Positions 1 to 32,287 of a stretch of 32,287 bases of DNA are shown piece after piece. The translations under genes were made by a program, and so were the position numbers. The DNA comes from Loigolactobacillus iwatensis. Lineage in GTDB: Bacteria > Bacillota > Bacilli > Lactobacillales > Lactobacillaceae. The stretch is from positions 1-32,287 of the forward strand of contig NZ_RHNP01000036.1 of assembly GCF_003950295.1 (NCBI RefSeq), read 5' to 3'. The notes under the pieces were generated by a model. That model was not told the DNA's origin, did no database searches, and worked only from the letters and a program-made list of their open reading frames with translations. How positions within the stretch are numbered: the first letter of the stretch is position 1; each line of letters starts with the position of its first letter.

Positions 1-150
1 TTATGTTTGGCGATTTAATCATACGGGGAAGGTCTTCCCTTTTCAATTACTATTTACACAAAATATTGTACACTCCCAGAAAATCCATTTTTAAATGCTA
101 AAATATCATGAATATTAATTTAGTTTCAACTATTTTTATTAGCCCATTCT

Positions 151-327
151 TTATTTCTTAAGCCATTTCACAATTTTTACGGAGTCTTGCTTTAACTTAT
201 TTTCAATAACAAAATCTTGTAGGGCACGTGGTACCGAATGGGCAATTCCCGGTCGATAACGCCCACTTATCGCCTCAACAATAAAAAGTTGGCCACCTGG
301 TTGTTCCGTAACTTTTAGTGGGAGCAT
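151..327 (-). CDS. small hypothetical protein
   Basis: I do not recognise this 58-residue protein. It is basic toward the C-terminus (it ends in VKWLKK) and has no membrane segment, cysteine motif or signal peptide. The start is set by the ribosome site. An upstream in-frame ATG at 333 directly abuts GGAGG, which is too close, whereas the ATG at 327 lies 6 nt after that GGAGG. It stands apart from the selenium genes, downstream of another small unknown gene and beyond that gene's terminator. The good Shine-Dalgarno site is the main reason to think it is real. Confidence 0.5.
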   Translation of the reverse strand: MLPLKVTEQPGGQLFIVEAISGRYRPGIAHSVPRALQDFVIENKLKQDSVKIVKWLKK

Positions 328-415
328 AATCATCCTCCAATCAAGTCTTTTAATCTAATTTTCAGTATAGCTGATTTACGGCTAAAAGCTCAATTAATAC
401 TAATTTAGATAAAAA

Positions 416-444
416 AACACGTAAAATTTAATCATTTACGTGTT
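416..444 (-). terminator. rho-independent terminator of the 72-aa gene
   Basis: Perfect 10-bp arms at 416-425 and 435-444 (AACACGTAAA / TTTACGTGTT) enclose a 9-nt loop. Read on the minus strand, the stem is followed by a run of seven T. It overlaps the stop codon of the gene ending at 436, so that gene ends inside its own terminator. Confidence 0.8.
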
Positions 445-654
445 CTTTTTATCGTTATAGTGCGTGATACAATTATTCACACCATCATCAAAATTATAAA
501 CGGCACTATGATTAAATTTTGCCAATTCAGACACTGATTTGATATAAATTGTATGCATTTGATTTGGTGATTCAAACACACTAACCTTAATTGGGCTTTT
601 TTGCTGGTTGGTCGTTAAAAAATGCACTAAACCAGTATAACTAAAACTCCGCAT
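436..654 (-). CDS. small hypothetical protein (72 aa)
   Basis: This is an unrecognised 72-residue soluble protein with mixed composition and a single cysteine near the C-terminus. A GGAGG Shine-Dalgarno site sits 8 nt before the ATG at 654, and a convincing terminator overlaps its stop codon, so it looks like a genuine gene. It follows the RpiR-type regulator gene with a 54-bp gap and could share its transcript. No domain or catalytic motif is visible, so no function is offered. Confidence 0.6.
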   Translation of the reverse strand: MRSFSYTGLVHFLTTNQQKSPIKVSVFESPNQMHTIYIKSVSELAKFNHSAVYNFDDGVNNCITHYNDKKNT

Positions 655-708
655 CTCTCTGGCCTCCGTTTACAAATACAGACAACGGAATTACTCTTTG
701 TTAGCTAG

Positions 709-1527
709 TTATTTAAGTTTATTATTCATAATCATTTCAATCGTCTGATCCATTTTCACCCGATAATTATCGTTTTCCAATAACATTGTCGTAATAATAT
801 CAAGTGCATAAGTCATAGCAAACTGTGAATTAACAAACCGACTGTTATCAACAAAATTACTGTTTTTAACTATTATCGATAAATCACATAATTCAGCTAG
901 TGGGCTTTTACTAAATCCAGTCAAAGCAACGAGTTTAGCGTTATTTTTTTGGGCCACTTTTGCTGCCTCGTTTACCTCACGAGTGTTTCCTGAGTTAGAC
1001 AAAACTAATACCAAATCGCCTTTTTTCATAATACCACTAGTGATATACATCATGTGACTATCCGTCATCCCAAACGCTGTAATTCCCATTCGAATTAGAC
1101 GTTGGGTCATTTCGTTGGCCGTATAACCTGAACTTCCTAAACCGAATAAGTATAAACGATCGCTTTGTGCAATAAGCGAGACGATTTGCTTTAGAATTGC
1201 CGGATCCAATAATTGTTGTGTTGCCTTCAGCACCTTCTGGTAAAAATTATAAACATCATCAGGAATTGTCCCCTTCGTTGGTAAATCAACATTCACACTA
1301 TCCGCTTGTGCCAACTGCAACTTAAAATCATAAAAATTAGTGCAATTCATTTTCTTTACAAATCTAGTAATCGTGGCGTTACTAACCCCAGTGGCCTGGG
1401 CTAATCGAGTAATACTCATTTTTTGTACGTTTCTGGGCTCTTGAATCACTTTCAAAGCAACTTTTCGTTCTTGTCGTGAAAAAGTAGTATATTGATATTC
1501 AACAAGTTGTACAAGACTTTTCATCAT
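709..1527 (-). CDS. RpiR/MurR-family transcriptional regulator
   Basis: This predicted cytosolic DNA-binding protein has an N-terminal RpiR-type helix-turn-helix (about residues 1-80, including ITRLAQATGVSNATITRF) and a C-terminal SIS sugar-phosphate-binding domain (about 120-250). The SIS domain carries the glycine/serine-rich stretches LFGLGSSG and VLSNSGNT. Family members respond to phosphorylated sugars or amino sugars. An in-frame ATG exists at 1542, but AGGA lies 6 nt before the ATG at 1527, so I start there (272 aa). Its target is unknown. It is separated from the CoA-disulfide reductase gene by a 230-bp structured intergenic region, and it is not obviously part of the selenium operon. 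Confidence 0.85.
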   Translation of the reverse strand: MMKSLVQLVEYQYTTFSRQERKVALKVIQEPRNVQKMSITRLAQATGVSNATITRFVKKMNCTNFYDFKLQLAQADSVNVDLPTKGTIPDDVYNFYQKVLKATQQLLDPAILKQIVSLIAQSDRLYLFGLGSSGYTANEMTQRLIRMGITAFGMTDSHMMYITSGIMKKGDLVLVLSNSGNTREVNEAAKVAQKNNAKLVALTGFSKSPLAELCDLSIIVKNSNFVDNSRFVNSQFAMTYALDIITTMLLENDNYRVKMDQTIEMIMNNKLK

Positions 1528-1550
1528 TATCATTCCTATCATTTAGAAAT

Positions 1551-1725
1551 GTGGCGCTTATGGTCTTAACCTAGCACAATTCAATTATTTTGCCCATCTA
1601 TTTTATTTTTCAAACAAATTTAATTACAATTTCTTGTGAATGACAAGCAAATTGAACAAATAGCTTTAAAACAACTGTCAGCCACAATTATTTTAAAGCT
1701 ATTTTCGCGGTAATTAAAGCGCCAC
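1551..1725 (-). repeat. structured intergenic region with three inverted repeats
   Basis: Between the CoA-disulfide reductase gene and the RpiR gene are three inverted repeats. Outer 9-bp arms (GTGGCGCTT at 1551-1559 and its exact complement at 1717-1725) enclose two hairpins. One has perfect 14-bp arms at 1658-1671 and 1691-1704 (AAATAGCTTTAAAA). The other spans 1627-1654 (CAATTT-CTTGT / ACAAG-C-AAATTG, one bulge). None is followed by a clear T-run on the minus strand, so a simple terminator is not assured. They could serve as a terminator for the upstream gene, an operator for the RpiR protein, or a structured RNA. Confidence 0.55.
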
Positions 1726-1772
1726 TATTTATATTTTATTTCTTTCAAATAAACCAATCGCACAAAAAGCTA

Positions 1773-3476
1773 TTAGTCTAAATCAAATTTATAATGATCA
1801 ACAATTGACTCACGGTCATCGACTAAATCATGATAATAGTTATATTCCGATATTCCAAGGAATGAGCCAACAATATTATGCACATTTGTATACCCTAAGT
1901 TAACTAATGCTCTAACCATATTGTAACTACGAAGACTAGTTAAACAATGCACGTATACTGGTTGATCCTTAGGAACTTCACTCAAACGATCTCTAAATTC
2001 ACTTAATGGAATATTGACAGCACCCTTAACGTGCCCTTGAGCATACTCATCACGCTCACGAGCATCAATAATAAATGCTTTATCCTTAACTAGTTGTCTT
2101 ACGGCGCTGACTGGTACCTGTTTGTATTCGCCATTTAGAATATTAGTTGCTACCAAACCAGCAAAATTAACCGCATTTTTGGTTGTGCTAAAAAGTGGTT
2201 GGTAACAAAGCTCTAAATCCTGTAGATCTTCAACGTGAGCGTGTAACGTTATTGCGGTTGCAATAACGTTAATTTGCTTATCGACTTCACTCATCCCAAT
2301 TGCCTGGGCACCAAGTATTTCCCCAGTTGGATATCCGAAAACTAACTTCAGAAATAACGAATGGACATTTGGCATTAAAGCAACTTTATCTTTTGGAATA
2401 ACAGTAACCGCACTATATTCAATGCCTTGCTCGTCACATTGTTTCTCAGTTAATCCAGTTGAAGCGGCATTTAAATTAAACAATCGAATCACTTGTGATC
2501 CTAAAACACCGCGCTGTTGTGTGGTTCGACCATAAATATGGTCAGCGACATGTCGAGCCTCCATTTGTGCAGGAAAAGCTAAATCAAGACGTTGCTTTTT
2601 ACGCGTCAACATATTGGTTACTTCAATGGCATCACCAACGGCATAAACGTGGGGTAAATTAGTCTGGTAATGATGATTAACCGCAATGGCGCCAGTTTCA
2701 CCTAAATGTACACCAATTTTCTTGGCCAAAGTAACTTCTGGTTGTACGCCAATTGCCGCAACAACTGCTTCGGTCGCAAGCTTTTTACCTGATTTTAAAG
2801 TGACTTCATCTTTACTAATTTCGGTAACGGCATCGGACACAATTAAATTGACCCCATTATCGACTAATTCTTTATGCAGAATCTGTGCCATATCTTCGTC
2901 CAGCGGCTGCATAACGTGGGACGTCGCCTCAATTAAAGCTACCTTACGACCAGCCTTAATTAAATTTTCAGCGATTTCCAAACCAATAAAGCCGCCACCA
3001 ATTACCGTTACCTTTTGAATACTATTATCAACCAAATAATTCTGCAATTTTTCAATATCCGGAACATTACGAACCGTAAAAACATTTGCGTTTGTAATAC
3101 CTTTAATTGTTTGGGGTAAAATAGGTGTTGCACCTGGAGCAAGAAAAAGTTCATCATAGCTTTGTTGCGCCTGCTTACCCGTACGTTGATTGATATACGT
3201 TACAATCTGCATTTCAGGATCAACGTCGACAACTTCAGTTTCCGTTCGTGCATTAATATTATAGCGCTGTTGAAATTTTTCTGGCGTCATTAAAACAATA
3301 TCGGCCGCGTTTTTAACGGTTCCACTAAGATAATAAGGTAAAGCACAATTTGAAAATGAGACGTTAGGCCCCTTTTCGAACATTGTAATTTCGGCCGTTT
3401 CATCCAAACGACGTACTCGCGCTGCAACTGATGCACCGCCGGCAACACCGCCGACAATAACTATTTTCTTTCCCAC
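1773..3476 (-). CDS. CoA-disulfide/persulfide reductase with C-terminal rhodanese domain
   Basis: This 567-aa FAD- and NAD(P)H-dependent oxidoreductase has the CoADR-RHD layout. An N-terminal FAD fold (VIVGGVAGG, residues 6-14) is followed by the redox cysteine in NVSFSNCALPYY (Cys44), an NAD-binding fold (VTVIGGGFIG, about 158-167), a dimerisation domain, and a C-terminal rhodanese domain with loop CLTSLRS (Cys511). Family members reduce CoA disulfide, CoA persulfide or polysulfide, with the rhodanese handling sulfane sulfur. The start is GTG at 3476, with AGGAGG 8 nt upstream. It lies 310 bp downstream of proS, so it may have its own promoter. Near the selenium genes it could reduce seleno- or sulfane-persulfides, or supply thiol reductant, but that is inference. 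Confidence 0.88.
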   Translation of the reverse strand: MGKKIVIVGGVAGGASVAARVRRLDETAEITMFEKGPNVSFSNCALPYYLSGTVKNAADIVLMTPEKFQQRYNINARTETEVVDVDPEMQIVTYINQRTGKQAQQSYDELFLAPGATPILPQTIKGITNANVFTVRNVPDIEKLQNYLVDNSIQKVTVIGGGFIGLEIAENLIKAGRKVALIEATSHVMQPLDEDMAQILHKELVDNGVNLIVSDAVTEISKDEVTLKSGKKLATEAVVAAIGVQPEVTLAKKIGVHLGETGAIAVNHHYQTNLPHVYAVGDAIEVTNMLTRKKQRLDLAFPAQMEARHVADHIYGRTTQQRGVLGSQVIRLFNLNAASTGLTEKQCDEQGIEYSAVTVIPKDKVALMPNVHSLFLKLVFGYPTGEILGAQAIGMSEVDKQINVIATAITLHAHVEDLQDLELCYQPLFSTTKNAVNFAGLVATNILNGEYKQVPVSAVRQLVKDKAFIIDARERDEYAQGHVKGAVNIPLSEFRDRLSEVPKDQPVYVHCLTSLRSYNMVRALVNLGYTNVHNIVGSFLGISEYNYYHDLVDDRESIVDHYKFDLD

Positions 3477-3786
3477 GTTAACTTCCTCCTATGGTTTTTA
3501 TTTATAAGTAACTTGTAAGAATCGATTCTAGGGTAAGATACATACTGGTCTACAACACTAAATACGTAAAATTTGATTTACATTTTTAATTTTCCCAGCA
3601 CCAAATAAACCTTGTGTAAACTTGACTGTGATTAAAACGCATTTCAAGAACATCTAGGTCATGTTTGGAAAATACCCTTATTAGCATTTTCCTGACTAAT
3701 TTGGTCCGAATATACTTAAAAAGGTGGGTTTCTTCACTTAACACAGTTGGTTTAATTTGGTGAATGATACTTATAAAAAACAGTTT
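3477..3786. other. 310-bp gene-free stretch between proS and the CoADR gene
   Basis: No coding sequence is credible here. It holds the AGGAGG ribosome site of the downstream gene and a perfect 12-bp palindrome AGAATCGATTCT at 3518-3529. A minus-strand TAGAAT at 3525-3530 that could be a -10 box overlaps it, with a poor TTGTAG 19 bp upstream. That would suit a regulated promoter for the CoA-disulfide reductase gene, but support is weak. I see no T-box, tRNA or clear terminator after proS. Confidence 0.35.
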
Positions 3787-5220
3787 TTAATAAGCCTGCG
3801 CCCAAATCACTAATTTTTTGGCCGGTTTACCACAATAAACACATTTATCAGATAATTGTTCCTGTTTAAAAGGAAGGCAGCGTGCTGTTGCTTTAGTTTC
3901 TGAATGAATAGCAGCTTCACACTTAGGATCACCACACCACATTGCCTTAACAAAGCCACGATGATTCCCTAACTGCTTTTTAAATTCAGTCATATCAGTT
4001 GCAGTGAATATATTAGCATCTAAATGATCCTTGGCCATTTGATAAAGATTTGCTTGGATCTCTTCTAACAATTCATTTACTTTTGCATGCACGTCAGCAA
4101 TTGGTGTCACAATCTTTTCACCAGTATCGCGGCGAACAAGTACAACTTGTTGCTGCTTTAAATCACGTGGCCCTATTTCTAATCGAACAGGCACACCGCG
4201 CATTTCGTACTCATTAAATTTCCAACCAGGTTTTTTATCACTTTGGTCCATTGAGACCCGAACATCCGCCTGTAAATCAGTCATAATTTCAGTTGCCGCT
4301 TGGAGAACTTCCTCATTTGGTGCGATTGGAATAATAACAACTTGTGTTGGCGCCACACGTGGTGGTAGTTTTAAACCACGATCATCACCATGAACCATAA
4401 TTAAACCACCAATGATTCGTGTCGATAGCCCCCATGAAGTCTGGTAAGCATACTGCTGTTTACCCTTATTATCTAAGTATTTAATGTTAAAGGCCTTAGC
4501 AAATTTATCATTAAAATCATGCGAAGTTGCCGATTGTAAAGCACGACCATCGGCCATCATTGATTCAAGGGTAAAGGTTTGGTAAGCCCCAGCAAATTTT
4601 TCACTTTCGGTTTTTTGGCCCTTGAGTGTCGGAATTGCTAAGAATTGATTAATCACTTTTTCATACATATCTAGTACTGAAAGCGTCTCATCATGGGATT
4701 CTTGTGCTGTTGCGTGAACAGTATGGCCTTCTTGCCAGTAGAACTCTGACGTTCGTAAAAATGGCCGAGTTGTCTTTTCCCAGCGCATAACACTGACCCA
4801 CTGATTATATTTAAGTGGTAAATCACGATAAGAATGTACCGCACGGGCGTAATAATCGCTAAAAAGAACCTCGGAAGTCGGTCGAATGGCCAAACGTTCC
4901 TGGAGCTTTTCCGTACCACCCTGAGTTACCCACGCAACTTCAGGTGCAAAGCCTTTGATTAATTCACTTTCCTTAGCCAATAAACTTTCTGGAATTAATA
5001 GCGGCATTGTCATATCTTCATGCCCGGTCTTTTTCAACATACCATCAAATTCTTGCTTGATGTTCTCCCAAATTTGATAACCATAAGGCAAAATAATCAT
5101 TGCGCCACGAACTGGTGAATAATCAGCCATGCCAGCCTTTAAAACAGTGTCGGTATACCACTTTGCAAAATCATCATCACGTGCCGTTATTTCCTTTACG
5201 AAATCTTTCTTATTAGCCAT
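3787..5220 (-). CDS. proS: prolyl-tRNA synthetase, archaeal/eukaryotic type (ProS type 3)
   Basis: This 477-aa class II aminoacyl-tRNA synthetase charges tRNA-Pro. It has the short archaeal/eukaryotic-type layout without the bacterial editing insertion. The catalytic core carries a motif-2 region (VMRWEKTTRPFLRTSEFYWQ) and a motif-3 region (GGLIMVHGDDRGLKLPP). An anticodon-binding domain follows, then a C-terminal zinc-binding domain with paired cysteines (WCGDPKC and CVYC) ending in the family's terminal tyrosine. It lies 30 bp downstream of the small rhodanese gene at the end of the selA-side operon. Lactobacilli normally use the longer bacterial-type ProRS, so this may be a second, pathway-linked copy suited to a cell that consumes proline as electron acceptor. 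The family call is firm; the paralogue idea is inference. Confidence 0.93.
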   Translation of the reverse strand: MANKKDFVKEITARDDDFAKWYTDTVLKAGMADYSPVRGAMIILPYGYQIWENIKQEFDGMLKKTGHEDMTMPLLIPESLLAKESELIKGFAPEVAWVTQGGTEKLQERLAIRPTSEVLFSDYYARAVHSYRDLPLKYNQWVSVMRWEKTTRPFLRTSEFYWQEGHTVHATAQESHDETLSVLDMYEKVINQFLAIPTLKGQKTESEKFAGAYQTFTLESMMADGRALQSATSHDFNDKFAKAFNIKYLDNKGKQQYAYQTSWGLSTRIIGGLIMVHGDDRGLKLPPRVAPTQVVIIPIAPNEEVLQAATEIMTDLQADVRVSMDQSDKKPGWKFNEYEMRGVPVRLEIGPRDLKQQQVVLVRRDTGEKIVTPIADVHAKVNELLEEIQANLYQMAKDHLDANIFTATDMTEFKKQLGNHRGFVKAMWCGDPKCEAAIHSETKATARCLPFKQEQLSDKCVYCGKPAKKLVIWAQAY

Positions 5221-5250
5221 TTTACGCCTTCACTTTCATATAATAATGGA

Positions 5251-5559
5251 TTAGTCGTTACCCTTTTTTATTTCTCCATTCCAAGCAACCATACCGCCTA
5301 AAACGTTGACTACATCGTAGCCGCGGCCCTTAAGCTTTTTAGCCGCTCGCTTACTGCGTACTCCAGAATGGCAGATTAGATACACCTTAGTCGTCGGGTG
5401 GTATTCCGTAATTTGTTCATACGGAAAATTAAGCGCTCCCGGAATATGTCCTGCCTCGTATTCATCTGGACGCCGAACATCCACAATTTGTGGCTTTTTA
5501 ACTAAAAGTTGCTGTAAGGTATCCGTTGAAATACTTTCTACACGTGTAAAAAAAGCCAT
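5251..5559 (-). CDS. single-domain rhodanese (cytosolic sulfurtransferase)
   Basis: This 102-aa protein consists of one rhodanese domain. The persulfide-forming cysteine is in the loop ICHSGVRS (Cys63), with family motifs VDVRRPDEYEAGHIPGA and VLGGMVAW. There is no signal peptide, so it should act in the cytosol. It lacks the P-loop domain of the tRNA 2-selenouridine synthase SelU. AAAGGAG precedes the ATG. It sits between the unknown membrane protein and proS, downstream of selA. Rhodaneses can carry perselenide as well as persulfide on the active cysteine, so a selenium-delivery role fits the neighbourhood but is not shown by sequence. Confidence 0.88.
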   Translation of the reverse strand: MAFFTRVESISTDTLQQLLVKKPQIVDVRRPDEYEAGHIPGALNFPYEQITEYHPTTKVYLICHSGVRSKRAAKKLKGRGYDVVNVLGGMVAWNGEIKKGND

Positions 5560-5583
5560 CCTAAAAACTCCTTTTTAAATATT

Positions 5584-5985
5584 TTATAAAGCCACTTTAA
5601 TCATTAATAACTGCATTATCAAAACGACACACCAACAGGCCAAATTATAAAAATGAAGCGGTGCCCCTGCAGCTGTTAATAAGGCGGCAATGATGATCAC
5701 CAGTAAAACCAATAATAACCAGCCGACGGACAACCAACTAATAATCTGCCATTTTTTATGCCGTTTTAAACTTAAAGTGATCAAATAATACAGTGTTAGA
5801 AGCACTAACAGCCAAAACAACCACTCTACTAAATGAACGGGATAGGTCTCATTCATAAATAAGATTTGACGCATAAACCCTAGCCGCGTATTGTATAGTG
5901 TCCGCAACTCAACTGGCACCCATAAGAAAATAAGTTGCATAATTACTAAAAGAACGATTAATAAACGTTTAGTTAATTTACTCAT
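5584..5985 (-). CDS. unknown four-helix membrane protein in the selA operon
   Basis: I do not recognise this 133-aa protein. It is strongly hydrophobic, with four predicted membrane segments at about residues 7-24, 51-71, 79-104 and 111-130, and a basic connector (KRHKKW) between helices two and three. The only cysteines are two in the last helix (ACWC). Its ATG overlaps the selA stop codon as ATGA, indicating translational coupling with selenocysteine synthase. A small rhodanese gene follows 24 bp later. The position suggests a selenium- or proline-related role, but no transporter family signature is visible. Confidence 0.75.
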   Translation of the reverse strand: MSKLTKRLLIVLLVIMQLIFLWVPVELRTLYNTRLGFMRQILFMNETYPVHLVEWLFWLLVLLTLYYLITLSLKRHKKWQIISWLSVGWLLLVLLVIIIAALLTAAGAPLHFYNLACWCVVLIMQLLMIKVAL

Positions 5986-7364
5986 GATCTCATCAACTGA
6001 CTAATTCGTCTAACGATTTTTTCATCATCACCTATTTGCAAAGTTCTAACATCAAATTGTATTTGTCCCTTTTCAAGCCGCACAATAATTGGGGAATCAC
6101 TAATACGTAGTTTACTTTCTAACTTAGTTGCCGAAATTGTGGTGGGTGTAACGGCAACCAATTCGGTCGGTAACAGGTAGCCCGGATACGAGCCGCCGCC
6201 TACCTGTGAAGTGCCAGCTAAAGTCGTTACCTTAAGCGATTTAATTTGCTTTAAGGCACTACTCAATCTTTGGGCGTGCTGCTGCAATTCGGCCAAAGGT
6301 AACGTAATCATCCGTAGCGTTGGTATTTTTTGAATAACTTTTTCCGGATTTTCATACAAATGTAGTGTGGCCTCCAATGCAGCCAACGTAAGTTTATCAA
6401 CTCGTAATGCACGCAACAATTGATTATGCTTTAGCCGTTCAATATAGTCACGTTTGCCAGCAATAATGCCCGCCTGTGGGCCACCTAATAGCTTATCACC
6501 AGAAAAAGTAACTAGATCATACCATTTGAGTTCTTCCTTAATTAAAGGTTCTGCAGGTAAACCAAATTTACTCAAATCAACCAGCAACCCACTACCAAGA
6601 TCGTAAATTAACGGTACTTGCGCCTCATGAGCAAGCTTAGATAAATCCTGTGAAGCTACACTTTCAGTAAAGCCAACTATTCGATAATTACTAGTGTGAA
6701 CTTTTAAAATTGCACCTGTTTCATCGCTTAACGCTCGCTGATAATCGACTAAATGGGTCTTGTTTGTGGTGCCTATTTCGTGGAGTATCCCGCCACCACT
6801 TGTAATAATTTCAGGTATGCGGAAGGAGCCTCCAATTTCAACCAGTTCACCTCGAGAAACGATTACTTCTTTTTGGTTTACTAGTGTATCCAAAACCAAC
6901 ATCACGGCGGCAGCATTATTATTCACTACTAGGGCATCCTCTGCTCCCGTTAAATCGCGAATAAGTGCCTCAACATGACTATACCGTTGTCCCCGAGCCT
7001 TTTCATTAAGATTATACTCCAGATTGGAGTACTGAAAGCCTACTTCGTTAACGGCTTGTTTAATTTCAGGACTCAATAGTGAACGGCCTAAATTAGTGTG
7101 TAAAACAACCCCAGTTGCATTAATTACCGGACGTAATGACATGACCGTTTTATTATGGATTTGCTGCTTAACGGCAACAACCAAATCAGTAGTGGCCAAC
7201 GTAGGTTTTTCTCCCTGAATAATTTGCTGCCGCTTATTATTCAGTACTTGTTGAATTTGCTGTTTAACTAAACCACTACCAAATTGTTGTTGCAATTCGG
7301 CAATTGCTGAATTAGATAGCAGCTCATTCACAGAAGGTAAACTTTGAAATAAGTCCTCATTCAT
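5982..7364 (-). CDS. selA: L-seryl-tRNA(Sec) selenium transferase
   Basis: SelA converts seryl-tRNA(Sec) to selenocysteinyl-tRNA(Sec) in the cytosol, using selenophosphate and pyridoxal phosphate. The 460-aa length matches the bacterial family. Visible features are an N-terminal tRNA-binding helical region, the motif VINATGVVLHTNLGR (about 80-94), RGELVEIGGSFRIP (about 171-184), and the PLP lysine in SGDKLLGGPQAG (Lys291). No key element is missing. It lies 5 bp after the cysteine desulfurase gene and overlaps the next gene by 4 bp. With selB and selD in the same run of genes, it gives the cell the selenocysteine needed by PrdB. The gene for tRNA(Sec), selC, is not visible in this window. Confidence 0.97.
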   Translation of the reverse strand: MNEDLFQSLPSVNELLSNSAIAELQQQFGSGLVKQQIQQVLNNKRQQIIQGEKPTLATTDLVVAVKQQIHNKTVMSLRPVINATGVVLHTNLGRSLLSPEIKQAVNEVGFQYSNLEYNLNEKARGQRYSHVEALIRDLTGAEDALVVNNNAAAVMLVLDTLVNQKEVIVSRGELVEIGGSFRIPEIITSGGGILHEIGTTNKTHLVDYQRALSDETGAILKVHTSNYRIVGFTESVASQDLSKLAHEAQVPLIYDLGSGLLVDLSKFGLPAEPLIKEELKWYDLVTFSGDKLLGGPQAGIIAGKRDYIERLKHNQLLRALRVDKLTLAALEATLHLYENPEKVIQKIPTLRMITLPLAELQQHAQRLSSALKQIKSLKVTTLAGTSQVGGGSYPGYLLPTELVAVTPTTISATKLESKLRISDSPIIVRLEKGQIQFDVRTLQIGDDEKIVRRISQLMRS

Positions 7365-7369
7365 TTAAT

Positions 7370-8518
7370 TTACTCCTCCATCGATTTTGTAATTTCTGTA
7401 ACGGCCGCAATAACTTGTTTTGTTTCTTCAGCCGTATTGAAACTAGAAAATGAAAAACGTATAATTCCCCTTTGTTTGGTTCCCAAAGCCTCGTGGATTA
7501 ATGGCGCACAGTGAGCACCAGGTCGCGTTGCAATTCCTTGTTCGCTTAATAGGTCGCTTACTTCGGATGAATCAAGTCCAGTAATATTAATTCCTACCGT
7601 AGCAGTATGCGGCTGCATTAAATGACTATATATTTCAACCTTATCAAGGCCGGCCATCGCCAAAATAAATTGGTCCGCTAGTTTTAAAGCCTTTGAACCT
7701 AGCTCACTGACACCTTGTTTTAAGCAATAATCAACACCAGCGGACAAACCAGCAATCCCCGGCACATTCAAAGTTCCTGCCTCTAGCCTTTCTGGCATGA
7801 ATGGTGGTTGTGAATGATTAAAAGAATCAATTCCACTGCCGCCTGACAATAACGGTGTTATTTGTAATGGCTTCAAAAAACAAATCCCACCGGTCCCCTG
7901 TGGTCCATATAGCGACTTGTGTCCAGTAAAACATAGTACATCAATGTGACTGGCCTGCATATCGATTGGTACTACACCAGCGGTTTGTGAAGCATCTAAA
8001 ACAAATAATAGGTGGTGGCGCTGACAAAACTCGCTGATTCGTTTAATATCCACTAGATCCCCAATTACATTGGAAGCATGCGTACAAATGATCATTTTAG
8101 TATTAGTCTGTAATAAGCTAGCTAGTTGATTTAACTGCAGTTCTCCCGTTTTGGCGTCAAGGCCAACAAAACTATGCGCAACACCGGCCGCTTCTAATTG
8201 ATAAATTGGCCGTAATACCGAATTGTGATCAAAGGCTGTTGCAATAACGTGATCGCCTGGCTTAAGTAAGCCTTTGATCGCAATATTTAGTGCTTCAGTT
8301 GCATTGGTTGTAAACGAAACTAACGACTCACTTGGTACATTAAATAATTGCTGAATTTTCTGCCGCGCTTTGAAAACAACTTCATAAGCATTGATAGCGG
8401 ACTGATGAGCCCCTCTAGATGGATTACCGTAAATTTGACGATCAATGACGTCAAAAACGGCCTTACCAACGGACTTAGGTTTAACTAAAGTTGTTGCTGC
8501 ATTATCAAGATAAATCAT
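7370..8518 (-). CDS. cysteine desulfurase family protein (EF2568/TIGR01977 type)
   Basis: This 382-aa PLP enzyme of the class V aminotransferase fold has an N-terminal MIYLDNAATT, a PLP lysine in FTGHKSLYGPQG (Lys201), and a catalytic cysteine in RPGAHCAPLIHE (Cys337). Such enzymes release sulfur from cysteine or selenium from selenocysteine as an enzyme-bound per-(seleno)sulfide. The sequence most resembles the subfamily found beside selD in enterococci (EF2568 type) rather than housekeeping NifS/IscS or SufS. It is encoded between selB and selA, so the likely job is to supply selenium, or reduced sulfur chemistry, to SelD. Selenocysteine lyase activity is possible; sequence alone cannot fix substrate preference. 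Confidence 0.88.
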   Translation of the reverse strand: MIYLDNAATTLVKPKSVGKAVFDVIDRQIYGNPSRGAHQSAINAYEVVFKARQKIQQLFNVPSESLVSFTTNATEALNIAIKGLLKPGDHVIATAFDHNSVLRPIYQLEAAGVAHSFVGLDAKTGELQLNQLASLLQTNTKMIICTHASNVIGDLVDIKRISEFCQRHHLLFVLDASQTAGVVPIDMQASHIDVLCFTGHKSLYGPQGTGGICFLKPLQITPLLSGGSGIDSFNHSQPPFMPERLEAGTLNVPGIAGLSAGVDYCLKQGVSELGSKALKLADQFILAMAGLDKVEIYSHLMQPHTATVGINITGLDSSEVSDLLSEQGIATRPGAHCAPLIHEALGTKQRGIIRFSFSSFNTAEETKQVIAAVTEITKSMEE

Positions 8519-8527
8519 ACTGCCACC

Positions 8528-10405
8528 TCACCTTAACTCACGTTTGTTTTCAACGCGCTTAGTAATCCCATCTTTGTCCATTTTTTCCAAAATTAACATA
8601 GCGTAACGCCTACTCGAACCAGTGATATCGCGAAAATCGGCTAAACTAAGTTGGCTGTTCTTCTGAATAAAATCAGTCACCAATTTAACGGCTTTTTGAT
8701 AATAGGTACTTGAGATAACGACATCATCATTAAGTCGCACAACTGTTGTTCCCACTAGCGCATCCAGAACCTGCATTGCCTGCCGCTGACCATTAGTTAA
8801 CTCTTGTGAACTTGGTGGCGTAAACCCAGTGGCCGTTAATTCTTTTTCAAGTTGCGCCTTTAGCTTTAGTTGTTCCGGATTAAAAATCGGCTTAAAGGCA
8901 TATAAAGAAACAAAACCTGCTTGCTGCTTAATCACCTTTTCGGTACATAAATAGTCAATGACATCACTACTGTACTCACTATTAGTTTGTTCATTTATCT
9001 TGGAACGAACTTCGGCTAAACCTAGCCCCACCTTTAACGGAAATTGTTGGTGAAAGTTCTGCAACTCACTAACCAACCAGTCCTGTAATTTTTGAAGCTT
9101 TTCACTAGTCGTATATTCATTACCTAGTTTGTTTATCTTGCCATTTTTACTTAATACCTCTAATAATTTTTGGGCCTCACTATGTTTTAAATCCAAAACA
9201 TTCGCAATATCGGCCAAACTATTAAACATTTTTTCACTAGTTAATAAATAATCTTTTAAAATGGCCGCCTTATCGCCAGTAGCCCGAATGGATAAAGTTT
9301 GTAATATTTCCTTATCATAGCGATGATGTCGGCGGGGATTAGCATCCAACACTACACCGCCACCAATTGTTTTCATTGGCGAATACGTTCTGACAACAAA
9401 GCGATCGCCATTTTTTAAAGCAATCTGTTCTTCTAAACGAATTTGAACAAAAGTTTTACCGTTTACTTGCACTTCTTCCGTTCCTAAGGGGTAAATCCGG
9501 CCAAGTACTTCTTTGGCCCCAGCATAAACCCTAACCCGATCTTGAAGTTCCAGTGCGGCATCAGAAACATCCAGTGTTTGTAATTGCACATCAAGCATCC
9601 ACGTCGGTTCCACATTATCTAATAAAGTTAGAACGTCCCCCCGGGATAACTGATCGGCTTTAACGTTCAAATTCAAGGCAGTTCGTTGACCGGGTAATGC
9701 TACTTTCTCATCCTGATCATGCACTTGAATATTGCGAATTCGAACACGCTCCTCACTGGGGTAAGCAATTAACTCGTCATTGATTGCTACTTGGCCACCC
9801 AATAAAGTTCCGGTTACAATGGTTCCAAAACCCTTTAAGGTAAATACACGATCTACGTTTAAACGTGGGTTTCCATCGCTTTTAGGTGGTGTAATGTTCT
9901 TGGCCATTTCATCAATTTTTAGCGTGAGCTCATGTAAACCAGTTCCAGAAACGGCATCGGTAATAACAACGGGTGCTTTTTCCAAAATAGTACCCGCAAA
10001 CGTTGTCCGAACATCATCAATGGCCAATTCCTGCATCTCACTATCGACGGTGTCCGCCTTAGTCAGCACAATAATAAAGTTTTTAATACCAAGCAACATT
10101 AAAATTTCAGCATGTTCAATTGTCTGCGGCATAACACCTTCACCGGCATCAACAACGAGTAATACCATATCAATACCGGCCAGACCGGCGATCATATTTT
10201 TTAAAAATTTCTCATGTCCGGGAACATCAACAATTCCAACACGTTGTTTACTGGGGAGATCGAAAAACGCAAATCCTAAATTAATGGTTAAACCACGTTT
10301 TTTCTCTTCAGTGGTGGTATCAGTTTCAATTCCGGTCAATGCCCGAATTAAAGTCGTTTTCCCGTGATCAACATGTCCGGCCGTTGCAATTACAATGTGT
10401 TTCAA
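8528..10405 (-). CDS. selB: selenocysteine-specific elongation factor
   Basis: SelB is the GTPase that brings Sec-tRNA(Sec) to UGA codons marked by a SECIS hairpin. The 625-aa protein has an EF-Tu-like G domain at the N-terminus (GHVDHGKTTL, DVPGHE, LTKAD), beta-barrel domains with TLKGFGTIVTGTLLGG (around residue 190) and VRTYSPMKTIGGG, and a C-terminal winged-helix region (about 370-625) that in the family binds SECIS. The length is typical. It lies 8 bp after the DUF3343 gene. Its presence confirms that the in-frame TGA in prdB is read as selenocysteine rather than stop. Confidence 0.97.
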   Translation of the reverse strand: MKHIVIATAGHVDHGKTTLIRALTGIETDTTTEEKKRGLTINLGFAFFDLPSKQRVGIVDVPGHEKFLKNMIAGLAGIDMVLLVVDAGEGVMPQTIEHAEILMLLGIKNFIIVLTKADTVDSEMQELAIDDVRTTFAGTILEKAPVVITDAVSGTGLHELTLKIDEMAKNITPPKSDGNPRLNVDRVFTLKGFGTIVTGTLLGGQVAINDELIAYPSEERVRIRNIQVHDQDEKVALPGQRTALNLNVKADQLSRGDVLTLLDNVEPTWMLDVQLQTLDVSDAALELQDRVRVYAGAKEVLGRIYPLGTEEVQVNGKTFVQIRLEEQIALKNGDRFVVRTYSPMKTIGGGVVLDANPRRHHRYDKEILQTLSIRATGDKAAILKDYLLTSEKMFNSLADIANVLDLKHSEAQKLLEVLSKNGKINKLGNEYTTSEKLQKLQDWLVSELQNFHQQFPLKVGLGLAEVRSKINEQTNSEYSSDVIDYLCTEKVIKQQAGFVSLYAFKPIFNPEQLKLKAQLEKELTATGFTPPSSQELTNGQRQAMQVLDALVGTTVVRLNDDVVISSTYYQKAVKLVTDFIQKNSQLSLADFRDITGSSRRYAMLILEKMDKDGITKRVENKRELR

Positions 10406-10413
10406 TGTTCAGC

Positions 10414-10692
10414 CTACTTTCCCGCGTAATCGAATAACTTCTCGTATGAGCTCTTAACTCCCCGGCGATAGCCTTTATAAAAAGCTTTGTAACGAATATC
10501 TTTATCAGCAAGTAATTGCTTGATTGCTTGTGTTTCTGGTAGTTCATAATGCAAACTAATCCCGCAACCGGCTACAATTTGCCCTGGAGTTGTTAGTGCC
10601 CGCGTTTTAAAGTTATTTTCTTTAGTTAAGACTTCGCTTTTTATGGCGTCATGAGTTGCGTCAAAGACCACTAAACCAAATTCTTTATCCAT
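10414..10692 (-). CDS. DUF3343 protein, putative Se/S carrier
   Basis: This 92-aa small soluble protein has the DUF3343 pattern. An N-terminal strand (FGLVVFDATHDAI) is followed by the central AGCGISLHYELPE with the family's conserved cysteine, and by a short helical C-terminus. DUF3343 proteins are repeatedly encoded beside selD and yedF and are annotated as putative selenium or sulfur carriers. Here the gene sits directly between yedF and selB, 15 bp and 8 bp from its neighbours. That the single cysteine carries selenium is inference from context. Confidence 0.8.
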   Translation of the reverse strand: MDKEFGLVVFDATHDAIKSEVLTKENNFKTRALTTPGQIVAGCGISLHYELPETQAIKQLLADKDIRYKAFYKGYRRGVKSSYEKLFDYAGK

Positions 10693-10707
10693 TTTAATCG
10701 CTTTCCT

Positions 10708-11364
10708 TTAAGGTCGAACGATTCGCTGTGAACCGCGCATTAATTCAACAATTCTAAACATATTTGTAATGTCGCCAACGCCAAGCTTATCTTCTAAATG
10801 ATAGAAATTAACGCAGGCGCCACAACCTAGTACTTTAACACCATTATCGGCCAGAACTTTTAAGTCCTCAACCGAATCGGAATCCTTGGCTAATAACTTG
10901 ACCCCGGCGTTATAAAAGATCATGTATTCTGGCAGAACATCCTGTTCAGTCATTGAATTGATGAATCCTTTTAATAATGTCCGACCTAAATCATCTCCGC
11001 GGCCCATGATATCCGTGTTTACAACCACGATGTACCCTTGTGACAACCGAACCTGTGCCAACTCTGCCTGTTCAACGTGAGGCATTGCTTCATCGGAATC
11101 CTCTGCTACAGCAACTGGCGCTGCTTGAGCAGTTTCCTTATTTTCACCAGTCGAACCCTGTTTCTTAATATCAACTTGGAATCTTTCCTTAGAGAGTTGT
11201 TGCATATTATAGGAATAACCTAATTGTTTAGCCATTTTTTCTAAATTTTGTGTTGAAATATCACTATCAACAACAATCTGAACTGAATCATTGTTACGTA
11301 ATGCCTTTTTTGTCCGAATAATTGGAATTGGGCAAGCCTGACCAAGTGCATTTATTTTTTCCAT
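10708..11364 (-). CDS. yedF: selenium metabolism protein YedF
   Basis: This 218-aa protein has two parts. The N-terminal TusA/SirA-like domain has the sulfur-carrier motif GQACPIP (Cys11). The C-terminal DsrE-like domain (about 105-218) has conserved LGCGACVNFYHLEDK. An acidic, alanine-rich linker (about 70-98) joins them. This fused form is the selenium-associated YedF (TIGR03527 type), a marker of selenium-using genomes. It is encoded 21 bp after selD and 15 bp before the DUF3343 gene, so it probably relays selenium or persulfide between the desulfurase, carriers and SelD. The exact reaction is not established. Confidence 0.9.
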   Translation of the reverse strand: MEKINALGQACPIPIIRTKKALRNNDSVQIVVDSDISTQNLEKMAKQLGYSYNMQQLSKERFQVDIKKQGSTGENKETAQAAPVAVAEDSDEAMPHVEQAELAQVRLSQGYIVVVNTDIMGRGDDLGRTLLKGFINSMTEQDVLPEYMIFYNAGVKLLAKDSDSVEDLKVLADNGVKVLGCGACVNFYHLEDKLGVGDITNMFRIVELMRGSQRIVRP

Positions 11365-11385
11365 AATTATTTATCTCCTTAAAAT

Positions 11386-12429
11386 TTAATTAACGACAAT
11401 TTCGACGTCATCTGTTGAAGCTTTTTTTGTAACGTGACCAATAATTGCTGACTGTAATTCTAATGTATTCAATTCCTGTAATAATTTTGGTGCTACGGAC
11501 GCTGGTACACTAACCAGTAAACCACCTGAAGTCTGTGGATCAAAAACTATTTCTTCTAGTGCGTAGTCATCAAGGTTAAATTCGATTTTTCCCTTTAAAT
11601 AATTCCGGTTTCGCTGGCCACCAGCAGTTATAAGAAACTCTTCCGCATAATTATAAGCCTCAGGAATCATTGGAATGTTCTCCGCCGTCAATTGCGCTTT
11701 AAATTCACCGTGTAACATTTCGCTTAAGTGACCAGCAAGACCAAAACCAGTAACATCGGTGCAACTAGAAACTGAGTACTGGCGAATAATATCGGCAGCG
11801 TACTTATTTAAGGTTGTCATTGAAGTAACTGCTTGGTTGAAAGCCGCCTCTGAGGCCTCACCTGCACCATAAGAAGTGGTCACAATACCTACACCCAGTG
11901 GTTTGGTTAAAATTAGGACATCGCCATCGGCCACCATATTATTTTTTAAGATTTTATCTGGTGCAACTCGACCCATAACTGATAAACCGTACTTTGGTAA
12001 TCGATCATGAATGGAATGCCCACCAGCTAGTATTCCACCGGCCTCAGAAACCTTTTCGGCACCTCCTTTAAGTATCCGTTCTAAGATTTTTACATCCATA
12101 TTTTCTGGAAAACAAACAATATTTAGTGCGGTAAGAACATCGCCACCCATGGCAAAAACATCACTCAGCGCATTGGCCGCCGCTATTTTACCAAACAAGT
12201 AAGGATCGTTTACCATTGAAGGAAAAAAATCTAGTGTTTGAATTAAAGCAGTATTCCTATCAATCTGATAAACCGCCGCATCATCAGTTGATTCATAGCC
12301 AACTAATAAATTTTTATCGTGTTTACTAGTTGGTAGTTTTTTTAGAATTTCTGCTAAATTTCCAGGCCCTATTTTGGCGTTACAACCGCCACATACAATG
12401 AGTTGCTCAGCTTGCGTTTTTTCGTCCAT
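11386..12429 (-). CDS. selD: selenide, water dikinase (selenophosphate synthetase)
   Basis: SelD makes selenophosphate from selenide and ATP, the donor for SelA and for any other selenylation pathway. The 347-aa protein has the glycine-rich N-terminal region with the catalytic pair in [12 protein letters not shown] (Cys16 and Lys19, matching Cys17/Lys20 of the E. coli enzyme). It also has the AIR-synthase-like signatures [42 protein letters not shown]-like [11 protein letters not shown] and DPQTSGGLL. It is the cysteine form, not a selenocysteine form. It follows the nucleoside hydrolase gene by 20 bp, tying the sugar/nucleoside genes to the selenium core. Another selenophosphate user in this block is plausible. 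Confidence 0.97.
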
Positions 12430-12449
12430 GATTATTAAATACTCCTCTC

Positions 12450-13316
12450 TTATACCAAATATTTGTTTAATGTTGCTAAGAATTGCTGATTTAAAGTAGA
12501 CAAATCGTTAATTGCGGTCAATATTTGTACGCTATTATCACTAGAAACATCCGTTTGTTTAATCAGACCTGATTTTAACTCTTGGGCACTCATCGTCAAA
12601 GTAACCGTTTTAAATGAGAAATATTCAGGATGAATTAAGGCTAATGCCGTCATGCCATCCCAATTAATAAAACCATCAATTTGCCACATGGCCGTATTTA
12701 CTTTCATCCAATCTAGGATAACTTTTTTCAGCCAAAGGTAACGTTCTTTATTTAATTGCTGCAAGTTCAGCTCAGTCCGCTTAAACAGTGCCCCAGAAAG
12801 GTACTGGCCACTAGCAATTAAGAGTGGTGCTCCACCAGTCAGCACACAGTGGGCCGCTTCAGGTGCTACCGAAAAATTTAATTCATTAACTAAAGTATTT
12901 TTAACAGTTAGTTGCTTAAATCGTCCGCCCATCACAATGATCCGGGCAACCAGTTTAAAAAAATCCGATTCATATTGCGCTGCTTCGGCCAAGTTGGCTA
13001 AACTTCCCGTTGCCAAAATAGTGATTTGGTGGGGGTACTTTCTAACTGAATCAACCAAAAACTTCCCCGCCGCCGAAATTATTTCATTTGAAGAATGAAT
13101 TTCTTTTCCAGCGTAGCTATTGAGGCCTAGACCAAATAATGAACCTAATTCATCCGTTTGTTCCGTGGCCTGTTTTACCGTACCATTGCCAAAGGTAAGC
13201 GTAACACCAAGTAAATCAACGTTAGTTTGTTGGCCTAAATAAAGTAAGGTTAGCCCATCGTCAATATCTTTCCCCGCTAATCCAATTGTATTATCACAGT
13301 CATAAATTAATTTCAT
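12450..13316 (-). CDS. divergent nucleoside hydrolase
   Basis: This 288-aa protein has the inosine-uridine nucleoside hydrolase fold. Members cleave the N-glycosidic bond of ribonucleosides using a Ca2+-bound aspartate cluster. The N-terminal cluster is [16 protein letters not shown] (Asp6, Asp8, Asp17, Asp19, Asp20), longer than the classical DTDxGx[15 protein letters not shown] and RIIVMGGRF match the family core. The usual FN..VDPEAA element appears as [12 protein letters not shown], with alanine in place of the aspartate, and the late DGMTALAL element keeps its aspartate. The gene lies in a tight block with two sugar transferases and a kinase-like gene, 20 bp before selD. A modified nucleoside substrate is likely; a seleno-nucleoside is only a hypothesis. 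Confidence 0.8.
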
Positions 13317-13318
13317 AA

Positions 13319-13945
13319 TTATCCTTTAATAAATTCGGCAACTTGATCCACGTCTGCCTTAAAATCAACATCAAGCAGCGTTGGCATTAACTGAAATTGC
13401 TGGTTACTTTCCTGTAGTAATTGCACTGTTGCTTCCAAAACACTAGCCGTACTCCAAGAAATATCTGTATTTAAAAAGGGGGCAGCATCACAACCACTAG
13501 TACCAAATAGATAATATCCTCCGTCAAATGTTGGCCCTAAAACGACATCGTTTTGACCTAAGGCTTGTGCAGCAGATTCAATCATTGCAACAGTTAATTG
13601 TGGAATATCACTACCAGTTAAAATAACCTTTTGATAACCCTGATCTTGAACCCTTTGAATAGCATGACTCATTTTCAAGCCTAAGGTACCTTCATCTTGC
13701 GGAAAGACCTGAATCCAATCCGGTAAACTGGCTAAAAATGACTGTGTTTGAGTCAAATCATGGCCTTGATAAGCCAAAAAGATAGTCATCGTTTTAGCCA
13801 ATTTTTGACTAAGACTAACTAAACGAGCCAGCATAATCGATTGAATCCTTGCCGCCTCAATTGCCGTCAAATCAGGCTCCAATCTGGTTTTCACGTAACC
13901 TGGTTCAGGAACCTTGGAAAAGATGATATATGCGCTCTTGTTCAC
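13319..13945 (-). CDS. TIGR04282-type glycosyltransferase-like protein (DUF2064)
   Basis: This 208-aa GT-A-fold nucleotidyl/glycosyl transferase-like protein has the DUF2064 motifs FSKVPEPGYVKTRLEP (near the N-terminus), TGSDIPQL (metal and nucleotide site) and LGPTFDGGYYLFG. The family was named transferase 1 of radical SAM/selenodomain loci and later tied to arsenosugar biosynthesis. The start is GTG at 13945, preceded by GGGGTGA; this GTG overlaps the TGA of the kinase-like gene (GTGA), so the two are translationally coupled. No ArsM- or radical-SAM-type gene is in the window, which argues against a standard arsenosugar route. Position one gene away from selD suggests a selenium-related sugar product. 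Confidence 0.85.
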   Translation of the reverse strand: MNKSAYIIFSKVPEPGYVKTRLEPDLTAIEAARIQSIMLARLVSLSQKLAKTMTIFLAYQGHDLTQTQSFLASLPDWIQVFPQDEGTLGLKMSHAIQRVQDQGYQKVILTGSDIPQLTVAMIESAAQALGQNDVVLGPTFDGGYYLFGTSGCDAAPFLNTDISWSTASVLEATVQLLQESNQQFQLMPTLLDVDFKADVDQVAEFIKG

Positions 13946-14943
13946 AAGTTCACCCCATATTTTTTTAATAGTGGCATCGCAAAATCTAACTGCAAAAAAG
14001 ATTGACATCGCTTTAAAATTTCAATATTTTGAATTGGTTTGTCAGCATAAGTAGCCACCAACATGCCACACCACGATAATGCACGTAATAATAAGAACGG
14101 CATATATAAATTAATATTAGTTTCTAGCAACTGCTCCCTTTGGCCAGTTAACTTAGCGTAGGTGGTCAGAAATAGTCTAGTTTGTTCCGTCGTTAGCCTT
14201 TCTGACGTACGCCATAAAGTTGTTGTTTCCGCCATAAACTGAGTCAAATCCTGAACGGCGTTACTAATAACGGGTTTCTCCCAATCGATCAGCCATCCAT
14301 AATCTGCCGTAATTAGAAAATTATTTGAATTAACCTCCGTATTAACCAGACACATCGGTTGCTCTAAGAAGTGTTCATCTGCATTATGCTGCGTACACCA
14401 ATCTTTTAAAGCAAATAATAAATCAGATTGCTCACTATTTATTTTAGATGAATCTCTAACCGCTTTCAATAGCTGATTTGCTTCGTTTAATCTAGCCGAA
14501 CAAATCTTAGTTTCGCTTTTCAACTGTGCGTAGGCCGCTGGCTTCAATTGTAAATTATGAATCGCAGCAAAGATTTCTGCTGCTCGGTGTAGATCACGAT
14601 GATAGACCAATGGTTCTCCAGGTAAAAAAGTTTCAATTAAAATATCGTGTTGAAAAAAGCGTTTGGTATCATCTAAATAAAGTGGCTCCGGTGTATGTTG
14701 ACTCTTATAAAGGATTTGTAATGCATGGTACTCATAGCGTGCTTGTTGCTTAACATTAATTTGTGAGCCATAATTCATGCGAAAAACAATTTTATTACTA
14801 GTAGTATCGGTAATTAAAAAGTTCCGATTATATTCTCCTTGCGCTAAAAATGAAATTTCTTTAATCGGAGCTAACTTAAGTTGCGCCATTATTTGTTCTT
14901 GGCTAAGATAACGACCAATTTTTTCAATTATTTGTTCGGCCAC
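13942..14943 (-). CDS. APH-family phosphotransferase-like protein
   Basis: This 333-aa protein has the aminoglycoside/choline kinase fold. It has an N-lobe with FLAQGEYNRNFLI (about 32-44) and IVFRMNYGS (52-60), a hinge region IETFLPGEPLV (103-113), and a metal-binding aspartate in LIDWEKP (Asp220). The catalytic loop, normally HxDxxxxN, reads NTEVNSNN (201-208), with Asn for His and Glu203 for the catalytic Asp. It may therefore be a weak or altered kinase, or a member of a subfamily using Glu. The start is GTG at 14943, 8 nt after GGAG. It overlaps the downstream transferase gene by 4 bp and follows the GT2 gene by 4 bp. A likely substrate is a small sugar or nucleoside alcohol, not known. 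Confidence 0.8.
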   Translation of the reverse strand: MAEQIIEKIGRYLSQEQIMAQLKLAPIKEISFLAQGEYNRNFLITDTTSNKIVFRMNYGSQINVKQQARYEYHALQILYKSQHTPEPLYLDDTKRFFQHDILIETFLPGEPLVYHRDLHRAAEIFAAIHNLQLKPAAYAQLKSETKICSARLNEANQLLKAVRDSSKINSEQSDLLFALKDWCTQHNADEHFLEQPMCLVNTEVNSNNFLITADYGWLIDWEKPVISNAVQDLTQFMAETTTLWRTSERLTTEQTRLFLTTYAKLTGQREQLLETNINLYMPFLLLRALSWCGMLVATYADKPIQNIEILKRCQSFLQLDFAMPLLKKYGVNL

Positions 14944-14947
14944 TATT

Positions 14948-15622
14948 TCATCTCCTTCGGTAGTACAAGCGACTTAATATTGTGGGACTAAAGCCCAGTA
15001 AGTAAAGTAATTTCAAACATTGCATTTTGAAGAACGTTTTAAACCGTCCTTCGCGATTGTATTTACGGGCACTTGTTAAAACTGGTAACGGAAATTGAAT
15101 GAATTCTGAATCGATTTTGGCCAACCGCCGACTAAACTCAAAATCCTCCATCAATGGTTGAACTGGAAAACCACCACTTTTTTCATAAATTGCCTTAGTC
15201 ACAAAAAGGCCTTGATCACCAAAAATTAGTTTGAATTTACGTGCCCGTAAATTTGACCCCCACGCTATTACGCGAAAGAAACGCGATTTATCGTTAAAAT
15301 GAAGCGTAAAGAATCCTACTTTGGCCGTTGTTTCACGTAATAATGATAAGGGCGATCCAACTGGAAAACGCGAATCCGCATGTAAAAATAATAATTTTGG
15401 GCTCTGGGCTACTGAACCACCTAGCCGCAGCTGTTGTCCCCGATTCGGCACGCCGTTATTACTATAGTGAAAGTTTTGGGGTAACCATTCAGGTCGCTTA
15501 CGTTGCTCACCATCAACAATTACAACTGCCACGTCCTCTAATCCCCAACGTTCTAATTCCACCACTAGTTGCTTTACTGCTGGATCATCATGAAAAATAG
15601 GGACAATAATTGTTAACCACAT
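14948..15622 (-). CDS. TIGR04283-type family 2 glycosyltransferase
   Basis: This 224-aa GT-A family 2 glycosyltransferase has TIIVPIFHDDPAVKQLV at the N-terminus, VVIVDGEQ, a nucleotide/metal motif LLFLHADSRFP (about 82-92), FGDQGLFV (about 139-146) and MEDFEFSRRL (about 162-171). The basic C-terminal part is amphipathic. It matches the family first called transferase 2 of radical SAM/selenodomain loci, usually partnered with the TIGR04282 protein encoded two genes on. Its ATG follows the ATPase gene's TAA directly, with no gap, linking the ABC transporter and the sugar block. Likely cytosolic or membrane-peripheral; donor and acceptor sugars are unknown. Confidence 0.85.
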   Translation of the reverse strand: MWLTIIVPIFHDDPAVKQLVVELERWGLEDVAVVIVDGEQRKRPEWLPQNFHYSNNGVPNRGQQLRLGGSVAQSPKLLFLHADSRFPVGSPLSLLRETTAKVGFFTLHFNDKSRFFRVIAWGSNLRARKFKLIFGDQGLFVTKAIYEKSGGFPVQPLMEDFEFSRRLAKIDSEFIQFPLPVLTSARKYNREGRFKTFFKMQCLKLLYLLGFSPTILSRLYYRRR

Positions 15623-16621
15623 TTAGTACACCACCGGTAACCGTTTAAAATAAAACTGTTTTTTTGTATTAATTTGAACACTATCAACGGGTAAATTAAG
15701 GTAAATAATCTCCGAGCCAACTGCAATTGTGACTCGCTCGCTGTCACCGATCCAAGTGGTTCCTACAATTTCACCGTTAAAAGCTGGGAAGGCAGTGGTC
15801 GCTAACTGAACTGAGCCAACAAATGGTATGTATAAGATTGCTTCCTTAACTGGCTCAGTGCCCCGAAAGTCACTATCACCAGTATAAATAGACGATACAA
15901 ATTGTTGTTGTTGAAAACTACCTTGAATAAAATTAGCCTGACCAAGAAATTTTGCCACTGCCAAATTAGCAGGTGTTTGCTCCAATTTTCTTGGTGTATC
16001 TATTTGCATGATCTGACCGTTAATTAAAATTGCCACTTGATTTGATAACAGATAGGCCTCGGTTTTGTAGTGCGTTACGAAAATAACCGTTAATTTAAAT
16101 TGCTGTTGTAACTTTTTTACAAAATCCAACATTTCCATTCGCAGGCCTTCGTCCAAACTAGAAAAAGGTTCATCCATTAAAAGTAGACTAGGGTTAAGGA
16201 TTAGGGCCCTGGCCAACGCAACACGTTGTTGCTGCCCACCAGACAGTTCATCCGGATACCGTTTGGCTAACTCCGTAATCTCCATTGTCATCATGATCCG
16301 TTCAGCACGTTGTCTAATTTCTGCTTTTTTTATTTTTTTTATTTTCAGTCCAAAAACAATGTTTTGAAAAACGGTCATGTGGGGAAACAAACGATAATCT
16401 TGAAACACCATAATCCCCTTGGGTTTCTGCTCATTGTCACCGGTAAAGGTCCCCGCAGTCGGATGATCAATTCGGGCCAAAATATTTAGTAAAGATGTTT
16501 TACCACTACCTGACGGGCCTAAAATAGCAAAAATACTATTATCATTGATCGATAAATTAACCTTCTTTAAAATCTGCTGGCCACCTTTTTTTTGCGAAAT
16601 ATTATTCAAATAATAAGTCAT
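15623..16621 (-). CDS. ABC transporter ATP-binding protein (YnjD-like)
   Basis: This 332-aa ATPase of an importer has Walker A GPSGSGKT (about 35-42), signature LSGGQQQR, Walker B LLLMDEP and the switch histidine in FVTHY. A C-terminal TOBE-like regulatory domain (about 230-332) resembles those of ferric/sulfate/spermidine importers. An in-frame upstream start exists at 16657, but AGGAGGGTGA lies 7 nt before the ATG at 16621, which overlaps the permease stop codon as ATGA. It is the last component of the lipoprotein/permease/permease/ATPase set that corresponds to E. coli YnjBCD. Substrate unknown; a selenium or sulfur oxyanion is a context-based guess. Confidence 0.88.
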   Translation of the reverse strand: MTYYLNNISQKKGGQQILKKVNLSINDNSIFAILGPSGSGKTSLLNILARIDHPTAGTFTGDNEQKPKGIMVFQDYRLFPHMTVFQNIVFGLKIKKIKKAEIRQRAERIMMTMEITELAKRYPDELSGGQQQRVALARALILNPSLLLMDEPFSSLDEGLRMEMLDFVKKLQQQFKLTVIFVTHYKTEAYLLSNQVAILINGQIMQIDTPRKLEQTPANLAVAKFLGQANFIQGSFQQQQFVSSIYTGDSDFRGTEPVKEAILYIPFVGSVQLATTAFPAFNGEIVGTTWIGDSERVTIAVGSEIIYLNLPVDSVQINTKKQFYFKRLPVVY

Positions 16622-17412
16622 GATTTGATCACCCTCCTTTCCTGATGAGACATCCAAGCATCAATCAAATAAAGTGGAATTAATGTAACCAGCATGAAAG
16701 TAACGCCATAAACGGCCGCAATTTTATATTTTCCGGCTTGCGTGAAGGGAAACATCCGCACTGATAAGGTTAAATATTTGCCATCTCCAACCAGTAGCGT
16801 TGCTAAATATTGGGTCATTGAAACAATGTAAGTCATCATGACGGCCCCTTGTAGCCCGTTCTTACTTAACGGAAGGGTTATCTGAAAAAAGGTCTGCCAA
16901 CCAGAGGCGCCTAAGTTGCGGCTAACAACCTCATAGCGATTATGTAAAAGGGCCAAGTTATCGACTAGTAGTTTAATTGCATAAGGTAAACAAAACAACG
17001 TATGAATACTAATGACGCCGAGAAAACTACCATCCAAACCCAGTTTAATCATCATGAAATCAACATTGGTTAATAAAGCGATACCAGGAATAATTAACGG
17101 CAAATAGACTAGAATATTCAATAATTTTTTCCCGCGAAATTGATAATAGGCCAAAACAATAGCCGTTGGGTACGCGATACTAATGGTCAGAACAATGGTG
17201 CCCAGTGCTAAAGAAATGCTTGCAGTGAGTGATGTTAATAGTTCGTGATTTGTGAACAGTAATTTGAAATAAGAACCAAAATTAATTTGTTGTGGCAAAA
17301 GCTGCGGATAATTCCAACTTTTTCCCACTGCCAACAGGACAATAACTAATAGAGGTAAGAAAACAAAGCAAGAAAAAATTAAAAAAATGGCCAGTTTAGT
17401 TAATTTTTTCAT
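16618..17412 (-). CDS. ABC transporter permease (YnjC C-terminal-half-like)
   Basis: This 264-aa integral membrane permease has about six helices and the cytoplasmic coupling motif VVSRNLGASGWQTFFQITLP (EAA loop; about residues 164-183). GGGAGG precedes the ATG at 17412, which overlaps the stop codon of the previous permease gene by 4 bp (ATGA). The two permease genes together equal the single fused YnjC of E. coli. Upstream and downstream overlaps show the four transporter genes are translated as a unit. It should form the membrane channel with its partner permease. No substrate clue is visible within the helices. Confidence 0.87.
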   Translation of the reverse strand: MKKLTKLAIFLIFSCFVFLPLLVIVLLAVGKSWNYPQLLPQQINFGSYFKLLFTNHELLTSLTASISLALGTIVLTISIAYPTAIVLAYYQFRGKKLLNILVYLPLIIPGIALLTNVDFMMIKLGLDGSFLGVISIHTLFCLPYAIKLLVDNLALLHNRYEVVSRNLGASGWQTFFQITLPLSKNGLQGAVMMTYIVSMTQYLATLLVGDGKYLTLSVRMFPFTQAGKYKIAAVYGVTFMLVTLIPLYLIDAWMSHQERRVIKS

Positions 17413-18287
17413 TTGCTACCTCCCGTATGTCCACCTGGTAAAAACCTCCCTATTTTTAATAACAATCCCGCAAATAAGATTGAAAAAAGGGACAAAATTA
17501 AGTTAAGGCTCATGGTTAATGGTAACTGCGTTAAGTCCCCTTGAACGTAAAGATCATAAATGTAGACCGGCAGCAGTTCGCGTTGTTGATTACCCAAAAG
17601 ATATGGCACTTCATACGAGCCAAAATTAAAGGCGAAGTTAATAATAAAAGCATTGATTAATGCTGGTTGAATCAAAGGTAATGAAATATGCCAAAAATTT
17701 TGCCACTTTGTTGCACCAAGATTTACAGCAACAATTTTATAGCGATCATCCATTTGTCGTAATACGAGTACCAAAGAAACAATCACGAAGGGAATCTCTT
17801 TCCATAAATAAGTTAAAATAATTCCTATTTGCAGTGGATCATTAACTAAAAGCGGAAAATGATTAATTGAAGCCATTATTCCTAAGTGTACCAATAAACT
17901 AGGAATAAGCCCGGTTTGACTGATCAACTGTAATAGTGCTAAAACAATAAAAATATGTGGTAACATCACGGGTAATTGCGCAATTTTAAAAAAAATGCGC
18001 GTAAAGTTATTTTTACGGCCATTGAATAAAAAAGCCAGCCCCAATCCAACGAGGCAGGCCATGGCAGTACTAAATAAAGCAAATAAGAACGTCCGCTCAC
18101 AACTTGCCAAAAAAGTTGCACTATGAAACGCCGATCCATAATACTGAAGACCAATTTTTTTCAGCCCAACAATCGGATAATAACCAAGACTGGTTACAAA
18201 TGATTTTAAAACGGCACTAAAAAAGAAAAGCGTGAAAAATAAATAAAACGGACTCAATAATAAAATTATTTTTCTTTTAGTTGGCAT
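17409..18287 (-). CDS. ABC transporter permease (YnjC N-terminal-half-like)
   Basis: This 292-aa membrane permease has six predicted helices and an EAA coupling loop IVAVNLGATKWQNFWHISLP (about 183-202) that docks on the ATPase. It resembles permeases of the ferric/thiamine/spermidine type. The start codon lies 8 bp upstream of the end of the lipoprotein gene (11-bp overlap), and its own end overlaps the second permease gene as ATGA. GGAAGGA lies 11 nt before the ATG, which is rather far, so coupling to upstream translation is probably important. It pairs with the permease encoded next. Confidence 0.87.
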   Translation of the reverse strand: MPTKRKIILLLSPFYLFFTLFFFSAVLKSFVTSLGYYPIVGLKKIGLQYYGSAFHSATFLASCERTFLFALFSTAMACLVGLGLAFLFNGRKNNFTRIFFKIAQLPVMLPHIFIVLALLQLISQTGLIPSLLVHLGIMASINHFPLLVNDPLQIGIILTYLWKEIPFVIVSLVLVLRQMDDRYKIVAVNLGATKWQNFWHISLPLIQPALINAFIINFAFNFGSYEVPYLLGNQQRELLPVYIYDLYVQGDLTQLPLTMSLNLILSLFSILFAGLLLKIGRFLPGGHTGGSK

Positions 18288-19524
18288 TCAAAACATGTTC
18301 CTTCCAAAGTTGTTCTATAATTGGAATTTTCTTACCTGAAACCTCAGGAATTCGCTTCTTGGCCAGTGTTTTAACTGGAACAGTATTATTTTTCTTGGCA
18401 GAATCATTTAACTTATCAGTAATCTCCGGTGGCATTTTACTTGCCGAATATGGTGGAATCGCAGCACCGTATTTCAAACTAAGCTGTTCACTTTGCGCCT
18501 TCTTACTGAGCATCATATTGATAAGTACAATTGCGGCCGCCTTATTAGGTGCCGTTTTCGGTACAGCCAAATAATTATAATTACCGATCGTTCCCTTATC
18601 AAACAAGAAAGTTTGCGCATCATTTGTAAATTGCCCAGTAGATTTTTGCGTTGCAGCGTACATTTGGTTATACGAAAAATCTAAGGCAATTTGATGATCG
18701 GCAAACATCTTATCCATTTGTGCCGTCGTCTTTGGGTAAGTTTTTCCGTTCTCCCATAAATAAGGTTTTAATTCATTTAAATAATCAAGGCTAGGCTTAA
18801 TCACTTTATAAATACCTGCCTTTGTCGCCGGCGCATCATTAAGTGCCTGATAACCAACCGTTTCATAAATAATGTTCCGGATAAAAGCACTACCTGTAAA
18901 ATCAGGTGGCGCAACGTAAGTTAATTTACCCGGATTGGTTTTGGCCCAATCCAATAACTTGGCCGCACTGGTTGGGTAGTTGCCATTAAACATTTTTTTG
19001 CTTCCGATCATTACAAATTGAGCATTACCATAAGGAACTTCCAGTTGATCAATTGGTGTCGCCATATCACGTTTAACATCAGGGTCACTAGCAGAAATAT
19101 AGCGTTTCATGTTAGGTAACATTTTGTTATTTAATGGACCATCTAGTAAGCCTAACTTCTTAGCGTTATAAAAATTCTCGCCATTAATCCAAACAACATC
19201 AATATTTCCTTGTTTTTTATTGGCCTCTTTTTCGGTCGTTAACTTATTAAGAATTGTATCAATGTCCATAGGAACTCGCTTAACGGTAATTCCTTTTTTC
19301 TTCATCATTGGTGTCACGACCTGATCAATCCAACGATTTTGTGTGTCCGAACCACCAAACCCATAATAGGTTACTGTCTGGCCCTTAGCTTGTTTTAAAG
19401 CCGTTTGATAGTTAGTTGGTAATTTATTAGCCGATTGTGAATCCTTACTGTTTCCCGCACAGCCACCTAAGATTAATAACGGTACTAACAAGACCAATAG
19501 CTTTAATCGTTTACCCCCGCGCAA
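18277..19524 (-). CDS. extracellular solute-binding lipoprotein (YnjB-like)
   Basis: This substrate-binding lipoprotein belongs to the ABC importer. The first 22 residues form a lipoprotein signal (RLKLLVLLVPLLILGGC), with Cys22 the lipidation site after LGG. The mature part has the periplasmic-binding-protein II fold, including VTYYGFGGSDTQNRWI, VVWINGENFY and GTIGNYNYLAVP, and resembles E. coli YnjB. Start choice: an upstream GTG at 19533 would directly abut AGGA, whereas the TTG at 19524 lies 8 nt after AGGAG, so I use TTG (415 aa). It follows the TVP38 gene closely. It should be anchored outside the membrane and feed the two permeases. Its ligand is unknown. Confidence 0.85.
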   Translation of the reverse strand: MRGGKRLKLLVLLVPLLILGGCAGNSKDSQSANKLPTNYQTALKQAKGQTVTYYGFGGSDTQNRWIDQVVTPMMKKKGITVKRVPMDIDTILNKLTTEKEANKKQGNIDVVWINGENFYNAKKLGLLDGPLNNKMLPNMKRYISASDPDVKRDMATPIDQLEVPYGNAQFVMIGSKKMFNGNYPTSAAKLLDWAKTNPGKLTYVAPPDFTGSAFIRNIIYETVGYQALNDAPATKAGIYKVIKPSLDYLNELKPYLWENGKTYPKTTAQMDKMFADHQIALDFSYNQMYAATQKSTGQFTNDAQTFLFDKGTIGNYNYLAVPKTAPNKAAAIVLINMMLSKKAQSEQLSLKYGAAIPPYSASKMPPEITDKLNDSAKKNNTVPVKTLAKKRIPEVSGKKIPIIEQLWKEHVLNAN

Positions 19525-19539
19525 AAGAATCACTCCTAT

Positions 19540-20193
19540 TTAAATCATTTTTTTGTGTTGACCAATTTTTTTAGGTATATACGTTAATAAGAATAAAATA
19601 ATCCCTAAAATTGTAAATTTAATTGATAATGATAACGTTAATCCTTGGGTCAGGATATCAGATGCCATATACGCATAGATAAAGCAGGCCGGTAGCATCG
19701 TAATTCCAGAAATAATTGAAAACCGTTCAAAACGCATCGGCGTCAGTGCGTAAGCATAACTTTGTAACGCGTACGGAAAAATTGGTACTAAACGCGTTAA
19801 AATCAGAAAAGATACACCGTTCTCATCAACACCGCGCATAACCTTTTGAAATGTCGGTTGATTGCCATATTTTTTTATGATGGCATCCTTCAATAACGTT
19901 CTTCCTAAAATAAACGAGACACTAGCACCAACTGTACTCCCAATTACAGTCAGCAACCCACCAATAAAACCACCGTACACAATCCCAGCAACAATCGCAA
20001 GCAGGCCTCCAGGTAACATAAACACTGCCGTAATAATACAAAGTAGAATAAATGTAAAATAACCTACCCAGCCTTGCTGCTGAAACCAGGCCTGCATTGC
20101 TGGCACATTTTGTAACTCTTTTGTTAACCCGGTTGTATAAAATAATACAATTCCCGCAATAATTATTGTGATGAATGCTAATACTTTCTTCAT
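19540..20193 (-). CDS. TVP38/TMEM64 (VTT/DedA-like) membrane protein, YdjX/YdjZ-like
   Basis: This 217-aa membrane protein has the SNARE-associated/VTT domain. An N-terminal helix is followed by the core GGLLAIVAGIVYGGFIGGLL (about 61-80), a re-entrant glycine-rich region GSTVGASVSFILGR, a cytoplasmic basic part with FLILTRLVPIFPYALQSY (about 129-146), and further helices. Family members flip lipids or transport oxyanions; DedA-type proteins have been linked to selenite uptake in bacteria. GAGGTG precedes the ATG. It lies between the HdrB-like gene and the YnjB-like lipoprotein gene and, with the second TVP38 gene, gives the pair seen in E. coli ydjX/ydjZ. Confidence 0.85.
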   Translation of the reverse strand: MKKVLAFITIIIAGIVLFYTTGLTKELQNVPAMQAWFQQQGWVGYFTFILLCIITAVFMLPGGLLAIVAGIVYGGFIGGLLTVIGSTVGASVSFILGRTLLKDAIIKKYGNQPTFQKVMRGVDENGVSFLILTRLVPIFPYALQSYAYALTPMRFERFSIISGITMLPACFIYAYMASDILTQGLTLSLSIKFTILGIILFLLTYIPKKIGQHKKMI

Positions 20194-20229
20194 ACTTGCA
20201 CCTCATGTAAGAATTCAGAAACTACCTTA

Positions 20230-20985
20230 TTATGCATGTTCAAGTATCCTTTTAGTTCGATAACGGTTCTTCCAAGACGTATACGTAGAATTAAGTACAT
20301 TTTCTGGGCAATGATCACCCTGCATTATAACGGGACCCCAGATTAGATCTAGTAAGTGCCAAGATTGGCCACCGCCATTCATCATAGCAGACCGGCATGA
20401 AGCACAATAAGTAACAATATTTTTAGTGGGTAAACTATTAACTCGGTGAGTCATTGCCTTTTTAGCTAATTTAGGATTAGTGACCCCGCACATGCCACCT
20501 AAACCACAGCATAACGTTTTTTCGCCAGACAATTTAGCAAGCTTAACCGTGTAACCCAATTCACGCAAAATATGAATTACGGCCTGATGAATGTCTGTTT
20601 CATGACGGGTCGGACACGAATCTTGGATTGTAAATACCATGTCACTAGAAGCAGCCTTACCAATGGCTTCTTTTGGTAAACCAATTTGGTCTAGCGTTGT
20701 CCAAAGTGACACACTTTTCACTCTATCCGTCTTACGAATCATGCTTAGACAGCCTTGGCAAGCCATGATCATTTCATCGACTTCGCAATCTTCAATTGTA
20801 TCAACTAGTGCATTGAACTTTTTTTCAAACTTTTTTTGCTCACCAATATAATAAAGCGGTTTCCCGCAGCACTGTTGGATAACTGATAGATCTGGGTAAA
20901 AGCTCTTTAAGTAAGTAACTGTTTTACCCACATATTCTGGGCAATAAGCACTCAAAGAACATCCTGCCATAAATCCCATTCGCAT
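20230..20985 (-). CDS. HdrB-like CCG-domain iron-sulfur protein
   Basis: This 251-aa cytosolic protein has two cysteine-rich CCG domains, as in heterodisulfide reductase subunit B and related proteins. The first domain has AGCSLSAYCPEY (near the N-terminus), IQQCCGKPL and MACQGC. The second has IQDSCPTRHE, KTLCCGLGGMCG and YCASC. In HdrB such motifs bind non-cubane [4Fe-4S] clusters that reduce disulfides. It lies 5 bp after the HdrC-like gene, and the two probably form one complex at the membrane face beside the TVP38 proteins. A role in reducing a seleno-disulfide, persulfide or imported oxyanion is plausible; a different Fe-S reductase function cannot be excluded. Confidence 0.85.
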   Translation of the reverse strand: MRMGFMAGCSLSAYCPEYVGKTVTYLKSFYPDLSVIQQCCGKPLYYIGEQKKFEKKFNALVDTIEDCEVDEMIMACQGCLSMIRKTDRVKSVSLWTTLDQIGLPKEAIGKAASSDMVFTIQDSCPTRHETDIHQAVIHILRELGYTVKLAKLSGEKTLCCGLGGMCGVTNPKLAKKAMTHRVNSLPTKNIVTYCASCRSAMMNGGGQSWHLLDLIWGPVIMQGDHCPENVLNSTYTSWKNRYRTKRILEHA

Positions 20986-20990
20986 TCTGT

Positions 20991-21356
20991 TTACCCCTTC
21001 CTTGTATAAGTAAATAACCTAAAATTAGAAAAAATTTGGTGAAAGCGGACACCACGTAATTGCTCCAGCGGTAACCGGCCTTTGTTTTGGACAATTAAAT
21101 CCTGTCTAATCGCTAAAAATGCATCCGCTATTTCCAATTTATACGGACAAACTATTGTGCAATGATGACAAAGCTCACAACTGTACGGAACAAGTGGATC
21201 TATTTCGCCGGTTGCAACAAAGTCGCCGAAAATCTTATCCGGTGCCTTTTTTTGCTGCCGTAAAAACATACAATCACGCATGCAACGGCGACAAGACGAG
21301 CAGGTATCAGCAATATATTGGGCCTTTGCAACTGTTTCTTCACTATACTTGATCAT
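20991..21356 (-). CDS. HdrC-like 4Fe-4S dicluster protein
   Basis: This 121-aa ferredoxin-like protein has two classical [4Fe-4S] motifs: CSSCRRCMRDC (CX2CX2CX3C) and CELCHHCTIVCPY (CX2CX2CX3CP). It resembles heterodisulfide reductase subunit C, which passes electrons to HdrB. An upstream in-frame start exists at 21425, but AGGTG lies 6 nt before the ATG at 21356, and this ATG overlaps the end of the TVP38 gene by 14 bp. I therefore start there. The HdrB-like gene follows 5 bp later. The electron donor is not encoded nearby, unless it is the NAD(P)H-dependent flavoprotein at 1773-3476. Confidence 0.87.
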   Translation of the reverse strand: MIKYSEETVAKAQYIADTCSSCRRCMRDCMFLRQQKKAPDKIFGDFVATGEIDPLVPYSCELCHHCTIVCPYKLEIADAFLAIRQDLIVQNKGRLPLEQLRGVRFHQIFSNFRLFTYTRKG

Positions 21357-22494
21357 TCGGGACACCTGTTTTCTTTTTTGCCTGTCGTTTTTGTAATATT
21401 TTACGAACAAACAACGACACAACAACCAATAAAATAACTGCTATCAATGCCATAAACAGCATCAATTTACTACCACCCAGACTGCCACCAACAAAGGAAT
21501 AAACAATCGTCGCCGGCAGTTGGCCAATTCCAGTTGCAATTAAGAATTTACCAACCTTCATATCAGTAAAACCAGCGCCATAACTGACTTCATCGAAGGA
21601 AACAAACGGTAATAGACGCAACACAATAATCGTGTAGTCGCCATACTCATTAAAGAAACCATCCATTTTGGCCAGAGCCTTTTTGGTAACTATTTTTTCG
21701 GCAAATGGTCGGCCAATTCCCCGGGCAATATAAAAGCATAGCAATGCCCCTAACATAGCGCTGAACCAGGAAAGCGCCGCACCAAATAGCCAGCCATAAA
21801 GATACGCGTTCGCAAATGTTAAGACAAACGCCGGTAAAGGAGCAAGAATTGATTGAAAAACCATTAAAAATGTTGAAATTAACGGGCCCCAAATACCAAA
21901 TCCAGCAATATAATTCCGAAGTGCTTTGATATCTAACTTGGCCAACATGACGCTGACCGTATCAATAAAATGTCGGTACCCTGGAATAAAATAATACCCA
22001 GCAATCAATAAAATAATGAACCCAATAGTAACACCTAAACTAATTTTACTTTGTAGTGTTAATTTAGTGATTTGGTCACCTTGGTTTAATTTAGGTACCG
22101 GGTGCCGATAACTATCTAGCACAAGGACCAATAGCCAGATAATTAATAGTACAAATACACTTCCGGCGGTCACTGAAAGTGACCAGTCCGCATTAAATAA
22201 CTCACGAACTGTTTCCCCTAAAACAACACTTAACGGATGCCACTGGTAAATGGCCAACAGTAACAGAAAGGAAACAGCAGAAATTATGAGCGTCTCCGAA
22301 AAACGAAAAATCGCCCAATTTTGTTGTAGATGCTTACCATAAAACAAATAACAGCAATATACCAATACCGTAACTACCGGTATCAACCAACCTAATGAAA
22401 TTCGCATTTGTAACCAAGTTGATTGCCATGCTAACAGTGCACACAATATCCCAATGACAACACCGTTATAAAGAATTCGCAATCTCGTCATCAT
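21343..22494 (-). CDS. TVP38/TMEM64 membrane protein with extra N-terminal membrane domain
   Basis: This 383-aa protein has about 160 N-terminal residues with five or so hydrophobic helices and no family I recognise, followed by a VTT/SNARE-associated domain (about 160-365). Motifs in the latter are PLPAFVLTFANAYLYGWLFG, the glycine-rich SAMLGALLCFYIARGIGRP and IIVLRLLPFVSFDEVSYGAG. It corresponds to the second TVP38 member of the E. coli ydjX/ydjZ pair but is much longer than those roughly 230-aa proteins. Its end overlaps the HdrC-like gene start by 14 bp, and it follows the YdjY-like gene by 27 bp. Likely a membrane transporter or flippase working with the Fe-S pair. Confidence 0.82.
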   Translation of the reverse strand: MMTRLRILYNGVVIGILCALLAWQSTWLQMRISLGWLIPVVTVLVYCCYLFYGKHLQQNWAIFRFSETLIISAVSFLLLLAIYQWHPLSVVLGETVRELFNADWSLSVTAGSVFVLLIIWLLVLVLDSYRHPVPKLNQGDQITKLTLQSKISLGVTIGFIILLIAGYYFIPGYRHFIDTVSVMLAKLDIKALRNYIAGFGIWGPLISTFLMVFQSILAPLPAFVLTFANAYLYGWLFGAALSWFSAMLGALLCFYIARGIGRPFAEKIVTKKALAKMDGFFNEYGDYTIIVLRLLPFVSFDEVSYGAGFTDMKVGKFLIATGIGQLPATIVYSFVGGSLGGSKLMLFMALIAVILLVVVSLFVRKILQKRQAKKKTGVPNDQV

Positions 22495-22521
22495 CGTACC
22501 CTACTCTCTTGATAATTTTAC

Positions 22522-23169
22522 TTATTTCACTTTGATCACTACAGCAAGTTGTGAACCATCCTTTGGTAAGACGCTTGATTTACCAGTAAAATGTTCGCCG
22601 TATTGGAAACCATATTTAGCACCTGAAGCAATTCCTACTGGGCAACTGTCAAAACAAAGTACACAGCCAGTCTTCATTTTATTATTTGTTGTCATATTGC
22701 CACCAAATTTAAAGTCCAAGTTCTTTACGTTCTTACCATTAACTTGTACTGCTTTTTCAGCCTTAACGCGTTTGCCATTAATTAGGAAATAAACTGCTAG
22801 ACTACTTCCCTTAATTTTTGAACCGGCCTTGGACTTTGCAGTTAAATTATTCCCGGCCTTAGCACCAACTTTTTTAAGGTCTTGGTAAAATGCTTTCGGT
22901 GTTGCTTCAGTTTTTAACAATGATTTATTTCCGTTAGAACCGTCAACGTTGACAATAACATGGCGCGTTGGTTGTGTCAGATAAGTTCCGTTAACGGTTG
23001 TCAAGATTGTTATTTCCTTCTTTTGCTTATCATACTTAATTGGTTTACTTGTTGTTAACCCAGCAACAGATTTAGTAGCCGCCTGACTATTCGATGATAG
23101 TGAGAACCCGATTCCTAATACCAATAGTAAAGCCGTCATTACGCTGATAAAAATTTGTTTCTTCTTCAT
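22522..23169 (-). CDS. secreted YdjY-like protein with cysteine motif
   Basis: This 215-aa exported protein has an N-terminal signal peptide (basic KKK, hydrophobic core VMTALLLVLGIGFSL, likely cleavage after SQAA). The mature region begins with a YdjY-like beta domain (VNGTYLTQPTRHVIVNVDG). Near the C-terminus is GCVLCFDSCPVG, with Cys169, Cys172 and Cys176 (CX2CX3C). Three cysteines are few for a ferredoxin cluster, so metal or selenium/sulfur binding is possible. GTG at 23178 is in frame, but GGAG lies 8 nt before the ATG at 23169, which I choose. It heads the run ydjY-like, TVP38, hdrC, hdrB, TVP38, ABC transporter, after a 111-bp gap that may contain a promoter. Confidence 0.78.
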   Translation of the reverse strand: MKKKQIFISVMTALLLVLGIGFSLSSNSQAATKSVAGLTTSKPIKYDKQKKEITILTTVNGTYLTQPTRHVIVNVDGSNGNKSLLKTEATPKAFYQDLKKVGAKAGNNLTAKSKAGSKIKGSSLAVYFLINGKRVKAEKAVQVNGKNVKNLDFKFGGNMTTNNKMKTGCVLCFDSCPVGIASGAKYGFQYGEHFTGKSSVLPKDGSQLAVVIKVK

Positions 23170-23244
23170 TTTGTTCACTCCTATATATTATGTGATTTAA
23201 TACCCTTTTTAATATGTGCTGCTTTTCTAGAAATTCTTATGTAT

Positions 23245-23268
23245 GGAACCAGCAAAATTACTGGTCCC
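23245..23268 (-). terminator. hairpin between the TSUP and YdjY-like genes
   Basis: Arms at 23245-23252 and 23261-23268 form an 8-bp stem with one G-U pair and an 8-nt loop, 22 nt downstream of the TauE/SafE gene stop. On the minus strand no clear T-run follows, so it may be a weak terminator or an RNA processing/stability hairpin dividing the prd transcript from the next unit. Confidence 0.4.
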
Positions 23269-23289
23269 TTATAAATAATAAATACTTAA

Positions 23290-24192
23290 TTAATGCTCAA
23301 TTGGTGTGTCTTCCTCAGGAGCATGTCTAAAGCCTTGAACTAACATTGTAATTGCAGTGTACGTAACAACTATAATGACCAACCAAGTTAAAACCTTGAT
23401 ATTTAAGCTCTTGACAAGTTTAACGGCGATAAAGACCCCAACTACACCACCAATCGTAATACCAATTGTTGCAATCCGATTATAATCACCCTTACGAATA
23501 AACTCACGACTAGCAACCGGCATTAATGCTGCACAAGAAGCCATCATAATTGGAAATGCCGCAATTGGTGTTAAACCTAACAAATAGATCATTGCCATAC
23601 ATGGCGCGTACAGACCGATACCTGCTGTCATTAAGGCACCTAAAATAAAGTTACCAATAATACCAACAACCAGTTTCCAACCAACTAAAGCAGTTGCCTT
23701 ATTACCGCTACCTAAGGCAGCCAAGAAACCAGTATTCGATAGAAACATCAAAATTGCAGTGAGAATTAAAGCAAAGCCCATAATGATTTGAATTTTTTTC
23801 TCATCAAAACGTGAAATGAACTTTGACCCAAGAAACGAGCCCACTGTAGAAGCAATAACCAATGAAAGCAAAGTTACGCCACTAACCTTAACCGAAGTAA
23901 TAAATAAGAAAGCCTCGGCCAGTACGGGAATAGAACAAGCAATTGTTAAAGTACCCGGTAACAATTTGTCCGATTTCAAAAACTTTGTTAATTTTAAGAA
24001 CATGGTCGTTGGCGCGTAACTACCAATACCAAGCGCATCGAAGAAATTAGTAACAAACCCAATTCCTCCGGCCACGAACACATTACCATCATTTAATTTA
24101 TCCCGGTTTTTCGCCAAATCATGAACCCAAATTATGGCGAAATAGACCAATAAAATACCTAGTAAAATTTGTACCACTAAAGTCATCGACAT
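23290..24192 (-). CDS. TauE/SafE (TSUP) family transporter
   Basis: This 300-aa integral membrane protein has about eight to nine helices. The TSUP repeat glycine-rich segments are GGIGFVTNFFDALGIGS (about 42-58) in the first half and AGIGLYAPCMAMIYLLGL (about 190-207) in the second. TSUP proteins move sulfite, sulfoacetate or related sulfur compounds, mostly outward. It lies 15 bp after prdF with a GGGGG ribosome site, so it is the last gene of the proline reductase operon. A sulfur or selenium oxyanion substrate is a natural guess next to these genes, but nothing in the sequence fixes substrate or direction. Confidence 0.85.
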   Translation of the reverse strand: MSMTLVVQILLGILLVYFAIIWVHDLAKNRDKLNDGNVFVAGGIGFVTNFFDALGIGSYAPTTMFLKLTKFLKSDKLLPGTLTIACSIPVLAEAFLFITSVKVSGVTLLSLVIASTVGSFLGSKFISRFDEKKIQIIMGFALILTAILMFLSNTGFLAALGSGNKATALVGWKLVVGIIGNFILGALMTAGIGLYAPCMAMIYLLGLTPIAAFPIMMASCAALMPVASREFIRKGDYNRIATIGITIGGVVGVFIAVKLVKSLNIKVLTWLVIIVVTYTAITMLVQGFRHAPEEDTPIEH

Positions 24193-24207
24193 TCTAATTC
24201 CCCCTTA

Positions 24208-25224
24208 TTATTTCAATTCAAATCCATTTGACAATGGATCACGTGGATCAAATAAGAAGGTATTAAACCCTGTGATATAAGCTGATCCAGTGACTTCTGG
24301 AATAACAGCATCATAGTCTCCAACCTTAGCTTCTTCAACAACACGCCCTCTAAACTTCGTTCTTAGAATACTTTCATAAACAAAAGGTTCATCAATTTTA
24401 ATTTCACCTTTTGCGTATAAAGTAGCTAATTTTGCACTTGTTCCCGTCCCACAAGGTGAGCGATCAACTTGACCGTCACCGAAGACAACAACGTTTTGCA
24501 TTGTTGCATCGTCATCTTTTGGTTCGCCATACATTTCCACCAAATCAATTGAATTAATGTAGCTCATCGTTGGATGTTGAACCTTAATTTGTTCATTAGC
24601 CGCTCGTAAAATCTTCATACCAACATTAGCAAGTTCTGAGGCATTATTTGATTCGATTTTTCGATTAATTTCTGCAATGGGTAGAATTGCAAAGAAACTG
24701 CCACCAAAGGAAACATCAAGCTTTACTGCACCAATATCAGGAACGTTAATTGTTACGTCACGCTTATACAAAAATGCAGGAACATTTTTGAATGAAACGC
24801 TATCAACCTTAAATGGTTCACTCATATGAGCAACACATCTGATAATACCCGCTGGTGCTTCTAGGACAACTTCTTTTTCACGGTCATCTTCACTAACATC
24901 GACCATCCCAGTCTCAACAATTGCTGTAACAGCAGCGATTGTATTATGACCACACATGTTTAAATAGCCACCTGTATCCATGAAAATAATACCAAAATCG
25001 GCTTCATCACTGATTGCCGGAATTAAAAAGGCCCCAAACATTTCGTTATGCCCACGAGGTTCTAACATTAATGAAGTACGTAAAGTATCCTTATGATCAA
25101 TTAAATATTGTTTTTTTTCAGCAATTGTTTTACCGACCAACTTAGGAATACCACCCGTAATAATCCGTGCTGCTTCACCAGCAGTATGTGTATCAATACC
25201 TGATAACATTCGTGATAACTTCAT
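24208..25224 (-). CDS. prdF: proline racemase
   Basis: PrdF interconverts L- and D-proline so that the D-form can be reduced by PrdAB. The 338-aa cytosolic enzyme has the two-base cysteine pair of the family: Cys91 in NMCGHNTIA and Cys258 in RSPCGTGTSA. The segments GIDTHTAGEAAR (N-terminus) and MLEPRGHNEMFGA are also diagnostic. A GTG at 25245 is in frame, but GGAGG sits 7 nt before the ATG at 25224, so I start there. Having both catalytic cysteines favours proline racemase over trans-3-hydroxyproline dehydratase. It follows prdE in the operon. Confidence 0.95.
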   Translation of the reverse strand: MKLSRMLSGIDTHTAGEAARIITGGIPKLVGKTIAEKKQYLIDHKDTLRTSLMLEPRGHNEMFGAFLIPAISDEADFGIIFMDTGGYLNMCGHNTIAAVTAIVETGMVDVSEDDREKEVVLEAPAGIIRCVAHMSEPFKVDSVSFKNVPAFLYKRDVTINVPDIGAVKLDVSFGGSFFAILPIAEINRKIESNNASELANVGMKILRAANEQIKVQHPTMSYINSIDLVEMYGEPKDDDATMQNVVVFGDGQVDRSPCGTGTSAKLATLYAKGEIKIDEPFVYESILRTKFRGRVVEEAKVGDYDAVIPEVTGSAYITGFNTFLFDPRDPLSNGFELK

Positions 25225-25270
25225 AACCTTACCTCCAATATTCACAATTTAACTATTCGTTAAATTACGC

Positions 25271-25747
25271 TTATTTTGTTTTTAAATCTGAACGCATTTT
25301 TAATTTTAGAAAGCCCAATGCCTTATTAGCATCACGTAAATCAAGATTATTTTCTCCAACCACAGTTGTCTCAATACCCGCTTTTGATTTATTAATGTCT
25401 AATACAAAGGGCGTGTATTCATTAGTGACAACAAACGTTGCCTGCGTTCCAATAAATTTCAAACCAACAACTGAAATACCAACATGGCCGATCTCTGACA
25501 TTGTATTCATAAAATCCACATCAGAATTACCCCAGCCATCTGCAGATATTACTGCACCATCTGTTCTCATCGCTTGTAGCCATTTAGCGACTCTTTTCCC
25601 AACTAAATTTTTTAAAAGATTATCTTGTGGTGTTCCAACAACGATAACTCCTTGAAAGTCAATATCAGGATCATCGCCAAAAACTGCTACTAGTGGATCA
25701 CGAAAATGATGTAACGTTGTTTCTTTAGTTGATGGACCAACACCCAT
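25271..25747 (-). CDS. prdE: PrdE, PrdA C-terminal-half homologue
   Basis: This 158-aa protein is homologous to the part of PrdA after the pyruvoyl cleavage site. It begins MGVGPSTKETTLHHFRDPL, matching CIGPASKETSRHYWREPL of PrdA, and continues with VGTPQDNLLKNLVGKRV and DGAVISADGWGNSDVDF. The PrdA cysteine position is glycine here, so no pyruvoyl group can form. GTG at 25756 is in frame but almost touches the ribosome site, whereas AGGTG lies 8 nt before the ATG at 25747. It follows prdD by 22 bp. A scaffold or regulatory partner of PrdD is likely; the function is not established. Confidence 0.88.
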   Translation of the reverse strand: MGVGPSTKETTLHHFRDPLVAVFGDDPDIDFQGVIVVGTPQDNLLKNLVGKRVAKWLQAMRTDGAVISADGWGNSDVDFMNTMSEIGHVGISVVGLKFIGTQATFVVTNEYTPFVLDINKSKAGIETTVVGENNLDLRDANKALGFLKLKMRSDLKTK

Positions 25748-25769
25748 AGAAATCACACCTTTTTAATGG

Positions 25770-26510
25770 TTATACCATCGCGCGAATAGCGCCATCACGA
25801 TATTCATTTGGCGTTAACAAAACTGGAAAATTATTCATATCAATAATTGACACACCATTAGCCATACCACTAGGTTCATCTGGAAAAAGCAAATTATCGT
25901 ACATTGCTCCCTGACCGGCCACTTCTTTGACAACAACGACTTTAGGTTTTCCCGGATGAGACTCATTAGAATATTCATGGGTCTCGTCAGCGTAACGACC
26001 ATTAATCATTTTTAAAATATTCCTAATTGGCTGTAAATACTGATCCGCCAATGTAAAAATAGTTGTTACCAGTTGCCGATCAAAAGAGAAATTAGGTTTA
26101 AGCAAAACATCAAAAAAGATCATATAATCGTCTTCATTTGGAGTTCCAGCCTTCCCTAGTGATATTTTATCTTTTAATAACCCATTAGATGCACCAAAAT
26201 CATGTAATTGGATACCGGTCGTATCTGCCCCGGTAATGAGGAAGTAGGCCCCAGTTAGCGTGTGAGTAATCCCATCGCCAACCTTGCCAAGAACTTTAGT
26301 CGATATTGGGCAAATATCCATAATCGTATTAGTTTGGACATCTAAATGATGTGGCTTAACAATTCGAATGGTGATTGATTCAAAATTAGCGGGTAAGCTT
26401 GTGGATATTGTCTCTGGGATCGCTAAATGACCGTTCGTAAAACGATATTTAGTGTCGAATACAATGTCTTTTACTGAAAAGGCCTTTATTTTAAGCGTAT
26501 CTTCAGACAT
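25770..26510 (-). CDS. prdD: PrdD, PrdA N-terminal-half homologue
   Basis: This 246-aa soluble protein is homologous to the pre-cleavage part of PrdA. Shared blocks include TIMDICPISTKVLGKVGDG (PrdA: TIMDVQPIATKESGDLGSG), VVVVKEVAGQGAMYDNLLFP (PrdA: VLIVKEIMGQGAMHDNLLMP), and the end TPNEYRDGAIRAMV, which stops where PrdA reads DGGIHALT just before its cleavage cysteine. It therefore pairs with PrdE as a split copy of PrdA. GAAGGGA precedes the ATG. It lies downstream of the terminator-like hairpin after prdB, so its expression may be lower than prdA/prdB. The role in proline reduction is unproven. Confidence 0.88.
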   Translation of the reverse strand: MSEDTLKIKAFSVKDIVFDTKYRFTNGHLAIPETISTSLPANFESITIRIVKPHHLDVQTNTIMDICPISTKVLGKVGDGITHTLTGAYFLITGADTTGIQLHDFGASNGLLKDKISLGKAGTPNEDDYMIFFDVLLKPNFSFDRQLVTTIFTLADQYLQPIRNILKMINGRYADETHEYSNESHPGKPKVVVVKEVAGQGAMYDNLLFPDEPSGMANGVSIIDMNNFPVLLTPNEYRDGAIRAMV

Positions 26511-26539
26511 TTAAAATCCCTTCTTTAAGAAAAATAAAA

Positions 26540-26565
26540 AAGAGGCTATTCGAAAACAGCCTCTT
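26540..26565 (-). terminator. rho-independent terminator/attenuator after prdB
   Basis: Arms AAGAGGCT (26540-26547) and AGCCTCTT (26558-26565) make a perfect 8-bp GC-containing stem with a 10-nt loop. On the minus strand the stem runs straight into a T-rich tract. It starts 17 nt after the prdB stop and lies before prdD, so it should end most prdAB transcripts and let a fraction read through to prdDEF. Confidence 0.85.
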
Positions 26566-26582
26566 CCCACAAACCAGATTGT

Positions 26583-27308
26583 TTAGATCTGAGCAATATA
26601 CTCGTACGGTAATGGTACGATCTTACCCGGTTGATCAATTTCCTCTAGTTGTTTTAACGTATCTTTCAAAATACCAGTTTGCATTTCTACGTTATGTGGT
26701 TCACCCGCATTAGCGCCCATTGGTACACGAGGTGCAACTGCACGAGGTGTTCCTTGTTGACGTACTACTGGAGGCAAAGCTGCAATAATAATTGTAGGAA
26801 TCCCGACAGATTCAATAGCTCGCTGCACGATCACGGCAGTTCGATGACAAGTTCCTCAACCAGCAGTCATTACAACAGCATCTACGTTTTCATCCAACAA
26901 TTTTTTAGCAATTTCCGGACCAGTCTTTTCGGTGAAAACTTTTACGTCACCACCGCCGCCCATACAAGTATACATTGTTGGGGCAACCGCTTTAATATAG
27001 CCTGAATCAGCTAATTCTCGAAGACGGTCAATCGGAAACATACAATTAATGTCACGGTTTACATCCGTATTATCATAACCACCATGTGAAACCATTAATT
27101 CCTCATCTTTAGCTGTACCTGGTACGGCACGGAAACTTGTATCACCAGCTAAATTGAAAGGAGTATCTGTTTTCAAATGGACACCTGCAGCTGTCACAAT
27201 AGCAACAGACATATCTTTTAATGGCTTAGTTACTTTTGTAAATACGGGTTTAGGTGTGATTGGTACAAAGATTTCGGATTGTAAACCATCAATCTTTTCT
27301 AAACTCAT
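26583..27308 (-). CDS. prdB: D-proline reductase selenoprotein subunit PrdB (in-frame UGA)
   Basis: PrdB is the selenocysteine subunit of D-proline reductase, which opens D-proline to 5-aminovalerate. One frame runs from ATG 27308 to the stop at 26583, broken only by TGA at 26856-26858 (codon 151). The protein around it reads VVMTAG-U-GTCHRTAVIV, giving a Sec-Gly-Thr-Cys redox motif. The length (241 aa) and Sec position fit known PrdB. The part before the TGA (GGGGDVKVFTEKTGPEIAKK) and the part after (LPPVVRQQGTPRAVAPRVPM) both belong to the family. SelA, SelB and SelD are encoded in the same window. The ATG overlaps the stop of the preceding small gene (ATGA). Ordinary gene callers would split it in two. 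Confidence 0.96.
26823..26839 (-). promoter_or_regulatory. candidate bacterial SECIS hairpin in prdB
   Basis: Starting 17 nt after the TGA (26856-26858), the mRNA can fold CUGCCG-UGAU-CG-U-GCAG. This is a six-pair stem with one bulged U and a four-base loop holding a G. The distance places the loop about 23-26 nt after UGA, in the range used by bacterial SelB. The bulge is on the 3' side, unlike the E. coli fdhF element, so it is only a candidate. Confidence 0.55.
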
Positions 27309-27646
27309 TTTGATTGCTCCTTTTCTTTTGTTTTTCTTTCTTGTGTTTCTTTTTGAATGACTTTCATTCGTTCTTGATAGGCATGTAACGCCCCAAGATA
27401 TTTTTCATTTGGTTGTTCTGATAGTACCTCTGGGTAAGACATTAAAAATCCTACTTCTTGGCCTACTTTTAATTCGTATTGTGAAATAACCATTCGCTTA
27501 GGTACTTCCAACCGGCCCATTCGTCCTTTGAAATCCATAATGACACTGGCACCAGTTACCTCAACGATGACACCTTCCCACACGGTTTCAGTAGAAGGAT
27601 AATTTAATTTGTCATATTCACTGGAAAAAGATTCATCAGAAGCCAT
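27305..27646 (-). CDS. small prd-operon protein (CBO2463/CBO2479-domain type)
   Basis: This 113-aa protein has a beta-rich first half (TVWEGVIVEVTGASVIMDFKG, RLEVPKRMVI) suggesting an OB/S1-like barrel, and a charged helical tail (QKETQERKTKEKEQ). It sits between prdA and prdB, where Clostridioides difficile and Clostridium botulinum proline reductase operons also carry a small conserved gene. The ATG overlaps the prdA stop (TAATG), and its own stop overlaps the prdB start (ATGA), so all three are translationally coupled. Possible roles are assembly, cleavage or membrane docking of the reductase, but none is shown. Confidence 0.75.
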   Translation of the reverse strand: MASDESFSSEYDKLNYPSTETVWEGVIVEVTGASVIMDFKGRMGRLEVPKRMVISQYELKVGQEVGFLMSYPEVLSEQPNEKYLGALHAYQERMKVIQKETQERKTKEKEQSK

Positions 27647-29562
27647 TAATCTTCATCCTTTTCATAAATATCACGTCGTTTTTTACTCATTGGTAATGAT
27701 TGTTCGTTCTTAACTAATTTAACAGTGTGCCCAGTTTGTTTTTCAATGGCCTCTACATTATTTTGCTTAACATTTGGATTCCAATGATGTTCAGCCTTTT
27801 TAATTGATCCACCGGCCATTTTAGTTTGAAGCATTGATAATGCCCGAATAGCGTCTTCTTCACAAAGTGTATTGTTTGATAAGATTTCATTTTCAATGCC
27901 TTGGCGTGATTTATTATTATCAACCATTGCATCCATGAATTTATTACCAATAACTAGTTGCCCTTGAACGGCCGAATAAGTTACCCCAACAACTGATACA
28001 CCGCGTTTACCAATTTCTTCAAGGTGTGATGCAAAATCGATATGGTTATTACCAAAACCTTCAGTTGTTACAATGGCGCCATCTAAATTCATAGCCTCTA
28101 CCATCATGCCTAAGCGTTTAGAAACATAGAATTTTTGCGTATTTTCTTGTGGCGAACCAACTAAGGCAACACCAACAAGATCAATATCGTCATCCTTCAT
28201 TGCCTCTTCAACTAATGGTTCACGCCAGTAATGCCGAGAAGTTTCCTTTGACGCCGGTCCGATACACGTTAATGCATGAATACCACCATCAAGTAATTCA
28301 GTTGGCGCAAGTACGACTGGTAAATTACCAAGATCAACGTTAGGTTTTGCACCAAGTGTACCAACAGGTTCAACTGGCATTAATAAGTTATCATGCATTG
28401 CACCTTGGCCCATGATTTCCTTAACAATCAACACACGCTTTTGCTTTGGATGACGTTTTTGAACTAAATCTTCAGCCATAGTAACTAAATTATCGTCAGC
28501 TTTTTTCAAGCTTTCACGAATTTCTTCAGTAATGATGTCTGTTGCCTTATGCGCTGCCAAAGGTCCACGACGCTCACGATTAGTACCTGCTTCAATGGTC
28601 AAACGGACTTTAATCATGATTTCGCCCTTATCAACTGCACCTGGGCGACCCCACATGATATTTTCATCAAGCGGACCTTCTGAAGAACCAAATTCGCCAA
28701 TTTGAACACCATTTTCATCAGTCCCAGTAAGAACCATGACAACACCATCAAGTACTCGAGTAACACCAGAGCCTAGGTCCCCTGATTCTTTAGTAGCAAT
28801 GGGCTGAACGTCCATGATCGTATCACTGTATTCATGATACTTATCAGGCGTAATAATTTCGATGTCCATGTCTTTAACTAAGTCTTCAGTTTCAACCGCA
28901 TCAGCGCATAATTGTTTCTCGTTGCGTAATTGTAATGTTGTTCCGTCAACTTTTGTTTCATCACCGAAAACAACTTTATCAATTTTGAAGTGCTTTTTGG
29001 TTAACTTACGAACAACTTTTGCAGGTACTTCATCGGAATCATCTGTTGCTGCAGGTCCGGTTGTCGAAGCAGCACCAACATTTTTAGCTGTGCTAGTATT
29101 AGCTCCTTGGGCCTGCATTAATGATAAAGGGATTTGTAAGTCTATTCCTTTACCTTCACTGATAGATAACTTGAGCATCTGACTTTGATCGTTAGAAGTT
29201 GCTGTCGACTGAACTGTCGGTGTTACAGAAGCCGTTTGTGCCGTTTGTTCTACTTCGCTGGCATCATCGGCAGTATCATCTGCTGCATCAGCTTTGTCGT
29301 CAGCCATTTCTTGAATATCCTCAGTATTATCTGGTGTTAGCGGAATTAATGCATCCGTTGTTTTAGATAATTTAGCACCAACTGCTTGCCCTAATTTCAA
29401 GGCATTTTCCGGAATAGTTAATAAACCAGAATCAACATAATCATCGAAAAGTGTTGGGTCTTCAAAATCAGCAGCCTCAAGCACTTTTCCTCCTTCACGA
29501 CGGCAACAAAGTACTGCAGGATCGTCTGCATGTTCCTTTGCCATTTCAACCGTAATCGACAT
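27646..29562 (-). CDS. prdA: D-proline reductase proprotein PrdA
   Basis: PrdA is the pyruvoyl-enzyme precursor of D-proline reductase. The 638-aa chain is expected to be cut before Cys433 (in HALT-CIGPASKETSRHYW), turning that cysteine into a pyruvoyl group that binds D-proline. Blocks before the cut (VLIVKEIMGQGAMHDNLL, LPVVLAPTELLDGG) and after it (LVGVALVGSPQENTQKF, DGAIVTTEGFGNNHIDF) match the family. A low-complexity Asp/Ala/Thr linker covers about residues 78-128, and an N-terminal Cys-Cys pair lies at 19-20. A strong AGAGGAGG site precedes the ATG. It is the first gene of the operon and the partner of PrdB. Confidence 0.96.
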   Translation of the reverse strand: MSITVEMAKEHADDPAVLCCRREGGKVLEAADFEDPTLFDDYVDSGLLTIPENALKLGQAVGAKLSKTTDALIPLTPDNTEDIQEMADDKADAADDTADDASEVEQTAQTASVTPTVQSTATSNDQSQMLKLSISEGKGIDLQIPLSLMQAQGANTSTAKNVGAASTTGPAATDDSDEVPAKVVRKLTKKHFKIDKVVFGDETKVDGTTLQLRNEKQLCADAVETEDLVKDMDIEIITPDKYHEYSDTIMDVQPIATKESGDLGSGVTRVLDGVVMVLTGTDENGVQIGEFGSSEGPLDENIMWGRPGAVDKGEIMIKVRLTIEAGTNRERRGPLAAHKATDIITEEIRESLKKADDNLVTMAEDLVQKRHPKQKRVLIVKEIMGQGAMHDNLLMPVEPVGTLGAKPNVDLGNLPVVLAPTELLDGGIHALTCIGPASKETSRHYWREPLVEEAMKDDDIDLVGVALVGSPQENTQKFYVSKRLGMMVEAMNLDGAIVTTEGFGNNHIDFASHLEEIGKRGVSVVGVTYSAVQGQLVIGNKFMDAMVDNNKSRQGIENEILSNNTLCEEDAIRALSMLQTKMAGGSIKKAEHHWNPNVKQNNVEAIEKQTGHTVKLVKNEQSLPMSKKRRDIYEKDED

Positions 29563-29740
29563 ACTTTTTAACCTCCTCTAAATTGATTAATTAATCAGCG
29601 GAGAATTTATTGTTAATAAGTTTATGAATACACTGTGCTATGCGTTCAATCTATTTGTGATTTTATCAACTTACAAAAAGAATTTCACTTACTAGCGCTA
29701 AAAAATCAACTGATAACTAATCTTTATATTAATAACTACT

Positions 29741-29767
29741 TAAATTAAGTTGTGATAACTTTATTTA
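29741..29767. promoter_or_regulatory. 27-bp inverted repeat, candidate operator of prdA
   Basis: The two 11-nt arms TAAATTAAGTT and AACTTTATTTA flank GTGAT and pair except at one position, giving strong dyad symmetry. The octamer TGATAACT inside it recurs at 29711-29718, exactly 42 bp (about four helical turns) away. It lies about 180 bp upstream of prdA, a reasonable place for a regulator site. Confidence 0.45.
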
Positions 29768-29831
29768 GGCAACTACATATTAACATACTATCTAGATTAA
29801 CAAAAGAAATATTTTTCATGAATAAAAGCAA

Positions 29832-29846
29832 TGTAACCGCTTTTCA
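29832..29846. promoter_or_regulatory. cre-like site (possible CcpA binding)
   Basis: TGTAACCGCTTTTCA resembles the catabolite-responsive element TGWAARCGYTWNCA, but has one extra base and a mismatch at the central pyrimidine. It would lie just downstream of the possible promoter at 29861, a usual position for catabolite repression. Weak on sequence alone. Confidence 0.3.
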
Positions 29847-30005
29847 TTAGACTATTTCTAATAGTATCTCAATTCACAATCCTTACAAAAAGTAACAAGA
29901 CTTTTTAAACCGTCTGCCTAGTGATTACAAAACATGTTTTCATTAAATTCTTATTTAAAGATAATATTAACTCTTAAAATTAAATTTTCATTAGATTTGT
30001 AAAGG

Positions 30006-30557
30006 TCATTTAAAGCTCGCCATTCTGGAAAATCGTGGGCTATTCATTAAAACAGAAACTAAAACACAGGAAAGAATTTTATCAACAAAATTACCCGTTA
30101 CTGTCCCAATAAAAGTCGATGATAGTAGCGACTTACCAGATGCCTTAAGTGTAAAAATCAATAAATCCGTTCCTGATCCCGTAAATCCCCCATACAAGAG
30201 CAGCCGAATTGGGGTTCCAATCGCAGGCGCGACAATTGATAAAATAATACCAGTAATAATTGCAGTCTTTAAACCAAAACCCCTTTTGGCCATCAAACCA
30301 ACAACAATTGCTACAGCAATATTAACTAAAGCAAATGGAAATTCTAAAATTCCGCTAAAGGCCACCATGAAAAGATTAGTTACTAATCCAGTAAGGCTGC
30401 CGTAAAGAATTCCAAAATTAGCAGCAATATAAATAGTTCCAATGGTGTCCAAGAATAACAATGGAATATGTAACATCTCTACTGTTTCACCTAGCACAAC
30501 GTTTAATATGGCAGCAAAAGCACAAAACACTAAAATCTTTGTTTTAGTAATTTGCAA
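30006..30557 (-). CDS. ECF transporter S component (CD3073-like)
   Basis: This 183-aa membrane protein has about six helices and the features of energy-coupling-factor substrate-binding subunits. These include an N-terminal ITKTKILVFCAFAAILNVVL, an aspartate-glycine stretch LFLDTIGTIYIAANFGILYG (about 35-54), and a TGLVTNLFM segment. It would work with the shared EcfA1A2T module encoded elsewhere. It appears to start with TTG at 30557, 9 nt after GGGAG and 1 bp after the stop of the TudS-like gene, so the two are co-translated. The pairing with a TudS-related protein resembles the CD3072/CD3073 gene pair of C. difficile. A thio- or seleno-compound vitamin-like substrate is a guess. Confidence 0.78.
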   Translation of the reverse strand: MQITKTKILVFCAFAAILNVVLGETVEMLHIPLLFLDTIGTIYIAANFGILYGSLTGLVTNLFMVAFSGILEFPFALVNIAVAIVVGLMAKRGFGLKTAIITGIILSIVAPAIGTPIRLLLYGGFTGSGTDLLIFTLKASGKSLLSSTFIGTVTGNFVDKILSCVLVSVLMNSPRFSRMASFK

Positions 30558-30558
30558 T

Positions 30559-31038
30559 TTAATGATCTCCCTTCAAAAATAAATTAACTTTTTCTTCAAA
30601 CTGATGATCTTCTGGATAATCAATAGGTACTTCGATATATGGCATTTTAATATTATTATCTTGACATAAACGTAAGAATTCGGTCATGAATACCCCCCGT
30701 TGGCCAGTAATACCGCAGTTAGGGCTCTGAGCAATACCAATCAATCCAATAATTTTTATTCCGACTTTCTGATAGCCTTTCAATTCCAAAATAGTTGACG
30801 CCAACAACTGACCACATTTTTGCCGGTAATCGTTAATTTCAAGATAATCCTTATAGGTCATTGAAGGTCGATTCGGGCCTAAAATTAAAAATTCTGGACA
30901 AGGCAGTTGTACTAACCCAATTTTTTCAGGAATATTCTTCACGAATGGAAAAGCTCCTACTGCGCGCTCTAAACCGTGAACCACCACGTTTTGATTTAAA
31001 ATACAATGCGAAACCACCGCTATGCTACGCTCACACAT
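30559..31038 (-). CDS. TudS-related (DUF523-like) putative desulfidase, CD3072-like
   Basis: This 159-aa cytosolic protein has the three cysteines expected for a catalytic [4Fe-4S] cluster of the TudS/DUF523 group: SHCILNQN (Cys12), QLPCPEF and SPNCGITG. TudS removes sulfur from thiouracil via a cluster-bound sulfide. An in-frame start upstream at 31056 is rejected because AAAGGA lies 8-9 nt before the ATG at 31038. It follows the terminator of the secreted rhodanese and is coupled to the ECF gene. By analogy it may strip sulfur or selenium from the molecule imported by the ECF transporter. Substrate unknown. Confidence 0.78.
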   Translation of the reverse strand: MCERSIAVVSHCILNQNVVVHGLERAVGAFPFVKNIPEKIGLVQLPCPEFLILGPNRPSMTYKDYLEINDYRQKCGQLLASTILELKGYQKVGIKIIGLIGIAQSPNCGITGQRGVFMTEFLRLCQDNNIKMPYIEVPIDYPEDHQFEEKVNLFLKGDH

Positions 31039-31060
31039 AAACAAGCTTCCTTTCAAAAAA

Positions 31061-31095
31061 ATGAGCTATAACAAATTATTTCTGTTATAGCTCAT
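31061..31095 (-). terminator. strong rho-independent terminator after the secreted rhodanese gene
   Basis: Perfect 13-bp arms ATGAGCTATAACA (31061-31073) and its complement (31083-31095) with a 9-nt loop are followed on the minus strand by seven T. It separates the rhodanese gene from the TudS-like gene, whose ribosome site lies immediately after. Confidence 0.92.
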
Positions 31096-31109
31096 TCGTT
31101 TAAAACTAT

Positions 31110-32153
31110 TTATTTCAATATTTTGACACTCTTAGAACGTGGATCGCCAACCTGTACCTGATACTTGGCCGGTTCCTTCTTGTGCGCTTTGTCCCAAGAA
31201 TACCAACCGCCATCATAAACATGAACGTTTTTCCAGCCTGCTTGATAAGTAATTAAGAAGGCCGTTGCGGCACGCCAACCAGTTCCACAATAAAAGTCAA
31301 TATTGCTTGTTGGTTTTATACCCCATTTTTCCCATGCAGGTAAAACTTGGTCCGCCGTTTTAACGGTGCCATTTTTATTCAATAAGTAGGCCGCGTCAGC
31401 ACTGGTCTTACTTGATTTAGCGTAAACTGCACCTTTAGGTTCACCTTTATCCTTAATGTAAGAATAACCACTGATCTTACCCGTAAATTCAGGCCATGAT
31501 CTTGTACTTGCTAGAATTAAGTTAGGATCAGCTTTCTTTTGTTTCAAAACTTCGGCAGGTAACTTAACTTCATACTTAGCATTGGCCGGAACATTTACAC
31601 CAAAATCACTTGCTGCTTTAACGGATTTAGCTGCACCTTTTTGAACTGTAAAATCACTCTTTTTCCAGCCGTTATAACCACCATCAACAACTTTGACGTT
31701 ATTAACACCCGTCCAAAGAGCCGCAAAAGCAACCCGCGAGGCAGCATTCGTATCTGCAGAGTACACAATCAACGTAGTCTTACTAGTAACACCACGTTTC
31801 AATAAAACTTGCTTAATATGTTCTGCTGATAGTAAATTCCATTGATTGGCTTCTGATTCAACTGAATTGGTATTAACGTGCATTGATCCAGGAATGTGGC
31901 CTTTCTTGAAAGTACTGTCATTCCCATAAGACGCCTCAATTACTTTGTAATCCTTAACGTCCGTTTTATTATGTATAACTTGGTTCACCCAGTGTGGGCT
32001 AACAAAAACCCGTGGCCCAGCCGTCTTTTGTGTGTCATCATGCTGAGCATAATATGTTTTAGCGGCATTGACCGATGGTGCACTAATGCCTAAAGCTGTA
32101 GCGAAAATACCGAATATTAATAAATAATGCCAGATTCTACCCTTTGTCTTCAT
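31110..32153 (-). CDS. secreted two-domain rhodanese (YnjE-like sulfurtransferase)
   Basis: This 347-aa exported sulfurtransferase has a signal peptide (KGRIWHYLLIFGIFATAL, probable cleavage after VNA at residue 30). Two rhodanese domains follow. The first (about 50-170) has VYSADTNAASR where the catalytic loop would be, so it lacks a cysteine. The second (about 205-330) has DFYCGTGWRAA with Cys289, the only cysteine in the protein. The CGTGWR loop resembles that of E. coli YnjE. It lacks a lipobox or membrane anchor, so it should be released or bound to the cell wall. It has its own promoter and terminator. Likely substrates are thiosulfate or another sulfane (possibly selenium) donor. Confidence 0.87.
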   Translation of the reverse strand: MKTKGRIWHYLLIFGIFATALGISAPSVNAAKTYYAQHDDTQKTAGPRVFVSPHWVNQVIHNKTDVKDYKVIEASYGNDSTFKKGHIPGSMHVNTNSVESEANQWNLLSAEHIKQVLLKRGVTSKTTLIVYSADTNAASRVAFAALWTGVNNVKVVDGGYNGWKKSDFTVQKGAAKSVKAASDFGVNVPANAKYEVKLPAEVLKQKKADPNLILASTRSWPEFTGKISGYSYIKDKGEPKGAVYAKSSKTSADAAYLLNKNGTVKTADQVLPAWEKWGIKPTSNIDFYCGTGWRAATAFLITYQAGWKNVHVYDGGWYSWDKAHKKEPAKYQVQVGDPRSKSVKILK

Positions 32154-32174
32154 ATAATTTCCTCCTCGGAATAA

Positions 32175-32203
32175 ATCATATGCTATCGCGAAATCGATTG
32201 CAA
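32175..32203 (-). promoter_or_regulatory. sigma-A promoter of the secreted rhodanese gene
   Basis: On the minus strand TTGCAA (32198-32203) and TATGAT (32175-32180) are separated by exactly 17 bp. The predicted start is only some 10 bp upstream of the GAGGAGG ribosome site, leaving a very short leader. Confidence 0.65.
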
Positions 32204-32228
32204 TAAAATTTTGGGCTCTATACTTTTT

Positions 32229-32265
32229 CCTGTTGATAGTTTACAAATGGTAAACTATTAACAGG
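32229..32265. promoter_or_regulatory. 16-bp inverted repeat upstream of the secreted rhodanese gene
   Basis: Arms at 32229-32244 (CCTGTTGATAGTTTAC) and 32250-32265 pair at 15 of 16 positions around AAATG. On the plus strand it is followed by ATTTTT, but no plus-strand gene ends here. On the minus strand no T-run follows, so a regulator operator is more likely than a terminator. A second possible promoter (TTGTAA, 18 bp, TATAGA) would overlap it. Confidence 0.5.
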
Positions 32266-32287
32266 ATTTTTGTGCAGAAAAAGAGCT

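Follow-up and report, generated by a model that had tools for sequence, protein, structure and literature searches.

A Ydj/Ynj-like transport and redox gene module in a selenium island of a lactic acid bacterium, a candidate for anaerobic selenium supply

The closest described relative of the locus studied here is the ydjXYZ-ynjABCDE cluster of Escherichia coli. A table of FNR-regulated operons includes ydjXYZ-ynjABCD, the single activated site at -60.5 given in the text fits that row, and ynjE is named as directly activated by FNR (PMC3688515). YdjX and YdjZ probably belong to the COG0398 TVP38 subfamily, which is associated with aerobic metabolism, for which phospholipid scrambling has been suggested, and whose commonest domain fusion partner is pyridine nucleotide-disulfide oxidoreductase (PMC10127716). 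YedE, YedF and DUF3343 are known selenium candidates, and ydj, ynj, TVP38 and DedA are absent from the main text of the paper describing them (PMC5322559). Among open-licence papers, we found none linking these genes to selenium. The original prediction for this DNA had tied DedA-type proteins to selenite uptake; the title of the reference speaks of selenite resistance, not uptake.

Here we describe, in a selenium island of Loigolactobacillus iwatensis, a block of transport and redox genes that have not been characterised. The window, i.e., the whole stretch of 32,287 nt analysed, holds every module gene on the minus strand in tight packing. The genes, whose Ydj/Ynj names had been proposed from the letters alone, proved real and correctly named in Pfam and NCBIfam searches and in comparison with E. 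coli:

31110..32153 (-), YnjE-like two-domain rhodanese (PF00581; signal-like N-terminus by eye; active loop CGTGWRAA)
22522..23169 (-), YdjY (NF040466, 124 bits, cut-off 50; signal-like N-terminus by eye)
21343..22494 (-), VTT/TVP38 protein, YdjZ side (PF09335, 82 bits, over cut-off)
20991..21425 (-), 4Fe-4S dicluster protein, HdrC-like, Fer4 (PF13534; two CX2CX2CX3C motifs)
20230..20985 (-), CCG Fe-S protein, HdrB-like (PF02754, two stretches; two CX(n)CCX(n)CX2C motifs)
19540..20193 (-), VTT/TVP38 protein, YdjX side (PF09335, 91 bits, over cut-off)
18277..19533 (-), YnjB substrate-binding protein (NF008633, 378 bits, cut-off 203; lipobox-like LGGC by eye)
17409..18287 (-), ABC permease 1, YnjC part (PF00528)
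16618..17412 (-), ABC permease 2, YnjC part (PF00528)
15623..16657 (-), ABC ATPase, YnjD (PF00005)

The window and the E. coli cluster have in common the YdjY, YnjB, YnjC, YnjD and YnjE families and a YdjX-/YdjZ-like TVP38 pair, whereas E. coli YnjA has no counterpart in the window (tblastn gave no match at E<=10). In the window YnjC is split in two, and a Fer4-CCG pair and four sugar/phosphate genes are added. The TVP38 protein at 21343-22494 is closer to E. coli YdjZ (44%) than to YdjX (26%), the one at 19540-20193 closer to YdjX (42%) than to YdjZ (28%), and the two YnjB proteins are 35% identical. Among solved structures the top relative of YnjE is E. coli YnjE itself (3ipo/2wlr; 236 bits versus 163 for the next kind), YnjB has weak relatives only (polyamine, iron and aminoethylphosphonate binding proteins), and the comparison gave no useful relative for YdjY or CCG. 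YdjY, which starts with an ATG preceded by GGAG, has a conserved H73 and a CX2CX3C motif with its three cysteines invariant across 43 aligned rows. The Fer4-CCG pair does lie between the two TVP38 genes, as predicted. Fer4 matches the middle part (32 bits) and CCG the C-terminal part (187 bits) of NF045663 ('diclust_near_Sec', pyridine nucleotide-disulfide oxidoreductase/dicluster-binding; cut-off 530 bits); in the window these parts are two separate genes lacking the flavin part.

The interval first proposed for the module, 15623..23169, turned out to be too short. Beyond YnjD the block continues after a 0-bp gap with four co-directional genes (12450-15622), followed after 20 bp by selD, so that the predicted contiguity with selD, selA and selB holds by way of these genes and not directly. 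In relatives the unit also takes in ynjE and two genes (5251-5985) that follow selA in the window:

14948..15622 (-), TIGR04283-like transferase (176 bits, under the 182 cut-off)
13942..14943 (-), APH-like kinase (PF01636)
13319..14008 (-), TIGR04282/CofC-like transferase (174.6 bits, cut-off 134)
12450..13316 (-), nucleoside hydrolase (PF01156)
11386..12429 (-), selD (TIGR00476, 379 bits, over cut-off)
10708..11364 (-), yedF (TIGR03527, 197 bits)
10414..10692 (-), Se/S carrier-like DUF3343 protein (PF11823)
8528..10405 (-), selB (TIGR00475, 347 bits, over cut-off)
7370..8518 (-), cysteine desulfurase/Sec lyase-like protein (TIGR01977, 406 bits; SclA model 307 bits, below its cut-off)
5982..7364 (-), selA (TIGR00474, 593 bits, over cut-off)
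5584..5985 (-), 133-aa membrane-like protein
5251..5559 (-), small rhodanese (PF00581)

Where the module stands as a separate unit, the membrane-like protein gene comes after the nucleoside hydrolase gene (loci L032, L114, L134) and the small rhodanese gene closes the unit (L032, L134, L053, L056); ynjE directly precedes ydjY in L031, L053, L056 and L114. Genes of the prd and sel operons are interspersed with those of the module unit in the window, and the prd operon separates ynjE from the rest:

23290..24192 (-), TauE/SafE-like protein (PF01925)
24208..29562 (-), D-proline reductase operon: PrdA, a 113-aa protein, PrdB, PrdD, PrdE-like and proline racemase-like proteins (PrdA, PrdB and PrdD over NCBIfam cut-offs)

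The gene order of the prd operon is kept in L116, L138 and L140; in these loci and in L032/L033, where the module is not inserted between them, the TauE/SafE-like gene adjoins selD. PrdB contains an in-frame TGA, read as U151, and the window carries selA, selB, selD and a selenoprotein gene, as expected of a selenium island with the Sec trait. No tRNA-Sec was found in the window, simple folding of the region after the PrdB TGA gave no SECIS better than shuffled sequences (z +1.95), and promoter and terminator counts were close to those of shuffles, so no transcription-unit claim is built on them. Of the known selenium candidates, YedF and DUF3343 are present in the island, and the scan of the window genes named no YedE. 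The proximity of the E. coli cluster to selD, part of the original argument, is real in distance, selD lying 6.2 kb from ynjE in K-12, but the gene is on the opposite strand with six genes between and no operon link.

We then compared the distribution of the module with that of selD in 201 Lactobacillaceae genomes, a set that includes the window's own genome and overlaps our set of 60 relatives. selD is rare in the family (11/201). YnjB scored over cut-off in eight genomes, all among these 11 and none among the 190 without selD, in which three weaker matches below cut-off were seen; TIGR04283 (E<=1e-20; six over cut-off) was found in the same eight, and YdjY in six, all with selD. The overlap of YnjB and selD has a hypergeometric probability of 2.9e-12 with genomes taken as independent and of 0.001 by genus. 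Three of the 11 selD genomes have no module. The eight carriers comprise four of the seven selD genomes with selB and all four without it, and we therefore dropped a role restricted to Sec. In one of the latter (G405), selD lies among genes that resemble, by eye, a molybdenum-hydroxylase purine cluster, so that what the carriers share seems to be a need for selenium and not a single downstream pathway. The SelD proteins of the selB-lacking genomes form one clade (100/100), whereas the YnjB proteins of both kinds are mixed (0/200 bootstrap trees separate them). Given this disagreement between the SelD and YnjB trees, and since the module is separated from selD in G010, G405 and G431 and sits on another contig in G002, G375 and G495, simple hitch-hiking of one block is unlikely. 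Neither the Fer4-CCG pair nor YdjY is a constant part: each occurs in six of the eight module genomes, the pair being missing from the available stretches of G010 and G495, as also from L053 and L056.

Altogether, we read the locus tentatively, with a probability of roughly 45%, as a module for anaerobic supply of selenium, or of sulfur and selenium. The import substrate of YnjBCD would be a compound of selenium, or of both S and Se. Reduction may then take place at the membrane, where the TVP38 proteins would work with YdjY on the outer face and with the Fer4-CCG pair on the inner one. YnjE and the small rhodanese could hand the reduced selenium to SelD, helped by YedF, the desulfurase and the Se/S carrier. 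In favour we count the co-occurrence with selD, the interleaving with the sel operon, the ORFs that join CCG and TVP38 in some genomes, and the listing of the E. coli cluster among FNR-regulated operons (PMC3688515). Substrate, direction of transport, redox reaction and hand-over are all conjectural here, as uptake and reduction were in the original prediction. Several observations speak against selenium supply: the three module-free selD genomes, the inconstancy of Fer4-CCG and YdjY, and the reported tie of the TVP38 subfamily to aerobic life (PMC10127716).

To extend the comparison beyond the family, we examined YdjY-bearing genomes. selD was present in 46 of 49 such genomes of a named collection (four are Lactobacillaceae, all with selD), and two of the three exceptions carry a TIGR04167 gene with an in-frame TGA, which suggests that these draft assemblies may be incomplete for selD. 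In a phylum-wide sample, all eight YdjY genomes have selD against a base rate of 198/299 (hypergeometric 0.035), a rate too high for a strong test; six of the eight have contigs equal in length to contigs of our 56 named YdjY loci, so the two counts are not independent. The proposed selenium link is supported in part: it agrees with the counts in the family and among the YdjY genomes, and the phylum sample lends it weak support; equal frequency of the module with and without a selenium trait, set beforehand as the outcome that would speak against it, was seen neither in the family nor in the 49 genomes. The module adjoins selD-yedF-selB-selA in Facklamia languida. selD lies within 10 kb of YdjY in four of the 56 loci, many of which end early at contig ends, and in clostridial genomes YdjY is mostly found near TVP38, TIGR04282 and TIGR04283 genes and not adjoining sel genes, another point against selenium supply. 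(ORF picking left out YdjY itself in four of the 56 loci, longer overlapping ORFs having been kept.)

YnjB relatives also occur on plasmids of other bacteria, some no more distant from the window protein than that of E. coli (Metabacillus 35%, Deinococcus 36-37%, a Rhodobacteraceae 34%). Three of five examples opened (Metabacillus, Ilyobacter and a Klebsiella plasmid) lie beside genes for TVP38, an FAD-dependent oxidoreductase and a CDP-alcohol transferase, and no YdjY was found on these records; the comparison with selD covered Lactobacillaceae, the phylum sample and the YdjY genomes, and no selenium specificity is claimed for the wider YnjB family. This setting counts against selenium supply and brings in general handling of sulfur, thiols or electrophiles at the membrane. 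TVP38, the reductase and YnjBCD would then act on a disulfide-like or oxidised sulfur compound, and selD would go with them because both belong to a reductive, anaerobic metabolism and are transferred in the same islands, not because of selenium itself. The oxidoreductase fusions reported for COG0398 (PMC10127716) fit it as well, sulfur alone would suffice for the rhodanese genes, and a TudS-related putative desulfidase gene follows ynjE in the window. Family genomes lacking selD need sulfur too, yet none of the 190 has YnjB over cut-off, and the module goes along with two distinct routes of selenium use whose selD genes have a history of their own; we consider this explanation unlikely, if still a serious contender.

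The four genes between YnjD and selD resemble enzymes of sugar or nucleotide chemistry; simple selenium uptake leaves them unexplained, which counts against it. Their order behind YnjBCD is constant in all eight module genomes (across a contig break in G006), they adjoin selD in the window, and in Facklamia a single ORF covers both the kinase and TIGR04282. These features would suit a module that consumes selenophosphate, with SelD, the kinase, TIGR04282, TIGR04283 and the nucleoside hydrolase making or recycling a selenium-containing sugar or nucleoside that the ABC and TVP38 proteins move. However, none of the four genes turned up around YdjY in E. coli K-12, TIGR04282/TIGR04283-like ORFs occur in one of 12 loci with CCG and VTT in one ORF (L101; several contigs are short), and the genomes looked at offer selD another likely role, through selB in seven of them and through the hydroxylase cluster in G405, which makes such consumption improbable. 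A scheme to which we give little credence would combine both ideas in a dedicated selenium acquisition system of anaerobes, perhaps also of E. coli K-12: a small carrier linked to a sugar or lipid, the product of the kinase, the nucleotidyltransferase, the transferase and the nucleoside hydrolase, would capture selenium outside the cell and be brought in by the ABC and TVP38 proteins, and a TVP38-coupled HdrBC-like Fe-S reductase would free selenide for SelD.

By their names in the databases, TIGR04282 and TIGR04283 point instead to an arsenosugar pathway. Both kinds of protein occur in the window, TIGR04282 over its cut-off and TIGR04283 just under, and clustering places radical SAM ORFs near YdjY in eight loci, those of L091, L094, L098, L101 and L103 being TIGR04167 matches by coordinates. 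TIGR04167, the radical SAM partner of the pair, is present in 17 of 58 genomes overall and in none of the 11 selD genomes of the family, the window's own included; a role in arsenic metabolism therefore rates as very improbable. Molybdate transport or molybdopterin sulfuration was suggested by the best below-cut-off models of the permeases (Mo_ABC_porter, CysT and ModB for permease 1; Mo_ABC_porter, PotC and ModB for permease 2) and by the annotation of E. coli YnjE as a molybdopterin synthase sulfurtransferase. In Facklamia languida, the main contig (1,717,767 bases) carries the module and has no match to moaA, moaB, moaC, moaE or modA at 1e-5, with the UvrB control found and moeA and moeB matches weak (27% over 136 aa; 25%), and on this gene content we regard a molybdenum role as extremely improbable.

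If the module does supply selenium, it may fill part of a gap, the route of selenium uptake and preparation in anaerobic bacteria. There would then be named genes to test, with the FNR-regulated E. coli K-12 operon as the first place to look, and genetics could be brought to bear on how gut and food anaerobes manage selenium.

Unlike the separate Fer4 and CCG genes of the window, CCG and VTT are joined in one ORF in 12 of the 56 loci according to domain-limited profiles; Pfam agrees for four of five checked and shows VTT only in the fifth (L069). An HdrBC-like Fe-S protein and a TVP38 membrane domain in one ORF would offer a handle on TVP38 function. The N-terminal extension of the window TVP38 protein at 21343-22494 resembles a separate membrane protein of about 140 aa that elsewhere follows ydjY (blastp E 2e-9 to L080), and the cluster of this protein has members in 24 of the 56 loci.

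The contig examined here (C30 of a 2.62 Mb genome) makes up the whole window, and all of its genes from tauE through proS point one way. Comparisons with profiles, structural relatives and E. coli proteins bore out the gene names given in the original prediction. The unit that it had outlined exists and proved larger than described, with four more genes between YnjD and selD, namely, in order, a TIGR04283-like transferase (176 bits, below the model's cut-off of 182), an APH-like kinase, a TIGR04282 protein and a nucleoside hydrolase. Past the hydrolase follow selD, yedF, DUF3343, selB, a cysteine desulfurase-like gene and selA. The gap between tauE and ydjY is 120 bp, and the gaps downstream of ydjY are all ≤36 bp. 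The initial observation is confirmed and enlarged. Three other features of the window are as follows.

1773-3476: pyridine nucleotide-disulfide reductase with a rhodanese tail; nearest models are CoA-disulfide reductases, with scores under their cut-offs; a 68% identical copy lies directly 3' of selA in another locus (L033:6584-8281)
26537-26568, minus strand: between prdB and prdD, a hairpin of fourteen pairs with a T-rich stretch behind it, perhaps an attenuator
30559-31056: TudS-related putative desulfidase, 53 bp after ynjE (NF045597, 147 bits, cut-off 130)

Read from gene order, the window appears to be a module island interleaved with the prd (D-proline reductase) and sel operons. The prd genes and tauE directly adjoin selD in four selB-positive relatives (G428, G429, G495 and G010), and G010 carries the module as a cluster of its own, ~10 kb from prdA and ordered ynjE-ydjY-vtt-vtt-ynjBCCD-transferase-kinase-TIGR04282-nucleoside hydrolase-133 aa-rhodanese (vtt, TVP38-domain gene). 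The same order was found in loci L053 and L056, with an unlabelled ORF of 133 or 139 aa at the position of the 133-aa gene, in L114 (from G495) as far as the 133-aa gene, at which that stretch breaks off, and in L134 (from G375) without ydjY and with a single vtt. The window keeps this order as well, with ynjE and ydjY separated by the prd operon, tauE and two small genes, and with the sel operon placed after the nucleoside hydrolase and before the 133-aa gene. Two contigs of genome G006 match the window arrangement as far as they extend.

Across 201 Lactobacillaceae genomes, including that of the window, selD was over the cut-off in 11 and YnjB in eight, while YdjY was present in six, all within the selD set. 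The TIGR04283 transferase (E≤1e-20) was detected in eight genomes, six over the cut-off; these are the same eight that carry YnjB over the cut-off, and both sets lie wholly inside the selD set. Three further YnjB matches, below the cut-off, fell in selD-negative genomes. The probability of the YnjB-selD overlap arising by chance is 2.9e-12 with each genome counted as independent, and 0.001 by genus (3/40 inside 5/40). Among 60 relatives, a sample overlapping the 201, all four YdjY genomes belonged to the ten with selD over the cut-off. A phylum sample of 299 genomes, with YdjY in eight, all inside the selD set, gives weak support for a selenium link since selD is common there (198/299). As G001, G428 and G429 carry selD without the module, the latter is not needed for selenium use. 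Selenium supply is the best single reading of the module, at a little under even odds (about 0.45).

A scan of named genomes yielded 56 YdjY loci, from Lactobacillales, Clostridia-like, Coriobacteriia-like, delta-proteobacterial and enterobacterial genomes by title. With five Escherichia loci and one partial locus left out, fifty genomes were submitted to a selD search, and 49 of them, all but that of L095, were searchable. selD was present in 46, including all four Lactobacillaceae; the three misses (L060, L061, L082) are metagenome drafts, and in two of them a TIGR04167 gene has a TGA codon in frame. Ten of the 49 genomes (among those behind L053-L108) matched selD at two or three places, not always over its full length, and in four of these (G541, G542, G546, G555) an in-frame TGA is present in one match and absent from another.

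Counted by locus, the 56 comprise 46 with a VTT ORF, 24 with CCG (HdrB-like), 12 with CCG and VTT in one ORF, 19 with YnjB, 15 with a TIGR04283-like ORF, 15 with a TIGR04282-like ORF, four with selD and six with yedF. The twelve CCG-VTT loci are, by title, delta-proteobacterial, Syntrophobacter-, Syntrophus- or Desulfarculus-like, one being labelled just 'Proteobacteria'. Pfam recovered both domains in four of five such ORFs checked (L080, L060, L089, L101) and found VTT without CCG in the fifth, from L069. At L080:8089-9945 and other loci, Fer4 (HdrC-like), CCG and TVP38 domains share a single ORF beside ydjY, an arrangement of which no description was found in the portions of the literature searched. 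Within the stretches examined, the Fer4-CCG pair occurs in six of the eight family genomes with the module; in G375 it adjoins YdjY, apart from YnjB. Further genes that recur at some YdjY loci encode radical SAM, flippase-like, C_GCAxxG_C_C, MacB-like and CDP-alcohol transferase proteins. CDP-alcohol transferase genes also lie close to YnjD in L065, L084 and L088, and at L108:12790-14460 CDP-alcohol transferase and YnjB parts form one ORF. In Facklamia languida the module is contiguous with selD-yedF-selB-selA and includes DsbD_TM and redoxin genes; the contig examined gave no Fer4-CCG match. Within this module, beside the DsbD_TM and redoxin genes, lies a PrdB-like ORF with an in-frame TGA (L070:4879-5600, U156).

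Judging from their protein families, YnjBCD would form an ABC importer. The permeases show below-cut-off likeness to molybdate, sulfate, polyamine and tungstate types, which proves nothing about the ligand, and general sulfur or thiol handling by the module is the main rival to selenium supply. A membrane redox step is plausible because of the Fe-S pair, the joining of Fe-S and TVP38 domains in one ORF and the Facklamia DsbD/redoxin genes. Selenium can be held by rhodanese. One paper reportedly links DedA with selenite. Selenium-related redox and trafficking roles are proposed for YedF and DUF3343 in two papers (PMC5322559, PMC9312934), and E. coli ydjXYZ-ynjABCD and ynjE are listed in an FNR table of a third (PMC3688515).

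With regard to the type of selenium use, selB was over the cut-off in seven of the 11 selD-positive family genomes, and G002, G375, G405 and G431 have selD without it. The module is carried by all four selB-negative and four of the seven selB-positive genomes. In G405, the selD unit lies beside genes named by eye as molybdenum hydroxylase-like, XdhC, xanthine permease and YqeB/YqeC. The selB-negative genomes form one clade in the SelD tree (100/100), whereas in the YnjB tree G002 and G375 fall among selB-positive genomes, with G405 and G431 apart. The two parts thus differ in history, although they occur together.

Plasmid records contained 75 YnjB relatives of <60% identity, several of them as close to the window YnjB as is E. 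coli YnjB (35%). In three of five examples (Metabacillus, Ilyobacter and a Klebsiella plasmid) TVP38, FAD-dependent oxidoreductase and CDP-alcohol transferase genes lie beside YnjBCD; the Acetoanaerobium example has Fer4, CCG, YdjY and TVP38. Among the plasmid records, YdjY was detected in four from Escherichia and one from Acetoanaerobium and in no others. In the fifth example, L232 from Peptoclostridium acidaminophilum, a nucleoside hydrolase gene lies directly 5' of ynjBCCD, and no YdjY was found within the stretch. COG0398 TVP38 proteins are tied to aerobic metabolism in one paper (PMC10127716). In view of the plasmid relatives and this aerobic link, the proposed selenium role is restricted to the YdjY-bearing, family-level module, and its extension to the E. 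coli cluster is weaker. The Klebsiella plasmid stretch (L236) also carries, near its YnjBCD relatives and a TVP38/FAD oxidoreductase fusion, DUF692, DUF2282 and DoxX genes.
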